Positions 1 through 64,000 of a stretch of 64,000 nt of DNA are shown in pieces. Both the position numbers and the translations under genes were made by a program. The stretch covers positions 2,046,001-2,110,000 of the forward strand of contig CP108521.1 in assembly GCA_035999765.1 (NCBI GenBank). Direction: 5' to 3'. The notes under the pieces are model-generated. The model saw nothing but the letters and a program-made list of their open reading frames with translations, was not told the DNA's origin and ran no database searches. The number at the start of each line of letters is the position of its first letter. The first letter of the stretch is position 1. Source of the DNA: Streptomyces sp. NBC_01231 (GTDB taxonomy: Bacteria; Actinomycetota; Actinomycetes; Streptomycetales; Streptomycetaceae).

Positions 1-1
1 G

Positions 2-100
2 TTCACCGTCCGCGACGGCGACCACTGGCGATCCGTGTGGCGGGTCGGCGGGCCCGCCAAGGACCTCGTCCTGACCACCGACTACGCCCGCGAGGTCTGA
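2..100 (+). CDS. C-terminal end of an unidentified protein (partial)
   Basis: The window opens inside a plus-strand frame that stays open from base 2 to a TGA at 98-100, giving 32 residues ending in TTDYAREV. Codon use has the usual Streptomyces third-position GC bias. The last 19 bp overlap the convergent histidine-phosphatase-like gene. The fragment is too short to name a family, and no membrane segment or motif is visible. Confidence 0.55.
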   Translation, partial: FTVRDGDHWRSVWRVGGPAKDLVLTTDYAREV

Positions 101-675
101 GCGGTCACCCCGTCGAAGCGGAGGTTCCAGCGCCCCGTCCGGCCGGTGACGGCGGTCGTCGACAGCGGCCGGACGTCGATGTTCCAGTAGGTCGAGGGCG
201 GTGCCTTCAGGGCGTAGACCAGCGCGGCCCGGATCACCGAGGGTTCGGCCACCGCGACGACACGACCGCCGTCCTCGACGGGACGGGTGTCGAGCCAGTT
301 GCCGACCCGGGTGATGAACGCGGTCAGCGACTCGCCGCCGTGCGGGGTGGCCCGGGGGTCGGCGAGCCAGGCGTCCACGGCCTCCGGCTCGCGGGCCATC
401 GCCTCGCCCAGGGTCAGCCCGCGCCACCGGCCCATGTCGCAGTCCCGCAGGGCGAGCTGCACGAGCGGCGCGTAACCGAGGGCGTCCCCGGTGGCACGGC
501 TGCGCGGGGTCGGCGAGCAGTAGCGCAACTCGGCCGCCGCGAGCGGGATCAGGTCCTGGACGACGCGCTGCACCTCGTCCCAGCCGGCCTGGTCCAGCGG
601 ACGGTCGTCCTCGAAGCGCTCCGCGAGCAGCGGGGAGCTGCGCGCGGCGGCGACGAACGTGACCCGAAGTTGCAT
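82..675 (-). CDS. histidine phosphatase-like protein lacking the catalytic histidines
   Basis: This 197-residue protein has the general layout of the histidine phosphatase (phosphoglycerate mutase-like) superfamily: an N-terminal beta strand, a GGESLTAF segment near the middle and a VIRAAL helix near the C-terminus. The N-terminal RHG signature is missing: the strand runs into VAAARSSPLL. The second catalytic His, normally just before VIRA, is replaced (VAVAEPSVIRAAL). I therefore read it as a probable non-catalytic or altered member. Start ATG 675 was chosen because upstream in-frame sequence belongs to the neighbouring gene region. It converges on the gene ending at 100. Family membership is inferred; loss of the two His residues is seen directly. 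Confidence 0.7.
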   Translation of the reverse strand: MQLRVTFVAAARSSPLLAERFEDDRPLDQAGWDEVQRVVQDLIPLAAAELRYCSPTPRSRATGDALGYAPLVQLALRDCDMGRWRGLTLGEAMAREPEAVDAWLADPRATPHGGESLTAFITRVGNWLDTRPVEDGGRVVAVAEPSVIRAALVYALKAPPSTYWNIDVRPLSTTAVTGRTGRWNLRFDGVTAQTSRA

Positions 676-716
676 GCGGCGATCGTGAGCCGCGCGAGTG
701 CGCAGGTCAAGGGGTG

Positions 717-2231
717 TTACCCGAGAGTTGTGCGGGCCGCCCGCCGGACCTGGTCCGGGACCACCTCGTCGTAGGCCGCACGAAGACGCCGTACCCCCTC
801 CGCGATCTCCCCCGCGCCCGCCACCGCCGCGAAGCTCAGGCGGACGTGTCCCGCGGACGGCTCGGCGCTGAAGTACGGGCGGCCGGGAGTGATCGCGACG
901 CCCGCACGCAGGGCGGCCGCCGTCAGGGCGGACTCTCCGCCGGAGCCGAAGGCCTGGGAGGTGCCTCCGGTGCCGTCGGGCAGCCGGAGCCAGAGGTGGT
1001 AGCCGCCCGAGGGGATGTGCGGGAGGGAGAGGTCGGGCAGGCCGAGCCGCAGGGCGGCCGTCATGACGTCCCGCCGCGCCTTCAACTCCGCCGAGATCGC
1101 CCGCAGATGGCGGGGCCAGGCGGGTGAGCCGACCAGTTCGAGTGCCGCTTCCTGCAAGGGCCGGGGCACGAAGAAGCTGTCGACGACCTGGATGGCGCGC
1201 AGCCGCTCCAGTACCGGGCCGCGCGCGGCGAGCGCGCTGACCCGGAAGCTGGGCGAGGTCGCCTTGGTGAGCGAGCCGACGTGCACGACGACTCCGTCGG
1301 GGTCGTCGGCGGCGAGCGGACGCGGCACCGGCCCGGCGTCCTCGTGCACGAGCCTCCGTACGAAGTCGTCCTCCACGACGAAGGCACCGGCCGCCCGCGC
1401 GATGCCCAGCACCTCCCCCCGCCGCTCGGGCGCGAGTACCGCGCCGGTCGGGTTCTGGAACAGCGGCTGGCAGACGAACACCCGGGCGCCGGTGGCCCGG
1501 AACGCGTCGGCGAGCAGGGACGGCCGTACCCCCTGTGCGTCCACCGGCACCGGAACGGGCCGCAGCCCGGCCGCCCGGGCGATGGCCAGCATGCCCGGAT
1601 ACGTGGGCGATTCGACCAGCACCGGCGCACCCGGCGGGGCGAGGGCGCGCAGGGCGGTGGTCAGAGCGGCCTGGCCGCCCGAGCTGATCAGCACCTCCGC
1701 CGCCGTGACGCCACCGCCGGGCCCGGCGATGCCGCGCGCGAACCACTCCCGCAACTCCGGCAGCCCTTCCATGGGCGGCCGTCCCCACGCGCCCGGCCGG
1801 CGCCCCGCGCGCGCCAGGGCCGCGGACATCGCCCGTTCCGGTTGCAGCGAGGGATGGAGGTAGCCCCCGTTGAACTCGATCACGGCGGGCGGCGGCGCGG
1901 CCAGCGAGACCAGGACGCCGGACGCGTCCACCGAACGCGGTACGAGGTCGGCGGCGCCGTCCGCGCTCAGTGCCACCTCCTGCCAGGAGGTGTCCCCGAC
2001 CGTCGTGGCGGCGGTCGTCCGCGGCCGGGCGCGGAAGGCGCCGGCGCCCGGCCTGGTGACGACCAGGCCCTCGGCGGCCAGCTGCGCGAGTGCCCGGGAG
2101 ACGGTCACCGGGCTCACCCGGAACCGCTCCACCAGGGCACGGCTCGACGGGAGCTTTCCACCGGGAGAGTAGCGGTCCAGCTCTCTTCGCAGCTGTTCTG
2201 CCAGTTCAACGACGCTGCTACGCTCGTGCAT
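717..2231 (-). CDS. MocR-type (GntR/aminotransferase) PLP-dependent transcriptional regulator
   Basis: The product is 504 residues. Residues 1-70 form a GntR winged helix-turn-helix (LPSSRALVERF, VSPVTVSRAL), and about 115-500 form a fold-type I aminotransferase domain. The PLP lysine is Lys323 in GSLTKATSPSFR, with the FQNPTG motif near 258 and VEDDF near 287. MocR proteins use the aminotransferase domain as an effector sensor and usually regulate a divergent neighbour. Here the divergent gene is an EamA transporter whose ATG overlaps this ATG by 2 bp. No leader is available, so transcripts are probably leaderless. A TACTCT -10-like element and a perfect tandem heptamer lie just upstream of the start. 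The likely target is the EamA gene and itself. Confidence 0.9.
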   Translation of the reverse strand: MHERSSVVELAEQLRRELDRYSPGGKLPSSRALVERFRVSPVTVSRALAQLAAEGLVVTRPGAGAFRARPRTTAATTVGDTSWQEVALSADGAADLVPRSVDASGVLVSLAAPPPAVIEFNGGYLHPSLQPERAMSAALARAGRRPGAWGRPPMEGLPELREWFARGIAGPGGGVTAAEVLISSGGQAALTTALRALAPPGAPVLVESPTYPGMLAIARAAGLRPVPVPVDAQGVRPSLLADAFRATGARVFVCQPLFQNPTGAVLAPERRGEVLGIARAAGAFVVEDDFVRRLVHEDAGPVPRPLAADDPDGVVVHVGSLTKATSPSFRVSALAARGPVLERLRAIQVVDSFFVPRPLQEAALELVGSPAWPRHLRAISAELKARRDVMTAALRLGLPDLSLPHIPSGGYHLWLRLPDGTGGTSQAFGSGGESALTAAALRAGVAITPGRPYFSAEPSAGHVRLSFAAVAGAGEIAEGVRRLRAAYDEVVPDQVRRAARTTLG

Positions 2232-3147
2232 GAGAGTAGAGAGTAGCGCTATCGCGCCGACCCGGATAGCGGTCACCACCCCGGCCAAGCCACCGGCCAC
2301 CGGCACCCTGCTGGCCGCCCTCGGCGTTGTCGCCTTCTCGCTCACCTTCCCCGCCACCGCCTGGGGCCTGGAGGGTTTCGGCCCCTGGACGCTCGTCGCC
2401 GTGCGCAGCGTGCTCGCTGCGCTGATCGCGGGCGTGTGCCTGCTGGCCCTGCGGGTGCCGCTGCCGGACCGTCGACACCTGCCGGGGCTGGCCGTGGTCG
2501 GCGCCGGGGTCGTGGTGGGCTTCCCGCTGCTGACCACGCTGGCCCTGGAGACGTCCACCACGGCACACGCCGCCGTCGTGGTCGGCCTGCTCCCGCTGAC
2601 CACCGCACTGCTGTCCGCCCTGCGGTTCGGCACCCGCCCCTCCCGCGCCTTCTGGGCGGCGGCATGCGCGGGCGCCGCCGCGGTGGTCGCCTTCACCGTG
2701 CAGCAGAGCGGCGGCGCCCTCACCACCGCCGACCTGTATCTGTTCGGCGCGCTGCTGGTCTGCGCGGCCGGCTACACCGAGGGCGGCCGGCTGGCCCGGG
2801 TCATGCCGGGCTGGCAGGTCATCGGCTGGGCGCTGGTGCTGTGTCTGCCGCTCACCGTGCCCGTCGCCGCGGCGGCGCTGACGTACGAGCCCGTGCGGCT
2901 GACCGCGCACGGGCTCGCCGGGCTGCTGTGGGTCGCGGCGGGCTCGCAGTTCCTCGGCCTGGTCGTCTGGTACCGGGGCATGGCGGTCATCGGCATCCCC
3001 AGGGCCAGCCAGTTGCAGTTGGCCCAGCCGCTGCTCACACTGGTGTGGTCGGTGCTGCTCCTGGGCGAGCACCTGACGGTGGCCGCCCCACTGACGGCCG
3101 CGGCGGTGCTGGTGTGCATCGCCGTCACCCAGCGGGCACGGAGCTGA
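2230..3147 (+). CDS. EamA/DMT-family transporter
   Basis: The 305-residue protein has about ten hydrophobic segments arranged as two EamA halves (roughly residues 26-155 and 170-300), the size normal for drug/metabolite exporters. GLEGFGPWTLVAVRS and the C-terminal QLAQPLLTLVWSVLLLGE stretch are typical EamA sequences. It sits head-to-head with the MocR regulator, the common arrangement in which the regulator controls the exporter. The first 20 residues before the first helix are polar, and the true start could lie slightly downstream, because ATG 2230 leaves no ribosome binding site. TACGCT at 2219-2224 is a possible -10 for a leaderless message. The substrate cannot be told from sequence. 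Confidence 0.88.
   Translation: MRVESSAIAPTRIAVTTPAKPPATGTLLAALGVVAFSLTFPATAWGLEGFGPWTLVAVRSVLAALIAGVCLLALRVPLPDRRHLPGLAVVGAGVVVGFPLLTTLALETSTTAHAAVVVGLLPLTTALLSALRFGTRPSRAFWAAACAGAAAVVAFTVQQSGGALTTADLYLFGALLVCAAGYTEGGRLARVMPGWQVIGWALVLCLPLTVPVAAAALTYEPVRLTAHGLAGLLWVAAGSQFLGLVVWYRGMAVIGIPRASQLQLAQPLLTLVWSVLLLGEHLTVAAPLTAAAVLVCIAVTQRARS
2233..2246. promoter_or_regulatory. tandem heptamer AGAGTAG x2, candidate MocR operator/promoter
   Basis: AGAGTAG is repeated exactly twice without spacer immediately inside the EamA start and upstream of the MocR start. Read on the minus strand it supplies two TACTCT -10-like hexamers ending about 2 and 9 nt before the MocR ATG, which fits a leaderless transcript. 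AGAGTAGCG recurs once more at 2166-2174 inside MocR. MocR regulators are known to bind direct repeats near their own promoter; the assignment is inference. Confidence 0.4.
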
Positions 3148-3233
3148 GCGGCGCGCATGCGCCGGTCTCGACCGGACCCGGCGCCGTAGGGCCACGGACC
3201 GCTGCTCGCGCACCAGGTGAGGAGGCCCAACAG

Positions 3234-3428
3234 ATGCGTGCAACCGTTGGCGACCAGCTTGTCCAGCACGGCAGGGTGGTCGGACAGCAGGACAAGGTCG
3301 GCGAGATCGTCGAAGTGATGGGCCCGCAGGGCAACCCCCCGTATCGCGTCCGCTTCGAGGACGGTCACGAAGGCGTGTGCTCACCCGGCCCCGACACCGA
3401 GATCCGGCACCGGGAAACCCACCGGTGA
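3234..3428 (+). CDS. DUF1918 domain protein
   Basis: This small 64-residue protein starts at ATG 3234 behind a strong GGTGAGGAGG ribosome binding site. It is a single DUF1918 domain: MRATVGDQLVQHGR, then GEIVEVMGPQG, PPYRVRFEDGHEG and a CSPGPD end. These proteins are common in actinomycetes, are predicted to be small SH3-like beta barrels, and have no established function. It follows the EamA gene after an 86-bp gap and converges on the glycosidase gene, whose stop lies 1 bp after its own stop. Confidence 0.88.
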   Translation: MRATVGDQLVQHGRVVGQQDKVGEIVEVMGPQGNPPYRVRFEDGHEGVCSPGPDTEIRHRETHR

Positions 3429-3429
3429 C

Positions 3430-4668
3430 TCAGCGCGGGGGTTTCGCCGGCCGCTGGTAGTGGTCGGCGACCACCCGCGCCATCGCGCCGATCCGGTCCA
3501 CCCCGACCTCCTTGGCCGCGAAGAAGACATGCCCGCGCGCCCGCGGGTGATCCCGGGCGAGGGTCAGGTGCCGGGACAGCTCGGCCGGGTCCTGCCAGGC
3601 CGCGGGCTGCGCGGGGTCACCGGCCTTGTAGAGCGCCTCCCCGAGGTACAGCTTCGTCCTGCTGCCCCGGGCCGTCTCGGCCCACCAGCCCAGCAGCTCC
3701 GCGTAGTCGGCGGCGGCGAAGCCGATGTTCCAGTAGAGCTGCGGGACGATGTAGTCGATCCAGCCCTTGCGCACCCAGGTACGGGTGTCCGCGTGCAGAT
3801 CGTCGTAGGTCTGCACGCCCGCCCGGGTGTCCGAGCCGAGCGGGTCGGTGTCGGAGTTGCGCCACACCCCGAAGGGGCTGACGCCGAAGCGGGCGGCGGG
3901 GCGGGTGCTCCTGACCCGGGCCGCCGTCTCCCGCACCAGCTTGTCGATGTTGTCGCGCCGCCAGGCGGCCCGGTTCGGGAAACCGCCGCCGTGACGGTCG
4001 TAGGCCGCGTCGTCGTCGAAGGTCTGGCCCGCCACCGGGTACGGGTAGAAGTAGTCGTCGAAGTGCACGGCGTCCACCGGATACCTGCGTACCGCGTCCA
4101 GCATCGCGTCCTGCACGAAGGCGCGGACCTCGGGCAGCCCGGGGTTGTAGTAGAGCTTCCCGCCGTACGGCACCACCCACCCCGGGTGCTTGCGGGCGGG
4201 GTGGGAGGCGACCAGCCTGGTGACGTCCGTGTGATTGGCGACGCGGTACGGGTTGAACCAGGCGTGGAGTTCCAGACCCCGGGCGTGCGCCTCCTCGACC
4301 GCCGTGCCGAGCGGGTCCCAGCCCGGGTCCCGGCCCTGGGTGCCGGTGAGGTACTGCGACCAGGGTTCGTGGGGCGAGGGCCACAGCGCGTCGGCCGTCG
4401 GGCGCACCTGGAACACCACGGTGTTGAGACGGGCCGCGACCGCCCGGTCCAGATGCGCGAGCAGCTCGGTACGCTGCCGGTCCGCCGACAGCCCCGGCCG
4501 CGAGGGCCAGTCGCGGTTGCTCACGGTCGCCAGCCACACCCCCCGCATCTCGGTGGTGACCCGCCGCTGCGGGCCGGCCGTCGCGCCCGAGGCCGACGTG
4601 AGCGTCGACAACGCGGCCAGCGCGAACCCCCGACGTGACAGTCGCCCCACCTGAACACCCCCATACAC
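3430..4668 (-). CDS. secreted family 10-like glycosyl hydrolase (GHL10/YngK type)
   Basis: The protein has 412 residues. The N-terminus carries a twin-arginine signal (LSRRGFALAAL) followed by an Ala/Thr-rich stretch, so it is probably Tat-exported. Residues about 40-340 match the GHL10 (YngK-like) hydrolase layout: MRGVWLATVSNRDWPS at the start, VFQVRPTADALWPS, LHAWFNPYRVAN, VDAVHFDDYFYPYP with acidic residues at the barrel, and IVPQLYWNIGF. Members act on polysaccharides or peptidoglycan-related glycans, but the substrate is not established. ATG 4668 precedes the Tat motif by 11 codons; a GTG a few codons later is a possible alternative start. It is monocistronic and divergent from the dehydrogenase gene at 4822. 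Confidence 0.87.
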   Translation of the reverse strand: MYGGVQVGRLSRRGFALAALSTLTSASGATAGPQRRVTTEMRGVWLATVSNRDWPSRPGLSADRQRTELLAHLDRAVAARLNTVVFQVRPTADALWPSPHEPWSQYLTGTQGRDPGWDPLGTAVEEAHARGLELHAWFNPYRVANHTDVTRLVASHPARKHPGWVVPYGGKLYYNPGLPEVRAFVQDAMLDAVRRYPVDAVHFDDYFYPYPVAGQTFDDDAAYDRHGGGFPNRAAWRRDNIDKLVRETAARVRSTRPAARFGVSPFGVWRNSDTDPLGSDTRAGVQTYDDLHADTRTWVRKGWIDYIVPQLYWNIGFAAADYAELLGWWAETARGSRTKLYLGEALYKAGDPAQPAAWQDPAELSRHLTLARDHPRARGHVFFAAKEVGVDRIGAMARVVADHYQRPAKPPR

Positions 4669-4821
4669 CGCGGATCCGTGCGGTCACGGATCGTCTCCGT
4701 GCCCCAGGATGCCCGTACCCCCGCGATCGATCATCGATACTTGGGAGTAACGTGCACGAACGGAGCAGGCACCGGACCGACGGAGAACCTGCCACAGCCG
4801 TAGATCAGCGAAAGGGACGAT

Positions 4822-5697
4822 GTGACGGACATCCCGGCGGGAGACATCACGCGGGTCGGAGTGGTGGGCTGCGGTCAGATGGGAGCGGGCATCGCCGAGG
4901 TGAGCGCCCGCGCCGGCCTGGACGTGAAGGTCGCCGAAACCACCGGCGAGGCCCTGGAGATCGGCCGGACGCGGCTGTTCAACTCCCTGGCCAAGGCTGC
5001 CGAGCGCGGCAAGATCACCGAGGAGGAGCTGGCGGCGACGCAGGCGCGGCTCAGCTTCACCACCGACCTCGGCGAGTTCGCCGACCGTGATCTGGTGATC
5101 GAGGCGGTCGTCGAGAACGAGCAGGTCAAGACCGAGATCTTCCAGGTGCTCGACCAGGTCGTGACCCGGCCGGACGCCATCCTCGCGTCCAACACCTCGT
5201 CCATCCCGCTGGTGAAGCTGGCGGTCGCCACCGCACGGCCCGACCACGTCATCGGCATCCACTTCTTCAACCCGGCCCCCGTGCAGCAGCTGGTCGAGCT
5301 GATCCCGGCGCTCACCACCTCCGAGGGCACGCTCGGCCGCGCCCAGGGCTTCGCCGAGAAGGTGCTCGGCAAGCACGCCATCCGCGCCCAGGACCGCTCC
5401 GGCTTCGTGGTGAACGCGCTGCTGATCCCGTACCTCCTGTCGGCGATCCGGATGTTCGAGTCCGGCATCGCCAGCCGCGAGGACATCGACAACGGCATGG
5501 AGCTCGGCTGCGCCCACCCGATGGGGCCGCTGAAGCTGTCCGACCTGATCGGCCTGGACACGGTCGCCTCGGTCGCGTACTCGATGTACGAGGAGTACAA
5601 GGAGCCGCTGTACGCCGCTCCCCCGCTGCTCCAGCGCATGGTCGACGCGGGCCGGCTGGGCCGGAAGTCGGGGTCGGGCTTCTACACGTACGACTGA
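4822..5697 (+). CDS. hbd: 3-hydroxybutyryl-CoA dehydrogenase
   Basis: The 291-residue cytoplasmic NAD(P)-dependent enzyme oxidises 3-hydroxyacyl-CoA, as in butyrate/PHB and fatty-acid metabolism. The Rossmann motif VGVVGCGQMGAGIAEV lies at residues 11-26. The catalytic region ASNTSSIPL is near 130 and HFFNPAP near 150. The C-terminal dimerisation domain carries MGPLKLSDLIGLDT. Length is standard for the monofunctional enzyme. GTG 4822 is preceded by AAAGGGACG; the overlapping ATG at 4820 is followed at once by TGA, so it cannot be the start. The gene is monocistronic, with a strong terminator hairpin 20 bp downstream. Confidence 0.95.
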   Translation: MTDIPAGDITRVGVVGCGQMGAGIAEVSARAGLDVKVAETTGEALEIGRTRLFNSLAKAAERGKITEEELAATQARLSFTTDLGEFADRDLVIEAVVENEQVKTEIFQVLDQVVTRPDAILASNTSSIPLVKLAVATARPDHVIGIHFFNPAPVQQLVELIPALTTSEGTLGRAQGFAEKVLGKHAIRAQDRSGFVVNALLIPYLLSAIRMFESGIASREDIDNGMELGCAHPMGPLKLSDLIGLDTVASVAYSMYEEYKEPLYAAPPLLQRMVDAGRLGRKSGSGFYTYD

Positions 5698-5717
5698 CTA
5701 CGCATGGTGGCTGGAAA

Positions 5718-5747
5718 GGGCCCGGCACTCTTCGGAGCGCCGGGCCC
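5718..5747 (+). terminator. hairpin terminator after the dehydrogenase gene
   Basis: A perfect 9-bp stem (GGGCCCGGC at 5718-5726 and GCCGGGCCC at 5739-5747) with a 12-nt loop lies 20 bp after the stop codon. There is no T-tract, as is usual in Streptomyces. Confidence 0.7.
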
Positions 5748-5878
5748 GTCGCATTCACACACCGTGTGCGCGCCGGGCCCGCATATGCCTGTCGCACACT
5801 CTCCCCGCCTGCCCACCAGGCGAGTTGACTCTCTATGCGCATGCAAGGGATGTGACGACTACGGAAAGGAGCGGACTC

Positions 5879-6136
5879 GTGACCGCCGACCCCGAGCATC
5901 CCGTGGTTCATGGGGAACTCGCAGAGTTACGCCGTCGCCTCGACGTCGCCTACGCGCGTGTCGAGGGAGGGCTCGCCCTGCTCAGCCATCGCACCGAGGA
6001 GACCGACAAGGAGGTCGACGACCTGAGCACACGGGTCGTCGCCCTGGAGCACGCCCGCTGGCCGCTGCCCGCGGTCGGGGTACTCGCCGCCGTGGGCGCG
6101 CTCGTCGTGACGATCTGGCAGGCCCTGGGGCGCTAG
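5879..6136 (+). CDS. small coiled-coil protein with C-terminal membrane anchor
   Basis: This 85-residue protein starts at GTG 5879, seven bases after a GGAAAGGAG ribosome binding site. An upstream ATG frame would put translation through the promoter region and lacks such a site. Residues 10-60 are charged and heptad-like (HGELAELRRRLDVAYARVEGG, EETDKEVDDLSTRV), suggesting a short coiled coil. Residues about 63-82 form one hydrophobic segment (LPAVGVLAAVGALVVTIWQAL) with a very short tail. It is thus a likely tail-anchored protein with most of the chain in the cytoplasm. No family is recognised. A TTGACT at 5825-5830 may be its -35 element. Confidence 0.7.
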   Translation: MTADPEHPVVHGELAELRRRLDVAYARVEGGLALLSHRTEETDKEVDDLSTRVVALEHARWPLPAVGVLAAVGALVVTIWQALGR

Positions 6137-6161
6137 CAGCACTCCGGGACGCGTGGGGGAA

Positions 6162-6707
6162 TCAGGGCATGGCGTCCTGGCCCAGCCTCAGATGATGCAG
6201 TAGTAGTAACGCGGCCGCCATGGTGGCGGCCGGGACCTCCCCACGGGCGACCATGTCGGGGACCAGCTTGAGGGGAACCCATTCCCTGCGGTCCGACTCG
6301 AAGTCGTCCACGGGGTGTCCGATGTACTCGCCCTCGTCCGACCAGTAGATGTGGTGCCGGGCGTCGGTCAGCCCGTTGGACGGCTCCACGCTCATCAGGT
6401 GGCGCAGGGGCCCCGGCCGCCAGCCGGTCTCCTCCTCGAGCTCCCTGGCGGCCGCGTACGCGATGTCCTCGCCGTCCTCGACGACGCCCGCCGCCAGTTC
6501 CCATCCCCAGCTGTCGGTGATGAAGCGGTGGCGCCACAGGAGGAGTACCTCGTTGGCCTCGTTCACCACCGTGGCCACGGCAACGGGCCGCAGCCGTATG
6601 AGGAAGTGGTCCAGACGCCGCCCGTCCGGCAGTTCCACATCTGCCAGGTTGACGGTGAACCAGCGGTTTTCATACACAGTTCGTTCGCTCTGCTTCGTCC
6701 ACTGCAC
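6162..6707 (-). CDS. NUDIX hydrolase, ADP-ribose pyrophosphatase-like
   Basis: The 181-residue protein contains a complete Nudix box: GVVEDGE, seven residues, then RELEEETGW (about residues 74-96), with every metal-binding Glu present. The surrounding fold (VVNEANEVLLLWRHRFITD before the box, SNGLTDARHHIYW after it) resembles ADP-ribose pyrophosphatase-type enzymes that hydrolyse nucleoside diphosphates linked to another group. The substrate is not fixed by the box alone. It lies directly downstream of the TPR regulator gene on the same strand (75 bp gap) and may be cotranscribed with it. Confidence 0.92.
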   Translation of the reverse strand: MQWTKQSERTVYENRWFTVNLADVELPDGRRLDHFLIRLRPVAVATVVNEANEVLLLWRHRFITDSWGWELAAGVVEDGEDIAYAAARELEEETGWRPGPLRHLMSVEPSNGLTDARHHIYWSDEGEYIGHPVDDFESDRREWVPLKLVPDMVARGEVPAATMAAALLLLHHLRLGQDAMP

Positions 6708-6782
6708 GGTTCTGCCACCTTCCGTCGAGTAAGTGGCAATATCGCAGCAGGGACAATGAGGTGTCGGTGCTCAGGTACCGGC

Positions 6783-8123
6783 CTACAGCGGTACGCGCAG
6801 TGCGCCGTCGATGAGTTCGGCTGCCTCGGCCGTGCCCGAGCAGCCGCTGCGCACCAGGTGTTCGCGCACCGCCCTGAGTCTGTCGCGCAGGCGCTGGGAC
6901 TCCATCCCCCGGGCCTGTTCGGCCATCTGCACCGCCGTGGCCACCGCCTTGTCGGCGTTGCCCCGGCGCAGCTCGATCGTGCTGAGCATGGCGAGCCGGT
7001 GCACCCGGCCCCGGTCGTGGGCCGGGTTGTCCACGGCCGCCGCGGCGTGCTCCCACGCCGCCGCCAGTTCGCCGAGGCTGAGCAGCGCCTCCGCCACCTG
7101 GACGTTGACGAGTCCCGGCTGGACATAGCCCGTCTCGTCGGGCTCGCGTCCGCGCCGGATGCGTTCGGCGGCCTGCTCGGCCCGCCGGATGCAGGACAGC
7201 GCGCTCGTGCCGTCACCGAGGTGGGCGTACGCCTTCGCCTGCATCGCGTACAGGTCGGAGGCGAGCGCCGGGGTGATGTGCTTGCCGGCGGCGCGCAACG
7301 CGGCCTCCGCGAAGGCGACGGCCTGCCGGTACTCCCGCATGAACAGCGACTGGTTGACCAGCAGCGCGATCACGTACGCGCCAAGTCCCCGGTCCCCGCT
7401 GGCCTTCGCCAGTCTGAGCGCCTGGTGGAAGTAGCGCTGGGCGAGTCCGTGCGCGTCGGAGTCGTAGGCGCAGATCCCGGCGACCGCGACCAATCCGCCG
7501 GTGGCCCGGTGCAGTTGGCGGCCCGTCTCGTCGGTGTAGCTGCCGCGCAGCAGCGGTGCGGCCTCCGCGTTGAGGAAGCCGACGATCCGGGAGCGGGTCG
7601 CTATGCCGCCCGCCTTGCGGTACATCTGCTCGTAGTGGGCGCGGGCGGCGCGCAGCATCTCGAGGTCGGCGGAGGTGACCCGGTGCCGGCCGCCGCGCGA
7701 GACGTCGACGTCCTCGGGCGGGTTCTCCCACTCCCACACGGGCATGACGGCGGGCGTGCCGGTCACCGCGGGCGCGCCCAGGATGTGCGGGCGCTGCTGC
7801 TCGTCGGAGCGCCACAGGGCGGTGGCCCGCTCGACGAAGCCGGACAGGGAGGTGCCGTGCGGGGCGGAGGGTTCGCCGGGGACGCCGAGGCCGATGTCGT
7901 CGAGGGTGACGGGGCGTTGCAGCCGGGCCGCGAGCACCTCGCAGATCAGGTCGGGCACTTGACCCCGGGGCCGCTGACCCTTCAACCACCGGGCCACCGC
8001 GGTGTGTTCGTACCGGAGCGCCAGGCCGCGCGCCCGGCCCGCCTGGTTCACATGGGCGGCGAGACCCGCGTGCGAGATCCCCGCCTCGTCCAGGATCGCG
8101 TCGAGCAGAGTGTTGGGCTGCAT
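6783..8123 (-). CDS. TPR-type regulator with N-terminal HTH (NsdA-like family)
   Basis: The protein has 446 residues. The N-terminus (LLDAILDEAGISHAGLAAHV, then YEHTAVARWLKGQRPRG) is a helix-turn-helix of the XRE-like kind found in Streptomyces developmental regulators. Residues about 150-440 are helical TPR-like repeats rich in Ala and Arg (YFHQALRLAKASGD, EALLSLGELAAAWEHAAAAV). This architecture fits the NsdA/NsdB-type family of regulators linked to differentiation and antibiotic control. I cannot assign a specific orthologue. Two palindromes with TGTG/CACA half sites lie 45-95 bp upstream and could be its autoregulatory site. The NUDIX gene follows on the same strand. Confidence 0.72.
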   Translation of the reverse strand: MQPNTLLDAILDEAGISHAGLAAHVNQAGRARGLALRYEHTAVARWLKGQRPRGQVPDLICEVLAARLQRPVTLDDIGLGVPGEPSAPHGTSLSGFVERATALWRSDEQQRPHILGAPAVTGTPAVMPVWEWENPPEDVDVSRGGRHRVTSADLEMLRAARAHYEQMYRKAGGIATRSRIVGFLNAEAAPLLRGSYTDETGRQLHRATGGLVAVAGICAYDSDAHGLAQRYFHQALRLAKASGDRGLGAYVIALLVNQSLFMREYRQAVAFAEAALRAAGKHITPALASDLYAMQAKAYAHLGDGTSALSCIRRAEQAAERIRRGREPDETGYVQPGLVNVQVAEALLSLGELAAAWEHAAAAVDNPAHDRGRVHRLAMLSTIELRRGNADKAVATAVQMAEQARGMESQRLRDRLRAVREHLVRSGCSGTAEAAELIDGALRVPL

Positions 8124-8169
8124 CCAAGGCCCCCCGGTGGCTCGGTGCCGTCAGAGTAGTGGGTGCGCC

Positions 8170-8217
8170 TTCACACGGGGTGTGAACGGAGTACTCGAAT
8201 CCGCAGCGTGTGCACAC
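8170..8217. promoter_or_regulatory. paired palindromes upstream of the TPR regulator
   Basis: TTCACAC-GGG-GTGTGAA (8170-8186) is a perfect inverted repeat, and GTGTGCACAC (8208-8217) is a second palindrome built from the same TGTG/CACA half sites, 31 bp further upstream. The first lies about 50 bp before the regulator start, around where a -35 element is expected. Autoregulation is inferred. Confidence 0.45.
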
Positions 8218-8412
8218 TGTCGCGGAGAGTTTCCAGCCGATTGACTGAAATGCCTCGTAAGAGGCCGGCCGGGCCGCCGGCTCCCCCTCGTACAGTGCGG
8301 CGGCCCGATTCCACGCCGTCCGCCCGGCTGCCTGCCCGACACTCCGTGGCGGGGCGGACGGCTCCGCCTGCCTGGCTTCTGCCGAGGCCCCCATCAGGCC
8401 CTGCCAACGCAG

Positions 8413-8440
8413 TCGGACCGGCCCCGAAAGGCCGGTCCGA
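8413..8440 (-). terminator. terminator of the pheST operon
   Basis: A perfect 11-bp stem (TCGGACCGGCC and GGCCGGTCCGA) with a 6-nt loop lies about 70 bp beyond the pheT stop codon on the minus strand. Confidence 0.75.
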
Positions 8441-8508
8441 TTCTGTCGACAGCATGGCAGGGGAGAGTCAATGGTCTTGCCTCCCTCACCAGGGGCGCTG
8501 GGCGGTGA

Positions 8509-11054
8509 CTAGCCCCGCAGCACCGCCCCCGTCCGCTCGCCCGCGAGGGCCACCGCCGCGTCCCGGGCCGCCGACGCCTCGTCGACGGTCAGCGTCCGGT
8601 CGGCCGCACGGAAGCGCAACGCGTACGCCAGCGACTTCTTGCCCTCACCGAGTTGCTCGGCGTTCTCGTACACGTCGAACAGCCGGATCGCCTCGAGCAG
8701 TTCGCCCGCGCCGTCGCGCAGCGCTGCCTCCACATCGGCATGCGGTACGAAACCGTCGACCACGAGGGCGACATCCTGCGTGGCGACAGGGAACGTGGAG
8801 ATGCCGGGCGCCTGCACGGTCGCGTCGCTCACCTTCTCCAGCGCGTCCAGGTCGAGCTCCATCGCACAGGTACGGGCGGGCAGCCCGAGCGCCTTCAGCA
8901 CCCGCGGATGCAGCTCGCCCGCGTGCCCCACGACCCGCTCGGCACCGTCGGCGACCACCACCAGCTCGGCGCACCGGCCCGGATGCCACGGCCCGTACTG
9001 CCCACCGCGGACGACCAGTTCGGCACCGGCCTCCCGCGCCACCGCACGCGCCGCCTCGACCGCGTCGGCCCAGTCCGCCGGGCGGCCCTTGCCCCACCAG
9101 CCGGCCTGTTCGCGGCCGCCCGCGAGGACGACGGCGACATGGCGCGGCTGCTCGGGCAGCGTGGCGTTCAGCGCGGCGATCTCCTCGCCGGTGGGACGCC
9201 GGTCCACCGGCGGGGCGACGGCGACCCGCCGCTCCTCGCGCGGCTGGAAGACCAGACCGGTCTCGAACAGCGCGAGGTCGTGCGAGCCGCGGCCGTCATT
9301 GCGCCGCAGGGCCGCCAGCAGGCCCGGCAGCAGCGACGTACGGAGCGCGGGCTCCTCGTCGCTGAGCGGGTTGACCAGCTTGACGACGCGGCGGGCCGGG
9401 TCGTCGGCCGAGAGGCCGAGCTGGTCGAAGACCTGCTCGTTGACGAAGGGGTAGTTCGGCGCCTCGACATATCCGGACCCGGCCAGGGCCCGTCCGACGC
9501 GGCGGTGCAACCGCTGCCGGTGGGTGAGGCCGCGGCCCGCGGGGGGCCTGGGCAGTGTGGAGGGCAGGTTCTCGTAGCCCTCCAGGCGGATGACCTCCTC
9601 CGCCAGGTCGTTCGGACGGCGCAGGTCGGGCCGCCAGGACGGCACCGTGACGATCAGCTCGTCCTGCCCGTACACGTCGCAGCCGACCTCCTGCAGCCGG
9701 CGTACGACGACCTCGCGGCCGTACTCGACGCCCGCGACCTTGTCGGGGTGGTCGGCGGGGACGGTGATGGTGTGCGGCCCGGACGGGGCGACCACCTCGG
9801 TGACGCCGGCCTCGGCGGTGCCGCCCGCGAGCAGCACGAGGAGGTCGACGGTGCGCTGCGCGGCGGCGGATGCGGCCTGCGGGTCCACCCCGCGTTCGAA
9901 GCGGCGGGACGCCTCGGAGGACAGCTTGTGGCGGCGAGCCGTGCGCGCGATGGAGACGGCGTCGAAGTGCGCGGCCTCGATCACGACGTCGGTCGTGCCC
10001 TCGGCCTCCATGGGGGTCCCCCCGGTCGAGGGAATTCGAGACTGGGGGAGATCGGCGATCTCCGTGTTGGCGCCGCCCATTACACCGGCGAGCCCGATGG
10101 GGCCGCGGTCGTCCACGATGACCAGGTCCTCGGCGTGCAGGGTGCGCGTGACGCCGTCGAGGGTGGCGATCTTCTCGCCCTCCTCGGCCCGGCGCACGCC
10201 GATGGTCCCCTGGACGAGTCCACGGTCGTAGGCGTGCAGCGGCTGGCCCAGCTCCATCATCACGTAGTTGGTGACGTCGACGGCGAGGGAGATCGGACGC
10301 ATGCCGACCTTCTGCAGTCGGCGCTGGAGCCAGAGCGGGGAGCGGGCCTCCGGGCTCAGACCGGTCACCGTACGCGCGGTGAAGCGGTCGCAGCCCAGCG
10401 GTTCCGAGACCCGGACCGGGTAGCCGAACGCGTTCGGGGCGGGGACGTCGAGCAGCGCCGGGTCGCGCAGCGGCAGACCGTAGGCGATGGCGGTCTCGCG
10501 GGCGACGCCGCGGATGGACAGGCAGTCGCCGCGGTTGGCGGTGACGGCGATGTCCAGGACCTCGTCGACCAGTTCGAGGAGCTCGATGGCGTCCTTGCCG
10601 ACCTCGGTCTCCGGCGGCAGCACGATGATGCCGTGGCTGCCGTCGTCGCCCATGCCCAGCTCGTCGCCGGAGCAGATCATGCCGTGGGACGTCTTGCCGT
10701 ACGTCTTGCGCGCGGAGATCGAGAAGCCGCCCGGGAGCGTGGCGCCGGGCAGCACCACGACGACCTTGTCGCCGACGGCGAAGTTGCGGGCGCCGCAGAC
10801 GATCTCCTGGGGCTCACCAGTACCGTTGGCCTGACCGACGTCGACGGTGCAGAAGCGGATGGGCTTCTTGAAGCCCTCCAACTCCTCGATGGTCAGCACC
10901 TGCCCGACCACCAGGGGACCCTTGAGGTCGGCGCCGAGGTGCTCGACCGTCTCGACCTCCAGGCCGGCCGACACCAGCTGGGCCTGGACGTCACGACCGG
11001 TTTCGGTCGCCGGCAGGTCGACGTACTCCCGCAGCCAGGAAAGCGGGACGCGCA

Positions 11055-11055
<1 letters not shown>
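8509..11055 (-). CDS. pheT: phenylalanyl-tRNA synthetase beta subunit
   Basis: The 848-residue beta chain of the alpha2-beta2 synthetase charges tRNA-Phe in the cytoplasm. It begins [15 protein letters not shown] and carries the tRNA-binding (EMAP-like) domain at about 40-155, the B3/B4 editing region ([18 protein letters not shown]), the B5 domain and a C-terminal ferredoxin-like anticodon-binding domain ([17 protein letters not shown]). Its start overlaps the pheS stop by one base (TGATG), implying translational coupling. A short palindromic repeat at 10012-10050 has been captured in frame, adding roughly 14-16 residues ([14 protein letters not shown]) between ANTEIAD and [11 protein letters not shown]. 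The reading frame is intact, so the insertion is tolerated. Confidence 0.97.
10012..10050. repeat. short palindromic Streptomyces repeat inserted in frame in pheT
   Basis: A C-run of five, an inner CTCGA, an ATTCCC loop, TCGAC and a G-run of six form a hairpin about 39 bp long inside pheT. Its outline (CCCCC, CTCGA, TCGA, GGGGGG, ACCCCC) matches the dispersed GC-rich palindrome frequently seen between Streptomyces genes. Here it is read through as [14 protein letters not shown]. Identification of the repeat family is from memory. Confidence 0.65.
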
Positions 11056-12215
<1,160 letters not shown>

Positions 12216-12313
12216 TCACCGACTCACTCAGAGGTCGGAGGGCCGTCCATGGGACACAAAGGTGCCAGAGGCCGAGTCTAACGGGGTGCGGATGGGCGGA
12301 TGCGCCCGCGGGC

Positions 12314-13459
12314 TCAGGTCAGATAGGCCGGAGCGCTCACGGGCAACGTAAATCGGAACTCCGCGCCGCCGCCGGGCGCGCGGCCGACCGTGATGGTGCC
12401 GCCGTGGACCTCGACGATGCCCTTGACGATGTAGAGCCCGAGGCCGGTGCCACCGCGCTTGCTGCCCCGCCAGAAGCGGGTGAAGACGCGGTTCATGGAC
12501 TCCTCCGGGATGCCGGACCCCTCGTCGCTCACCGTGACCGACGTGGCAGCGTTCTCGTGGCCTTCCCCTTCGCGCGGGGACGCCGTGGGCGTGATGTCAA
12601 TCGTGACGGTTCCCTCGCCGTGGCGCACCGCGTTTTCCAGCAGGTTGCTGAGCACCTGGTCGATCTTGTCGGGGTCGGCCCACAGGTCGGGCAGCGGCTG
12701 CTCCAGGCGCAGCAGGAACCGGTCGGCGGGCAGCCCGGCGGCGACATAGGACTGGATGTGGCGGCCGACGGCGGCGCCGATGTCGACGGGCTGGCGGCGC
12801 AGCTCCAGCCGCCCGGAGTCGATCCGCGAGATGTCCAGGAGTTCGGCGATGAGCCGGGTGACCCGGTCGGCGTCCGCGTCGACGGTCTCCAGCATCAGCC
12901 GCTTCTGGTCGTCGGTGAACCTCTCCCACTTGGCGAGGAGGGTGGCGGTGAAGCCCTTGACGGAGGTGAGCGGGGACCGCAGTTCGTGGGCGACGGTGGC
13001 GATCAGCTCGGCATGGCTGCGTTCGGTGCGGCGGCGGGCCTCGGTGTCGCGGAGGGAGACCACGACACGGCGGACGGCTCCGGTGGGCGCGGTGCGGACG
13101 TAGCGCGCGGAGACGAGGACCTCACGGCCGCCGGGCAGCAGGAGGTTGCGCTCGGGCTGGCGGAACCGGATCGCGAGGCCGCCGTACGGGTCGGTCAGCT
13201 GCCACCAGCGACGTCCTTCCAGGTCCTCCAGGGGGAGGGCCTTCTCCAGCCGCTGCCCGAGGGCGTCGGCGGCGGGGACGGCGGTGATGCGTTCGGCGGC
13301 GGCGTTGAAGCAGATCACGTGCCCGTGCTCGTCGGCGACGACCAGGCCGTCGGGCAGCTGGTCGGGGTCGATGCCGAGCTCGGCGAGATCACCGGGCCGG
13401 GCCGCGGACGGGTGCCGCACATTCCGTGCCCCCGGTGCGCTGCTCGTGCCGACGCTCAT
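12314..13459 (-). CDS. orphan sensor histidine kinase with PAS domain
   Basis: This 381-residue protein has no membrane segment and should be cytoplasmic. A PAS-like domain occupies about residues 35-140 (LPDGLVVADEHGHVICFNAAAERI). The phosphoacceptor is His158 in VAHELRSPLTS. N, G1 and G2 boxes follow (NLLENAVRHG near 280, VSDEGSGIPEE, GGTGLGLYIVKGI). No response regulator is adjacent: the neighbours are the TrmH-family gene and pheS. It is therefore an orphan kinase whose partner is elsewhere. The position between translation genes is a conserved Streptomyces arrangement as I recall it; the signal is unknown. Confidence 0.92.
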   Translation of the reverse strand: MSVGTSSAPGARNVRHPSAARPGDLAELGIDPDQLPDGLVVADEHGHVICFNAAAERITAVPAADALGQRLEKALPLEDLEGRRWWQLTDPYGGLAIRFRQPERNLLLPGGREVLVSARYVRTAPTGAVRRVVVSLRDTEARRRTERSHAELIATVAHELRSPLTSVKGFTATLLAKWERFTDDQKRLMLETVDADADRVTRLIAELLDISRIDSGRLELRRQPVDIGAAVGRHIQSYVAAGLPADRFLLRLEQPLPDLWADPDKIDQVLSNLLENAVRHGEGTVTIDITPTASPREGEGHENAATSVTVSDEGSGIPEESMNRVFTRFWRGSKRGGTGLGLYIVKGIVEVHGGTITVGRAPGGGAEFRFTLPVSAPAYLT

Positions 13460-13524
13460 CCCCGTACCCCACCTCTCAGACGGCCTCTCAGCTGGCGCAG
13501 TGGGCCCCCGAGCTGGTCACCCTA

Positions 13525-14373
13525 CTAGCTCTCGGTGACGGAACGGCACCCTGCGGAGGCGCGCTGTGCACGGGCTGACGCATAGAGACATACGGCGGCG
13601 GCGGTGGCGAGGTTCAGACTCTCGGCCTTCCCGTGGATCGGGACGCGCACCACGGCGTCCGCGAGCGCGCGGGTCTCCTCCGGCAGCCCCCAGGCCTCGT
13701 TCCCGAACACCCAGGCGGTGGGCCCGCCCATGGTCCCCTTGTCCAGTTCGTCGTCGAGATCGTCGGTCCCGGCACCGTCGGCGGCGAGGATCCGCACACC
13801 GGCGTCCTTGAGTCCGGCGACGGCCTGCTCGACGGGCACGCCGACAGCGACGGGGAGGTGGAACAGGGACCCGACGGACGCCCGTACGGTCTTGGGGTTG
13901 TACAGGTCGACGGAGGCGTCGGTGAGGACGACGGCCTCGGCGCCGGCGGCGTCCGCGCAGCGCAGCACGGTGCCGGCGTTCCCGGGATCCCGTACGTGGG
14001 CGAGCACGGCGACGAGCTTGGGCCGGGCCCTCAGGATGTCCTCGAAGGGCGTGTCGAGGAACCGGCAGACGCCGACGAGGCCCTGCGGGGTGACGGTGGT
14101 CGAGATGTCGGCGATCACAAGATCGTCGGCCAGGTGCACCCGCGCCCCGGCGGCACGCGCCTCCCCGATGATGTCGGCGTACCGCTCCGCGGCGTCGAGC
14201 GTGGCGAACAACTCGACCAACGTGGACGCGTGCGCCGCCGCCTCCCGCACCGCCTGCGGCCCCTCCGCGAGGAACAGCCGCTCCTTCCCCCGGAAGTTCC
14301 GCCTGGCGAGCCGCCGGGCGGCGGAGACGCGGGGGGAACGGGGGGAGATCAGCTCGGGGGTGGCGGGGGGCAT
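13525..14373 (-). CDS. TrmH/SpoU-family RNA 2'-O-methyltransferase
   Basis: The product is 282 residues if ATG 14373 is used. That start follows GAAAGTGAG, whereas the frame upstream runs through the rplT terminator region. An N-terminal substrate-binding domain (SAARRLARRNFRGKERLFLAEG) precedes the SPOUT knot: VRDPGNAGTVLRCADAAGA (motif 1), WVFGNEAWGLPEE (motif 2) and VPIHGKAESLNLATAAAVCLY (motif 3). Such enzymes methylate ribose 2'-OH in rRNA or tRNA. The exact target is not deducible, but 23S rRNA is likely by family. It lies downstream of rplT but beyond a strong terminator, so it may be transcribed separately. Confidence 0.92.
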   Translation of the reverse strand: MPPATPELISPRSPRVSAARRLARRNFRGKERLFLAEGPQAVREAAAHASTLVELFATLDAAERYADIIGEARAAGARVHLADDLVIADISTTVTPQGLVGVCRFLDTPFEDILRARPKLVAVLAHVRDPGNAGTVLRCADAAGAEAVVLTDASVDLYNPKTVRASVGSLFHLPVAVGVPVEQAVAGLKDAGVRILAADGAGTDDLDDELDKGTMGGPTAWVFGNEAWGLPEETRALADAVVRVPIHGKAESLNLATAAAVCLYASARAQRASAGCRSVTES

Positions 14374-14500
14374 GAGGCTCACTTTCAGATCTTCTGTCCG
14401 CCGCGACGGCGGCCAACCACGACGGCGGACGACCTGGGGGATCCCCACGCCCGCACCGCGGCGTGGAGGTGCCGAATCCGTCCGCACCACTCAAACGCAA

Positions 14501-14532
14501 CGGACCCGCAGGCCGCGAAGCCTACGGGTCCG
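14501..14532 (-). terminator. terminator of the infC-rpmI-rplT operon
   Basis: CGGACCCG (14501-14508) pairs with CGGGTCCG (14525-14532). After one C/A mismatch, AGGC pairs with GCCT, leaving a 6-nt loop. It lies 34 bp past the rplT stop. Confidence 0.75.
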
Positions 14533-14565
14533 GAAAGTCACGTCGGACTACAGCCGGCGTCGGCG

Positions 14566-14949
14566 TCACGCCGCCTTCGGGGCGTTGACGTCGCTCGGCA
14601 GCGCCTTCTGGGCCGCCTCGACGAGCGCGGCGAACGCGCTCGCGTCGTTCACGGCGAGCTCGGCCAGGATCTTGCGGTCGACCTCGATGTTCGCGGCGTT
14701 CAGACCCTGGATGAAGCGGTTGTAGGTGATGCCGTTGGCGCGGGCAGCGGCGTTGATGCGCTGGATCCACAGCCGACGGAAGTCACCCTTGCGCTTCTTG
14801 CGGTCGTTGTAGTTGTAGACCAGCGAGTGGGTGACCTGCTCCTTGGCCTTGCGGTACAGGCGCGAACGCTGACCGCGGTAGCCGGAGGCCTGCTCGAGGA
14901 TCGCCCGGCGCTTCTTGTGGGCGTTGACTGCCCGCTTGACGCGTGCCAC
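14566..14949 (-). CDS. rplT: 50S ribosomal protein L20
   Basis: The 127-residue protein binds 23S rRNA early in 50S assembly. The sequence is canonical: [18 protein letters not shown], a basic extended N-terminus, [18 protein letters not shown] and YNRFIQGL. It is the last gene of the infC-rpmI-rplT operon (89 bp after rpmI). In other bacteria L20 represses its own operon by binding leader RNA; the long leader upstream of infC here could serve the same purpose, but that is inference. Confidence 0.98.
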
Positions 14950-15038
14950 TTGTTAACTCCTTGTGCTGGGTCACGAGGGTGACCCGAGAACGGCTTGGTC
15001 CCGGATATCGGCTGCGCCCTGCCCACGCAGGGCGCGCA

Positions 15039-15233
15039 CTACATCCCGAGGAGCTTCTTCACCTTGGCGGCGTCGCCCGGCGCCAGCTCGACGGTGCCGG
15101 CCAGGCGGCGGGTCAGCGTCGAGGGCTTGTGCTCCAGGTAGTGGCGGCGGTTGGCACGCTGGCGGAGCACCTTGCCCGACCCGGTCACCCGAAAGCGCTT
15201 CTTGGCACCGCTGTGCGTCTTGTTCTTCGGCAT
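15039..15233 (-). CDS. rpmI: 50S ribosomal protein L35
   Basis: The canonical 64-residue L35 begins [20 protein letters not shown] and ends VKKLLGM. It is highly basic. It lies between infC and rplT in the usual operon order, 111 bp downstream of infC. Confidence 0.98.
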
Positions 15234-15344
15234 GGCGCCGTTCACTCCTCGTCGGTGGCGCTCCGATGCCCGGTCACGAAAACCGGGCACGGTGGAGCGT
15301 CGCTCTTGTATCGGTTAGGTCCTGGGGACTCGCGTCCCCGGGGA

Positions 15345-16019
15345 TCACGCGTCGGCGGAAGCCTCGGCAGGAGCCTCGACGTCCTCCACGACGTGCTCGA
15401 TCTCCACGTCGTCGGACTCCGCGGCGTTCTGCGACTTGCCGGGGTTGGCCTTCGCTTCGGCCTTGCGGGCTTCCTGCGCCTGGCGAGCCTCGGCCATCGC
15501 CTCGGTCTTCTTCTTGTGCGGACCGAGAACCATGATCATGTTTCGGCCGTCCTGCTTCGGGTTCGACTCCACGAAACCGAGGTCGGCCACGTCCTCCGCG
15601 AGACGCTGCAGCAGTCGGTAGCCCAGCTCGGGCCGGGACTGCTCGCGACCACGGAACATGATCGTGATCTTGACCTTGTCGCCCTGCTTGAGGAACCGGA
15701 CGACGTGACCCTTCTTGGTGTCATAGTCGTGCGGGTCGATCTTCGGCCGGAGCTTCATTTCCTTGATGACCGTGTGCGCCTGGTTCTTGCGCGCCTCACG
15801 GGCCTTCATGGCCGACTCGTACTTGAACTTCCCGTAGTCCATGAGCTTGCACACAGGCGGACGGGCGGTCGCCGCCACCTCGACCAGGTCCAGGTCGTAC
15901 TCCTGTGCAAGCTCCAGTGCCTTGGCCAGGGGGACAATGCCCACCTGCTCGCCACTGGGACCTACAAGTCGCACCTCGGGAACGCGAATCCGGTCGTTGA
16001 TGCGGGGCTCGGCGCTGAT
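15345..16019 (-). CDS. infC: translation initiation factor IF-3 with an ATC start codon
   Basis: IF-3 (224 residues) binds the 30S subunit and checks the initiator codon. The conserved N-terminus [19 protein letters not shown] begins right after an ATC at 16017-16019, preceded by a perfect GAGGAGG ribosome binding site at 16024-16030. A later GTG (15974) would remove the start of the N-terminal domain and has no such site. Rare AUU/AUC/AUA starts are the known autoregulatory device of infC, because IF-3 discriminates against them. The body is standard ([45 protein letters not shown]), followed by an acidic C-terminal tail of about 50 residues rich in Glu and Ala, as in other actinomycetes. 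Confidence 0.95.
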
Positions 16020-16352
16020 GGATCCTCCTCGGTTAGCACCACACGACCATCTGGCGGACGGCCGCGTTTGTCTCTATTAGACAGACCTAACCGCACCGAA
16101 GCACAAAAAATGCCCCGGGACGATCACAGGCGGGGCTCCAAGCACTACCGGAGCACCGCCGCGGTGATGCCGCGGGGCGCACTTTCGGGCGACTCCATCG
16201 TCCGTACGGAACGATGGTGGCCGCCTGACCGGGGTGACCCGCCATCCCGAGGGACGGTCAGGTGGGAGATCGGAGCCTCCACTTGTGGGCCGGGCATTGC
16301 TGTCCCGGCCGGTCATCACACAAGGTTAGCAGCTACCCGGGGGTGGTGCGAA
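16020..16352 (-). promoter_or_regulatory. long structured leader and promoter of infC
   Basis: About 300 nt separate a possible promoter (TTCGCA at 16347-16352, 18-bp spacer, TAACCT at 16323-16328, minus strand) from the infC start. The leader holds several strong inverted repeats, including CCATCGT/ACGATGG around 16196-16218 with an inner CCGTACGG, and a terminator-like hairpin with a T-run at 16105-16136. This is the design of an attenuated ribosomal-protein leader such as those bound by L20. The promoter call is by eye. Confidence 0.5.
16105..16136 (-). terminator. intrinsic terminator/attenuator inside the infC leader
   Basis: Read on the minus strand, GCCCCG (16136-16131), a 13-nt loop, CGGGGC (16117-16112), A, then six T residues (16110-16105). 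A U-tract terminator is rare in this GC-rich genome. It sits about 85 nt before the infC start with no gene ending upstream, so it is best explained as an attenuator. Confidence 0.6.
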
Positions 16353-16383
16353 CCGTCGTACACCGGGCCCTATCGTGTGGGGC

Positions 16384-16758
16384 ATGAGTGACACCCCTGC
16401 TGAGTCCGCCGAGTCTGCCACCGGCCCCGACTTCGACGAGATGGCCCGCGACATCGCCGAGGTCCCCGCCGTCGAGGTGATCGTGACGGTCGCCGTCAAC
16501 CTGATGAGCGCCGCCGCCGTGAAGCTCGGCCTGACCGAGGAGGGCGACAAGTACAAGGACCTGGACGAGGCCCGCAAGCTGATCCACGCCCTCGCCGGTC
16601 TGCTCGACGGAAGCGCGACCGAGATCAGCTCCTTCCACGCGGCACCGCTGCGGGACGGCCTGAAGTCGCTCCAGCTGGCGTTCCGCGAGGCCTCCCTCGT
16701 CCCGGACGAGCCGGGCCAGGGCCCGGGCGAGAAGTACACGGGCCCGATCTACGGCTAG
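16384..16758 (+). CDS. DUF1844 domain protein
   Basis: This acidic 124-residue protein is divergent from infC. Residues about 15-105 form the DUF1844 domain (FDEMARDIAEVPAVEVIVTVAVNL, LIHALAGLL, LRDGLKSLQLAFRE), followed by a Pro/Gly-rich tail. DUF1844 proteins are typically encoded next to infC in actinomycetes; the function is unknown. No signal or membrane segment is apparent. ATG 16384 was chosen because the upstream in-frame ATG would lie only three codons earlier without a better ribosome binding site. Confidence 0.9.
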   Translation: MSDTPAESAESATGPDFDEMARDIAEVPAVEVIVTVAVNLMSAAAVKLGLTEEGDKYKDLDEARKLIHALAGLLDGSATEISSFHAAPLRDGLKSLQLAFREASLVPDEPGQGPGEKYTGPIYG

Positions 16759-16791
16759 TCCGTTCCACGGCTGTCCAGTTCCACGGCCGGC

Positions 16792-17529
16792 TCATCCGCG
16801 TACGTACAAGGGCTCGCCCGGCGGCGTCGCCCCGGCCGGCAGCAGTGCCAGGTCGAGGCCACGCACCAGGCGGGCCCTGAGCGTCTCGTCGGCGGCCAGC
16901 CGCTCGGCGACCGCGCGGGCGGCCTCGGCCGGGGGTGCGGACGCGTCCAGTACGAGGGCGAGGGTTCCGTCGGCCTGTCCGGGCCCGAGGTGGGCGCGGA
17001 GCACACCCGGCTCGGCGGCCACCGCGGTCCGTACCGCGTCGCGGACCGCCGGGTCGGCGAGCGGATCGGCCGTCGTACGGCCCTCGGCGAGCGCGAGCAG
17101 CGCGGACCCCCTCAGCTCGTACGGCACCGGTCCGGCCAGATCGAGCACGAGTGTGTCGGCCTTCTCGTGCGCGGCGGCCTGGAGGGCCTGGTGCAGGGGT
17201 ACGGCGACGGGGCGGGCCTCGGGGTCCCAGCGGGCCAGCGAGTCGGTGGAGGTGAAGGCCGGCAGGGCCGTACGGTGGCCGGCTTTCAGCGTCGGCACGG
17301 CCATGTCGCTGGTCTTCTCGCGGCGCAGCCCGTTCTCGTCCTCCTCGACCTCGCCGAGGACGGCCACGACGGGGACGAGGAGCCGGGCGTCCTTGAGCGC
17401 CTCCAGGACGGGTCCCTCGGCGTCGTGGTCGTTCGCCCAGGCCGCCAGCGCCGCGCTCAGCCGGGGGTCGGCCGTACCGTCGTCGTCGGAGAAGCCGGGG
17501 TCGGGAATGTTCTTGTTCGCCACGGTCAC
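16792..17529 (-). CDS. SseB-family protein (enhanced serine sensitivity type)
   Basis: The 245-residue protein opens VTVANKNIPDPGFSDDDG and has two SseB-like halves: LVPVVAVLGE plus a FTSTDSLARWDPEARPV segment, then a C-terminal SseB domain ending LPAGATPPGEPLYVRG. SseB proteins were named for serine sensitivity in E. coli, but the molecular role in actinomycetes is not known. GTG 17529 was chosen for the AGGG five bases upstream; a GTG two codons later is an alternative. It converges on the DUF1844 gene and is divergent from the serine hydrolase gene. Confidence 0.82.
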   Translation of the reverse strand: MTVANKNIPDPGFSDDDGTADPRLSAALAAWANDHDAEGPVLEALKDARLLVPVVAVLGEVEEDENGLRREKTSDMAVPTLKAGHRTALPAFTSTDSLARWDPEARPVAVPLHQALQAAAHEKADTLVLDLAGPVPYELRGSALLALAEGRTTADPLADPAVRDAVRTAVAAEPGVLRAHLGPGQADGTLALVLDASAPPAEAARAVAERLAADETLRARLVRGLDLALLPAGATPPGEPLYVRG

Positions 17530-17622
17530 CGACCCTATCGGGGGGATGCTGCTGGGCTTGTGCGGGTCCGGAAACCTGCTGGTGACGGCTTTCACGGTTT
17601 TCTCAGATTTCCCTGACACACA

Positions 17623-17640
17623 TCTAACGTCCGTCTAACG
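17623..17640 (+). promoter_or_regulatory. direct repeat TCTAACG with 11-bp period
   Basis: TCTAACG occurs at 17623-17629 and again at 17634-17640, exactly 11 bp apart, 34 bp before the start of the serine hydrolase gene. An 11-bp direct-repeat spacing is the hallmark of OmpR/PhoP-type response regulator boxes. No regulator is adjacent, so the assignment is tentative. Confidence 0.3.
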
Positions 17641-17673
17641 GGTCGCACAGTCGACGCCCCCAGCATCGCGGAC

Positions 17674-18729
17674 ATGGAGTCCTCCAGAGCCGCGCGAAGC
17701 CACCGCTCCCGCCCGCCCCGGCGGCGCCCGCTGCTGTACACCGCGCTCGCCACCGTCGCGGTCGTCGGTGCCACGGCCGCGGGGACGGTGTACGTGAAGG
17801 CGCAGGCGCACTCCGGTGCGGGCGTCGTATCGTCGGCGGGGACGCCGTCGGCCTCGTCGACGGCCACGGGTTCGACCGCGGCTTCGGCCTCGGGGGGTGG
17901 GGAGACATCGGTGGAACCCGTTGCGGAGCCGACGGTCAGTCACGACGCACTGCTGGCCGCCGCCATGAAGACGGTCAGCGTGGCGGACACCGCGGAGGTG
18001 TCGGTGGCGGTACTGGACCTCGACTCCGGCGCCGGCGCCGGGTACGGCGACGGGACCTTCGACACGGCGAGCATCGTCAAGGTCGACATCCTCGCGACGC
18101 TGCTGCTCCAGGCGCAGGACGCGGGCACACGTCTCACCGCGCGGGAGAAGTCGTACGCCACCGCGATGATCGAGAACAGCGACAACGACGCGGCGTCGGC
18201 GCTGTGGCGGGACATCGGTGGGGCCGACGGGCTGAACGCCGCGAACGAGCGGTTCGGGCTCAGGGCGACGGAGGGCGGCGAGGGGCCGCTGTGGGGGCTC
18301 ACGCAGACCACGGCCGCCGACCAACTCACCCTGCTCCAGCAGGTGTTCGGGGCGGACTCGGAGCTGAGTGAGGCCTCGCGGACGTATCTGCGGGGGCTGA
18401 TGGGGCAGATAGCCGCCGATCAGCACTGGGGGGTGTCGGTGGTGGCCGACGGCTCCGCGTGGGCGCTGAAGAACGGCTGGCTGGCACGCAGCACCACCGG
18501 TCTGTGGGACATCAACAGCATCGGGCGGGTGACCGTGGACGGCCATGACTGTCTGGTGGCCGCGCTGTCGAAGGGCAACGCCACGAAGGCGCGGGGGATT
18601 TCGCTGGTCGAGGCGGCGGCGAAGGCGGCGGTGTCGGTGTTCACGGCCGACGGGGCGGCGGGCTCGGCCTCCGCGTCGTCGGACTCCGCGGCCTCGGCCT
18701 CGGCCGCTTCGGTGTCTTCGGAGCGGTGA
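17674..18729 (+). CDS. extracytoplasmic serine hydrolase of the class A beta-lactamase fold
   Basis: The product is 351 residues. A basic N-terminus (residues 1-18) and a hydrophobic segment (about 19-41) suggest a signal anchor; no lipobox is present. A Ser/Thr/Ala-rich linker leads to the hydrolase domain from about residue 90. Catalytic motifs are SIVK (Ser133, Lys136), SDN (169-171) and KNG at 266-268 in place of the usual KTG. The omega-loop Glu of true beta-lactamases is not evident, so a peptidoglycan-related or esterase role is as likely as beta-lactam hydrolysis. The C-terminal 35 residues are a low-complexity Ala/Ser tail. It is monocistronic and converges on the VOC gene. Confidence 0.82.
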   Translation: MESSRAARSHRSRPPRRRPLLYTALATVAVVGATAAGTVYVKAQAHSGAGVVSSAGTPSASSTATGSTAASASGGGETSVEPVAEPTVSHDALLAAAMKTVSVADTAEVSVAVLDLDSGAGAGYGDGTFDTASIVKVDILATLLLQAQDAGTRLTAREKSYATAMIENSDNDAASALWRDIGGADGLNAANERFGLRATEGGEGPLWGLTQTTAADQLTLLQQVFGADSELSEASRTYLRGLMGQIAADQHWGVSVVADGSAWALKNGWLARSTTGLWDINSIGRVTVDGHDCLVAALSKGNATKARGISLVEAAAKAAVSVFTADGAAGSASASSDSAASASAASVSSER

Positions 18730-18733
18730 CCGG

Positions 18734-19111
18734 TCAGTGGCGGACCAGGCAGAAGGGATGCCCTGCCGGGTCCGCGTAGACGCGCCAACTCCGGCTGTCG
18801 GAGCCACCGTCGAGCAGGGTCGCGCCCGCGGCCAGCACCTCCTCCTGCGCCCGGTCCGGGTCCGTGACGGCGAAGTCCAGGTGGAACTGCTGGGGCCGGG
18901 CGGGATCCGGCCACTGCGGGGCCCGGTAGTCGGCCACCCGCTGGAAGGCGAGCACCAGGCCCGAGCGTGCGTGCAGGGTGGCCCAGTCGTCGCCGATCGC
19001 CCACCGCCGGTCCGGCCGGTTGACGGTGCCGCCGAGCAGCGACCGGTAGAACTCGGCCAGTCGCCCGGGCTCGGCGCAATCCAGCACCACACACTGCAGG
19101 TCGGCGATCAT
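18734..19111 (-). CDS. VOC (glyoxalase/bleomycin-resistance fold) family protein
   Basis: The 125-residue protein starts MIADLQCVVLDCAEPGRLAEFY and has the paired beta-alpha-beta modules of the VOC superfamily, with FHLDFAVTD in the middle and VYADPAGHPFCLVRH at the end. Metal-ligand-like His and Glu positions are partly present, but the reaction cannot be inferred. ATG 19111 overlaps the mycosin stop codon (ATGA), so it is the third, translationally coupled gene of the 22886-18734 operon. A longer in-frame extension upstream lies inside mycosin and is unlikely. Confidence 0.85.
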   Translation of the reverse strand: MIADLQCVVLDCAEPGRLAEFYRSLLGGTVNRPDRRWAIGDDWATLHARSGLVLAFQRVADYRAPQWPDPARPQQFHLDFAVTDPDRAQEEVLAAGATLLDGGSDSRSWRVYADPAGHPFCLVRH

Positions 19112-20358
19112 GTCCAGCCGTCCTGGGACTCGTAGCCGTCGTAGGAGCGCGGTGCACGGCGGCGGCCGCGCCACAGGACCACCGCGCCGACCAGCAGCAG
19201 CCCCCCGGCGCCGCCCGCGAGGGAGGCCGCCCAGCCGGCCGGGCCGTCGTCCTCGTCGGCGGTGCCCGGGCCGGAGCCGAAGTACTTGTCGCCGTACGAG
19301 GCGGACTTCAGATCCTCCGGCTTGAGGCCGCCGGCCTCGGCGAGGGCGGCGGCCGGGTCGACGAAGCCGAAGCCCCGGGAGTCGTCACGGCCGCCGGCCG
19401 GGGCGTTGCGGGCCGTGTCCTCCAGGAGCTTCTTGACCTGGGCCGGGGTCAGGCCGGGGTCGGCGGCCCTGATCAGCGCGACCGCGCCGGAGACGAAGGC
19501 GGAGGCGGCGCTGGTGCCCCAGCCCTCGTAGTACTTGTGGTCGGGGTCGGCGATGACGACGTTGACGCCGGGGGCGCTGACCGTCGCGTACCAGCGGCGG
19601 GTGGAGAAGGAGGCGCGGGTGCCGAAGCGGTCGACGGCGGTCACGGCGATGACGCCCGGGTAGGCGGCCGGGTAGGAGATGTGGTCGCCCTTCTCGCCGC
19701 CGTTGCCTGCCGAGGCGACGACGACGGAACCCTTCTTCAGCGCGTATTGGACGGCCTCGTCCTCGGTGGGTTCGGGGTGCGCGGAGGCGGAGTCGTCGCC
19801 GAGGGAGAGGTTGATGACATCGGCGCCCTGGTCGGCGGCCCAGCGGATGCCGTCGGCGAGGGCGTTGCCCCGGATGCTGCGCGCCTTCGCGCGGGCCGGG
19901 TCCTTGTCCTCCAGGATCACCCGGACGGGAAGGATCTTGGCCCCGGGGGCGATGCCCATGACGCCGTCGGCGTTGTCGGCGCCGTGTCCGTGGCCGGCGA
20001 TGATCCCCGCCATCGCGGTGCCGTGACGGGCCCAGGCACGGTCGCCGTCCTCCGCGCCGAAGCCGATCATGTCCTTGCCGGTGAGGACGTTGCCGACGAG
20101 GTCGGGGTGGTCGGCCTCCACGCCGGTGTCCAGGACGGCGACGGTGACGCCCGCGCCCTTCGTGGTGCGCCAGGCCTGCTCGGTGTGCATGGCGTTGAGG
20201 GCCCACTGCTCGGCGCGGATGCTGTCGGCGTGCGCGGCGGTGGGCGGCACGAGGGCGACGGAGGCGGTGAGGAGGACGCTCAGGAGACCGGCTCGGCGGG
20301 TCCCGACGCTCAGGCCGCTGGTCGGACTCACGCGGCCCCTGCGGCTCACGCGGCTCAT
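19108..20358 (-). CDS. mycP: type VII secretion-associated serine protease (mycosin)
   Basis: This is a subtilisin-family (S8) membrane-anchored protease of 416 residues. A signal peptide (about 1-45, ending TAAHA) is followed by the peptidase domain, with Asp77 in VAVLDTGVEADHPDL, His112 in RHGTAMAG, the oxyanion Asn219 in ASAGNG and Ser283 in GTSAAS. A C-terminal hydrophobic helix (about 370-395) ends in a short basic tail, the layout of mycosins that process ESX substrates outside the membrane. It overlaps the upstream membrane protein (ATGA) and the downstream VOC gene. No other ESX component (EccB, EccC, EccD, WXG100) is in the window, so its secretion partner is elsewhere. Confidence 0.88.
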   Translation of the reverse strand: MSRVSRRGRVSPTSGLSVGTRRAGLLSVLLTASVALVPPTAAHADSIRAEQWALNAMHTEQAWRTTKGAGVTVAVLDTGVEADHPDLVGNVLTGKDMIGFGAEDGDRAWARHGTAMAGIIAGHGHGADNADGVMGIAPGAKILPVRVILEDKDPARAKARSIRGNALADGIRWAADQGADVINLSLGDDSASAHPEPTEDEAVQYALKKGSVVVASAGNGGEKGDHISYPAAYPGVIAVTAVDRFGTRASFSTRRWYATVSAPGVNVVIADPDHKYYEGWGTSAASAFVSGAVALIRAADPGLTPAQVKKLLEDTARNAPAGGRDDSRGFGFVDPAAALAEAGGLKPEDLKSASYGDKYFGSGPGTADEDDGPAGWAASLAGGAGGLLLVGAVVLWRGRRRAPRSYDGYESQDGWT

Positions 20359-22886
20359 GAGGGCGGCTCCGTGGGTGAGCTGACGGTCTTGCGCAGGCCG
20401 CGTTCGACGCGGTCCGCGAGGCCCTGCGCCTCGTTGCCGAGGCCGGCCTGGGCGGGGGCGGTGGTGGCGCCGGAGGCCATGGCCTGCGCGGCCGGCTGCG
20501 GGTCGTCCACGGTACGGCCGTCGGCCCAGCCGGAGACGGCGTACACCACGACGGGGGCGTCGGTGAGGACGGACACGGTCCAGGAGGCGCGCTGCTCGGT
20601 GCCGAAGCGGGCGGCGACGGTGCCCTTGGCAGCGTACGGGCGGGGCATGAGGTCGGTGCGGTCGGCGAGGCCCTGGTCCTTGAACCCCTTGGCGAGGGCG
20701 CTCATCGCGGTGGCGTCGGCCTTGGTGAAGAGGAGGCCGACGGTGGTGACGTAGCTCTGCGTGGCGTCCGTGTAGGTGGCGCGCAGCAGCCGCTCGCAGC
20801 CGACGGGTGCGAGGGCCTTGCTCAGCAGGGGGTCGAAGGCGTTCTCGCAGTCGGTGTCCGGGGCGACGGCGATCCGGGTCCAGGTGCGGTCGGCACGGCC
20901 GGGGCCGGCGCCCTGGCCCGCCACGGTGGGCGGGAACAGCTGATCCACCGGAACGCTGTGCCACAGCCCGCCGGCCGCGGCGAAGCTGTCCCGCTTCCCG
21001 CTCTGCCCCGGCTCCCCCACGAGCCAACTCCCGGTCACGGCACCACCGATGAGCCCCAGACCGAGCACGACGCACGCCGCCGCGGCGGCGACCCGGGGCC
21101 GGACCCACACCGGGAGCGTCCGCGGGCGGGCCTGCTCGCGATACCCCTCGGGCTCCCCGAACGACACGATGGGCCGCCCCGAACCAGGGACTGCTCCGGG
21201 TGCCATGGGTGCGCTCCAGGAGAGCGCGGGATCCGGTCCGCGACCGACGGAATCGGAGCGGCTCCACAGGTGGGGTGACGCGGGGGCCTCGGGGGCCTCG
21301 GGCGAAGAGGTGCGTGCGTGGCCGCCGGGGGTGAGGAGTGCCGACGGGGGCTGCGCAGGGGGGCGGGAGCCAGGGGTCGTGGGCGAGGGCTGCGGGCGGC
21401 TTCCGGAGCCGGTGGACGTCGCCGGGGACTGCGGGCGGTTCTCAGGGCCTGTCGGCGCGGAGGACGGTTGGGGTCGGCTCCGGGGCCTGGGGGGCGTCGG
21501 CTGCGTGTACGGAGCGCTCCTGGGCATGGGAGGCGCCGCGAACGGCAGGTCCGAGCCACTGTCGCTGCCGGGGCCGCCCGGCGTCGTCCGGGCCGGGTGG
21601 AGTGGGAAGCCGGGGCGGCCGGGCGTGGGCGGGGCGCTTGGGTGAGCGCCTGGCTGCGCGGCGGACGCTGCGGAGCCGGGGCGCGCGGGATTCGAGCGGG
21701 CCCCGCCGGACCGCGGTGCGGGCATCACGGAGCCGGGGTCGCGATCGAGCGCGGGATTCGGATTCGTGCGGGCACCGCCGGGCCGCAGGTCGGAACCGGG
21801 GCGGGCGGGCGTGGGCGAGGTGCTTGGGTGAGCGCCTGGCTGCGCGGCGGACGCTGCGGAGCCGGGGCGGCGTTCGGGCGCGGGATTCGAGCGGGCCCCG
21901 CCGGACCGCGGTGCGGGAGGGGCGGAGCCGGGGCGGGAGTCAGGCCGCTGCGGGCCCCCGGAGGCGGCGGAGTCGGCCGCCTGTGAGTCGGCCGCCCGAC
22001 CACCCTGGGAGCGGGCCTCTCCGAAAGGATCGGTGGACGCGGAGCCCGCGCGGGCGCCGGGCCGCGGTGTCGACGGGGCCGCACTCGGGCCCGAGTCCGG
22101 CCGTCGCTGCGCGGGGGCCGGGGGGATCGGACGGAGGCGGAACGTTGTCTCCGACGCGGTCTCGGCGGGTGCCGAGGTACGGCGCGGCGGCGCCGGAGGC
22201 CGATGGCCCGGGCGGGGCGGTATGGGGTCCGATGCCGGGGCCCCGGAAGTCGGTCGAGGCGGCAGATGTCCACCCGGGGCCGGGCTCCCGCTGGGCCGGG
22301 GCGGCACGCGGTCGGTCGTCGGCGGGGTGTCGGGGAAACGGGCCGAGGCCCGGGGTGGGGGCGGCGTAGAGGAGGAACCGTCGGTCCCGAAGGACGGTGC
22401 CCGCAGGTTCGGGATGCGGGGGCCGATGTGCCGTGCGGAGGTCGCGCGGCCCGCCTCGTCGCCGTCGGGCTCACCATCGCGGCGAGCGGACGCGCCGGCC
22501 CCGGAGTTGGCGCCACTTCCACCGACCGTCCCGGAACCAGACCCGCGGTCGCCCAAGCCGAACACACCCCCGCGCACCGAACCGGCCCCGGTCGCGCCCC
22601 GTGCCGCGGACGCGGAATGCGTCCCCGAGGCATCCGATGCCGAAGGCCCCGTACCCACCGGCCCGGTGCCGGCAGCAGGAACTCCTCCGCCCGTCGGTAT
22701 CGAGCGAGCCCCGAAAACGCCCCCGCTCCCCCTGAGTGAACCGTCGGCGGAATCGGGAGCGGCGTCCCCGCCGGCCCCGGACCCGGTCTCTGAACCGGGC
22801 TCCGACGAACCACTCTCCCCGGTCCCCGCCGTCGGCGGCTGGGGCGGGCGTGGGGGAATGGGGGCGCGCCGCGCTTCCGTGCTCAT
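20355..22886 (-). CDS. Pro/Ser/Gly-rich single-pass membrane protein preceding mycosin
   Basis: The 843-residue protein starts MSTEARRAPIPPRPPQPP. The first 600 or so residues are low-complexity (Pro, Ser, Ala, Gly, Arg), with internal repeats such as RSGGARSNPA and AASAAQPGAHPS. One membrane helix lies near residues 625-650 (ACVVLGLGLIGGAVTGSWLVG). It is followed by an extracytoplasmic domain of about 190 residues with two Cys (DTDCENAF and PVGCERLL) that could form a disulfide. The start overlaps nothing; the stop overlaps mycosin ATG (ATGA). The disordered cytoplasmic arm plus outer sensor-like domain suggests a scaffold or partner of the protease; the family is not otherwise recognised. 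The repeat-rich part is probably variable between strains. Confidence 0.8.
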   Translation of the reverse strand: MSTEARRAPIPPRPPQPPTAGTGESGSSEPGSETGSGAGGDAAPDSADGSLRGSGGVFGARSIPTGGGVPAAGTGPVGTGPSASDASGTHSASAARGATGAGSVRGGVFGLGDRGSGSGTVGGSGANSGAGASARRDGEPDGDEAGRATSARHIGPRIPNLRAPSFGTDGSSSTPPPPRASARFPDTPPTTDRVPPRPSGSPAPGGHLPPRPTSGAPASDPIPPRPGHRPPAPPRRTSAPAETASETTFRLRPIPPAPAQRRPDSGPSAAPSTPRPGARAGSASTDPFGEARSQGGRAADSQAADSAASGGPQRPDSRPGSAPPAPRSGGARSNPAPERRPGSAASAAQPGAHPSTSPTPARPGSDLRPGGARTNPNPALDRDPGSVMPAPRSGGARSNPARPGSAASAAQPGAHPSAPPTPGRPGFPLHPARTTPGGPGSDSGSDLPFAAPPMPRSAPYTQPTPPRPRSRPQPSSAPTGPENRPQSPATSTGSGSRPQPSPTTPGSRPPAQPPSALLTPGGHARTSSPEAPEAPASPHLWSRSDSVGRGPDPALSWSAPMAPGAVPGSGRPIVSFGEPEGYREQARPRTLPVWVRPRVAAAAACVVLGLGLIGGAVTGSWLVGEPGQSGKRDSFAAAGGLWHSVPVDQLFPPTVAGQGAGPGRADRTWTRIAVAPDTDCENAFDPLLSKALAPVGCERLLRATYTDATQSYVTTVGLLFTKADATAMSALAKGFKDQGLADRTDLMPRPYAAKGTVAARFGTEQRASWTVSVLTDAPVVVYAVSGWADGRTVDDPQPAAQAMASGATTAPAQAGLGNEAQGLADRVERGLRKTVSSPTEPPS
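21611..21916. repeat. two long direct repeats inside the Pro-rich gene
   Basis: A unit of about 112-120 bp occurs at roughly 21611-21722 and 21797-21916, nearly identical, the second copy carrying a small in-frame insertion. Both encode the same motif order (RSGGARSNPA, PGSAASAAQPGAHPS). Recombination between them would change the length of the disordered arm by about 62 codons. Confidence 0.75.
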
Positions 22887-23165
22887 GCACCCCCCGTTTC
22901 CTCGCGCCCGGGTCGTCTCCACGCACACGGGCCGTTGTCACCGTCGGCCGGGCCCGGCGTGGACTCGGCCGTCCCGGGCAGGCATACCCGCATGGACGGA
23001 CCGCCATCCCGGCGCGGACGTGCGGCCGGGGACGGAGCGGTCCTCCGTGCGTGCGCGTCACTCTACGGGTTGTTGCCGGGCAAACGGGAACCAGTCCGTG
23101 CCCCCGGGGCATCTGCCCGGAACATCCCCCTACCCTGCGGTAATCCTGTCTGGCAGGCTGCGTTC
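22887..23165. other. 279-bp divergent intergenic region
   Basis: This region separates the Pro-rich membrane-protein operon (minus) from the racemase-like gene (plus) and should contain both promoters. I found no convincing -10/-35 pair, palindrome or small gene. Confidence 0.5.
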
Positions 23166-24368
23166 ATGACTGCGCGCGCCGCCGACCGGGCCCGTTACGA
23201 CCGGGCCACCGCCCATCTCGACGCCCCCCTCGCGATCGTGGACCTGGACGCCTTCGACGCCAACGCGGACGATCTCGTCCGCCGTGCCGACGGCAAACCG
23301 GTCCGGGTCGCCAGCAAGTCCGTACGCTGCCGGGCCCTGCTGGAACGCGTGCTGGCGCGGGACGGCTTCGCGGGCCTCATGTCCTTCACTCTCGCCGAGT
23401 CCCTGTGGCTGGCCCGGAGTGGATTCGACGACGTCCTGCTCGCCTACCCCTCCGCCGACCGCGCCGGGTTCGCCGAGCTGGCGTCCGACCCCAAGCTCGC
23501 CGCCGCCGTCACCGTGATGGTCGACGACCCCGCGCAGCTCGGGCTGATCGACGACGCCCGCGGCGGCGGACGCGAAGTCATCCGAGTCTGCCTGGAGTTG
23601 GACACCGCGCTCAAGCTCCTCGGCGGCCGGGTACGGGTCGGCGCCCGCCGCTCCCCGTTGCACTCCCCGGCCCAGGTCGCCGACCTGGCCCGTGCCGTGG
23701 CCCGGCGGCCGGGGTTCAAGGTCGTGGGGATCATGGCGTACGAGGGGCACATCGCCGGTGTCGGGGACGCCGTCGCCGGACGGCCGCTGCGCTCGCGTGC
23801 GGTACGGCTGATGCAGGCCACCGCGCGCCGGGAACTCGCCGAGCGGCGTGCGGCGGTGGTGCGCGCGGTGCGGGCCGTCGTGCCGGACCTGGAGTTCGTC
23901 AACGGCGGCGGCACGGGCAGTGTGCAGCACACCGCCGCGGAGGACGCGGTCACCGAGATCGCCGCCGGATCGGGACTGTACGTACCGCGGCTGTTCGACA
24001 ACTACAGGTCGTTCAGCGGGCGTCCGGCGGCACTCTTCGCCCAGCCGGTGGTCCGGCGGCCGGGGGTCGGTGTCGTGACCGTTCTCGGCGGCGGCTACCC
24101 CGCGTCGGGCGCGCCCGGACCCGACCGGCTGCCGGTGCCGTATCTGCCGGAGGGGCTGAAGTACGACCCCCAGGAAGGGCCCGGCGAGGTGCAGACACCG
24201 CTGCTCGGCTCCCCCGCCGACGACCTCCTCGTCGGTGACAAGGTGTGGTTCCGGCACGCCAAGGCCGGCGAGTTGTGCGAGCGGTTCGACGTGCTGCACC
24301 TGATCGAGGGGGACGCGGTGACGGCGACGGTCCCGACGTATCGCGGGGAAGGCCACACCTTCCTCTAG
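23166..24368 (+). CDS. alanine racemase-like PLP enzyme (amino acid deaminase/aldolase type)
   Basis: The 400-residue cytoplasmic enzyme is of fold-type III. The N-terminal barrel strand PLAIVDLDAFDANADDL leads to the PLP lysine, Lys51 in VRVASKSVR. A phosphate-binding region includes VVGIMAYEGHIAG and FVNGGGTGSV. The C-terminal part (DLLVGDKVWFRHAKAGELCERFDVLHLIEG) resembles the D-serine dehydratase/D-threonine aldolase-like subgroup, which binds a metal through a His/Cys pair near the end (HAKAGELC). I therefore favour a D-amino acid lyase or aldolase over a racemase. Start ATG 23166 aligns with the usual N-terminus. It is monocistronic and converges on the DUF2510 gene. Confidence 0.8.
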   Translation: MTARAADRARYDRATAHLDAPLAIVDLDAFDANADDLVRRADGKPVRVASKSVRCRALLERVLARDGFAGLMSFTLAESLWLARSGFDDVLLAYPSADRAGFAELASDPKLAAAVTVMVDDPAQLGLIDDARGGGREVIRVCLELDTALKLLGGRVRVGARRSPLHSPAQVADLARAVARRPGFKVVGIMAYEGHIAGVGDAVAGRPLRSRAVRLMQATARRELAERRAAVVRAVRAVVPDLEFVNGGGTGSVQHTAAEDAVTEIAAGSGLYVPRLFDNYRSFSGRPAALFAQPVVRRPGVGVVTVLGGGYPASGAPGPDRLPVPYLPEGLKYDPQEGPGEVQTPLLGSPADDLLVGDKVWFRHAKAGELCERFDVLHLIEGDAVTATVPTYRGEGHTFL

Positions 24369-24391
24369 CCGGGCCGAAGCGACCGCGGCCG

Positions 24392-25312
24392 CTAGGTCGA
24401 GGGCCCGAGGCTGCTGCCCACGCCGCCGCCCGGGTCCGTGTCGCCGACCGACCGGATCCCCTTGGTGATCCGGTCCATGTCGGCGAGCGGCGGTCCGTCC
24501 GGGCCCGCGTCGAAGACGAACCGTACGAGGACCGGCGACTCGCTGCCGACGCTGGAGGGGAAGACCAGCGACTGCACATAGCCGCCGGGGCCCTTGACGG
24601 TCTTCACCCGCCAGCGCACGAAGTACCCGGCGCGGCCCGCCACCGCGACCTGCCCGGATCCGACCTGCTGGTGCGACGCGATGCCGCCGTAGGGGCGACG
24701 GTCCAGGGAGTCGTGGTCGTAGGCCGTCTCCGCCGCCTTCGAGATGTCCGCCAGGGCGAGGGTCCTGGGTGAGCGCACGTCGTTCTCGGTGACCGTGCGG
24801 GAGAAGACCAGGCCGTGCCGGCAGAGGCCGATGCCGGCCGGGCAGTCGTACGTCCCGTCGTCCCGCATCATGACGACGTCGTCCTCGGCGACGTTCTCCG
24901 GCCTGGTCCAGCCGTCGCGCAACGGCAGGGTGATGCCGTTGAGTTGGTCCACCACGACGGCCGGGTCGTCGGCGGACGGCGCGGAGGGGGTCGGCGAGGA
25001 GGCGGCCGGTGAGGGCTCCTCGCTCGCCGGCGCCGACGTGGGGGTCACCGGAGTCGGCGCGGTGTTCACGTCCGTACCGCCCCCGTTCTCGCGGAGTACG
25101 AACGCGCCCGTGACGATCGCGGCGACGAGGACGACCCCGGCGGTGCCCAGGGCGATGGCCTTGGCCCGCCCGGAGGCCCCGTCGGCGGACTGCGGCCGCC
25201 CGGGGGCGTCCGGGGAGCGCCGGTGGTCGGTCCACGTGGTCCCGTCCCACCAGCGCTCCAGATGCGGGGCCGAGGGGTCGGGGTACCAGCCGGGCGGAGG
25301 CGTCATGCTCAT
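24392..25312 (-). CDS. DUF2510 single-pass membrane protein
   Basis: The product is 306 residues. Residues 4-35 are a DUF2510 motif (PPPGWYPDPSAPHLERWWDG, then TTWTDHR), a cytoplasmic module common in actinobacterial membrane proteins. One membrane helix follows (about 50-72, AIALGTAGVVLVAAIVTGAFVL), then a Pro/Thr/Ser-rich stalk (about 80-115). The extracytoplasmic domain (about 118-306) has two Cys (YDCPAGIGLC) likely to be disulfide-bonded and a VAGRAGYFVRWRV strand. No enzymatic motif is seen; a sensing or envelope role is possible. It lies 20 bp upstream of the SDR gene's stop on the same strand but is probably independent. Confidence 0.8.
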   Translation of the reverse strand: MSMTPPPGWYPDPSAPHLERWWDGTTWTDHRRSPDAPGRPQSADGASGRAKAIALGTAGVVLVAAIVTGAFVLRENGGGTDVNTAPTPVTPTSAPASEEPSPAASSPTPSAPSADDPAVVVDQLNGITLPLRDGWTRPENVAEDDVVMMRDDGTYDCPAGIGLCRHGLVFSRTVTENDVRSPRTLALADISKAAETAYDHDSLDRRPYGGIASHQQVGSGQVAVAGRAGYFVRWRVKTVKGPGGYVQSLVFPSSVGSESPVLVRFVFDAGPDGPPLADMDRITKGIRSVGDTDPGGGVGSSLGPST

Positions 25313-25332
25313 CCCGGAACTGTAGGACGCGC

Positions 25333-26121
25333 CTACAGCGGTGTGACGTACGCCCCCGAGATCCCGCCGTCCACCAGGAAGTCGGTGGCGTTCACGAACG
25401 AGGAGTCGTCGCTGGCCAGGAAGGCGACGGCGGCGGCGATCTCCTCGGCCTCGGCGAACCGGCCGACGGGGATGTGGACCAGGCGGCGGGCGGCCCGCTC
25501 CGGGTCCTTGGCGAACAGTTCCTGGAGCAGGGGGGTGTTGACCGGGCCCGGGCAGAGCGCGTTGACCCGGATGCCCTCCCGCGCGAACTGCACGCCCAGT
25601 TCACGGGACATGGCCAGGACGCCGCCCTTGGACGCGGTGTACGAGATCTGCGAGGTCGCCGCGCCCATCCGGGCCACGAAGGACGCGGTGTTGATGATGG
25701 AGCCCTTGCCCTGGCGCCGCATGTAGGGGATCGCGGCCTTGCAGCACAGGTAGACGGAGGTCAGGTTGACCTCCTGGACGCGCTTCCAGGCCTCCAGGCC
25801 GGTCTCCAGGATGGAGTCGTCGTCGGGCGGGGAGATGCCGGCGTTGTTGAAGGCGATGTCGACACTGCCGTAGGTGTCGTGGGCCGTCTTGAAGAGGGCC
25901 TCGACCTGCTCGGGGTCGGTGACGTCGACTTTCACGAACGTCCCGCCGATCTCCTCGGCGGCCGCCTGGCCGCGCGTCTCGTCGACGTCGCCGAGGACGA
26001 CGTGGGCGCCCTCGGAGGCGAGCCGGCGCGCGGTGGCGAGACCGATGCCGCTGCCGGCTCCGGTGATGACGGCGGTACGGCCGACCAGGCGGCGGCAGAT
26101 GATGTCGTCGGATGCGGTCAC
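25333..26121 (-). CDS. short-chain dehydrogenase/reductase in the amine-utilisation operon
   Basis: The 262-residue classical SDR has the cofactor motif TGAGSGIG near residue 20, NNAGIS near 95 and the catalytic Ser-Tyr-Lys in ASF and SYTASKGG (about 160-167), ending LVDGGISGAYVTPL. GTG 26121 overlaps the stop of the aldehyde dehydrogenase gene (GTGA), so the two are translationally coupled. In the operon glnA4-like / aldehyde dehydrogenase / SDR it probably handles an alcohol or aldehyde intermediate of gamma-glutamylated amines. The Asp after the second beta strand (GDVDE) suggests NAD rather than NADP. Confidence 0.88.
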   Translation of the reverse strand: MTASDDIICRRLVGRTAVITGAGSGIGLATARRLASEGAHVVLGDVDETRGQAAAEEIGGTFVKVDVTDPEQVEALFKTAHDTYGSVDIAFNNAGISPPDDDSILETGLEAWKRVQEVNLTSVYLCCKAAIPYMRRQGKGSIINTASFVARMGAATSQISYTASKGGVLAMSRELGVQFAREGIRVNALCPGPVNTPLLQELFAKDPERAARRLVHIPVGRFAEAEEIAAAVAFLASDDSSFVNATDFLVDGGISGAYVTPL

Positions 26122-27497
26122 TGTGCGGGGCCCTCCGTACTGATGAAGACGTTCTTGGTTTCGGTGAAGGCGGCCAGGGCGTCCGGGCCGAGTTCGCGGC
26201 CGATGCCGGACTGCTTGAAGCCGCCGAAGGGCGTCCAGTAGCGGACGCTGGAGTGGGAGTTGACGGACAGGTTGCCCGCCCGGACCGCCTGGGAGACGCG
26301 CAGGGCGCGGCCGACGTCCCGGGTCCACAGGGAGCCGGAGAGGCCGTAGTCGGTGGCGTTGGCGAGGGCCACGGCCTCCGCCTCGTCCTCGAAGGGCAGG
26401 ACCACCGCGACCGGGCCGAAGACCTCCTCGACGGCCACCCGGGCGTGCGGGTCGACGCCGGTCAGGAGGGTGGGCGGGAACCAGAAGCCGGGGCCCTCGG
26501 GGGCCTTGCCGCGCAGACCGGGGGCGTCCGGGGCGACGTACGAACGGACGCGGTCCAGCTGGGCCCTGGAGATCAGGGGGCCCATCTGGGTCTGCTCGTC
26601 GGCCGGGTCGCCCACCCGGACCGACTCGATCCCGGGGGCCAGCAGGTCCAGGAAGCGGTCGTAGGCGGAGCGCTGGACGAGGATGCGGGTGCGCGCGCAG
26701 CAGTCCTGGCCGGAGTTGTCCAGGAAGGCCATGGGAGCCGCGGCGGCGGCGGCCTCGAGGTCGGCGTCGGCGAAGACGATGTTGGGGCTCTTGCCGCCGA
26801 GTTCGAGGGTGACGGGCTTGAGGAGCATGGACCCCTTGGACGCCACCTGTCGGCCCACGGCTGTCGACCCGGTGAAGACGATCTTCGCCACGCCAGGGTG
26901 TTCGACGAGCGCGTTGCCCGCGACGGGTCCATGGCCGGGCAGCACCTGGAAGAGGTCGTCCGGGAGGCCCGCTTCCAGGGCGAGTCCGGCCAGGCGCAGG
27001 GCGGTCAGCGGGGTGGTCTCGGCGGGCTTGAGGATCACCGCGTTGCCCGCCGCGAGCGCCGGTGCGGTGCCCCAGGCCGCGATCGGCATGGGGAAGTTCC
27101 AGGGCGCGATGACGCCGACCACACCGAGCGGTTCGAGAATCGTGACGTTCAGGCCGCCGGGCACCGGGATCTGATGTCCCGTCAGCCGCTCCACTCCCCC
27201 GGCCGCGTAGTCGAGCAGGTCCCGGACGTTGCCCGCCTCCCAACGGGCGTTGCCGACGGTGTGTCCGGCCTCCCGGACCTCCAACTGTGCGAGTTCCTCC
27301 AGGTGTTCGTCCACGGCGACGGCGAACCGGCGCAGCAGTCGGGCCCGGTCGCCGGGCGCGAGGGCGGCCCACCCGGCCTGTGCCCTGGTGGCGCGTACGA
27401 CGGCCGCGTCCACGTCGGCGGCGGTGGCGGCCGGGACGGTCGCGACCACCTCCTCGGTGGCCGGGTTGAGGACCAAGAGCTCAAGCTCGTTCGACAC
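26118..27497 (-). CDS. aldehyde dehydrogenase, gamma-glutamyl-aminoaldehyde type
   Basis: The 459-residue NAD(P)-dependent aldehyde dehydrogenase has all hallmarks: PWNFPMPIAAWGTAPALAAG, the cofactor loop FTGSTAVGR, general base Glu in LELGGKSPN, catalytic Cys in NSGQDCCARTR, and EEVFGPVAVVLPF. The start is GTG 27497 (VSNELELL), 9 bp after the glutamine-synthetase-like gene. In the GlnA-like amine pathway this enzyme would oxidise the gamma-glutamyl aldehyde left after amine oxidation (compare E. coli PuuC). The substrate is inferred from operon context. Confidence 0.9.
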   Translation of the reverse strand: MSNELELLVLNPATEEVVATVPAATAADVDAAVVRATRAQAGWAALAPGDRARLLRRFAVAVDEHLEELAQLEVREAGHTVGNARWEAGNVRDLLDYAAGGVERLTGHQIPVPGGLNVTILEPLGVVGVIAPWNFPMPIAAWGTAPALAAGNAVILKPAETTPLTALRLAGLALEAGLPDDLFQVLPGHGPVAGNALVEHPGVAKIVFTGSTAVGRQVASKGSMLLKPVTLELGGKSPNIVFADADLEAAAAAAPMAFLDNSGQDCCARTRILVQRSAYDRFLDLLAPGIESVRVGDPADEQTQMGPLISRAQLDRVRSYVAPDAPGLRGKAPEGPGFWFPPTLLTGVDPHARVAVEEVFGPVAVVLPFEDEAEAVALANATDYGLSGSLWTRDVGRALRVSQAVRAGNLSVNSHSSVRYWTPFGGFKQSGIGRELGPDALAAFTETKNVFISTEGPAQ

Positions 27498-27506
27498 GGG
27501 AGAACC

Positions 27507-28877
27507 TCACAAGCGTTCGAAGGAGCGGCGCAGCTCCCAGTCGGTCACCGCGGCGTCGAAGGCGTCCAGTTCGACGCGCGCCATGTTGCGGTAGTGGGCG
27601 ACGACCTCGTCACCGAAGGCGGCCTTGGCGATCGGGCTGTTCTCCCAGAGCTCGGCGGCCTCGCGGAGCGTGGTGGGGACGTGCGCGTAGCCGCCGGCGT
27701 AGGCGTTGCCGGTGCAGACCTCGGGCAGCTCCAGCTTGTGCTCGATGCCGTACAGGCCCGCCGCCACCAGCCCGGCCACCGCGAGGTGCGGGTTGACGTC
27801 ACCTCCGGGCAGCCGGTTCTCGAAGCGCAGGGACCGCCCGTGGCCCACGACCCTCAGGGCGCAGGTGCGGTTGTCGTACCCCCAGGCGACGGCGGTCGGG
27901 GCGAAGGAGCCCGGCTGGAACCTCTTGTACGAGTTGATGTTGGGGGCGTAGAGGAGCGAGAAGTCCCTCAGCGCGGCCAGCTGACCGGCGAGGAAGTACC
28001 GCATCACCTCCGACATGCCGCCCTCGTCCTGGGCGGAGCCCACCATGGCGTTGGCGCCGGCCGCGTCCGTGAGGGAGAGGTGGATGTGGCAGGAGTTGCC
28101 CTCGCGCTCGTTGTACTTGGCCATGAAGGTGAGGGAGACGCCCTCCTGGGCGGCGATCTCCTTGGCGCCGGTCTTGTAGATGGCGTGCTGGTCGCAGGTG
28201 ACCAGGGCCTCGTCGTAGCGGAAGACGATCTCGTGCTGGCCCGGGTTGCACTCGCCCTTGGCGGACTCGACGGTGAGGCCGGCCGCGGCCATCTCGTTTC
28301 GGATGCGCCGCAGCAGGGGCTCGATACGGCCGGTCCCCAGCACCGAGTAGTCGATGTTGTACTGGTTGGCCGGGGTGAGGCACCGGTAGTCGGCGTCCCA
28401 CGCCTGCTCGTAGCTGTCCTTGAAGACGATGAACTCCAGCTCCGTGCCGACCTGCGCGGCGAAGCCGTGCTCGGCGAGACGCTCCAGCTGGCGGCGGAGG
28501 ATCTGGCGGGGGGCGGCGACGACCGGGGAGCCGTCGTTCCAGGCGAGGTCGGCGATCAGCATGGCCGTACCGTCGTTCCAGGGCACGCGGCGAAGCGTGG
28601 ACAGGTCGGGGTGCATGGCGAAGTCGCCGTACCCCCGGTCCCAGGAGGACATGGCGTACCCCTCGACGGTGTTCATCTCGGTGTCGACGGCGAGGAGGTA
28701 GTTGCAGCCCTCGGTGCCGTGCTGGAGGACCTCGTCGAGGAAGAAGCGGGCGGCGAACCGCTTGCCCTGGAGCCGCCCTTGCATATCGGGGAACGCCAGG
28801 ACGACAGTGTCGATCTCACCGCCGGCGACGAGGGCGTGCAGCTCCTCGACGCTCAGCGGGGGTGTGCGGTCTGCCAC
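27507..28877 (-). CDS. glnA4: glutamine synthetase-like gamma-glutamylamide synthetase (GlnA4 type)
   Basis: The 456-residue type I glutamine synthetase fold has a beta-grasp N-terminal domain and a catalytic domain with metal and ammonium-site motifs (GTELEFIVFKD, GQHEIVFRYDEAL, HIHLSL, RFENRLPGGDVNPH). The adenylylation-site motif NLYDLP of true GlnA is absent. GTG 28877 has a perfect GAAGGAGG nine bases upstream. S. coelicolor GlnA4 makes gamma-glutamylethanolamide rather than glutamine. The neighbouring SDR, aldehyde dehydrogenase, FadR-type regulator and gamma-glutamyl hydrolase are what a monoamine or polyamine gamma-glutamylation route needs. The exact amine remains inference; the gene could be a polyamine-type paralogue. 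Confidence 0.8.
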   Translation of the reverse strand: MADRTPPLSVEELHALVAGGEIDTVVLAFPDMQGRLQGKRFAARFFLDEVLQHGTEGCNYLLAVDTEMNTVEGYAMSSWDRGYGDFAMHPDLSTLRRVPWNDGTAMLIADLAWNDGSPVVAAPRQILRRQLERLAEHGFAAQVGTELEFIVFKDSYEQAWDADYRCLTPANQYNIDYSVLGTGRIEPLLRRIRNEMAAAGLTVESAKGECNPGQHEIVFRYDEALVTCDQHAIYKTGAKEIAAQEGVSLTFMAKYNEREGNSCHIHLSLTDAAGANAMVGSAQDEGGMSEVMRYFLAGQLAALRDFSLLYAPNINSYKRFQPGSFAPTAVAWGYDNRTCALRVVGHGRSLRFENRLPGGDVNPHLAVAGLVAAGLYGIEHKLELPEVCTGNAYAGGYAHVPTTLREAAELWENSPIAKAAFGDEVVAHYRNMARVELDAFDAAVTDWELRRSFERL

Positions 28878-28962
28878 GGGAAAGCCTCCTTCGGCTTCTA
28901 CGGTCAGCCGGAAGCCATAAGGTATTGCGGAGAACCATTGCTTGGGAAGGGGGAACGGCCAT
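28878..28962. promoter_or_regulatory. divergent promoter between glnA4-like gene and FadR-type regulator
   Basis: Only 85 bp separate the two divergent starts. The middle part (about 28918-28946) is unusually AT-rich for this genome and holds ATTGC twice and a GGT...ACC dyad, a plausible FadR-family operator. Binding is not shown by sequence alone. Confidence 0.4.
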
Positions 28963-29697
28963 ATGTCGCTGGACGCTGACGGCGGCCCGGACGACCGGCT
29001 GACGCCGGTGCTGCGACCGGTGCGGGCCGGCAACGGCTTCGAGGAGGCGCTGGAGCAGATCCTCCAGGTCGTCCGGCTGGGCCTGGTACCGGGCGGTGAG
29101 CGGCTGCCGGCGGAGCGGGAGCTGGCGGAGCGGCTCGGGATCAGCCGGGTGACGCTGCGCGAGGTGCTGAAGGTGCTCCAGGACCAGGGGCTGGTCGAGT
29201 CGCGGCGCGGGCGGTACGGCGGAACGTTCGTCCTGCCGCGCGCGGACGGCGGCGGCGAGGACGAGCTGCGGCGGCGGATCGCCGAGGTCGACATCGAGGA
29301 CGTGCTGCGCTTCCGCGAGGTGCTGGAGGTGGGGGCGGCCGGGCTGTGTGCCACGCACGGCCTGTCGCAGGAGCAGGCGGACCGGCTGCGGTGGGCTCTT
29401 GCGGCGACGCGGGACGCGCCGCTGTCCGAGTACCGCCGCCTGGACACCCTGCTCCACCTCACCGTCGCCGAGCTGTCCGGCTCACCCACGCTGACCGCGC
29501 GGTACGCGGCGGTACGGGCCTCGGTGAACGACCTCCTCGACTGCATCCCGCTCCTGGTGCGCAACCTGGAGCACTCCCAGCGTCAGCACACCGCTCTGGT
29601 CGAGGCCGTCCTCGACGGGGACGCGGACGGGGCGCGGGAGATGATGCGGGAGCACTGCGCGGGGACGGCGGCGCTGCTGCGGGGGTTCCTGGCGTGA
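28963..29697 (+). CDS. FadR-subfamily GntR transcriptional regulator
   Basis: The 244-residue protein has a winged HTH at about residues 25-85 (LGLVPGGERLPAERELAERL, ISRVTLREVLKVLQDQGL). An all-helical FCD effector domain follows, with the metal-ligand pattern Asp/His/His (RRLDTLLHLTVAEL, RQHTALVEAVLDGD, MREHC). It is divergent from the glnA4-like operon and upstream of the gamma-glutamyl hydrolase, so it probably represses amine-utilisation genes. ATG 28963 has GGAAGGGGGAA in front. About 180 bp separate it from the hydrolase gene, which has its own repeat-rich promoter region. Confidence 0.9.
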   Translation: MSLDADGGPDDRLTPVLRPVRAGNGFEEALEQILQVVRLGLVPGGERLPAERELAERLGISRVTLREVLKVLQDQGLVESRRGRYGGTFVLPRADGGGEDELRRRIAEVDIEDVLRFREVLEVGAAGLCATHGLSQEQADRLRWALAATRDAPLSEYRRLDTLLHLTVAELSGSPTLTARYAAVRASVNDLLDCIPLLVRNLEHSQRQHTALVEAVLDGDADGAREMMREHCAGTAALLRGFLA

Positions 29698-29821
29698 CGG
29701 ACGTGACGTGGCGTGACAGGGCGTGACGGGGCGTGGGGTGACCGGCTCGGCGGGCGGGGCGCAGGACCCACATGACGGGGAGGGGTCTGTCGCGGAGGCC
29801 GCCGAGATGAAAAGGTTTGAG

Positions 29822-29864
29822 CGCAGTCCATTGTTGTGACCGCAATCGTGACCGCAGTCCATTG
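29822..29864 (+). promoter_or_regulatory. direct-repeat cluster upstream of the gamma-glutamyl hydrolase
   Basis: CGCAGTCCATTG occurs at 29822-29833 and 29853-29864, 31 bp apart (about three helical turns). Between and overlapping them, GTGACCGCA occurs at 29836-29844 and 29848-29856. The cluster ends 17 bp before the hydrolase ATG, a position suited to an operator. The binding protein is unknown; the adjacent FadR-type regulator is the obvious candidate. Confidence 0.5.
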
Positions 29865-29881
29865 AGGGGCCGGAGGGGTAC

Positions 29882-30571
29882 ATGTCGGGCAGGCCGCTGA
29901 TCGGTGTCAGCACGTATCTGGAGGCCGGGGCGGGCTGGGGCATGTGGGAGCTGGAGGCCGCGCTGCTGCCCGCCGGGTATCCGCGGCTCGTGCAGCGGGC
30001 CGGCGGACTCGCGGCGATGCTCCCGCCGGACGCGCCGGAGCACGCCGCCGCGACCGTCGCCCGCATCGACGGCCTGGTGATCGCCGGCGGCCCGGACGTG
30101 GAGCCGCACCGCTACGGCGCCGAACGCGACCCGCGCACCGGCCCGCCCGCTCCCGCGAGGGACGCCTGGGAGCTCGCCCTGATCGACGCGGCCCTCGCCG
30201 CCGGTGTCCCGCTGCTGGGGGTCTGCCGGGGCATGCAGTTGCTGAACGTCGCCCTGGGCGGCACGCTCGTCCAGCACCTCGACGGGCACGCGGAGGTGCC
30301 CGGGGTCTTCGGCCGGCACCTCGTGAAACCGGTGCCGGGGACGTCGTACGCCGATGTGGTCCCCGAGGAATCCTCGGTGCCGACCTTTCACCACCAGGCC
30401 GTGGACCGTCTCGGCACGGATCTGGTCCCCTCGGCGTACGCGGACGACGGGACGGTGGAGGCCGTCGAGCTGCCCGGCCCGTCCTGGGTGATGGGCGTGC
30501 AGTGGCATCCGGAGATGGGTGACGACCTGCGGGTGATGCGGGCGCTGGTCGAGGCCACCAGGGCCCGCTGA
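29882..30571 (+). CDS. gamma-glutamyl-amide hydrolase (PuuD-like class I glutamine amidotransferase)
   Basis: The 229-residue protein is of the peptidase C26 family. The nucleophile is Cys115 in GVCRGMQLLNV, with His209 and Glu211 in VQWHPE completing the triad. RPLIGVSTY at the N-terminus and VIAGGPDVEPHRYG are typical of PuuD-type enzymes that cleave gamma-glutamyl-GABA or related amides to release glutamate. It fits the last step of the pathway begun by the glnA4-like enzyme. The start ATG 29882 follows GGCCGGAGGGG. A three-copy tandem repeat begins at its stop codon. Confidence 0.9.
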   Translation: MSGRPLIGVSTYLEAGAGWGMWELEAALLPAGYPRLVQRAGGLAAMLPPDAPEHAAATVARIDGLVIAGGPDVEPHRYGAERDPRTGPPAPARDAWELALIDAALAAGVPLLGVCRGMQLLNVALGGTLVQHLDGHAEVPGVFGRHLVKPVPGTSYADVVPEESSVPTFHHQAVDRLGTDLVPSAYADDGTVEAVELPGPSWVMGVQWHPEMGDDLRVMRALVEATRAR

Positions 30572-30649
30572 GCCGTCAGGCCGCCACGACCAGGTTGAGC
30601 CGTCAGGCCGCCACGACCAGGTTGAGCCGTCAGGCCGCTACGACCACCT
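30570..30649. repeat. three tandem 26-27 bp repeats between convergent genes
   Basis: Three head-to-tail copies (30570-30596, 30597-30623, 30624-30649) each begin GAGCCGTCAGGCCGC and contain ACGACCA. The first copy contains the end of the hydrolase stop, and the third contains the stop of the convergent phosphotransferase gene. In the third copy a C-to-T change creates the TAG (read on the minus strand) that ends that gene; the first two copies lack it. This looks like slippage amplification of an intergenic end. Confidence 0.85.
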
Positions 30650-31603
30650 GAGCCGACGCCTGAGCCAGGTCAGGGCGGCATCGCCCTGGACCCGTTGGAA
30701 GGCGCGCAGGGTCGGGATGCCCGGGGGCGGGGGCAGCAGGGAGTTCCGCAGGAAGAAACCGGCGAGGCCCGCGAGGGCGGCGGTGACGGCGTCCGGGCCC
30801 AGGGGATGGCCGGTGAACACGTCCTCCGGGTCCGGGCCGCCCTGGGCTCGGACGCAGGGCAGCATGACGAGCAGGTCGAACCACGGGGCGGCGCGCAGGG
30901 CGTGCGGCCAGTCGACGAAGACGACACGGTCGTCGTCGGTGAGCAGGATGTTGTCGGCGCGCAGGTCGGCGTGGGCGAGGGTGTCGCCGGTGACGGCCTG
31001 GGGCCAGGGCGCGGCGAGTTCGGCGAGGCGGGGCAGGTTCGTGGTGGTCCACGTGCCGAGGTGGGCGGGCGGCAGCTGGGTGGTCTCCTGCCCGTCGAGG
31101 AGTTGGCGCCAGCCGTCGAAGGTGTGGCCGAGGGCCGTGGCGGCGGGCGGGGCGTCGAGCGGGGACGGGGTGAGGGCGCGGGCGAGTCGTCCCACGGCGT
31201 CCAGTACTCGGCGCAACTCGGGCTCCCGCCACGGGACATGGGGCTGGCGGCCGGTCACGTCCTGGTAGACGAGGGCGACCCAGGTGCCGTCGTCGTGGGT
31301 GCCGAGGAGGCGGGGGGCGGGGACGGTGGGTGGCAGGGCGGCGGCGTTGCGGGCCTCGGTGCGGTGGAGGTGCGGGGCGTGCGGGTTGGTGTCCACGCCG
31401 ACCGCCTTGACGAAGGCACGGCGTCCTTCGGCGGTACGGACGCGGGCGGCGACGCCGGGGGAGAATCCGCCGGGCTGGGTGACGGCGTGGACGACGGGGG
31501 CGCCGAGAACGCCCGCGACGGCGTCGCGTACCGGTTCCGGGAGGTGTTCCCAGGGGGTGCGGAGGCCGGTGGCGGGCGGGGCGGAGGGGGTCATGCCCGT
31601 CAT
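30638..31603 (-). CDS. aminoglycoside phosphotransferase-fold kinase (APH family)
   Basis: The 321-residue protein has the protein-kinase-like APH fold: a GGFSPGVAARV loop, FVKAVG with the ATP lysine near residue 60, the catalytic loop LAHADLRADNILL and the metal Asp in VVFVDWPHA. Its substrate could be an aminoglycoside, a small alcohol or a sugar; nothing nearby decides it. ATG 31603 (MTGMTPSAPP) is preferred; a further upstream frame would run into the LysR gene. The C-terminus ends within the third tandem repeat. Confidence 0.85.
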   Translation of the reverse strand: MTGMTPSAPPATGLRTPWEHLPEPVRDAVAGVLGAPVVHAVTQPGGFSPGVAARVRTAEGRRAFVKAVGVDTNPHAPHLHRTEARNAAALPPTVPAPRLLGTHDDGTWVALVYQDVTGRQPHVPWREPELRRVLDAVGRLARALTPSPLDAPPAATALGHTFDGWRQLLDGQETTQLPPAHLGTWTTTNLPRLAELAAPWPQAVTGDTLAHADLRADNILLTDDDRVVFVDWPHALRAAPWFDLLVMLPCVRAQGGPDPEDVFTGHPLGPDAVTAALAGLAGFFLRNSLLPPPPGIPTLRAFQRVQGDAALTWLRRRLRWS

Positions 31604-31704
31604 GGTGCGGGGCGCCTGTGCCGGTGCGCCAAGGTTTTTCGCCCCCGCCGCCCCTGCCAGGCCCCTCCCCGGGGCGCCAACAAGCTGCGGACAGATGGGC
31701 CGGT

Positions 31705-32652
31705 CTACCCCCGGGTCAGTGACAGCAGGTCCCTCGCCGGGCCCACCGGGCGGTGGCCCGTCGGCCATACCGCGCGCAGGTCCCGGGCCAGGGCGACGCC
31801 CTCCACCGGTACCCTCACCAGCCGCCGCATCGCCAGCTCCTCCCCGACCGCCAGTTCGCTCAGGACCGCCGGCCCCGCGCCGCTGACCACCGCCGCCTTG
31901 ACCGCCGTCGTGGACGACAGTTCGATCAGTGGTCGTGCCAGGCCGCCCAGAGCCGCGTCCAGGACCTGCCGGGTCCCCGATCCCTTCTCCCGCAGGATCA
32001 ACGGCGTCACGGCGAGCTCCGAGGCCTCCAGGGAACGGCGACGGCGGGCCCAGGGGTGCTCCGGTGCCGTCACCACGATCAGGTGGTCGTGGGCGATGAC
32101 CACGGAGTCCAGACCCGTGGGCACGGTGAGCCCCTCCACGAAGCCGAGGTCCGCCTCGTCGGCCAGCAGCCGCTCCGCCACCGCCGTCGAGTTGCCGGCG
32201 AGCAGCGACACCGCGGTGTCCGGCCGCTGGGCACGCAGCGCGAGCAGCCAGCCCGGGAGCAGGTACTCGGCGATCGTCATGCTCGCCGCCACCCGCAGCC
32301 GGGAGTCACGACGGTCCCGCAGCGCCTGCGCGCCCACGTCGAAGGCCTCCGCCGCCGCCACGATCCGCCGCGCCCAGTCCGTCACCAGCGCCCCGGCGTC
32401 CGTCAGCCGGGAGCCGCGCGGCGAACGGTCCACCAGCGCCACCCCCAGCTGGCGTTCCATGGAGCGGATCCGGCTGCTGGCGGCAGGCTGCGTGATCCCC
32501 ACCTCCCGCGCCGCCCCGCCCAGGCTGCCGAGCCGCGCCACCGCCAGCAGCAGCTCCAGCGCCCCGAGATCCGGCACCCGGTGCCCGAGCGAGCCGCCGC
32601 CCCCCACCGCGCGCGCCTGTCCCTCGCCCTGCTGCCCCTCCGCGCCGCTCAT
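31705..32652 (-). CDS. LysR-family transcriptional regulator
   Basis: The 315-residue protein has its HTH at about residues 28-85 (LGALELLLAVARLGSLGGAAREVGITQPAASSRI). The periplasmic-binding-like effector domain is at about 110-300. The sequence ALVTDWARRIVAAAEAF and the C-terminal PVEGVALARDLRAVWP are typical of the CysB/CbbR-like branch. An inverted TATG...CATA dyad about 20-40 bp upstream of ATG 32652 (near 32672-32691) is a possible LysR box. No divergent partner gene is evident, unlike most LysR loci, so its target is unclear. Confidence 0.92.
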   Translation of the reverse strand: MSGAEGQQGEGQARAVGGGGSLGHRVPDLGALELLLAVARLGSLGGAAREVGITQPAASSRIRSMERQLGVALVDRSPRGSRLTDAGALVTDWARRIVAAAEAFDVGAQALRDRRDSRLRVAASMTIAEYLLPGWLLALRAQRPDTAVSLLAGNSTAVAERLLADEADLGFVEGLTVPTGLDSVVIAHDHLIVVTAPEHPWARRRRSLEASELAVTPLILREKGSGTRQVLDAALGGLARPLIELSSTTAVKAAVVSGAGPAVLSELAVGEELAMRRLVRVPVEGVALARDLRAVWPTGHRPVGPARDLLSLTRG

Positions 32653-32873
32653 AAAGACAGCTTATGCCCTGACAGGGCCATACTCCCTGGCTGCGGCCCC
32701 GCGACGACGGGACCGTGAAGACATGCTCACCGCTGCCCGGCCGACCCAGCCCTCAGCGCTCGGGCGACCCCTGGTGCCGCACCTGCCGCCCGGACAGCCA
32801 CGGCGGCCCCTGCCGGGCGTTCATCTTCCCGATCGGCACCGACCACCCGCCCCGCACACCGCGCGCGGCCCGA
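32653..32873. other. region upstream of the LysR gene, no confident gene
   Basis: This 221-bp stretch carries the LysR promoter and a plus-strand frame (from about 32723) with odd composition (several His and Pro, CRTCRPDSHGGPC). I could not support it as a gene. It may be what remains of a divergent LysR target. Confidence 0.4.
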
Positions 32874-33593
32874 TCAGCGGCGAGCTGCTCGCAGCGCCTC
32901 GTCCAGCGCCCGTGGCGCCTCGGCCAGTGACGGCCCGTACCACGTCAGGTGCCGTCCGCTGACGAGCGCGCAGGGCACTCCCGGGAAGGCCTCCGGACCG
33001 TCGTCGGCCGTGAAGCGGTAGGGCTCGTCCGGGAGGACGACCACGTCCGGGGTGGCGGCCCGCAGTTCCTCGACCGGGATCCGCGGATAGCGCTCGCTGT
33101 GGGCGGCGTACAGGTGGTCGACACCCAGGCGGGCCAGGACGTCGCCCGCGAAGGTGTCCCGGCCCAGCACCATCCACGGCCGCCGCCAGATCGGTACCAC
33201 CGCTGTCGTACGGCGTTCGGGTGCTCGCAGGACCGACCAGGCCTCCTCCGCCTCCGTCAGCCAGCGCGGCCGGTGCCCCGCCCCGCACGCGTCGAGCACC
33301 CGCGCCAACTCTCCGAAGGCCTGCGGTACCCCGCGCACCTCCGTCACCAGCACCTCGACTCCGGCCGTGCGCAGCGCCGCCAGGTCGGGGGCACGGTTCT
33401 CCTCCTCGTTGGCGATCACCAGATCGGGGGCGAGCGCGACGATCCGGTCGACGTCGGGGTTCTTGGTACCGCCGACGCGGGCGACGTCGAGGTCCGCCGG
33501 ATGTGTGCACCAGTCCGTGGCGCCGACGAGGGCGCCGGGGACGGTGACGGCGACGGCCTCCGTGAGCGACGGGACGAGCGAGACGACCCGCAC
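32874..33593 (-). CDS. BtuF-like helical-backbone metal receptor protein, non-secreted
   Basis: The 239-residue protein is related to ABC-transporter periplasmic cobalamin/iron receptors: RVVSLVPSLTEAV at the start, VGATDWCTHP, GGTKNPDVDRIVALAPDLVIANEEEN in the middle, and a two-lobe layout with a long helix. It lacks any signal peptide or lipobox, so it should be cytoplasmic. Solitary receptors of this kind are common in actinomycetes and their ligand is unknown. GTG 33593 overlaps the last base of the XRE-cupin stop (TAGTG), implying a two-gene operon with that regulator. Confidence 0.85.
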   Translation of the reverse strand: MRVVSLVPSLTEAVAVTVPGALVGATDWCTHPADLDVARVGGTKNPDVDRIVALAPDLVIANEEENRAPDLAALRTAGVEVLVTEVRGVPQAFGELARVLDACGAGHRPRWLTEAEEAWSVLRAPERRTTAVVPIWRRPWMVLGRDTFAGDVLARLGVDHLYAAHSERYPRIPVEELRAATPDVVVLPDEPYRFTADDGPEAFPGVPCALVSGRHLTWYGPSLAEAPRALDEALRAARR

Positions 33594-34159
33594 TACCGCT
33601 GCCGGTCCTGGACCGCCTCGATGTGTTCGGCGACCGCGACGACGATCACGCGGGTGTCGGCCACCGTCGCCCGCCAGCGGTGGCGGACGCCGCCGGTGAG
33701 GTACAGGGTGTCGCCGCGGCCCAGCCGGTACGCGCGGCCCTCCGCCTCGATCTCCACGGCGCCGTCGGCCACGTACAGCAACTGGTCGTTGCGGTACTGG
33801 AACTCACGGCCCGCCTCGTGGTCGCCGGTGAACTCCGAGGCGTGCATCTGATGGTGGCCGCGCACCAGGGACCGCACCTGGGGCACGAGCAGCGGCTCGA
33901 GACCCTCCGCGCGGACCACGTCGACACTGCACGCCGGGTCGGCGGCGGCCAGGAGTTCCACGGCGGTGGTGCGCAGGGCGTCGGCGACCTTTTCGAGTGA
34001 GGTCTGGCTGGGGCGCGCGCGTTCGTTCTCGATCTGGCTCAGGAAGGGGACCGACAGACCGCTGCGTTCGGCCACGACGGCGAGGGTGAGCTCCAGCGCG
34101 CGGCGTCGGCGGCGCACGGCCGCGCCCACCCGCAGAGGCTGTTCTTTGTGGTCGCCCAT
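33593..34159 (-). CDS. XRE-family regulator with C-terminal cupin domain
   Basis: The 188-residue protein has an HTH_3 domain at residues about 12-65 (VGAAVRRRRRALELTLAVVAERSGLSVPFLSQIENERARPS). A small beta-barrel cupin follows at about 105-180 (HASEFTGDHEAGREFQYRNDQLLYVADG, YRLGRGDTLYLTGGVRHRW). This architecture is typical of regulators that sense small molecules. ATG 34159 (MGDHKEQPLRV) was chosen; an upstream extension lacks a ribosome binding site. A TGTT-CGGC-AACA dyad about 95 bp upstream may be its operator. It is coupled to the metal-receptor-like gene. Confidence 0.9.
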   Translation of the reverse strand: MGDHKEQPLRVGAAVRRRRRALELTLAVVAERSGLSVPFLSQIENERARPSQTSLEKVADALRTTAVELLAAADPACSVDVVRAEGLEPLLVPQVRSLVRGHHQMHASEFTGDHEAGREFQYRNDQLLYVADGAVEIEAEGRAYRLGRGDTLYLTGGVRHRWRATVADTRVIVVAVAEHIEAVQDRQR

Positions 34160-34251
34160 CGCTACGGCTCCCTCCTCGGCTCGTCGGTCCACTTGTTCCA
34201 GTGCCCCGGCTCGGGCACTTCGCTCCTGATGACCTGTCTGCACCCTACGCA

Positions 34252-34263
34252 TGTTCGGCAACA
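34252..34263. promoter_or_regulatory. TGTT-CGGC-AACA dyad upstream of the XRE-cupin gene
   Basis: The dyad lies 93 bp before the regulator start, just upstream of a TAGGGT -10-like hexamer (minus strand). Autoregulation is a guess from position. Confidence 0.3.
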
Positions 34264-34483
34264 CGTTTCACGCGGCCGTCACATCTGCCTCCCGCGACCC
34301 ACGGTCCGACTCACGGTTCGCGCCAGTGGACCGTCCCGGGATCAGCCGGGCGAACGCCCGGATCGCCGCCCTCGCGCGGGGTGGCGGGCGTACGTCCACC
34401 GGCTGCTCAAACGATACGGCGAAGCTTGGGCAGGGACGTAGCTCTATGTGGTTGGCCGGATCGTTTCGTGTGGTTGGGCATGA

Positions 34484-34542
34484 CCCGAGGGGTGGACCCC
34501 ACCACACGCTGTCAGGACGCGTGGGGAGGCCCACCCCTCGGG
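34484..34542 (-). terminator. large hairpin terminator behind the OpuAC 3' remnant
   Basis: CCCGAGGGGTGG (34484-34495) pairs perfectly with CCACCCCTCGGG (34531-34542), and the interior can pair further (CCCCAC with GTGGGG). It stands 18 bp beyond the stop codon of the detached OpuAC fragment, where an operon terminator is expected. Confidence 0.7.
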
Positions 34543-34559
34543 CGGCTTCGGTACGGCGG

Positions 34560-34680
34560 TTACTGCGGGGTCATCCGGTCGACCATCTCCGGGTGCTCCT
34601 TCAGCCAGGCGGCGACCGCCTCCTGCTCCTTGCCCTGGCCGCGCTGGGTGATCTCGGCCTCCAGGGTCTTCAACTGTTGG
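34560..34680 (-). pseudogene. detached 3' end of an OpuAC (glycine betaine-binding) gene
   Basis: Read on the minus strand, about 39 codons end in TAA and encode LKTLEAEITQRGQGKEQEAV, AAWLKEHPEMVDRMTPQ. By hand alignment 22 of 37 residues equal the C-terminus of the intact permease/receptor gene ending at 35952, including the final MTPQ. Upstream homology stops abruptly at about 34680, where TnpB-like sequence begins. There is no start codon or N-terminal part. It is either the original operon end displaced by an insertion or a relic of a second opu gene. Confidence 0.8.
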
Positions 34681-34690
34681 TGTTTTTGGG

Positions 34691-34807
34691 CAGGTCCGCG
34701 GCGCCGTCGCCGAGGCGATCCGGCATCTGGCCGCCAAAGCGGGTGTCACGGTGGTGACTGTCCCGACCCGGGGCCCCTCCGCCCACTGGCCGGGGCCACG
34801 ATGCTGA
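34691..34807 (+). pseudogene. remnant of a TnpB/OrfB-type (IS200/IS605-like) transposon protein
   Basis: A plus-strand frame encodes QVRGAVAEAIRHLAAKAG, VTVVTVPTRGPSAHWPGPRC and then a stop. The pattern matches the end of the RuvC-like domain and the start of the zinc ribbon of IS605-type OrfB (normally P-x-R-G-T-S-x-x-C-P-x-C). The zinc ribbon is corrupted and everything else is missing. It abuts the break point of the OpuAC remnant, marking the site of a past insertion. Confidence 0.6.
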
Positions 34808-34845
34808 CGAGCGCACGAAGGGCGCCAGCCCAACCGGAACAGTCA

Positions 34846-34883
34846 GCGAGGTGGGCTTGCCCACAGGGCGAAGCCCACCTCGC
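34846..34883 (-). terminator. hairpin terminator after the secreted Cys protein gene
   Basis: A perfect 13-bp inverted repeat (GCGAGGTGGGCTT and AAGCCCACCTCGC) with a 12-nt loop lies 12 bp past the stop codon at 34895. Confidence 0.75.
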
Positions 34884-34894
34884 CAGGAGCAAAC

Positions 34895-35320
34895 TCAGGT
34901 GGTCTTGGCCGACACCACAGGGCCCCAACCCGGTTGCACGGGAGTGTCGCCCTCGAAGACCTGAGCAGAGAACCAGATTGTGCTGTGCTCAGGGATTTCG
35001 TCCGCCCACTCACAGTAGGCCCAGCCCGGATTGTAATTGTGACAGCGGTACCCGAACGGGTCGTCGATGCCCTTACTCCAGCCAGCTACTGGGTGATGTC
35101 CGTCCTCCTTCTTGTCCTTCACCCAGAACTTGTCGCCTAACGCCTCGAAGCAGGCTATGGCCGCTGCTCCGACGGAACAGGGCGCACCGCTGGGCGGGCC
35201 GCTCGCCGCGCTAATCGCTTGCCTACCGTCGTCCGCCACAGGGCTTGCCATAGCCGGGCCACCACTCAGAACGAGTGAGGTGAACACTACGCCCGCAATC
35301 GTTGCCCATTTTGTGCGCAT
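34895..35320 (-). CDS. small secreted Cys protein, paralogue A
   Basis: The 141-residue protein begins MRTKWATIAGVVFTSLVL with a Sec-type signal peptide ending near AMA-SPVA. The mature part of about 105 residues has five Cys and the pattern GAPCS, CFEALGDKFWVKDKKEDGHH, W, CHNY, YCEWADEIPEHSTIWF. It shares this skeleton with the next gene, so the two form a paralogous pair. ATG 35320 follows an excellent AGGAGG seven bases upstream. No known domain is recognised. The conserved Trp, DGHH and EH residues could bind a ligand or metal, but that is speculation. Codon GC is lower than in flanking core genes, consistent with horizontal acquisition. Confidence 0.8.
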   Translation of the reverse strand: MRTKWATIAGVVFTSLVLSGGPAMASPVADDGRQAISAASGPPSGAPCSVGAAAIACFEALGDKFWVKDKKEDGHHPVAGWSKGIDDPFGYRCHNYNPGWAYCEWADEIPEHSTIWFSAQVFEGDTPVQPGWGPVVSAKTT

Positions 35321-35380
35321 ATATCCTCCTGGTCGAGTACCAATTTTCGGCACAGAGTCATTTGCCCCTGAATCGCGAAT

Positions 35381-35803
35381 TCAGGATGTCGAAGAAAACG
35401 ATTGCGGACTCGCACCACCGTTGACAATGTGGCTGCCCTCCATTGTCACCGGCCAGAAGGTGATGGTCTGGTGTTCCGCTATTTTGTCGGCGAGACCGTC
35501 ACAGACCGTCCACCCCGCAGCTTTGCCCGCGTAGTCATGGCAAACCTTGTCGTCGGTCGACGGATCACTTCCCACCCACCAGATGACCGCGGCGTGATGG
35601 CCATCATCCTTGGTATCCCGCACCCAGATCTCATCCCCGAGAGTCACAAAGCAGCCTTCGGCCCAGCCCCCAAAGGAACAGGCAGCCCCGGCAGGAGGAC
35701 CGCCCGCGACATTGCGGGCGGTGGAGCCGCTCGCAAACGCCGTACCGCTCGCCAGGACGACGGCGAACGCCGCCGCACCAACCACTGTAAAAAGCTTCCT
35801 CAA
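35381..35803 (-). CDS. small secreted Cys protein, paralogue B
   Basis: The 140-residue protein starts at TTG 35803 (behind GGGGGAAAG) with a signal peptide (RKLFTVVGAAAFAVVLASG, cleavage near AFA-SGS). The mature region repeats the skeleton of paralogue A: GAACS, CFVTLGDEIWVRDTKDDGHH, W, CHDY, WTVCDGLADKIAEHQTITF, followed by MEG. Four Cys align between the two. The pair lies 60 bp apart on the same strand between the intact opu operon and the relic opu 3' end. Function unknown; secretion and duplication are seen, everything else is open. Confidence 0.8.
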   Translation of the reverse strand: MRKLFTVVGAAAFAVVLASGTAFASGSTARNVAGGPPAGAACSFGGWAEGCFVTLGDEIWVRDTKDDGHHAAVIWWVGSDPSTDDKVCHDYAGKAAGWTVCDGLADKIAEHQTITFWPVTMEGSHIVNGGASPQSFSSTS

Positions 35804-35835
35804 CGCTTTCCCCCATCTTCATCGAATGCGCGAGA

Positions 35836-35861
35836 CCCCCCGACAATTGCCGGCCGGGGGG
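35836..35861 (-). terminator. hairpin terminator after opuABC
   Basis: CCCCCCG (35836-35842) pairs with CGGGGGG (35855-35861) across a 12-nt loop. It lies about 90 bp beyond the opuABC stop and upstream of the secreted-protein gene, separating the two transcription units. Confidence 0.65.
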
Positions 35862-35951
35862 CCTCAACATTTCACACCCGATGGCGATCATGCAATACCT
35901 GACCGCTCATGCGTTCCAACTTGGCGGGGTAGCACGCAGGGCCAAGGAATG

Positions 35952-38567
35952 CTATTGCGGCGTCATCGTCTCCGCGTATCCCGGATGCCGCTTGAGCCAC
36001 GTGTCAACGGCTTCGGGTTCATGACCCTTTCCGCGCTGCTTGATCTCACCCTCCAAGCTGCCGAGCTCTTCCTCGCTCATCTTGAAGTTCTTAATCCACT
36101 TCGTGAGCTGCGGATACTGCGCGGGGAACTTCTCGTTGGAGATCGTGCGGATGGTGTTGCCCTCGCCGAAGAGCTTCTTGTCGTCCTTCAGCTTCGTGAG
36201 GTCGTACTGGCTGTACGCCCAGTGCGGCGACCACAGGACGACCGCGACGGGCTCCTTCTTGGCGTAGGCGCGCTTGAGCTCGGCGAGCATCGTGGGCGTG
36301 GAGCCGTCGACGACCTTGTACTCCTTGTCCAGGCCGTACCCGGGAAGAACCTTCGTCTTGAGGAGGTTCATCTCGCCGGTACCCGGCTCGATGCCGATGA
36401 TCTTCCCGTCGAAGGTGTCCGCCTTGCCCTTGAGGTCCTCCAGGGAGTCGACGCCCTTCACGTACGAGGGCACCGCGACCTCCAGTGAGGTCGGCTGGTA
36501 CCAGGTCCCCAGATCCTTGAGTCTGTCCTTGCTCTTTTCCCAGTAATTCTGCTGGGCGTAGGGCAGCCAGGCGTCGAAGTTGAGGTCGAGGTCGCCCGAG
36601 GCCAGGCCGGTGTAGACGGGGCCGACGTCCATCTGCTTGAGGTTCAGCTGGTAGCCGCGCCGCTCCAGGACGTTCTTCCAGAGGTAGGTGACGGCGATGT
36701 CCTCGTCCCAGGCGAACCAGGCGACGTCCAGCGGGCGCTTCGCCTCAGCCGGGCTGGCGGCCTCGGCGTTCTTGACCGGGGCCATCTTGTCGACGAGGCC
36801 GGGGTTCTGCTTCAGCCAGGCGCGCACGGCGTCCTGCTGTTTGCCCTCACCGGCCTTGTTGATCTCCGCCTCAAGACCGGTGAGCTGCTTCTCGGACAGC
36901 TTGAAGTTCTTGAGCCATTCGCCGGCCTCCGGGTTGTCCGCGGCGAAGCCCTTGCGGGCGACCGTGTGGACGCCGTCGCCGGTACCCCAGGCGCCCTTCG
37001 GGTCCTTCAGCTTCTTCAGGTCGTAGTCGCTGTACGCCCAGTGCGGGGACCAGAGGGTGGCGACTATCGGCTCCTTCTTGGAGTACGCCCGCTTGAGTTG
37101 GGCCAGCATGGCGGGCGTCGAGCTGTCGACGACCTGGTACTCCTGGTCGAGGCCGTACTCCTTGAGGACCTTGCTCTTCAGCAGGGACATCATGCCGGCG
37201 CTGGACTCGATGCCGGTGATCTTGCCACCGAACTCGGAGGCCTTGCCCTTGAGGTCGGCCAGGGAGTTGACGTCCTTCATGTACGCCGGGACGCTCAGCT
37301 CCAGGGACGTCCGGTCGTACCAGGCGCCGAGGTCGTCGAGCTTGGCGCCGTACTTCTTCCAGTACTCGGCGTGGGTGGTCGGCAGCCAGGCGTCCGTCTG
37401 GAAGTCGAGCTGGCCCGCGGCGAGCGAGGTGTACAGCGGGCCCGCTTCGAGTTGCTTGGTCTCGACGTCGAAGCCGCGCCGCTCCAGGACCTCCTTCCAC
37501 AGGAAGGTGGAAGCGACGCCCTCGTCCCAGGGGATGTACCCGATGGTGATCTTCTTGCCCTGGCCGACGTTCGTCGCGTCCGAGGCGGTGGCCTCGCCCT
37601 TCGAGTCGCCGAAGATGCCCATGCCGCCCGCGACCAGCGCGAGCACGACGATGCCGATGACCGCGACCGCGGGGCGCGGGCGGAAGTTCGAGATCGTCAC
37701 ACCGTGGGCGGCGCGCAGCTTGGCGAGAGCGCGGCGGCCCGTCGGGGACGCCTGGGTACCCAGGGCGCTGGTCATGCGGTCGAGGTAGATCGCCAGGATC
37801 ACGATGGAGATGCCTGCCTCGGAGCCGAGGCCGACATTGAGCTGGCCGAGGGCCTCGTTCACGTCGGCGCCCAGTCCGTCGGCACCGACCATGCCCGCGA
37901 TGGCGGCCATGGACAGGCCCAGCATGATGACCTGGTTGACGCCGGCCATGATCGTGGGGAGGGCGAGCGGGAGCTGGATGCGCAGCAGGGTGTCGCGCGG
38001 GGCGGTGCCGAACGCGTCGGCAGCCTCGACCAGTTCCTTGTCGACCTGACGGATGCCCAGCTCCGTCATGCGGACGCCGGGGGCCAGGGCGAAGATCAGG
38101 GTCGCGACGATGCCGGCGGGGGCTCCCGAGCCGAAGAAGAGGATGGCCGGGATGAGGTAGATCATCGCAGGCAGCGTCTGCATGAAGTCGAGGACCGGCC
38201 GCACGAGGGAGCTGACCCGGTCCGAGCGAGCCGCCCAGATGCCGACCGGCACCGCGCTGACCAGGGCGATGATCGTCGCGACGAGGACGAGTGACAACGT
38301 CATCATCGCGTGGTCCCACAGTTCGAGGGAGTCCACGAACGCGAACCCGACGAACGTCAGCACGCCCGCGACCGCGCCGCGCAGCCAGAACGCGATCACG
38401 GCGAAGATGCCCGCGAGCAGCAGGGGGTGCGGGGCCTGGAGGACGGTGTCGATGCCGTCGTAGAAGCCCTCGAAGACGGTCTTGAGGAAGTCGAACAGCC
38501 AGGCCATGTGGTCGAGCAGCCACTCGACGGTGCTGTTGACCCAGTCACCGAACGGGATCCTAGGCAC
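35952..38567 (-). CDS. opuABC: glycine betaine/proline ABC transporter permease fused to two substrate-binding domains
   Basis: The 871-residue fusion has a permease of six or seven helices at about residues 1-290, with the coupling-helix motif EAADAFGTAPRDTLLRIQLPLALP. A further membrane anchor follows near 305-325. Two OpuAC domains come next (about 330-590 and 608-871), each with WDE at the start, DAWLP, and LWSPHWAYS ligand-box sequences. This imports compatible solutes under osmotic stress. GTG 38567 overlaps the ATPase gene by 8 bp. The last 200 bp look lower in GC than the rest. Together with the second 3' end at 34560 this hints that the gene end was exchanged by recombination. The protein itself looks complete. 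Confidence 0.92.
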   Translation of the reverse strand: MPRIPFGDWVNSTVEWLLDHMAWLFDFLKTVFEGFYDGIDTVLQAPHPLLLAGIFAVIAFWLRGAVAGVLTFVGFAFVDSLELWDHAMMTLSLVLVATIIALVSAVPVGIWAARSDRVSSLVRPVLDFMQTLPAMIYLIPAILFFGSGAPAGIVATLIFALAPGVRMTELGIRQVDKELVEAADAFGTAPRDTLLRIQLPLALPTIMAGVNQVIMLGLSMAAIAGMVGADGLGADVNEALGQLNVGLGSEAGISIVILAIYLDRMTSALGTQASPTGRRALAKLRAAHGVTISNFRPRPAVAVIGIVVLALVAGGMGIFGDSKGEATASDATNVGQGKKITIGYIPWDEGVASTFLWKEVLERRGFDVETKQLEAGPLYTSLAAGQLDFQTDAWLPTTHAEYWKKYGAKLDDLGAWYDRTSLELSVPAYMKDVNSLADLKGKASEFGGKITGIESSAGMMSLLKSKVLKEYGLDQEYQVVDSSTPAMLAQLKRAYSKKEPIVATLWSPHWAYSDYDLKKLKDPKGAWGTGDGVHTVARKGFAADNPEAGEWLKNFKLSEKQLTGLEAEINKAGEGKQQDAVRAWLKQNPGLVDKMAPVKNAEAASPAEAKRPLDVAWFAWDEDIAVTYLWKNVLERRGYQLNLKQMDVGPVYTGLASGDLDLNFDAWLPYAQQNYWEKSKDRLKDLGTWYQPTSLEVAVPSYVKGVDSLEDLKGKADTFDGKIIGIEPGTGEMNLLKTKVLPGYGLDKEYKVVDGSTPTMLAELKRAYAKKEPVAVVLWSPHWAYSQYDLTKLKDDKKLFGEGNTIRTISNEKFPAQYPQLTKWIKNFKMSEEELGSLEGEIKQRGKGHEPEAVDTWLKRHPGYAETMTPQ

Positions 38568-39648
38568 GGGCGATCACCTTCTCGACGCCGTGATCGCCGG
38601 GTGAGTCGCACGGAGCGGGTTCGCCGTGCTCGTCGCCGAGGAAGCCGACGAGCCGTGCCCGGGGGACGACGCCGACTAGTTCTCCGTCCTTGTCGAGGAC
38701 GGAGACGGGGTGCGTCAGCCTCGCGCTGATCGCGCAGAGCTCACCGAACGGGGTGTCGGGGGTGGCGGTCTCGCAGTCGCAGTCCGCCTCGTCGCCGCGC
38801 ACCTCGGTGTCCATGACGGAGGCCGCGGTGAGGATGCGGGAGCGATCGACGTCCTGGGTGAAGGAGGCCACGTAGTCGTTCGCGGGGCGGATCAGGATGT
38901 CCTCGGCGGTGCCGATCTGCACGATGCGGCCGTCACGCATGACGGCGATGCGGTCGCCCAGGCGCATGGCCTCGTTGAGATCGTGTGTGATGAAGACGAT
39001 GGTCTTCTTGAGTTCCTTTTGCAGCTCGATCAGCTGGTCCTGCATGTCACGGCGGATCAGCGGGTCCAGCGCGCTGAACGACTCGTCCATGAGCAGCAGG
39101 TCGGCGTCGGTGGCCAGGGCGCGGGCCAGGCCCACACGCTGCTGCATGCCGCCGGACAGCTCGTCGGGCCAGGACTTCTCCCAGCCGGCCAGTCCACACA
39201 GGGCGAGCGCCTCGGCGGCCCGCGCCTCGCGCTCACGCCGGGGAACCCCCTGGACGGCCAGGCCGTAGGCGGCGTTCTCCAGGACGCTGCGGTGCGGGAA
39301 GAGCGCGAAGTGCTGGAAGACCATACTGATCTTGTGCGCGCGGACCTCGCGCAGCGCGCGGTCACTGAGGGCGGTCAGGTCCTGATCGTCGAAACGGACA
39401 TGACCCGCGGTCGGCTCCAGGAGTCCGTTGAGCATCCGCAGCAGCGTGGACTTGCCGGAGCCGGACAGACCCATCACGACGAAGATCTCGCCAGGTTCCA
39501 CGGTGAAGGACGCGTCGATCACGGCGGCCGTGGTGCCGTCGGAACGCAGTTCCTCCCGGTCGGCTCCCTTTCGCAGCTGCTCGACAGCGTTGTCCGGTCG
39601 TCTTCCGAACACCTTGTAAAGGCCTGCGGCCTCAAGTCTGGATGACAC
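38560..39648 (-). CDS. opuAA: glycine betaine ABC transporter ATP-binding protein
   Basis: The 362-residue ATPase has Walker A GLSGSGKST, Q-loop, signature LSGGMQQR, Walker B LLLMDES and switch His in THD. An N-terminal QLRKGADREELRSDG extension typical of ProV/OpuAA is present. The C-terminal part (about 285-350) is a CBS-like regulatory domain (ILTAASVMD, VSVLDKDGELVGVVPRARLVGFL). GTG 39648 lies six bases after AGAGGT. It forms a two-gene operon with opuABC. The 304-bp upstream region carries nested palindromes likely to matter for osmotic control. Confidence 0.94.
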   Translation of the reverse strand: MSSRLEAAGLYKVFGRRPDNAVEQLRKGADREELRSDGTTAAVIDASFTVEPGEIFVVMGLSGSGKSTLLRMLNGLLEPTAGHVRFDDQDLTALSDRALREVRAHKISMVFQHFALFPHRSVLENAAYGLAVQGVPRREREARAAEALALCGLAGWEKSWPDELSGGMQQRVGLARALATDADLLLMDESFSALDPLIRRDMQDQLIELQKELKKTIVFITHDLNEAMRLGDRIAVMRDGRIVQIGTAEDILIRPANDYVASFTQDVDRSRILTAASVMDTEVRGDEADCDCETATPDTPFGELCAISARLTHPVSVLDKDGELVGVVPRARLVGFLGDEHGEPAPCDSPGDHGVEKVIARA

Positions 39649-39952
39649 GCGTACCTCTAGTCTCGGCGGGCAGAAGCAGAGACGCGAGGCCACGACCAGT
39701 TGAAAGCGCAACCAGCACATCTCTTAGTGGCGGCGCCTGCCCAGACGCCTTGTGACCAAACGTTGAAGTGTTCCACTTCACAGGACGTTTACGTCCACCC
39801 GTCCCGCTCCGCGCGCCTGGCCCGCGCCTTGCGACCACATCGTTGCCAACGGGGTTGTGGCCGACCGCTCTTGTGAGTGCGGTACGGCGTCATGCGTTTC
39901 GAACCTGTTGATGCTCGGCGACAACGCATCGCAGGTGTTTACTATTACCCGC
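39649..39952. other. 304-bp divergent region between opu operon and integrase
   Basis: No gene is seen. Apart from the nested palindromes at 39758-39796, a TACTAT at 39940-39945 just before the integrase ATG could be a -10 of a short-leader transcript. An attachment half-site of the integrase might also lie here, but I could not identify one. Confidence 0.45.
39758..39796. promoter_or_regulatory. nested palindromes upstream of the opu operon
   Basis: TGAAGTG-TTC-CACTTCA (39764-39780) is a perfect 7-bp inverted repeat. It is flanked by AAACGT (39758) and ACGTTT (39785), which extend the dyad after a 4-bp bulge. Overlapping the right side is a second perfect palindrome, GGACGT-TT-ACGTCC (39783-39796). 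They lie 110-150 bp upstream of the opuAA start. A repressor site is likely; a recombinase site is the alternative. Confidence 0.5.
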
Positions 39953-41455
39953 ATGACAACTGCATTCTCCCAGGGCCGGCGGGTGATCGGGTACGCCCGC
40001 ATCTCCAAGGCCACGGACGAGAGCACGTCGATCGAGCGCCAGCGGGAGCTGATCCGGACGACCTGCCAGGCACGGGGCTGGGCGCTCGCCGAAATCATCG
40101 AGGACATCGACGTCTCCGCCACCAGGACGCGGCTGGACCGCCCCGGCCTCACCCGCGTCCGCGAAGCCATCCAGTCGGGGCGTGCCGACATCGTGCTGGT
40201 CTGGAGGATCGACCGCGTCGCGCGTTCGGTGTCCGACCTCGCCGCGCTGACGGATGAGTGGGCCAAGGCCGGGGTGTCGCTCGTGTCGGCCACCGAGCCG
40301 TTCGACATGACGACGTCCGCCGGTCGCATGCTGCTTCAGCTCCTGGGCGTGTTCGCCGAGTTCGAGGCCGCCACCATCCGCGACCGGGTCCTCGCCGCGC
40401 GGGCAGCCCTCGTGAAAGCCGGCCGCCACCCCGGAGGAGCAGCGCCGTACGGCTACCGCGTCGTCGACAACCCGACAGGCGCCGGGAAGGTGCTGGAGGT
40501 CGACCCCGTCGAAGCCGCGTACGTGCGCAAGGCCGCCGACATGATCCTGGACGGGAAGTCGCTGTACTACACGACGGCGGCGCTCAATGCCGCCGGGTCA
40601 AACCCCCGCAAGGCCGCCGCCTGGTCCATGACATCGCTGCGGATCGTTCTGACGCAGGACGCATCGCTCGGCTACATGACCCACAACGGGAAGCTGGTCC
40701 GCAACGACGACGGAGAACCGGCCCAGGTCTGGGAACCCATCCTGCCGCTCGAAGACATGGCCCGACTCCGCATGCTGCTGGCACCGACGAAGGCGCCGGG
40801 CGGCGAGCGGAAGCGCAGGGCGCGCCTGCTGTCCGGCGGACTGCTGCGGTGCTCGACCTGCGGCGGCTCGATGCGGGTGAACAGAACCGGCGGAGCGAAA
40901 CCTGTCGTGCGGTACTCGTGCTCGGGCAAGTCCGACGGCACCGGCTGTCAGCGCGGCGTTTCGATCGTCGCCGAGCGCATTGAGGAGTACATCACGGGGA
41001 CCTTCCTCGATCTCGTCGGGCGGTACTCGGTCGTCGAGGTCCGCGAAAGCGTCCGCGAAGTCGCCGACCTGGCCGCCGTCGAGGCGGAGATCAAGGCGAC
41101 GACCGCCGAACTGGCGGACGTGGACGACGACGACAAGGAAGCGGAGCTGCTGGCCAACCTCCGCTCGCTCAAGGCGCGGCGTAGGCAGCTCCTCTCCCAG
41201 CCGAGCGAGCCCGTCGTCGAGTACGTCGAGCTGGGCCAGACCTTCACTGAAGCCTGGGAGGGGCGCGACACGGACGGCCGCCGCTCACTGCTGGAGAGCG
41301 CCATCGCGCACATCGTCGTCCGCCCGGGTACGCGTGGCCGCCGAGGTATCGACCCTCAGAGAGTCGATATTCACTGGCGGAACAAGTACGGCCCGGACGT
41401 CGACGTAGTAGACGTACTAAGCGCGGACGACCACATCAGCCAGCTGTCCGACTGA
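39953..41455 (+). CDS. large serine recombinase (phage/ICE-type integrase)
   Basis: The product is 500 residues from ATG 39953. The resolvase catalytic domain is at residues 1-150, with Ser18 in GYARISKATDEST, the Arg cluster DIDVSATRTRLDRPGL and VWRIDRVARSVSDL. A recombinase domain (PYGYRVVDNP, about 160-270), a zinc ribbon (CSTCGGSM with YSCSGKSDGTGC, about 302-335) and a long coiled-coil region (about 360-430) follow. This is the architecture of unidirectional integrases of actinophages and integrative elements. No phage structural, excisionase or conjugation genes accompany it, so it appears to be an orphan from a decayed element. A start further upstream would add a non-homologous tail. 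Confidence 0.92.
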   Translation: MTTAFSQGRRVIGYARISKATDESTSIERQRELIRTTCQARGWALAEIIEDIDVSATRTRLDRPGLTRVREAIQSGRADIVLVWRIDRVARSVSDLAALTDEWAKAGVSLVSATEPFDMTTSAGRMLLQLLGVFAEFEAATIRDRVLAARAALVKAGRHPGGAAPYGYRVVDNPTGAGKVLEVDPVEAAYVRKAADMILDGKSLYYTTAALNAAGSNPRKAAAWSMTSLRIVLTQDASLGYMTHNGKLVRNDDGEPAQVWEPILPLEDMARLRMLLAPTKAPGGERKRRARLLSGGLLRCSTCGGSMRVNRTGGAKPVVRYSCSGKSDGTGCQRGVSIVAERIEEYITGTFLDLVGRYSVVEVRESVREVADLAAVEAEIKATTAELADVDDDDKEAELLANLRSLKARRRQLLSQPSEPVVEYVELGQTFTEAWEGRDTDGRRSLLESAIAHIVVRPGTRGRRGIDPQRVDIHWRNKYGPDVDVVDVLSADDHISQLSD

Positions 41456-42160
41456 CAGGTAATGCGTCCATGCGGGCGCTCCTGGGCACATGGCCGTCCG
41501 GGGCGCCCGTTCGGCCGTCTTAGGGGCGCTACCAACTCTGTCCCGGACGGATGCAGTTCAAAGCAACCGGTTTGGATAGCTGGACCACGACGGGCCCAGC
41601 TGGAGCGACCCGCCACCGGCCGCCACGGAGGCCACCATCCCCGACCGTTCGCAGATCATCAGCCTGCCCGTTGATGCGCCGAAACGCCGAGCGCGTCAGC
41701 GTACGGGACCGGCGGCTCCTGATGCATTGAGCGCGGCGAGCCACGGGAGTCAGGTCTGTGGGAGTCCCAAGCCAGTGCCAGCTGAACAATGCCATCCCGA
41801 GGCAGAGTCGATCTGCGTCGGCCAGTCCAGGTCGCGCAGCCGGTGAGCACTCAAGGGATCAGAGCGGCGATCAACAGGGTGAGGGGCAAGAAAATCACTG
41901 TGAGAGTTCTTCTGCGGCCCGGGTTGGGTTGCTGCCAGGCTCGGCGCTCGTGATCCGGCATGACTCGCAAAATAACTGGCGTCCCGTCAGGGGCTGCCGT
42001 GCCCCCGAGATGTCTGCCGGACGCGGGCGTCGGCCTGGCCCACCCGTTGGCTTGATCAGCAGCTTGTCCGCCTCTCGGCGTGACTCATCACAGTTCCGCC
42101 ACGCGGTGACTCCACCCAGGCCGACGCCGTTACGGTCGTCCGCCCGGAGGAGAACACCGC
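41456..42160. other. 705-bp non-coding stretch between integrase and IS110 transposase
   Basis: No gene is supported by codon bias in any frame. The right part, perhaps from about 41900, should be the left non-coding end of the IS110 element, which in this group encodes the bridge RNA. A GGGGC-TGCCGT-GCCCC hairpin near 41991-42006 lies in it. The left part may be remains of the integrase element or its attachment site. Confidence 0.4.
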
Positions 42161-43228
42161 GTGACCATGCTCGCAGAACACATCGACGGCGTCATCGGCG
42201 TCGACACCCACCGCGACACACTTGCCGCAGCCGCCGTCAGCCCCATCGGCGCCGTCCTGGAGACCACCGACGCACCCGCCCACGGCCGCGGCTACCAGCG
42301 CCTGCTGGAGTTCGCCCGACAGCACGTGTCCGGTCGGCGCTGCTGGGCCCTGGAAGGCACCGGCAGCTACGGCGCCGGACTCGCCGCCTTCCTCGAAGAC
42401 GCCGGTGAACGCGTCGTCGAGGTCTGCCGGCCCAAGCGGCCGCCGGTCCGTGGAGGCCGCAAGACGGACATGCTCGACGCCATCCGAGCGGCCCGCGAGG
42501 CCCTGGCCACCGAGCACGTCATCCAGCCCCGCAAACGTGGGGAACGCGAAGCCATGCGTGTGCTGCTGGCGACCCGGCAAGGCGCCGTGCACGCCTCCAC
42601 CGCGGCCATCAACCAGCTCAAGGCCCTGATCATCTCCGCGCCGGACGACCTCCGCGCTGAACTGCGCCGTCTGAGCCGACCGGCACAGGTCACACGCTGC
42701 GCGAGCCTCCGCGACCGCCCCGTGCTGTCCACCGAGCACCGCATGACCATCCGCGCCCTGCGGTCCACTGCCCAGCGGATCCGCCACCTGCAGACCGAGG
42801 CCAGCGAGCTACAGACCGAGCTCCTCCGGCTCGTCCGTCAACAGGCCCCCGATTTGCTGGAGTTGCTCGGCATCGGCCCGATCACCGCAGCGCAGATCCT
42901 GGTCAGCTGGTCCCACCCGGGCCGGTTCCGCTCGGAGGCCGCCTTCGCCTCCTTCGCCGGCGTCGCGCCGATCCCGGCCTCGTCGGGCCTGACCAACAAG
43001 CACCGGCTGAACCGGGGCGGCGACCGCCAGCTGAACCGAGCGATGCACACGATCACCTTGATCAGGATGCGGCTCGATCCGGACACGAAGACGTACGTGG
43101 CCCGCCGTGTCGGCGAGGGCAAAAGCCCCCGCGACGCGCAGCGATGCCTCAAGCGCAACATCTGCCGCCAGATCTTCAAGATCCTCGAACGAAGGAACCA
43201 CGTGGACGAGCTTCCTCAAGCGGCTTGA
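42161..43228 (+). CDS. IS110-family transposase (DEDD recombinase)
   Basis: The 355-residue protein is full length. The RuvC-like DEDD residues are visible: Asp15 in GVDTHRD, Glu65 in WALEGTGSYG, Asp103 and Asp106 in KTDMLDA. The C-terminal transposase_20 domain carries LLGIGPITAAQILVSW, FASFAGVAPIPASSG with the second-site Ser, and HRLNRGGDRQLNRAMH. GTG 42161 follows GGAGGAG. IS110 enzymes act with a bridge RNA and leave no terminal inverted repeats, so element ends cannot be read off directly. The right end probably lies just past the stop, since a minus-strand ORF begins to make sense there. Likely still active. Confidence 0.93.
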   Translation: MTMLAEHIDGVIGVDTHRDTLAAAAVSPIGAVLETTDAPAHGRGYQRLLEFARQHVSGRRCWALEGTGSYGAGLAAFLEDAGERVVEVCRPKRPPVRGGRKTDMLDAIRAAREALATEHVIQPRKRGEREAMRVLLATRQGAVHASTAAINQLKALIISAPDDLRAELRRLSRPAQVTRCASLRDRPVLSTEHRMTIRALRSTAQRIRHLQTEASELQTELLRLVRQQAPDLLELLGIGPITAAQILVSWSHPGRFRSEAAFASFAGVAPIPASSGLTNKHRLNRGGDRQLNRAMHTITLIRMRLDPDTKTYVARRVGEGKSPRDAQRCLKRNICRQIFKILERRNHVDELPQAA

Positions 43229-43365
43229 CACGGCATAGCAGCCTCGGGAGTTGCTATCAGCCAGCCCATGCGCGAGGACGTTTTCGCACCGACAAGGACG
43301 CAGAACGGCGCCATGAGGAGCACGTAGAAGAGGAACACTGCCCAGATGATGACGCCTGCGCCCAC
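43216..43365 (-). CDS. small membrane protein, C-terminus possibly truncated by IS110
   Basis: A 49-codon minus-strand frame starts at GTG 43365, preceded nine bases upstream by AGGAGG. It encodes a strong hydrophobic segment (VIIWAVFLFYVLLMAPFCVLVG) followed by AKTSSRMGWLIATPEAAM. The last 13 bp overlap the 3' end of the IS110 transposase, so the final residues may come from the insertion sequence, with the original gene interrupted. No family is recognised. The good ribosome binding site and clean membrane helix argue that it was a real gene; whether it is still functional is unknown. Confidence 0.5.
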   Translation of the reverse strand: MGAGVIIWAVFLFYVLLMAPFCVLVGAKTSSRMGWLIATPEAAMPCQAA

Positions 43366-43640
43366 GATGCCCTCCTAGTAGTACCTGCCGCGTGCTCGCG
43401 CCAGCTGCTGCGCGGTCACCCGCACAGCAGCTATTTGAACACGTTCAACTTCGATCTCGCCAGGATGTCCGGGCGCGCCCTCACCCCCGGCTGGTCGGAT
43501 GGGTACGAGACCCGCGCCGATAAGCGCAAGGCCGCCCCGTCCGCCTGTCTCCCCCCGTGGCAGATGGGCGGGGATTCAGCATGATCCCGGCGGCATCGTC
43601 GAGCCCGGCGTCGTACCCTCGTCAGTGGCATGCTGTGCGC
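43366..43640. other. 275-bp region before the exonuclease gene
   Basis: Besides the TTGAAC-AC-GTTCAA palindrome, nothing here could be assigned. It includes the promoter of the exonuclease gene and possibly the small membrane ORF's promoter on the other strand. Confidence 0.4.
43435..43448. promoter_or_regulatory. palindrome TTGAAC-AC-GTTCAA
   Basis: A perfect 6-bp inverted repeat with a 2-bp centre lies 70 bp upstream of the small membrane ORF (minus) and about 190 bp upstream of the exonuclease (plus). The form is typical of TetR-type operators; no adjacent TetR gene exists, so it may be a relic of a lost locus. Confidence 0.4.
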
Positions 43641-44570
43641 ATGTCGACCCGCCCAGAAAAATGGCTTTTGCTTGACACCGCCTCGCTCTATTTCCGCGCC
43701 TACTTCGGCGTCCCGGAGTCCGTGAAGGCCCCGGACGGCACACCTGTGAACGCCGTGCGCGGGCTCCTCGACTTCATCGACCGCCTGGTCAAGGACCACC
43801 GCCCCGACCATCTGGTGGCGTGCATGGACGCCGACTGGCGGCCCCAGTGGCGAGTCGACCTCATCCCCTCCTACAAGGCGCACCGGGTCGCCGAGGAGCA
43901 CGAGGCGGGCCCGGACGAGGAGGAGGTGCCGGACACCCTCTCACCGCAGGTGCCGATCATCGAGACCGTCCTCGACGCACTCGGCATCGCACGCGTGGGC
44001 GTCGCCCGGTACGAGGCCGACGACGTGATCGGCACGTTCACCGCGCGCGCCGAGGGCCCGGTCGACATCGTCACCGGCGACCGTGACCTGTACCAGCTGG
44101 TGGACGACGCGCGCGGCGTGCGCGTGCTGTACCCGCTCAAGGGCGTCGGCACGCTGCAGTTGACGGACGAGGCGTGGCTGCGCGAGAAGTACGGCGTCGA
44201 CGGCAGGGGGTACGTGGATCTGGCGCTGCTGCGCGGCGACCCGAGCGACGGCCTGCCGGGCGTGCCCGGCATCGGCGAGAAGACGGCGGCCAAACTGCTC
44301 GCCGAGTTCGGCGACGTGGCCGGGATCATGGCCGCGGTCGACGACCCGAAGGCGAAGCTGACGCCGTCGCAGCGTCGGCGCCTGGACGAGGCGCGGCCGT
44401 ATGTGGCGGTGGCCCCGAAGGTCGTCCGGGTCGCGGACGACGTCCCGCTGCCGGAGGTCGACACCGTACTGCCGCGCACCCCGCGCGACCCCGTGGCGCT
44501 GGAGGAACTGGCGGCCCGCTGGGGACTGGGGGGATCATTGCAGCGACTGCTCGCCACTCTCGCGGCGTGA
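43641..44570 (+). CDS. 5'-3' exonuclease (PolA N-domain/FEN-like)
   Basis: The 309-residue protein is of the PIN-like 5' nuclease family, found stand-alone in Streptomyces. Metal-binding acidic clusters are present: LLLDTASLYFRAYFG at the start, CMDADWRPQWR, YEADDVIGTF, VTGDRDLYQLV. A helix-hairpin-helix (GVPGIGEKTAAKLLAEF, about 210-226) contacts DNA. It removes RNA primers or flaps in replication and repair. ATG 43641 was chosen for conservation of WLLLDTASLYFR right after it. It marks the return from the accessory zone to core chromosome. Confidence 0.93.
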   Translation: MSTRPEKWLLLDTASLYFRAYFGVPESVKAPDGTPVNAVRGLLDFIDRLVKDHRPDHLVACMDADWRPQWRVDLIPSYKAHRVAEEHEAGPDEEEVPDTLSPQVPIIETVLDALGIARVGVARYEADDVIGTFTARAEGPVDIVTGDRDLYQLVDDARGVRVLYPLKGVGTLQLTDEAWLREKYGVDGRGYVDLALLRGDPSDGLPGVPGIGEKTAAKLLAEFGDVAGIMAAVDDPKAKLTPSQRRRLDEARPYVAVAPKVVRVADDVPLPEVDTVLPRTPRDPVALEELAARWGLGGSLQRLLATLAA

Positions 44571-44573
44571 ACC

Positions 44574-44599
44574 GTGATCGTGAACAGTGATCGTGAACA
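44574..44599. repeat. perfect tandem 13-bp repeat after the exonuclease gene
   Basis: GTGATCGTGAACA is present twice head to tail directly after the stop codon (44568-44570), and GTGAACC precedes it. A looser repeat of TTCCGCT(G/A)AA at about 44625-44655 follows. The role is unknown; slippage is the simplest source. Confidence 0.8.
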
Positions 44600-44704
44600 G
44601 TGCTCTCGTTCCCCGTGGGCGGGTTTCCGCTGAAGGCGGGCAAACTTCCGCTAAAGAGACCGAGGTCTCCCGCATGAGGACCTTCCACCCGGGGAGATGC
44701 TAGC

Positions 44705-44723
44705 TTAGGTTAGCCTAACTATA
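44705..44723 (+). promoter_or_regulatory. iron box (DmdR/IdeR-type operator)
   Basis: TTAGGTTAGCCTAACTATA closely follows the actinobacterial DmdR1/IdeR consensus (TTAGGTTAGGCTMACCTAA) and ends 17 bp before the start codon of the siderophore-interacting protein. The TATAGG within its right side can serve as the -10 element, so iron-loaded repressor would block transcription. Confidence 0.85.
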
Positions 44724-44740
44724 GGATCAGGGAGGCCGCC

Positions 44741-45586
44741 ATGGCAGAACGACCGGGACGCAAGCCGCGCACACCGCACACCGCGCAGGTCATCCGTACC
44801 GAACGGCTGACTCCCCATATGCAGCGCGTGGTGCTCGGCGGCGAGAGCCTTGCCGAGTTCTCGCCGGACGGCTGCACCGATCACTATGTGAAGCTGCTCT
44901 TCCCGGCCGGAGGGGCGACCTACCCGGAGCCCTTCGACCTGGAGCGGATCCGCGCGGAGTTCCCGCGTGAGCAGTGGCCGGTGACCCGGACGTACACCGT
45001 GCGTGCCTGGGATGCCGAACACCGCGAGCTGACGCTGGACTTCGTGATCCACGGCGACGAGGGTCTCGCCGGCCCCTGGGCACTGCGGGTGCAGCCGGGC
45101 GAGACGGTCCGGTTCATGGGCCCGGGCGGCGCCTACGCCCCGGACCCGGGCGCCGACTGGCATCTGCTCGTCGGTGACGAGAGCGCGCTGCCCGCGATCG
45201 CGCGGTCCCTGGAGGCGCTGCCGTCCGGCGCCCGGGCCCATGCCTTCGTGGAGATCTCCGGGCCGGAGGAGGAGCAGAAGATCGACTCCGACGTGGAGGT
45301 CGTCTGGCTGCACCGCGGCGAGCGGCCCGTCGGCGAGGCACTGGTCGAGGCCGTGCGGTCGCTGGAGTTCCCGGAGGGCCGGGTGCACGCGTTCGTGCAC
45401 GGCGAGGCGCACTTCGTGAAGGAACTGCGCCACCTGCTCCGCGTCGAGCGCGGGGTCGCGCGCGAGGACCTGTCGATCTCCGGCTACTGGCGCCGGGGCC
45501 ACAACGAGGACGGCTGGCAGGCCTCCAAGCGGGACTGGAACGCGCGTATCGAGGCCGAGCAGGAGGGCGCTCCCACGCCCTCCTGA
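44741..45586 (+). CDS. siderophore-interacting protein (FAD-dependent ferric-siderophore reductase)
   Basis: The 281-residue cytoplasmic protein of the SIP/ViuB family releases iron from imported siderophores. The FAD-binding motif RTYTVRAWD (about residues 84-92) and a WALRVQPGETVRFMGPGG segment belong to the flavin domain. The NAD(P)-binding C-terminal part ends with the SIP signature ISGYWRRGHNEDGWQASKRDW (read in two parts). Start ATG 44741 is nine bases after GGGAGG. The iron box directly upstream shows iron repression. No siderophore biosynthesis gene is next to it. Confidence 0.95.
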   Translation: MAERPGRKPRTPHTAQVIRTERLTPHMQRVVLGGESLAEFSPDGCTDHYVKLLFPAGGATYPEPFDLERIRAEFPREQWPVTRTYTVRAWDAEHRELTLDFVIHGDEGLAGPWALRVQPGETVRFMGPGGAYAPDPGADWHLLVGDESALPAIARSLEALPSGARAHAFVEISGPEEEQKIDSDVEVVWLHRGERPVGEALVEAVRSLEFPEGRVHAFVHGEAHFVKELRHLLRVERGVAREDLSISGYWRRGHNEDGWQASKRDWNARIEAEQEGAPTPS

Positions 45587-45597
45587 CCCGAGGCGGG

Positions 45598-46374
45598 CTA
45601 CACCGACCGCTGATAGGAGCGGAAGGTACGGATCGACAGCCATACCGCGGCGACCGCCAGCGCGAGCAGCGCGCCGCCCCGGCTGAGCACGTCGCCCCAG
45701 TCCGGATCCCCCGACATCGCCGAACGGCCCGCCACCATCGCCCAGTCGAGCGGGTTGAAGTCGGCGATGTGGCGCATCCACGACGGCATCTGCGCGGGCG
45801 CCATGAAGGCGCTGGACAGGAAGGTCAGCGGGAGCAGCAGGAAGGTGTTGATCCCGATGATCGACTCCCGCTCCCGCACCAGCATGCCCAGGGCGTTGGA
45901 CAGCGCCCCGAAGACCGTGCCGAGCAGCACCGCGGCGAACACCAGGACGGCGATCCCGCCGATGCCGCCGGGGTAGTCGGCGCCGCCGAGCAGCCCGAGC
46001 AGGACGATGATCACCGACTGGAGGGCGGTGACCAGGCCGTTGTTGACGACGTTGCCGTTCATCAGCGCGGCCCTGCTGACCGGTGTGGTCAGGAAGCGGT
46101 TGAGCGTGCCGCGCTGGATCTCGTCCAGTGTGGTCATCCCCGCCCACATGTTGGAGCCGAGGGCGCTCATCACCACCACGCCCGGCACCAGGTAGTCGAG
46201 GTACGAGGTGGTGCCGAAGCCACCCAGTTCGACGACGCCCTTGAAGAGGTTCCCGAACAGGAAGAGCCAGATCACCGGTTGGACGAGGGTGATCACGGCG
46301 AACGCGGGCTGCCGTACGAACACCATGAGTTGACGCTGCGTCATGTACCAGGTCTGGGAGACGGCGGTGCTCAT
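45598..46374 (-). CDS. ABC-2 type exporter permease (DrrB-like)
   Basis: The 258-residue protein has six hydrophobic segments and the ABC-2 signature in the middle (NNGLVTALQSVIIVLLGLL, SNALGMLVRERESIIGINTFLLLPLTFLSSAFMAP read as adjoining blocks). ATG 46374 overlaps the ATPase stop (ATGA), so subunits are coupled. Such pairs export lipophilic drugs or cell-envelope lipids. The PadR gene on the same strand upstream suggests regulation by an exported toxic compound. Confidence 0.92.
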   Translation of the reverse strand: MSTAVSQTWYMTQRQLMVFVRQPAFAVITLVQPVIWLFLFGNLFKGVVELGGFGTTSYLDYLVPGVVVMSALGSNMWAGMTTLDEIQRGTLNRFLTTPVSRAALMNGNVVNNGLVTALQSVIIVLLGLLGGADYPGGIGGIAVLVFAAVLLGTVFGALSNALGMLVRERESIIGINTFLLLPLTFLSSAFMAPAQMPSWMRHIADFNPLDWAMVAGRSAMSGDPDWGDVLSRGGALLALAVAAVWLSIRTFRSYQRSV

Positions 46375-47399
46375 CGCGCACCTCCCGCGAGGACGAGGCC
46401 CTCGTCGCTCTCGCGCTCGGCCCCGGTGTCCGCCTCGGCGTAACGGCGGCCCGTGTACCGCAGGTAGACGTCGTCGAGGGACGGGCGGGCGACGGTCGCG
46501 GTGGCGACGCCGACGCCGGCTCGTTCGAGGGCCCCGAGCAGCGCGGGGGTCGCGGCGGCCCCGTCGTCGGCGCGGACGCTGACGCGGTGCCCGTCGACCA
46601 GGACCTCGTGCACGCCCGGCAGTCCGCCGAGAGCGCTCTTCAGCAGCGTACGGCCGGCTTCGCCGACCGCCGCGCGCAGTTCCACATGGACGGCGTCGCC
46701 TCGGAGTTCGCCCTTGAGGGAGTCGGGAGTGCCCTCGACGACGACCCGGCCGCGGTCGACGATGGCGACGCGCTCGGCGAGCCGGTCGGCCTCCTCCAGG
46801 TAGTGCGTGGTGAGCAGGATGGTCAGACCCTCCTCCCCGGCCAGGCGGGCGATCTCGTCCCACATGGCGCCGCGGGCCTGCGGATCGAGGCCGGTGGTGG
46901 GCTCGTCGAGGAAGAGCACCTCGGGCCGGTGTACCAGGCCGAGGGCCACGTCGAGTCGACGCCGCATACCACCGGAGTAGCCCTTCACCGGGCGCCGGGC
47001 CGCGTCCGCGAGGGTGAAGCGCTCCAGCAGCTCGTCGGCCCGGCGGCTGAGCGCGGCACCCCTCAAGCCGTAGAGCCTGCCCTGGAGTTGAAGGTTCTCG
47101 CGGCCGGTGGCGGAGGGGTCGGCGCCGGAGTTCTGGTTGACCACGCCGATCGCGCGACGCACTTGGTCGGGGTGGCGCAGCACGTCGTGGCCGGCGACGG
47201 TGGCGGCGCCCGAGTCGGGGCGGGCCAGGGTGGTGAGGATCTTGACGGTGGTGGACTTTCCGGCGCCGTTGGGGCCGAGGAGTCCGAAGACGGTGCCCGC
47301 TCGGACGGTGATGTCCAGGCCGCTCAGCGCGGTGACGTCGCCCGGGTACGTCTTCACCAGTTGGCGCGCCTCGATCGCGGGCGCGGAAGTACTGCTCAT
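46371..47399 (-). CDS. ABC exporter ATP-binding protein (DrrA-like)
   Basis: The 342-residue ATPase has Walker A GPNGAGKST, signature YSGGMRRRLD, Walker B VLFLDEPTTGLD and TTHYLEEAD. The C-terminal domain of about 100 residues (LRGDAVHVELRA, SLDDVYLRYTGRRYAEAD) is the DrrA-type regulatory tail seen in antibiotic exporters. It is first in a two-gene operon with the permease. The terminator behind padR implies a promoter of its own in the 183-bp gap, where no clear box was found. Confidence 0.94.
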   Translation of the reverse strand: MSSTSAPAIEARQLVKTYPGDVTALSGLDITVRAGTVFGLLGPNGAGKSTTVKILTTLARPDSGAATVAGHDVLRHPDQVRRAIGVVNQNSGADPSATGRENLQLQGRLYGLRGAALSRRADELLERFTLADAARRPVKGYSGGMRRRLDVALGLVHRPEVLFLDEPTTGLDPQARGAMWDEIARLAGEEGLTILLTTHYLEEADRLAERVAIVDRGRVVVEGTPDSLKGELRGDAVHVELRAAVGEAGRTLLKSALGGLPGVHEVLVDGHRVSVRADDGAAATPALLGALERAGVGVATATVARPSLDDVYLRYTGRRYAEADTGAERESDEGLVLAGGAR

Positions 47400-47526
47400 G
47401 TCGACTGCTCTCTCTGGGATGAGCGAATGTGGTCGCCGATCCGCGTGAAGAGCGCCGGGCTATCCTGGGTGTGCCGCACCTCGATCGCCTGGAACTGCCT
47501 CACGGTGGATCCTGTTCGGGGTTCGA

Positions 47527-47564
47527 AACCCTGGCGGGGCTGCTCCAACAGCCCTGCCGGGGTT
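47527..47564 (-). terminator. terminator of the PadR gene
   Basis: A 16-bp stem with two G-U pairs (47527-47542 and 47549-47564) and a 6-nt loop lies 19 bp beyond the PadR stop codon. Confidence 0.75.
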
Positions 47565-47582
47565 GTTCTTCTCAGGTGCTCG

Positions 47583-48203
47583 TCAGGTGAAGTCCGGTGG
47601 CCACTCCCCCGTCTCGTGGAGCCGCCGCCACTGCGCGACACCCGGCAGCGACTCCGTCCTGATCTCCTCCAGGAGACCGCGCACCCACTCCGCCTGCGCC
47701 TCGGCCATGTGCAGCTGGTACTCGCTCTCGACGAGGAACAGCCGCGGCAGCGTCTCGCGGAACTTGTCCAACACTCCCCGCCCGCCCGCCACCTGCACCT
47801 CCAGGGCGTCCAGCCGCTCCTTCAGCAAGCGCACCACATCGTCGGGCGGCAGCGCGCCCAGCAGCGAGAGAGCGGTCTCGAAGATCGGGAACTCCTTCAC
47901 CGGGACGGCGACGAGGTCCGACAACCACTCGGTCATCTCCTCACGGCCGGCCTCAGTGATCCCGTACACCGTGCGCTCGGGCCGGTTGCCCTGCCGCTCC
48001 ACGTCGGTCACCTCGACGAAGCCGTGTTTCTGGAGGTTCTGCACCACGGTGTAGAGCGAGCCGTAGTTGATCTTCGTGCTGGCATCCTTGCCCTGCTGAC
48101 GCATGGTCTGCGCGATCTCGTACGGATGCATCGGCTTCTGCCAGAGCGTGGTCAGCACGGTCAGGGCGAGCGGATTGCTCAACTTGCGGCGCCTCACGGG
48201 CAT
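47583..48203 (-). CDS. PadR-family transcriptional regulator
   Basis: The 206-residue protein has an N-terminal PadR winged helix (LALTVLTTLWQKPMHPYEIAQTM, INYGSLYTVVQNLQKHGFVEV, YGITEAGREEM) and a helical C-terminal dimerisation domain (Vir_act_alpha_C). ATG 48203 (MPVRRRKLSNPL) follows GGAGGG. It lies upstream of the DrrAB-like exporter on the same strand and divergent from the APC permease. An ATATCGTG/CACGAT dyad precedes it and is likely its own operator. PadR members typically repress exporter operons until the drug binds. Confidence 0.92.
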   Translation of the reverse strand: MPVRRRKLSNPLALTVLTTLWQKPMHPYEIAQTMRQQGKDASTKINYGSLYTVVQNLQKHGFVEVTDVERQGNRPERTVYGITEAGREEMTEWLSDLVAVPVKEFPIFETALSLLGALPPDDVVRLLKERLDALEVQVAGGRGVLDKFRETLPRLFLVESEYQLHMAEAQAEWVRGLLEEIRTESLPGVAQWRRLHETGEWPPDFT

Positions 48204-48240
48204 GACAACCCTCCTCGCTCCCGAATATCCGTGGCCGAAC

Positions 48241-48280
48241 ATATCGTGAACCACGCCCAAGGGCAATAGACACGATGTAT
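48241..48280. promoter_or_regulatory. candidate PadR operator
   Basis: ATATCGTG (48241-48248) and CACGATGTAT (48271-48280) form an inverted pair with 22 bp between arms, 38-77 bp upstream of padR. Half sites resemble the ATGT/ACAT cores bound by PadR proteins. Confidence 0.45.
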
Positions 48281-48363
48281 CGCGATTGAGCGAAGACGGC
48301 AAGGGCGTGAGCACTTGGGACCGATGCGGACATGACCGCGTGACGCGGCCGAAACAGCCCGTC

Positions 48364-48393
48364 CCTAATTTCTGTCACCCGACAGGAATTCTG
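48364..48393. promoter_or_regulatory. second copy of the TetR-type operator, upstream of the APC permease
   Basis: CCTAATTTCTGTC, a 4-bp centre and GACAGGAATT match 24 of 30 positions of the palindrome at 57453-57482, including 13 identical bases in the left arm. It stands about 100 bp before the permease start. This ties the permease to the TetR regulator at 56721. Confidence 0.75.
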
Positions 48394-48495
48394 CTCCTGC
48401 TCCCGCGTTCGCTCTCTCCAGCTCTCTCCAGCTCTTCTCCGCTCTCCTCCAGCTCTCCTCCGCTCCGCTCCTTCGCGCCGAAGGCAGGTGCCGCC

Positions 48496-50028
48496 GTGAC
48501 GACAACCGCCCCCTCAGACGTACGCCCCGATCCGCCCGACTCCTCCGCCGACCGCTCCCTCGCGGAGTTCGGCTACCGCCAGGAACTGCACCGCAGCCTG
48601 GGCCGGTACGCGTCGTTCGCGGCCGGGTTCTCCTTCATCTCCGTCCTGACCACCGTCTTCCAGTTCTTCGCCTTCGGGTACGCGTTCGGCGGCCCCGTCT
48701 TCTTCTGGACCTGGCCGGCCGTGCTGCTCGGGCAGCTGCTGGTGGCCGCCTGCTTCGCCGAGCTGGCTGCGCGCTATCCGATCTCGGGCGCGATCTACCA
48801 GTGGTCGTCGCGTCTGTCGAACCTCACCTTCGGCTGGTTCGCCGGCTGGATCATGGTGATCGGGCAGATCGTGGTGGTCGCGGCGGCCGCGCTGGCGCTT
48901 CAGTTGGTGCTGCCGGCGATCTGGTCCGGCTTCCAGCTGATCGGCACCGACACGGCGGTCACCTCGGCGGACGGCGCGGCCAACGCGGCCGTCCTCGGCG
49001 TGATCCTGCTGGCGCTGACCACACTGGTGAACATCCTCGACAACCGCGTGATGTCGTTGATCAACCGCGTCGGCGTCACCGCCGAGATCATCGGCGCGGT
49101 GCTGATCATCGTCCTGCTGCTGACCCACTCCGAGCGCTCCCCCGGCATCACCTTCCACACCGGGGCCGCGGCCCAGTCCGGCCTGTTCGGGGCCCTGATG
49201 GTGGGCTCCTTCGCGGCGGCGTACGTGATGATCGGCTTCGACAGCGCGGGCGAGATGAGCGAGGAGACCCACCAGCCGAGGCGCACCGCGCCCCGCACCA
49301 TCCTCGTCGCGCTCGGCGCGGCCGGGCTGCTCGCCACCCTGATCGTCCTCGGTGGACTGCTCGCCGCTCCGAGCCTGACCGACGGGCACCTGTCCGTCGA
49401 CGGCCTGAGCTACGTCCTCACCAGCAGCCTGGGCGACGGCGTGGGCCGGGTCCTGCTGGCCGACGTGGTGGTGGCGATCGCGGTGGCGACCCTCGCGATC
49501 CAGACGGCGGCCTGCCGCATGCTCTTCTCGATGGCCCGCGACGGCCGGCTCCCCTTCTCCGCCCAACTCGCGAAGGTCAACCCGCGTACGGGGATGCCGA
49601 GCGCCCCGGCCCTGGTGGTCGGCGTCCTCGCGGCTGTCCTGCTGCTGCTCAACTTCGCCTCCCCGGACGCGTTCCTGGCCATCGGCACCACCTGCATCGT
49701 GATGCTGTACCTGGCCTACGCGATGGTCACCGGCCCGCTGCTGGTCCGCCGTCTGCGCGGCGAGTTCGCCGTCGCGGGCACGGACGAGACCGGGACCAAG
49801 CTCTTCTCCCTCGGCCGCTGGGGCGTCCCGGTCAACGCCCTCGCGCTCCTCTACGGCCTCTTCATGACGGTCAACCTGGCCTGGCCGAGGGCCGCGGTGT
49901 ACGACCCGACGGGTGGGCACTGGTACTTCCAGTGGTTCACCGTGCTGTTCCTCCTGTTCACCGTGGGCGCGGGAGTCGGATACCGGGCCTGGGCACAGCG
50001 AGGACAGGCGGCTTCGGACGGTCGATGA
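48496..50028 (+). CDS. APC-family amino acid/amine permease
   Basis: The 510-residue protein has about 12 membrane helices. The N-terminal APC signature (SLGRYASFAAGFSFISVLTT, ELAARYPISGAIYQWSSRL) and the GFDSAGEMSEETHQPRRTAP loop are characteristic of the subgroup that takes up GABA, choline-like amines or urea-cycle compounds. GTG 48496 follows AAGGCAGGTG. The operator-like palindrome upstream matches that of the DUF1989/carboxylase operon, so I infer uptake of the same substrate (guanidine, urea or a related amine). In other genomes a permease of this kind is annotated with urea carboxylase clusters. The C-terminal 40 residues are cytoplasmic. Confidence 0.9.
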   Translation: MTTTAPSDVRPDPPDSSADRSLAEFGYRQELHRSLGRYASFAAGFSFISVLTTVFQFFAFGYAFGGPVFFWTWPAVLLGQLLVAACFAELAARYPISGAIYQWSSRLSNLTFGWFAGWIMVIGQIVVVAAAALALQLVLPAIWSGFQLIGTDTAVTSADGAANAAVLGVILLALTTLVNILDNRVMSLINRVGVTAEIIGAVLIIVLLLTHSERSPGITFHTGAAAQSGLFGALMVGSFAAAYVMIGFDSAGEMSEETHQPRRTAPRTILVALGAAGLLATLIVLGGLLAAPSLTDGHLSVDGLSYVLTSSLGDGVGRVLLADVVVAIAVATLAIQTAACRMLFSMARDGRLPFSAQLAKVNPRTGMPSAPALVVGVLAAVLLLLNFASPDAFLAIGTTCIVMLYLAYAMVTGPLLVRRLRGEFAVAGTDETGTKLFSLGRWGVPVNALALLYGLFMTVNLAWPRAAVYDPTGGHWYFQWFTVLFLLFTVGAGVGYRAWAQRGQAASDGR

Positions 50029-50076
50029 GTCGCCCTGTCCACGCGCCGAGGCGGCGGGGAGGGCGCCCCGCCGGCC

Positions 50077-50592
50077 TCACAGCTTGCCGAAGACCACTCC
50101 ACGCCAGGTCCAGCCCGACTTGAGCACGATGTTCCGCAGCGGGTCACGCAGTTCCGCGCTGTCGAAGCGGAACGTCTCGGTCGCTTCGAACCGGCCGCTC
50201 TCCCCCCGCTGGACCGTCAGGCGGCGGGACACGGTCCGGTCCGGCCCGCGCGTATACCTCCCCGAGGTCTTGAGCCTCGGCGGATTCCCGACCCGGGTGA
50301 CCTCCCACCCTTCCTCGAGGACCCGGACCTCGTGACGCTCCTGAACCAGGCGCAGCCCGATCCGGACATCGCGCGTCAGCTGTGACTCGATGAAGAGGGT
50401 CTGCCAGGCGGGCTCCGCCACCCGCCACCGGGCCACCAGGTCCGCGGCCTCGTCCGCGGCGCCTTCGCGGATGACGTACGGGACGTCGGGCCCGTTGAGG
50501 CCGAGCAGGGCTGTCCGCACCTCCTCGGCCGGGACCGGTGCGACCCCGTCGGCGGGATGTCTGGTTCCGGTCAGCTTGTCGAAGAGTCCCAT
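50077..50592 (-). CDS. uncharacterised protein of 171 residues
   Basis: The start is MGLFDKLTGTRHP, followed by a PAEEVRTALLGLNGPDVPYVIREGAADEAADLVARWR stretch that reads as an amphipathic helix plus strand. A beta-rich half follows (VRIGLRLVQERHEVRVLEEGWEV, GRYTRGPDRTVSRRLTVQRG). No signal, membrane helix or catalytic motif is visible. It converges on the permease gene and is divergent from the pseudouridine synthase. Similar proteins are common in Streptomyces as I recall, but no function is known. Confidence 0.75.
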   Translation of the reverse strand: MGLFDKLTGTRHPADGVAPVPAEEVRTALLGLNGPDVPYVIREGAADEAADLVARWRVAEPAWQTLFIESQLTRDVRIGLRLVQERHEVRVLEEGWEVTRVGNPPRLKTSGRYTRGPDRTVSRRLTVQRGESGRFEATETFRFDSAELRDPLRNIVLKSGWTWRGVVFGKL

Positions 50593-50729
50593 CGCGTCAA
50601 CCTATGAGCGGGCGGGTCGCCGGTGCAAGATCCGTCCCTTGGGCTGGCCGTCCGGCGAGAAGCCGCAGGGCGGGGCCCTCCCATGACGGAGCGGGTGGTG
50701 GCGCCGTCGGCCTCGTACCCTTGATCCTG

Positions 50730-51728
50730 ATGCGCCGAAAGACACGGATCCCGCCCTCTCCCCTGCCGCAGCGCGACGGGGTCGATCCGGTGCGGGTGCG
50801 GCTGCCCGCGGAGGGGCCCTGGGCCACGGTGCGCGAGCATCTGGTGGAGCGGCTCGCGGCCGAGGCCGGTGTCGTCGAGGGGATGTTCGACACGGGCCGG
50901 GTCGTCGGGGCGGACGGCCGGGCGGTGGCCGCGGACGCGACGTACCAGCCGGGCATGTTCGTGTGGTTCCACCGGGAGCTGCGACCCGAGGTTCCGGTGC
51001 CGTTCCCGGTGCGGATCGTCCACCGGGACGAGCACATCGTCGTCGCCGACAAGCCGCACTTCCTGGCCACCACCCCGCGCGGCAGCCATGTCACCGAGAG
51101 CGCGCTCGCCCGGCTGCGCAGGGAGCTGGACATCCCCGCACTCGGCGCCGCGCACCGGCTGGACCGGCTCACCGCGGGGCTCGTGCTGTTCACCGTACGA
51201 CCCGAGGAGCGGGGCGCCTACCAGTCGCTGTTCCGCGACCGGCTGGTGCGCAAGGAGTACGAAGCCGTCGCCCCGTACGCCCCCGAACTCGCCCTGCCCC
51301 ACACCGTGCGCAGCCGGATCGTGAAGGAACGCGGGGTACTCGCCGCCTACGAGGTGCCCGGTGAGCCGAACGCGATCAGCCACGTCGCACTCGCCGAGCG
51401 GCCCGGCGACGGCACTGGCGCCGGTGGCGGAGGCAACGGCAGAGGCGGCGGCGAGCACGGGCTCGCCCGGTACCGGCTGGTCCCCGCCACCGGGCAGACC
51501 CATCAGTTGCGGGTCCACATGAACACGCTCGGCGTGCCGATCCTCGGGGACCCGCTCTACCCGGTGGTGGCCGACCCCGGGCCGGCCGGTGACTTCCGGC
51601 GACCGCTCCAACTACTGGCGCGGGTCCTGGAGTTCACCGATCCGGTCACAGGGGTGGAGCACCGGTTCCGGAGCGGGCGGGCCCTTGAGGCCTGGAGGTC
51701 GTACGACGGGTGGGCCGCCGGTCAGTAG
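50730..51728 (+). CDS. RluA-type pseudouridine synthase
   Basis: The 332-residue enzyme isomerises uridine in rRNA or tRNA. The catalytic Asp145 lies in AAHRLDRLTAGLVLF, and IVHRDEHIVVADKP and TGQTHQLRVHMNTLGVPILGDPLYP complete the RluA/RluC core. No S4 domain is obvious at the N-terminus. A Gly-rich insertion (GDGTGAGGGGNGRGGGEHG, about residues 228-247) interrupts the late part of the domain and should form a flexible loop. Its 3' end overlaps the convergent P450 gene by 7 bp. Confidence 0.93.
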   Translation: MRRKTRIPPSPLPQRDGVDPVRVRLPAEGPWATVREHLVERLAAEAGVVEGMFDTGRVVGADGRAVAADATYQPGMFVWFHRELRPEVPVPFPVRIVHRDEHIVVADKPHFLATTPRGSHVTESALARLRRELDIPALGAAHRLDRLTAGLVLFTVRPEERGAYQSLFRDRLVRKEYEAVAPYAPELALPHTVRSRIVKERGVLAAYEVPGEPNAISHVALAERPGDGTGAGGGGNGRGGGEHGLARYRLVPATGQTHQLRVHMNTLGVPILGDPLYPVVADPGPAGDFRRPLQLLARVLEFTDPVTGVEHRFRSGRALEAWRSYDGWAAGQ

Positions 51729-53245
51729 CCGCGCCACCAGCGCAGGAAGCGGCGCCAGGCGCCCTGCGGGCGGGCCGGTTCGGGCGTCGGGGCGGGCCGC
51801 GGCGCGGCGGCGGCCGGCGACGGTGCCGGGAGTGGTGCCGACTGCGGTGAAGGCTGCGGTGCCGGCTTGGCCCCGGGCGCGGGTGCGGACTCCGGCTGAT
51901 GGGTACCGACCTGCCACGTGTTGCGCGGCGACGGAATCGGCAGGTGGCCCGGCTTGAGCAGCACGTCCTGCGGCGGCTTCGGCGCGAACCGCGACGGCAG
52001 TTCCACCAGGTGGCGTGAGGACATCGACTCGGTCCAGGTCAACTCGTCCTCGGCACAGTCGAGTTCGACGTCCGGCAGCCGCATCAGCAGTGCGTCCACG
52101 CCGGTGTCGGCGATGGCACGGCCGATGTCCTGACCCGGACACTCGTGCGGCCCGCCGCCGAAGGCGAGGTGGGAGCGGTTGCCCTGCATATGGGCGGCAA
52201 GGTCGGGACGCACCCGGGGGTCGACGTTGCCCGGCGCGATACCGAAGAGCAGCCCGTCACCCCTGCGGATGCGCTGACCGCCCAACTCCGTGTCCTGCTT
52301 GGCGAAGTAGGCGAAGATCGAGCTGAACGGCGGCTCGTCCCACAGGGACTGCTCGACCGCCTCCGGCACCGTCATCTGACCGCCGTTGAGCTGGGCGCGG
52401 AAACGCGGGTCGGTGAGCACCATGCGCAGCACGTTCGCGATGAGGTTGGCGGTGGCCTCGTAGGCGGCGATCAGCACCAGCCGCAGGTGCTCTCGGACCT
52501 CGTCGTCGGAGAGCCGCGCCGGGTGGGTGATGAGGTAGCTGGTGAAGTCCTCCTCGGGCCGGGCGCGACGGCGTGCGGTGAGCCGGCCGAGGGCGTCCAT
52601 GATGTACGCGTTGCTGGCGATCGCGGTCTCGGTGCCCCGGAGCATGTCGCGGGCGGCCTGCACGATGCGGTCGTTGTACTCGTCGGGCATGCCGAGGATC
52701 TCGCACATCACGGCCATCGGCAGGTGCTCGGCGAACTGGCTGACCAGGTCGGCGGTGCCCTCCTCGCAGAAGCGGTTGACCAGGCGCTGGGTGTGGCGGT
52801 TGATGTGCCGGCGGATGCCGCGGGGGTCGATGGTCGAGATGGCGCCGTTGACCGCGCCGCGCAGCCTGAGGTGTTCGTCGCCCTCGACGTGCGCCGCGAT
52901 GGGCTGCCAGGCGATGTGCGGCATCAGCGGGTGGTCGGGCTTGACCATGCCGTCAAGGAACGGGGTCCAGATGCGGCTGTCCCGGCAGAACTGCGAGGGC
53001 GTGCGCACCATGTGCAGGTTCTCGGCGTGTCCGAGCACCGCCCACATCGGCACGTCGTCGTGGAGCAGCACGGGTGCCACCGGGCCGTGTTCGTCCCGGA
53101 GTTGTTCGTACAGGGCGCTGAGGTTCTCCGCCTCGGGGCCGTAGAGCCGGCGCAGTCCTCCGGGGCCGCGGCCGTGGGCGGGGCAGCCGGGCGGCGGGGC
53201 GAGGCCGGCGTCCGTACCGGCCGGGGAGTGGGATTCAGGCGTCAC
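51722..53245 (-). CDS. rarE: conservon cytochrome P450, CYP157-type, without ExxR
   Basis: The 507-residue P450 is the last gene of the conservon. The heme ligand is Cys369 in FGGGPHECPGQ. The K-helix motif, almost universal as ExxR, reads EQSLW at 298-302, so the Arg is absent. This is the known peculiarity of the CYP157 family. The I-helix has AAYEAT in place of AGxxT. The C-terminal 80 residues are a Pro/Ala-rich extension ending RRFLRWWRGY. GTG 53245. It lies 72 bp downstream of the GTPase gene. In S. coelicolor the corresponding rar/cvn9 operon restrains aerial mycelium formation; the P450 substrate is unknown. Confidence 0.9.
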   Translation of the reverse strand: MTPESHSPAGTDAGLAPPPGCPAHGRGPGGLRRLYGPEAENLSALYEQLRDEHGPVAPVLLHDDVPMWAVLGHAENLHMVRTPSQFCRDSRIWTPFLDGMVKPDHPLMPHIAWQPIAAHVEGDEHLRLRGAVNGAISTIDPRGIRRHINRHTQRLVNRFCEEGTADLVSQFAEHLPMAVMCEILGMPDEYNDRIVQAARDMLRGTETAIASNAYIMDALGRLTARRRARPEEDFTSYLITHPARLSDDEVREHLRLVLIAAYEATANLIANVLRMVLTDPRFRAQLNGGQMTVPEAVEQSLWDEPPFSSIFAYFAKQDTELGGQRIRRGDGLLFGIAPGNVDPRVRPDLAAHMQGNRSHLAFGGGPHECPGQDIGRAIADTGVDALLMRLPDVELDCAEDELTWTESMSSRHLVELPSRFAPKPPQDVLLKPGHLPIPSPRNTWQVGTHQPESAPAPGAKPAPQPSPQSAPLPAPSPAAAAPRPAPTPEPARPQGAWRRFLRWWRGY

Positions 53246-53317
53246 AGTGATCGCTCCGAAGTGGATCCGGTGTCTGGGTCTGGGTGGCGGGCGGGCCGGT
53301 GGGGGCGGGTAGGGCGG

Positions 53318-53938
53318 TCACTTCAGCGCGCCCGACATCGCGAGGGAGTGCAGGAAACGCATGAGGGTCAGCAGGGTGTCCCGGCTGGAGGCGCGGCGGC
53401 GCGCGTCGCACTCGACGATGGGGATGTCCTCGCTCAGGTCGAGCGCGGTGCGCAGTTGGTCCATGGGGTAACGGGGCCCGTCCGGGAAGGTGTTGACGGC
53501 GACCACGAACGGCACACCGCGTTCCTCCAGGCGTCCCATGACGTCGAAGCTGATCTCGAGCCGACGGGTGTCGATCAGCACGACCGCGCCCAGCGCCCCC
53601 TCGAACAGGCCGTTCCACAGGAACCAGAAGCGTTCCTGCCCGGGGGTGCCGAAGAGGTACAGCACGAGCTGTTCGCTGATGCTGATGCGGCCGAAGTCCA
53701 TCGCCACCGTGGTGGCCGTCTTGGTCTCGGAGCCGTAGTTGTCGTCGACGCCGACGCCGGCCTGTGTCATGGTCTCCTCGGTGGTCAGCGGTTTGATCTC
53801 GCTGACCGAGCCGACCATGGTGGTCTTGCCGACCCCGAAGCCACCCACGATGACGATCTTCACCGCCGCCTGCGCGGTGTGCGGGAGGTGGTCCTCCGCT
53901 CGTGGACCTGTGAGGGTGTCAGAGTTTTTGAAGTCCAT
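53318..53938 (-). CDS. rarD: conservon GTPase (CvnD/RarD)
   Basis: The 206-residue small GTP-binding protein is of the ATP/GTP-binding family found in conservons. P-loop GGFGVGKTT (about 32-40), switch II FGTPGQERFWFLW and the base-contact segment VAVNTFPDG are all present. It would associate with RarA-C at the membrane in a G-protein-like complex. The start ATG 53938 lies inside the end of rarC (20-bp overlap). Confidence 0.92.
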   Translation of the reverse strand: MDFKNSDTLTGPRAEDHLPHTAQAAVKIVIVGGFGVGKTTMVGSVSEIKPLTTEETMTQAGVGVDDNYGSETKTATTVAMDFGRISISEQLVLYLFGTPGQERFWFLWNGLFEGALGAVVLIDTRRLEISFDVMGRLEERGVPFVVAVNTFPDGPRYPMDQLRTALDLSEDIPIVECDARRRASSRDTLLTLMRFLHSLAMSGALK

Positions 53939-54407
53939 GCATCACCGCTTCGAGAAGGGATCGGTCGGCCAGCGCCTTGCGGATGACCGGGGCCCGCGCC
54001 GTCACCAGTTCGGCGGTCAGCAACTCGCTGACCAGCACGGTCACCACGCTGAACGGCAGGCTCAGATAGGCCGACAACTCGGCCACGGACAGCGGGGCCG
54101 TGCACAGCCGCAGCAGCGCCGCCTGCTCGGGCGTGGCGGAGGCCGGCGGGTCGGCGCTCGCCACGATCAGCGTGACCAGGTCGAGGTCGGTGCGGACGAC
54201 GCCGTCCGGTCCGGTGATCACGTAGAGCCGCTCGGGGTTCTTCTTCTCCCCCTCGGGCTCCTGCTGGTCGTCCGGCGCGTGCGTCGGATCGGCGTCCGGC
54301 AGGGGCTGCGGCTGAGGGGCAGGCCCGGAATACGGCTCGGGATCAGGCCCGGAATACGGCTCGGGCTCCTGCTTGGGGTATCGCCGTCGGCGTTGCGGAG
54401 GAATCAT
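53919..54407 (-). CDS. rarC: conservon DUF742 protein (CvnC/RarC)
   Basis: The 162-residue protein has a low-complexity N-terminus with a duplicated EPYSGP unit and many Pro/Glu. A DUF742 winged-helix-like domain follows (LYVITGPDGVVRTDLDLVTLIVAS, LLRLCTAPLSVAELSAYLSLPFSVVTVLVSELL, ending LLEAVMHGLQKL). It overlaps rarB at ATGA and rarD by 20 bp, so the operon is tightly coupled. Confidence 0.92.
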   Translation of the reverse strand: MIPPQRRRRYPKQEPEPYSGPDPEPYSGPAPQPQPLPDADPTHAPDDQQEPEGEKKNPERLYVITGPDGVVRTDLDLVTLIVASADPPASATPEQAALLRLCTAPLSVAELSAYLSLPFSVVTVLVSELLTAELVTARAPVIRKALADRSLLEAVMHGLQKL

Positions 54408-54811
54408 ACGGTCTGCCCGTTGCGCCTCGGCGGGCTGGTGAGATGCGCGCCGATCCGGATGACCAGGTCACTCATGCGGGCACTCATGTAGCCCGGTTCG
54501 GCGCGTACGTCGGACAGCACCGCGAGATAGGCGTTGGGGCCGGCAGCCATCAGGTAGAAGTAGCCGCCGTGGATCTCGATGAGGACCATCTTCATCTCGC
54601 CCTCGCTGCCCGGGATCTCCTGGGCGACGGCTCCGGCCAGGCTCTGCAGGCCCGCGCAGGCCGCGGCGACGCGGTCGGCGGTGTCCGGGTCGCCGCCGTG
54701 GCGGGCGATGCGCAGGCCGTCGGCGGAGAGCACCACGATCATCTGGATGCCCGGTACGCCCTTGGCGAGGTCCTGGAGCATCCAGTCGAAGTTGCCTCGC
54801 TGCTGGATCAC
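54404..54811 (-). CDS. rarB: conservon roadblock/LC7 protein (CvnB/RarB)
   Basis: The 135-residue roadblock/LC7 domain protein has the typical GVPGIQMIVVLSADGLRIARHG opening, then AGLQSLAGAVAQEI and FYLMAAGPNAYLAVL. Such proteins act as GTPase-interacting scaffolds. GTG 54811 overlaps the rarA stop (GTGA). Confidence 0.93.
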   Translation of the reverse strand: MIQQRGNFDWMLQDLAKGVPGIQMIVVLSADGLRIARHGGDPDTADRVAAACAGLQSLAGAVAQEIPGSEGEMKMVLIEIHGGYFYLMAAGPNAYLAVLSDVRAEPGYMSARMSDLVIRIGAHLTSPPRRNGQTV

Positions 54812-56403
54812 TTGAGGTCCCCCTCGTCGTCGGCCTCGACGTGGGCCGGTTCATTGGTCGGCTGGGTTAATGCGGTGGAGGACGGGCGCTTGAGTCCGTC
54901 GAAGAACGCCTGGACCCACAGGCCGGGCGGGGGCTCGGGCGCCTTCTCCTCGGGTTCGGGTTCGGGCTCGCGCCGGGCGGTCGACCAGATGGTCGGCCGA
55001 CCCTCCCGTTCGGCCTGCTCGATCGCGGCCTGTTCGGCGTACCGCTGGGTGAGGGAGGCCTTGACCCGGCTGCGGCGCTGCGGCAGTCCGTTGGCGGTCC
55101 ACTCGGTGACCTCGGGGACGTCGTCCTCCGCGGAGACCGGAGTGACGAACTTGGGGCTGGTGGGGCGACGCGTCTTGATCGTGCGCTTGGGGCCGGGAAG
55201 GGCCCCGAGTTCGGGCTGGGGCACGGCCGTGGCGCCGATGCCGTGCGCGAGTCCGACACCGGGCTCGGTGGTGAGCATGCCGCTCGGCACGACGAGGATG
55301 GCCCGGACCCCGCCGTACGCGGAGGCGCGCAGCGAGACCTGCATGTCGTACGTCCGGCAGAGCCGGCCGACGACGGCGAGGCCCAGGCGGGGGTCCTCTC
55401 CGAGGTCCTGAAGGTCGACGCCCGCCATGGCCCGCTCCAGCATGCCCTCGGCACGGGCGCGGGCCTCCTCGCTCAGGCTGACGCCGGCGTCCTCGATCTC
55501 GATGCAGACACCGGTCTGCACCTCGGTGGCGGTGACGTGCACCTTGGTCTGCGGCGGCGAGTAGCGAGTGGCGTTGTCGAGGAGTTCGGCCGCCGCGTGG
55601 ATGACGGGTTCGACGGCGGTGCCCTTGACGTTGACCTTGGCGATGGAGGACAGGTCGATGCGCCCGTACTCCAGGATCCGGGACATGGCGCCGCGCAGCA
55701 CGCTGTAGAGCGCCACGGGCTCGGGCCACTGGCGGCCGGGGCGGCCGCCGCCGAGGACGGAGATCGAGTCGGCGAGCCGGCCGATCAGCGCGGTGCCGTG
55801 GTCGAGGCGCAGCAGGTCGTTGAAGACCTCGGGGTTGCGGCCGTGGTCCTCCTCCATCTCCCGGAGTTCGTTGGCCTGCTGGTGGACGATGGCCTGGACG
55901 CGGCGGGCGATGTTGACGAAGGAGCGCTGCGCGGCATCGCGCATGACGTCCTCGGTGTCGACGACGGTGAGCAGCTTCTTGAGCAACGACAGTTGCGCTT
56001 CGCGAAGTTCGCGCCACGCGGGTTCGTAGTCACCGAGGTGGCCAATCACCTCTCCGGGGGAATTCCCGCCGCGCAGCAGCTCGAGCGCGGTCGGCAGGAT
56101 CTCCTTGGCGAGGCGGGTCATCTCCTCGTCGTGGGCGGCGACCCGTTGTTCCAGATACGCACTGTGACGGGCCTGGTCCGCGCTCCGGGCGCGCAGGGTC
56201 CGGCCGCGGCGGATCGCTTCGGCCGCCGTCGCGATCACCAGCAGTGTGGCGACGGCGCCGCACCAGCCGACAGCCGTCCGGGCAGGCGCCGTCACCAGTG
56301 CGACGGCGCCCCCGGTCGCCGCGGCCATCGCTATGGCGGGCAGCAACAACACGCGTGCGTACGGGAGTTCACGGCGTCCTGGAGGAGTTTGAACACTCAC
56401 CAT
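54808..56403 (-). CDS. rarA: conservon sensor kinase-like protein (CvnA/RarA)
   Basis: The product is 531 residues. Two N-terminal membrane segments (about 14-33 and 40-58) are followed by a coiled-coil region with no clear HisKA phosphoacceptor. A GHKL ATPase domain lies at about 250-380: AAELLDNATRYSPPQTKVHVTA (N box), IEDAGVSLSEEA, GLAVVGRLCRTYDMQVSLRAS. The C-terminal 150 residues are disordered and rich in Pro, Glu and Arg. It is the membrane anchor of the conservon complex. ATG 56403 with AGAGGG upstream is preferred to a TTG six codons earlier. Confidence 0.92.
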   Translation of the reverse strand: MVSVQTPPGRRELPYARVLLLPAIAMAAATGGAVALVTAPARTAVGWCGAVATLLVIATAAEAIRRGRTLRARSADQARHSAYLEQRVAAHDEEMTRLAKEILPTALELLRGGNSPGEVIGHLGDYEPAWRELREAQLSLLKKLLTVVDTEDVMRDAAQRSFVNIARRVQAIVHQQANELREMEEDHGRNPEVFNDLLRLDHGTALIGRLADSISVLGGGRPGRQWPEPVALYSVLRGAMSRILEYGRIDLSSIAKVNVKGTAVEPVIHAAAELLDNATRYSPPQTKVHVTATEVQTGVCIEIEDAGVSLSEEARARAEGMLERAMAGVDLQDLGEDPRLGLAVVGRLCRTYDMQVSLRASAYGGVRAILVVPSGMLTTEPGVGLAHGIGATAVPQPELGALPGPKRTIKTRRPTSPKFVTPVSAEDDVPEVTEWTANGLPQRRSRVKASLTQRYAEQAAIEQAEREGRPTIWSTARREPEPEPEEKAPEPPPGLWVQAFFDGLKRPSSTALTQPTNEPAHVEADDEGDLK

Positions 56404-56720
56404 GTGGGCCCTCTGAGACAAGTCGGCGGGGTGTCGGGGGAGCTTGCGGGGGGAACGTCATGGATATGTCGGGATCTTCGTCATGCTTGGGAACAAGCGC
56501 ACGAATACACATCAACTCGGTGCGCTGCGGGCGAGCTTAGTCCGACCGGATCATCGTCGTGTCATATTCAGAGAGCACCTGAAACCGGGCGCGCGAGGGG
56601 AGTACGCTCGAACCCATTTACACGCTGAGGTTCCATTCGTACACGGTGTGTCACGACGAGCAGGCGTGCGAAAACACTCACCGTGACGAGTTACGTGTCC
56701 GTGCGCCGCAGCTCGTCGGC
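56404..56720. other. 317-bp region upstream of the conservon
   Basis: It lies between the rarA start and the end of the TetR gene and must hold the conservon promoter. A few AT-rich patches (around 56555-56570 and 56610-56625) are visible, but no convincing operator or small gene. Confidence 0.45.
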
Positions 56721-57356
56721 TCAGACCCCGACGATGCGCAGGGCCGCGTCCGCCGTCGCCTCCGCGAACACCGAAACGGGCCGCTCGGGGTCGGAGCGGT
56801 GGACGAGGATGACGCCCTCGATGAGCCCGAACACCAGGTCCGTGCGGAGGTCGAGCGCACTCTTGGCGAGCGCGCCACCGGCCGCCGTCGCGGCGATCAA
56901 CTGCCGGTAGGCGTCCTTGAGTTCAGCGCGCACGGCATGGAAACCGGCGAACCGCTCGGCACGCACCTCAGGCAGCAGATAGAGGCCGCCGAGGTTGTGC
57001 GTCCCCTCGCAGAGCACTTCCACGTCCCCCCGGCACAGCTCCCACAGCCGGTCCTCGGCCGGGGCCGTGTCGTCGGCGAGAAGCTCGCGGGCGTAGGCCA
57101 GCGAGGGCGTGACCGTGGACTCCAGGAGCTGGGCGAGCAGCTCCTCCTTGCCGGAGACGTAGTGATACATGGACGCCTGACGCATGCCGGCGCGTTCGGC
57201 GACCGCCCTGGTGGAGGTGGCCCCGTAGCCGAGGGTGGTGAACAACTCCGCGGCGGCCGCGAGGAGTTCCGCACGTGGCTCCAGCCCGCTGTCCGGCCGC
57301 TGCGCGGCTCGTGGCCGGCCGACCCGTCGACCCGGTTGTGCACCCGCTGTCCCCAT
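56721..57356 (-). CDS. TetR-family repressor of the DUF1989/carboxylase operon
   Basis: The 211-residue protein has a TetR HTH at about 25-75 (RAELLAAAAELFTTLGYGATSTRAVAERAGMRQASMYHYVSGKEELL) and a helical ligand domain after it. The long open frame upstream of ATG 57356 runs across the operator palindrome and cannot be coding. It is divergent from the DUF1989 genes. The 30-bp palindrome 97 bp upstream is the obvious operator, and the same sequence at 48364 suggests a second target, the APC permease. The ligand is presumably the pathway substrate or product. Confidence 0.9.
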   Translation of the reverse strand: MGTAGAQPGRRVGRPRAAQRPDSGLEPRAELLAAAAELFTTLGYGATSTRAVAERAGMRQASMYHYVSGKEELLAQLLESTVTPSLAYARELLADDTAPAEDRLWELCRGDVEVLCEGTHNLGGLYLLPEVRAERFAGFHAVRAELKDAYRQLIAATAAGGALAKSALDLRTDLVFGLIEGVILVHRSDPERPVSVFAEATADAALRIVGV

Positions 57357-57452
57357 ACGGTCGATCCTCGCACACCACACCCCTCGGCGATCTTCGTGAG
57401 GGCCCGGTAACCGAGCGGCAACGCGGCGGCAACGCCGGTGACGCGCCTCGCG

Positions 57453-57482
57453 CCTAATTTCTGTCGAGCGACAGAAATTAGG
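57453..57482. promoter_or_regulatory. 30-bp palindromic operator of the TetR regulator
   Basis: CCTAATTTCTGTCG, a 2-bp centre AG and CGACAGAAATTAGG form a perfect inverted repeat with 14-bp arms between the divergent TetR and DUF1989 genes. It is AT-rich in a GC-rich neighbourhood. A second copy is at 48364-48393. Confidence 0.85.
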
Positions 57483-57639
57483 GCCAGGCCACACAAGCCC
57501 CCTTGGCAGACCCAGCGACAGGGCCCCGAAACGGGCCTCAGAAACGGGCCCAGCAGCAAGACCTGGTGCCAAGAACCAGTGCCACGGCCTGGTGACAGAC
57601 CTGGTGACAAGACCGCACCCCGGAGCCGGAGGTCCCGCG

Positions 57640-58464
57640 ATGGCGACAACGACCACTTACGGAGCCCGCGCCCATGCGCGTGCCCAGGAGGGCACCCGCA
57701 GCGAGGCGATGCCCGTCGTCCCGGCCGGGGACTGGCCGGCCCCGCCCTGCGAGGCCGGCCACCTGGTGTGGGCCGAGACCGTCGCAGGCGGCAACTACAC
57801 GCACCGGGTCCTGGCCCGCGGCACCGAGCTGCGCCTGACCGACCTGCGCGGCGACGCCTGCGCCCACCTGCTCCTGTACGCCGCCGACCGGCCCTGGGAG
57901 CGGCTGAACGTCGCCGACACGGTGAAGGTCCAGTGGAACGCGTACCTGGGCCAGGGTCAGTTGCTGCTGTCCGACCAGGGCCGGGTCCTCGCCTCGGTGA
58001 TCGCCGACACCTCCGGCCGGCACGACGCGCTGTGCGGCACCTCCACGCTCGTCCGCAACACCGAGCGGTACGGCGACGGCACCCCGCAGAGCCCCTCCCC
58101 CGCGGGCCGCGAGCTGTTCAAGCTGGCGGCCGCGAAGAACGGCCTTGAGCCGCGCGACCTGCCACCGTCGCTCTCCTTCTTCCAGGGCGTGGAGGTACGC
58201 GAGGACGGCGTCCTCGACTTCACCGGCTCCGCGGGCCCCGGCGGCAGCGTGACGCTGCGCGCCGAGCAGGACGTCACCGTACTGATCGCGAACGTGCCGC
58301 ACCCGACCGATCCGCGCCCCGAGTACGTCAGCACCCCGCTGGAGGTGCTCGCCTGGCGCGCCGAGCCGACCGGACCGGGCGACCCCCTGTGGGACGCCGG
58401 CCCCGAGGGCCGCCGCGCCTTCCTCAACACCACCGAATTCCTCGCCGCGAGGGGGCTCGCATGA
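57640..58464 (+). CDS. DUF1989 protein 1 (urea carboxylase-associated; probable carboxyguanidine deiminase subunit)
   Basis: The 274-residue DUF1989 protein starts at ATG 57640, eight bases after GGAGG; an earlier GTG lies in the leader. Motifs include LRLTDLRGDACAHLLLYAADRPWERLN, RHDALCGTSTLVRNTERYG and VTLRAEQDVTVLIANVPHP. Urea carboxylase-associated DUF1989 pairs have been shown in other bacteria to be carboxyguanidine deiminases acting between guanidine carboxylase and allophanate hydrolase. His/Cys residues in RHDALCG could bind metal. Its stop overlaps the next ATG (ATGA). Which of the two proteins is subunit A or B I cannot tell. Confidence 0.85.
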   Translation: MATTTTYGARAHARAQEGTRSEAMPVVPAGDWPAPPCEAGHLVWAETVAGGNYTHRVLARGTELRLTDLRGDACAHLLLYAADRPWERLNVADTVKVQWNAYLGQGQLLLSDQGRVLASVIADTSGRHDALCGTSTLVRNTERYGDGTPQSPSPAGRELFKLAAAKNGLEPRDLPPSLSFFQGVEVREDGVLDFTGSAGPGGSVTLRAEQDVTVLIANVPHPTDPRPEYVSTPLEVLAWRAEPTGPGDPLWDAGPEGRRAFLNTTEFLAARGLA

Positions 58465-59090
58465 GCACGCGCCCGGACCTGAAAGCACGCACCACCGTCG
58501 TCGCGGCCCGCGCCGCCTGGTCGTCCGTCGTCCGTGCCGGCGAGACGCTCACCATCACCGACCTGCACGGCAACCAGGCCGTCGACTTCCTCGTCTACGA
58601 CGCCCACGACACGTCGGTCCGCTACAGCGCGCCCGACACGATCCACGCGCAGGGCGGCATCTTCCTGACCACGGGCAGCATGCTGATGTCCAACGAACAC
58701 ACCCCGCTGATGACGGTGACCGACGACCAGGTGGGCCGCCACGACACGGTCGGCGGCGCCTGCTCCAAGGAGTCGAACACCCTGCGCTACGGCCATCACA
58801 CCTGGTCGCAGCACGCGTGCGTGGACAACTTCCTCGCCGAGGGCGCCAGGTACGGGCTCGGCAAGCGCGACCTCGTCTCCAACATCAACTGGTACATGAA
58901 CGTGCCGGTCGAGAAGGACGGCACGCTCGGCATCGTGGACGGCATCTCGGCGCCGGGACTGACCCTGACCCTGCGCGCCGAACGCGATGTCCTGGTGCTG
59001 GTCTCCAACTGCCCCCAGATCAACAACCCCTGCAACGGCTTCGAGCCGACGGCGGTGGAGATGACGATCACCGAGGCGGGGGCGGCATGA
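58461..59090 (+). CDS. DUF1989 protein 2 (probable carboxyguanidine deiminase subunit)
   Basis: The 209-residue paralogue has the fuller DUF1989 motif set: LTITDLHGNQAVDFLVYDAHD, RHDTVGGACSKESNTLRYG, CVDNFL and NPCNGFEPTAVEM. It forms the heteromeric partner of the preceding gene, with which it is translationally coupled, and its stop overlaps the carboxylase ATG (ATGA). The Cys and His residues conserved here are probable active-site or metal ligands. Confidence 0.87.
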   Translation: MSTRPDLKARTTVVAARAAWSSVVRAGETLTITDLHGNQAVDFLVYDAHDTSVRYSAPDTIHAQGGIFLTTGSMLMSNEHTPLMTVTDDQVGRHDTVGGACSKESNTLRYGHHTWSQHACVDNFLAEGARYGLGKRDLVSNINWYMNVPVEKDGTLGIVDGISAPGLTLTLRAERDVLVLVSNCPQINNPCNGFEPTAVEMTITEAGAA

Positions 59091-62000
59091 CCTTCGACAC
59101 GCTGCTGGTCGCCAACCGGGGAGAGATAGCGGTCCGGATCATCCGCACGGCCCGTGAACTCGGCCTGCGCACGGTCGCCGTGTACTCCGACCCGGACCGC
59201 CGCGCACCCCATGTCCGGCTCGCCGACGAGGCCGTACGGCTCGGCCCGGCGCCCGCGAAGGAGTCGTACCTCGACGCCGACCTGGTGCTGCGGGCCGCGA
59301 AGGACACCGGCGCGGGCGCGATCCACCCCGGCTACGGATTCCTGTCCGAGGACGCGTCCTTCGCGCGCCGCTGCGAGGACGCCGGGATCGTGTTCGTCGG
59401 CCCGACGCCGGAGCAGCTGGAGCTGTTCGGCGCCAAACACACGGCCCGGGCCGCCGCCGAGGCCGCCGGGGTGCCGCTCGCTCCCGGCACGGGGCTCCTT
59501 GGCTCGCTCGACGAGGCCCTCGACCGGGCCGCGGTCATCGGCTACCCCGTCATGCTCAAGGCGACCGGCGGGGGCGGCGGTATCGGTATGTCGGCCTGTC
59601 GATCCGCCGACGAACTCGTCGACGCCTGGGAGCGGGTGCAGCGCGTCGCCGCCGCCTCCTTCTCGTCCGCCGGAGTCTTCCTCGAGCGCCTGGTCGAGCA
59701 CGCCCGTCATGTCGAGGTGCAGGTCTTCGGCGACGGCGACGGCCGGGTGGTCACCTTCGGCGACCGTGACTGCTCCCTCCAGCGTCGCAACCAGAAGGTC
59801 CTGGAGGAGGCCCCGGCCCCAGGGCTGCCTGCGCACACCCGTGAACGGCTCGCCGTATCCGCGCGCGACCTGTGCGCGTCGATCGGCTACCGCTCCGCCG
59901 GAACCGTCGAGTTCGTCTACGACGACGCCCGCGAGGAGGCGTACTTCCTGGAGGTCAACACCCGCCTCCAGGTCGAGCACCCGGTCACCGAGGAGATCTA
60001 CGGCGTCGACCTGGTCGCCTGGATGCTCCGCCTGGCACGCGGCGAGAAGGACGTCGTGCGCGATCCGGGCACACCCCGCGGCCACGCCGTCGAGGCCCGC
60101 CTCTACGCCGAGGACCCCTCCCGTGAACACCGTCCCGGGGCGGGCCTGTTGACCCGGGTGGAGTTCCCGCCGGGCGTCCGCGTCGACAGCTGGGTGGAGA
60201 CGGGCACCGAGGTGACCACGTCGTACGACCCGATGCTCGCGAAGGTCATCGCGTACGGCCCCGACCGGGCGCACGCGTTGCGGCGGCTGGACGAGGCACT
60301 GGCCCGCACCCGCGTCGACGGCATCGAGACGAACCTGGGCCTGGTGCGGGCGGCGCTCACGGACCGGGACTTCCGCGCCGCCACCCACTCCACGGCGACC
60401 CTGACCGGGGTGAGCGACCCGACCCCGCGCATCGAGGTCGTCTCCGGCGGCACCCTCACCACCGTGCAGGACTGGCCCGGCCGCACCGGGTACTGGCAGG
60501 TCGGCGTTCCACCGTGCGGCCCTATGGACGACCGGTCCTTCCGGCTCGGCAACCGGGCACTCGGCAACGACGAGAGCGCGCCGGGACTCGAATGCACCCT
60601 CCAGGGACCGGTGTTGAGGTTCACGCACCCCACCACCGTGTGTGTGACGGGTGTGCCCGCCGCGGTCACCGTGGACGGTACGGCGGTCGCGCCGTGGGAG
60701 CCGCTGACGGTGCCCGCGGGGGCGGTGCTCGAGGTAGGCGCGCCCCTTGAGCACGGCCTGCGGACGTATGTGCTGTTCGCCGGGGGCCTGGACGTACCCG
60801 CCTTCCTCGGCAGCGCGAGCACCTTCACCCTGGGCCGCTTCGGCGGACACGGCGGCCGCGCACTGCGCACGGGCGACGTCCTGCACGGCGGGACGGTGAC
60901 CGCGGGCGCCGGCCCGGCGGCCGGGGCCGGCCCCGTGCCGCTCGACGACCGACCGGACTTCACCGCCGTATGGCACGTCGGCGCCGTCGAAGGCCCGCAC
61001 GCCGCACCGGAGTTCTTCACCGAGGACGACATCCACGACTTCTACGCCGCCGACTGGAAGGTCCACTTCAACTCGGCCCGCACCGGTGTCCGCCTGGTCG
61101 GCCCGAAGCCGCGCTGGGCCCGCACCGACGGCGGCGAGGCGGGCCTGCACCCGTCCAACATCCACGACACCCCGTACTCCGTCGGTGCCGTCGACTACAC
61201 GGGCGACATGCCGGTGCTGCTCGGCCCGGACGGCCCGTCGCTCGGCGGCTTCGTCTGCCCGGCGACGGTGCTCAGCACCGAGCGCTGGAAGCTGGGCCAG
61301 CTGCGCCCAGGCGACACGGTGCGCTTCGTGCCGGTTGACGTGTCGGGCGGACCCCGCACGCCCATCGTGGACGGCGGCATCCTGGCCCGGGACGGCGATG
61401 TGACCTACCGCCGCAGCGGCGACGACAACCTGCTCGTCGAGTTCGGCCCGATGCAGCTCGACCTGGCCCTGCGGATGCGCGTCCACGCGCTGATGGAGAG
61501 CGTGGCCGCGCACGGCCCGGAGGGGATCACCGACCTCACCCCGGGCATCCGCTCACTCCAGATCCAGGCCGACCCACGGCGCCTCGCACAGCACGAACTC
61601 CTGTCCGCGGTACGGGAGATCACCGCGTCCCTCCCCCCGAGCGACGAACTCGTCGTCCCTTCCCGCACGGTCCACCTCCCCCTCTCCTGGGACGACCCGG
61701 CGACCCGCGAGGCGATCGCCCGCTACATGGCGGGCGTCCGCGACGACGCGCCCTGGTGCCCGTGGAACATCGAGTTCATCCGCCGCGTGAACGGCCTGGG
61801 GTCGGTGGACGACGTGTACCGCACGGTCTTCGACGCCGAGTACCTCGTGCTGGGCCTGGGCGACGTCTATCTGGGCGCCCCCGTGGCCACCCCGCTGGAT
61901 CCCCGCCACCGTCTGGTGACGACCAAGTACAACCCGGCACGCACCTGGACGGCGGAGAACTCCGTCGGCATCGGCGGGGCATATCTGTGCGTCTACGGCA

Positions 62001-62620
62001 TGGAGGGCCCCGGCGGCTACCAGTTCGTGGGCCGCACGACCCAGGTGTGGTCGGGCTGGCAGCAGCGCGGCGCGTTCGAGCCGGGTTCGCCCTGGCTGCT
62101 GCGCTTCTTCGACCGGATCAAGTGGTATCCGGTCGACGCGGACGAGCTGGTCGACCTGCGCGCCGACATCACCTCCGGCCGGTTCGTGCCCCGCATCGAG
62201 GAGGGCACGTTCTCGCTGGCCGAGTACCAGGCCTTCCTGGCCGAGAACGCCGGGTCCATCGCCGCGTTCAGGTCCCGGCAGCAGACCGCCTTCGCCGCGG
62301 AGCGGGACGCGTGGGAGGCGGCGGGCGAGTTCACCCGGGCGCAGGCGGCCGCCGCACCGGCCCCTCCCCCGGCCGAGGTCACCGTCCCGCCCGGCGGGCG
62401 CCTCGTGGAGGCCGAGTTCGCCGCCTCCGTCTGGCAGCTGAACGTCGAGCCCGGCGACGAGGTGTCGGCAGGTCAGCCGCTGCTCGCCCTGGAGGCGATG
62501 AAGATGGAGTCCCGGGTGCACGCGCCGATGGACGGCGTGGTGGCTCAGGTCCTGGCCAGGACCGGGGACCAGGTGGAGGCGGGGACGGCACTGGTCGTCC
62601 TGGCCCCGGCCGCGAACTGA
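59087..62620 (+). CDS. urea/guanidine carboxylase (biotin-dependent)
   Basis: The 1177-residue single-chain biotin enzyme has a biotin carboxylase at 1-450 (VANRGEIAVRIIRTARELG, ATP-grasp KATGGGGGIGMSA, EVNTRLQVEHPVTEEI). The KipI/KipA-like (AHS1/AHS2) carboxyltransferase half follows at about 465-1080, and the biotin carboxyl carrier domain is at the end, with the biotinyl Lys1139 in EAMKMES. It converts urea to allophanate, or guanidine to carboxyguanidine. Because DUF1989 partners stand in the same operon, guanidine is the better guess. Length is normal. ATG 59087 overlaps the previous stop. The allophanate hydrolase is a separate downstream gene rather than fused as in yeast. Confidence 0.92.
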   Translation: MTFDTLLVANRGEIAVRIIRTARELGLRTVAVYSDPDRRAPHVRLADEAVRLGPAPAKESYLDADLVLRAAKDTGAGAIHPGYGFLSEDASFARRCEDAGIVFVGPTPEQLELFGAKHTARAAAEAAGVPLAPGTGLLGSLDEALDRAAVIGYPVMLKATGGGGGIGMSACRSADELVDAWERVQRVAAASFSSAGVFLERLVEHARHVEVQVFGDGDGRVVTFGDRDCSLQRRNQKVLEEAPAPGLPAHTRERLAVSARDLCASIGYRSAGTVEFVYDDAREEAYFLEVNTRLQVEHPVTEEIYGVDLVAWMLRLARGEKDVVRDPGTPRGHAVEARLYAEDPSREHRPGAGLLTRVEFPPGVRVDSWVETGTEVTTSYDPMLAKVIAYGPDRAHALRRLDEALARTRVDGIETNLGLVRAALTDRDFRAATHSTATLTGVSDPTPRIEVVSGGTLTTVQDWPGRTGYWQVGVPPCGPMDDRSFRLGNRALGNDESAPGLECTLQGPVLRFTHPTTVCVTGVPAAVTVDGTAVAPWEPLTVPAGAVLEVGAPLEHGLRTYVLFAGGLDVPAFLGSASTFTLGRFGGHGGRALRTGDVLHGGTVTAGAGPAAGAGPVPLDDRPDFTAVWHVGAVEGPHAAPEFFTEDDIHDFYAADWKVHFNSARTGVRLVGPKPRWARTDGGEAGLHPSNIHDTPYSVGAVDYTGDMPVLLGPDGPSLGGFVCPATVLSTERWKLGQLRPGDTVRFVPVDVSGGPRTPIVDGGILARDGDVTYRRSGDDNLLVEFGPMQLDLALRMRVHALMESVAAHGPEGITDLTPGIRSLQIQADPRRLAQHELLSAVREITASLPPSDELVVPSRTVHLPLSWDDPATREAIARYMAGVRDDAPWCPWNIEFIRRVNGLGSVDDVYRTVFDAEYLVLGLGDVYLGAPVATPLDPRHRLVTTKYNPARTWTAENSVGIGGAYLCVYGMEGPGGYQFVGRTTQVWSGWQQRGAFEPGSPWLLRFFDRIKWYPVDADELVDLRADITSGRFVPRIEEGTFSLAEYQAFLAENAGSIAAFRSRQQTAFAAERDAWEAAGEFTRAQAAAAPAPPPAEVTVPPGGRLVEAEFAASVWQLNVEPGDEVSAGQPLLALEAMKMESRVHAPMDGVVAQVLARTGDQVEAGTALVVLAPAAN

Positions 62621-62634
62621 AAGAGGAACAAGCA

Positions 62635-64000
62635 ATGTCCAGCACTCTCTCCCGTGTCCGCGCCGCCTACGCCCGCGTCGAGGCCGTGGACCGGCCCGAG
62701 ATCTGGATCGACCTCCGCCCGCGGGCTCAGGTCGAGGCGGAGGCCCGGAGGATCGACGAGCTTGTCGCCTCCGGCGTTCGACTTCCGCTCGCCGGGCGCC
62801 TGTTCGCCGTCAAGGGGAACATCGACGTGGCCGGCCTGCCCACGACCGCGGGCTGCCCGTCGTACGCCTACCGGCCCGACGCCGACGCGCCGGTCGTCGC
62901 CCGCCTCCGCGCGGCGGGCGCCGTCGTCCTGGGCACCACGAACCTGGACCAGTTCGCGACCGGGCTGGTCGGCACCCGCTCCCCGCACGGCGCCGTACGG
63001 AGCGCGCACGACCCGGCCAGGATCAGCGGCGGCTCCAGCTCCGGCTCGGCCGTCGCGGTGGCCCTCGGCATCGTCGACTTCGCGCTGGGCACCGACACCG
63101 CGGGCTCGGGCCGCGTCCCGGCCGCCTTCAACGGCATCGTCGGCCTCAAGCCCACCCGGGGCCTGGTCCCGATCACCGGCGTGGTCCCGGCCTGCGCCTC
63201 CCTGGACTGTGTGACGGTCTTCGCCCGCACGCTCCCCGAGGCCGAGCAGGCCCTGGCCCACATGGCGTCCCCGCCGGCCCGCGATCTCCCCGCGCTCCCC
63301 CAGCGGGCCCCGGGCCCCTGGCGCGTCGCCGTCCCGGCACGGGAACAGCTTCTCGAGCTGGACGAGGGCTGGGCGGAGGCCTACGAGGCGGCCGTGGGCC
63401 AGCTCGTCACCGCTGGCGCCACGGTGCGGGAGATCGACCTCGGCCCCTTCACGGAGGCCGCGGCGATGCTGTACGAGGGCGCGTTCGTCGCCGAGCGCTA
63501 CACAGCCGTAGGGAGCTTTGTCGACAAAGCGCTGGCCGCGAACGACCCGTCTCTCGACGCCACCGTCGCCGGCATCATCACCCGGGCCCGGGACATCCCG
63601 GCCCACCAGCTGTTCGCCGACACCGATCGCCTGGCCGTCCTGCGCACCCGGGCGCTGGCCGCGCTCGCCGACGCGGACGCCCTGCTGCTGCCCACCGCAC
63701 CCGGCCACCCCACCCTCGCCGAGGTGGCCGCCGATCCCCTGGGCTCCAACGCCCGCCTGGGCCGCTTCACCAACTCCACCAACCTCTTCGACCTGGCCGC
63801 GGTGGCCGTCCCGGCGGGCGAGGCGAACGGCCTCCCCTTCGGCGTCATGCTGATCGGCCCGGCGTTCACGGACGAACGCCTGGCCACGATCGCCCGGCTG
63901 CTCCAGCCGCAGACACAGCTCGCGGTGGTGGGGGCACACCTGTCGGGCCAGCCCCTCAACCCGCAGCTCCTGTCCCTGGGCGCCCGTCTGGACCGCACGA
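62635..64000 (+). CDS. atzF: allophanate hydrolase (3' end beyond window)
   Basis: At least 455 codons are visible of an amidase-signature enzyme that hydrolyses allophanate to ammonia and CO2. The Ser-cisSer-Lys triad is visible: Lys60 in FAVKGNID, cis-Ser in GGSSSGSAVAVALG (134-136) and nucleophile Ser158 in DTAGSGR. The rest (VGLKPTRGLVPITGVVPACASLDCVTVFARTL) is typical of AtzF/DUR1-type amidases. ATG 62635 lies 14 bp after the carboxylase stop behind AAGAGG. The allophanate hydrolase C-terminal domain would lie past base 64000. Confidence 0.93.
   Translation, partial: MSSTLSRVRAAYARVEAVDRPEIWIDLRPRAQVEAEARRIDELVASGVRLPLAGRLFAVKGNIDVAGLPTTAGCPSYAYRPDADAPVVARLRAAGAVVLGTTNLDQFATGLVGTRSPHGAVRSAHDPARISGGSSSGSAVAVALGIVDFALGTDTAGSGRVPAAFNGIVGLKPTRGLVPITGVVPACASLDCVTVFARTLPEAEQALAHMASPPARDLPALPQRAPGPWRVAVPAREQLLELDEGWAEAYEAAVGQLVTAGATVREIDLGPFTEAAAMLYEGAFVAERYTAVGSFVDKALAANDPSLDATVAGIITRARDIPAHQLFADTDRLAVLRTRALAALADADALLLPTAPGHPTLAEVAADPLGSNARLGRFTNSTNLFDLAAVAVPAGEANGLPFGVMLIGPAFTDERLATIARLLQPQTQLAVVGAHLSGQPLNPQLLSLGARLDRT

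Follow-up and report, generated by a model that had tools for sequence, protein, structure and literature searches.

The window, that is, the whole stretch of 64,000 nucleotides of Streptomyces sp. NBC_01231 DNA analyzed here, contains an APC permease gene and, downstream of it, a TetR-family gene with a four-gene operon. The features of the two loci, in window coordinates, are as follows.

48340..48355, + strand: GlnR-like box GTGAC-N6-GAAAC; the AmtR site follows after 8 bp
48364..48393, + strand: predicted AmtR-type operator of the permease, an imperfect dyad with right arm GACAGGAA
48496..50028, + strand: 510-aa APC permease, a predicted importer of guanidine (TIGR03428, 643.5 bits; PF13520)
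56721..57356, - strand: putative amtR, TetR-family repressor, 211 aa (best solved match 5e57)
57407..57422, + strand: GlnR-like box GTAAC-N6-GCAAC; the AmtR site follows after 30 bp
57453..57482, no strand assigned: predicted AmtR operator of amtR and the operon, a perfect palindrome whose 14-bp arms are separated by 2 nt
57640..58464, + strand: cgd subunit gene (UAAP1, DUF1989), putative carboxyguanidine deiminase subunit (TIGR03425, 317.5 bits; cut-off 205.95)
58461..59090, + strand: putative cgd subunit gene (UAAP2, DUF1989; TIGR03424, 329.2 bits; cut-off 284.7)
59087..62620, + strand: biotin-dependent carboxylase, predicted guanidine type (TIGR02712, 1835 bits; cut-off 1303.85)
62635..64000, + strand, running on past the window to about 64302: allophanate hydrolase (TIGR02713, 706.3 bits; cut-off 511.05)

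The two DUF1989 genes are adjacent, the UAAP2 start overlapping the UAAP1 stop; one is of each type and both score above their cut-offs, which points to a CgdAB pair. The permease scored below the TIGR03428 cut-off (740.45 bits), and the scores of five further related permeases were likewise too low; TIGR03428 is still its best family by far. A paralogous permease (G000:C1:1831976-1833469, 48% identical) had neither the core site described below nor an Rfam match in the 14-kb stretch examined. The pseudouridine synthase (PF00849) and the conservon genes that the initial annotation placed between the two loci do separate the permease from amtR and the operon, together with a P450-like gene.

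The perfect 30-bp inverted repeat that the initial annotation had described between the TetR gene and the operon was recovered at 57453-57482 as the longest of the four inverted repeats found in a search of 47800-58000. It lies 96 bp from the TetR start (57356) and 157 bp from the first DUF1989 start (57640). The second copy, at 48364-48393, is identical to it at 24 of 30 positions, including the first 13, just as proposed; its distance to the permease start, put at about 100 bp, measured 102 bp. Its dyad is weaker, with pairing at 10 of 14 arm positions. The core CTGTC-N4-GACAG is present in both sites and nowhere else in the window. The permease operator retains an asymmetry, its right arm reading GACAGGAA.

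That two such copies are unlikely to arise by chance was borne out. One hundred dinucleotide-shuffled versions of the window yielded no match of the 24/30 type, and with independent bases the expected number of chance matches at 24/30 or better is 2.5e-6 per window and 4.5e-4 per genome. The scan of the 11.3-Mb genome found the exact extended site at the two loci only: neither TTTCTGTC-N3-CGACAG nor an exact TTTCTGTCNNNCGACAG occurred elsewhere. TTTCTGTCNNNCGACAG with up to two mismatches gave 18+21 matches versus 14+14 for the reversed control, which is near background. The bare core with other flanks occurred in at least six further places, about the chance level for a 10-base word, and no nitrogen gene was recognized by eye around six of the weaker sites (L004, L006, L007, L014, L024, and L030). 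A wide regulon was rejected, the weaker sites of this genome being near the reversed-control level.

Conservation was counted in related genomes. Among 199 Streptomyces genomes, the extended site was found in 47, UAAP2 in 52, and both in 46; the reversed control gave no match in any of the 199. The palindrome is thus not scattered over many unrelated loci, and this comparison supports the earlier proposal of a two-locus regulon in which one TetR-type repressor would control uptake and degradation. Of the 47 site-bearing genomes, five had an operon-type copy only and two a permease-type copy only. A core site lay near the permease start in 76 of 80 named loci, and one lay at the operon, within 400 bp, in all 63 named loci holding a UAAP1 gene. 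Gene order varies. Loci L071-L073 and L200-L203 are among those with the site, then the permease first, and AmtR at the 3' end; in L209, L213, L214, L215, and L219, AmtR adjoins the permease, with approximate sites and no exact core; in other lineages, the permease directly adjoins the operon.

Among solved structures, the TetR-family protein was best matched by 5e57, labelled "Transcription regulator AmtR" (130 bits, E 7.4e-37). The six top matches scored 130 to 100 bits and the seventh 45 bits. 5e57 (first), 5mqq (fifth), and 6gy3 (sixth) are labelled AmtR; 5dxz, 5dy1, and 5dy0 are labelled as TetR family, and we take them to be C. glutamicum AmtR. The core of both sites is the same as in the published AmtR consensus, given for S. 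avermitilis and others as TAtCTGTCa-n2-cGACAGATAT. Judged by sequence, the TetR protein beside the operon is AmtR. D111 and E130 are invariant in 40 of 40 aligned AmtR proteins, and 5dxz aligns with E and I at these positions.

A second control layer is suggested by the boxes next to the operators. A GlnR-like box with at most one mismatch accompanied 73 of 77 permease-type sites (0.18% in shuffles), with conserved columns, and a box one mismatch from GTNAC-N6-GAAAC accompanied 62 of 67 operon-type sites. These gTnAc-n6-GaAAc boxes are conserved but are not full a-b-a-b copies; they may reflect activation by GlnR.

A published rule distinguishes guanidine carboxylases from urea carboxylases by an aspartate at each of two K. 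lactis positions, 1330 and 1584. The carboxylase of the window has D793 and D1016 at these positions, and D was also present in those AmtR- or site-bearing relatives for which data were obtained. Guanidine is the likelier carboxylase substrate, because both diagnostic aspartates are present and the genome holds two ureases over the cut-off.

In six other actinobacterial loci, a guanidine-I riboswitch precedes a related permease, without AmtR or the core site; in one of the six, a guanidinase-like gene comes next. In a scan of 23 loci carrying AmtR or its operator, no guanidine-I riboswitch was detected, and at the sequence level the two forms of control exclude each other in these loci. No RF00442 aptamer was found in 44000-64000 at E ≤ 1, nor any guanidine-I riboswitch in the genome using Infernal with stricter filters; the whole-genome searches covered guanidine-I and guanidine-III. 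A hidden riboswitch at the locus was rejected on the search of 44000-64000. The exchange of riboswitch for repressor is not one within an identical operon, because the riboswitch-type operons encode a different carboxyltransferase, which carries M in place of D, the proteins inspected lack a biotin carboxylase domain, and two of the six riboswitch loci, L216 and L217, showed no DUF1989 gene in the sequence examined.

The same AmtR regulon could serve urea, with a urea importer and a true urea carboxylase, as annotated; the NCBIfam names and the 2013 paper, which speaks of urea, are in its favor. We consider this improbable. Yeast urea carboxylase has N at position 1330, whereas D stands at both diagnostic positions here, which makes urea an unlikely substrate; the two DUF1989 proteins are now named carboxyguanidine deiminase subunits, ureases are already present in the genome, and related permeases lie behind guanidine-I riboswitches. 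It is less likely still that a different regulator, such as GlnR or another TetR protein, uses the palindrome, with AmtR an incidental neighbor. The GlnR-like box only 8 bp from the permease site and the AmtR-like proteins (E ≤ 1e-30) encoded by 13 of the 147 genomes that lack UAAP2 would fit that explanation. However, the core fits the AmtR consensus, AmtR was found at E ≤ 1e-30 in 51 of the 52 UAAP2-bearing Streptomyces genomes (in the 52nd, G020, the match is weaker, at 37% identity, and lies on the far side of the carboxylase in L229), and neither AmtR nor the core site was seen in the six riboswitch loci. Least probable is that the copy at 48364 is a functionless remnant, decayed or due to chance: its dyad is imperfect, but it looks kept rather than decaying because 76 of 77 permease sites share the right arm GACAGGAA.

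Very probably, the two loci form one AmtR regulon comprising amtR, the degradation operon, and the permease, most likely for guanidine assimilation. We infer that AmtR encoded at 56721-57356 would bind CTGTC-N4-GACAG operators at two places, in the divergent promoter region of its own gene and upstream of the permease 9 kb away, and would repress amtR, the four-gene operon, and the permease together. The permease would import guanidine, the carboxylase would convert it to carboxyguanidine, the two DUF1989 subunits would deaminate carboxyguanidine, and allophanate hydrolase would free ammonia and CO2. GlnR would activate both loci under nitrogen starvation. The conservon and other genes lie between, yet the permease would keep its own operator.

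The guanidine-type enzymes hint at what the repressor may sense. In the literature examined, no small effector is reported for AmtR, and urea and amino acids failed. Our guess is that guanidine or carboxyguanidine releases it. A broader reading, plausible but tentative, is that operon-linked AmtR proteins are guanidine-pathway sensors of this kind, equivalent at the protein level to the guanidine-I riboswitch, each having replaced the other before related actinobacterial permeases, with D111 and E130 forming part of a guanidinium site. The top literature matches among open-licence papers contained no link between AmtR and guanidine; the two papers that mention both concern insects by title. 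The regulon makes the release of AmtR outside Corynebacterium directly testable with a named compound, and riboswitch versus repressor before related uptake genes offers a natural comparison.

This type of regulon is already known: AmtR, the operon, and the distant permease were described in S. avermitilis in 2013 (AmtRsav; sav6701, sav6697-6700, and sav6709; Chen et al., 2013; Jessberger et al., 2013, PMC4222082). The present analysis confirms the arrangement in many more genomes and adds the guanidine reading, the GlnR-like boxes, the site asymmetry, and the riboswitch exclusion. As in the AmtRsav regulon, amtR is divergent, the operon genes and the operator core are the same, and the permease stands apart from the operon (8 gene numbers away in S. 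avermitilis). Two further AmtR sites are reportedly present in S. avermitilis. AmtR of M. smegmatis (msmeg_4300; msmeg_2184-2189) binds the permease promoter and represses the operon and itself, with GlnR as master regulator; the permease promoter as predicted target, the very small regulon, and a possible GlnR layer above it are likely shared features, whereas amtR does not adjoin the operon there. C. glutamicum AmtR belongs to the same protein group but is a central nitrogen regulator with the site CTAT-N6-ATAG and a proposed release by adenylylated GlnK. Known riboswitch-controlled guanidine carboxylase operons likewise combine carboxylase, CgdAB, allophanate hydrolase, and importer; in the window, a protein repressor is predicted in place of the guanidine-I riboswitch.

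The initial annotation had described a perfect inverted repeat with 14-bp arms at 57453-57482, and this repeat was exact. The copy assigned to 48364-48393 agreed at 24 of 30 positions and was identical in the left 13 bases, but as a dyad it was imperfect, with 10 of 14 arm positions pairing. A chance match of two such palindromes had been considered unlikely; none was obtained in 100 shuffles of the window. In a scan of the whole genome (11,338,389 bases), TTTCTGTC-N3-CGACAG was exact at these two places only. The core CTGTC-N4-GACAG occurred with other flanks at at least six further places, which is the chance level for ten fixed bases; hence, the specificity of the search is carried by the flanks. 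The features around the sites are listed below.

48364-48393: predicted permease-type AmtR site
48496-50028: APC-type permease
56721-57356, minus strand: amtR
57453-57482: predicted operon-type AmtR site
57640-58464: UAAP1, over NCBIfam cut-off
58461-59090: UAAP2, over NCBIfam cut-off
59087-62620: carboxylase, over NCBIfam cut-off
From 62635, past the window end: allophanate hydrolase, over NCBIfam cut-off

The best family of the permease was TIGR03428, with a score below the cut-off of that family. A second TIGR03428-like permease, 48% identical and below cut-off, was seen at 5970-7472 of locus L220; this type is also present in Streptomyces genomes without UAAP2. Between the two loci, the previously described pseudouridine synthase and conservon were both found, the latter made up of genes for HATPase, roadblock, DUF742, and ATP-binding proteins together with a minus-strand P450-like gene.

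Of 199 Streptomyces genomes, 47 carried TTTCTGTCNNNYGACAGNAA, 52 encoded the UAAP2 protein, and 46 had both; the reversed TTTCTGTCNNNYGACAGNAA pattern was present in none of the 199. Permease-type and operon-type copies shared one contig in 38 of the 47 TTTCTGTCNNNYGACAGNAA-bearing genomes, at a distance of 2.4-4.0 kb in eight and 8.2-13.0 kb in 30, and lay on separate contigs in G168 and G220. The operon-type copy was alone in five of the 47 (G001, G065, G068, G089, and G183) and the permease-type copy in two, namely G014, whose operon copy is present with one core mismatch, and G163, represented by one 9.5-kb contig holding the permease. Six genomes had UAAP2 without exact TTTCTGTCNNNYGACAGNAA (G003, G007, G020, G087, G135, and G121). 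In those fetched at the permease (G003, G007, and G020), CTGTC-N4-GACAG was located upstream of the permease with different flanks; in G121, the exact core was not found in the 16 kb fetched, a stretch that excludes the permease. AmtR (E <= 1e-30) was found in 64 of the 199 genomes: 51 of the 52 that have UAAP2 and 13 of the 147 that lack it. The link between AmtR and the operon is therefore not strict.

Site form was compared in 80 permease loci of named genomes among the matches listed. A core site lay from -400 to +60 bp of the permease start used in 76 of them, giving 77 sites. Among the four exceptions, a single locus starts at a contig edge and three have the site 0.5-2 kb upstream of the start. 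All 63 listed loci that include the UAAP1 gene had the operon core site. In these listed loci, GACAGGAA was the form at 76 of 77 permease sites and GACAGAAA the form at all 63 operon sites; this difference is a kept asymmetry. Loci L071-L073, L076, L077, and L200-L203 had a core site followed by the permease as the first gene, with AmtR at the 3' end. AmtR also adjoins the permease in L209, L213, L214, L215, and L219, where the exact core was not found and only approximate sites, differing at 3 to 5 of the 14 fixed bases, were present. The L070 and L075 stretches lacked the permease, and the sites they contained all had 3 or 4 mismatches.

The 77 permease-type and 67 operon-type sites from the 80 listed loci, sorted by right arm, were searched for GlnR-like boxes; the GlnR consensus was taken from PMC10704036. 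A GTNAC-N6-GAAAC-like box with at most one mismatch lay upstream of the permease-type sites in 73 of 77 (44 exact), with a gap of 8 bp in 70 (shuffles 0.18%, kinship uncorrected). Such a box with one mismatch preceded 62 of 67 operon-type sites, none exact, with a gap of 30 in 60 (shuffles 0.27%, kinship uncorrected) and the consensus GTAAC-N6-GCAAC. Column conservation was high across the boxes and fell beyond the operator on the far side. A conserved GTGAG motif accompanies the GlnR-like boxes upstream of both AmtR sites in the window (48306-48363 and 57396-57452).

Guanidine carboxylases are called by D at Kluyveromyces lactis positions 1584 and 1330, according to PMC11410670. Position 1330 is N in the aligned yeast enzyme. 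The carboxylase ORF of the window has D793 and D1016 at the two diagnostic places. At the first of these, D was found in 17 of the 18 relatives with data in the first set (two more gave none), L080 having M, and in 9 of 9 and 20 of 23 in further sets, the remaining L208, L218, and L224 having M. L080, L218, and L224 are riboswitch loci; neither riboswitch nor AmtR was found in the 6.9 kb fetched for L208. The genome contains two urease alpha genes over cut-off. Judged by the diagnostic residues, guanidine would be a likelier substrate than urea.

A guanidine-I riboswitch search of 61 genomes matched only G044, G045, and G047, directly upstream of a related permease in each; G047 has a second copy on a different contig. 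AmtR and the core site were not found in the stretches fetched at these loci. Guanidine-III riboswitch matches occurred in 36 of the 61 related genomes (33 over cut-off), and the same search gave none in the window's own genome. Among 394 genomes of the class, 32 permeases exceeded 680 bits, and all 20 outside the genus were fetched. At the gathering cut-off, Rfam scans gave a riboswitch upstream of the permease at L216, L217, and L218. The 32 permease loci scanned were the 20 outside the genus, L080, L222, L223, L224, seven more, and the window. A riboswitch was present in six, none with AmtR or a core site; AmtR or a site was present in 23, none with a riboswitch; L207, L208, and L210 had neither, a core match inside the L208 permease gene being left out of the operator count. 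Because the scanned loci are clustered by kinship, this exclusion rests on few independent events. A simple swap of riboswitch for repressor is disfavoured, since the carboxyltransferases of L080, L218, and L224 carry M at the diagnostic place and DUF1989 and carboxylase matches were absent from the stretches fetched for L216 and L217. Moreover, the alignment of these carboxyltransferases to the window protein leaves out its biotin carboxylase part. The gene after the L217 permease encodes an arginase-family protein that, among solved structures, best matches 9fek and 7esr/7oi1 (labelled agmatinase 2); we take 7esr/7oi1 to be the Synechocystis guanidine hydrolase. This actinobacterial locus holds a guanidine-I riboswitch, a permease, and a guanidinase-like gene (L217:7469-10725). 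Comammox bacteria likewise combine a riboswitch, an APC permease, and a guanidinase (PMC11410670).

The AmtR of the window matched six solved structures at 130 to 100 bits, the seventh scoring 45 bits; the labels were AmtR for 5e57, 5mqq, and 6gy3 and TetR family for 5dxz, 5dy1, and 5dy0. Presumably, 5e57 is the Mycobacterium smegmatis protein and 5dxz that of Corynebacterium glutamicum. D111, N121, Y126, and E130 were invariant across 40 aligned AmtR proteins (the window protein and 39 from 52 chosen loci, matches above 90 bits). Equivalents of all four are kept in 5e57; 5dxz has E and I at the two acidic places, D111 and E130. As a guess from this invariance, the residues may be part of a sensor.

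Chen et al. 2013 reportedly demonstrated AmtRsav binding upstream of sav6700/6701 and sav6709; the window regulon would therefore be an ortholog of a tested regulon. The subject of Petridis et al. 2016 is said to be M. smegmatis AmtR. In Streptomyces avermitilis, AmtR is sav6701, the carboxylase sav6698, the amidase sav6697, and the permease sav6709 is 'located elsewhere' (PMC4222082). PMC8864220 quotes the 22-bp AmtRsav consensus of Chen et al. 2013 and states that no small effector of AmtR has been identified. For M. smegmatis, PMC4222082 reports that AmtR is not released by urea or amino acids, binds the promoter of the msmeg_2184 permease, and represses itself, that transcripts rise upon amtR deletion, and that GlnR is the master regulator. 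Taken with the GlnR-like boxes, these M. smegmatis data suggest that GlnR activation may be superimposed on AmtR repression at the two loci.
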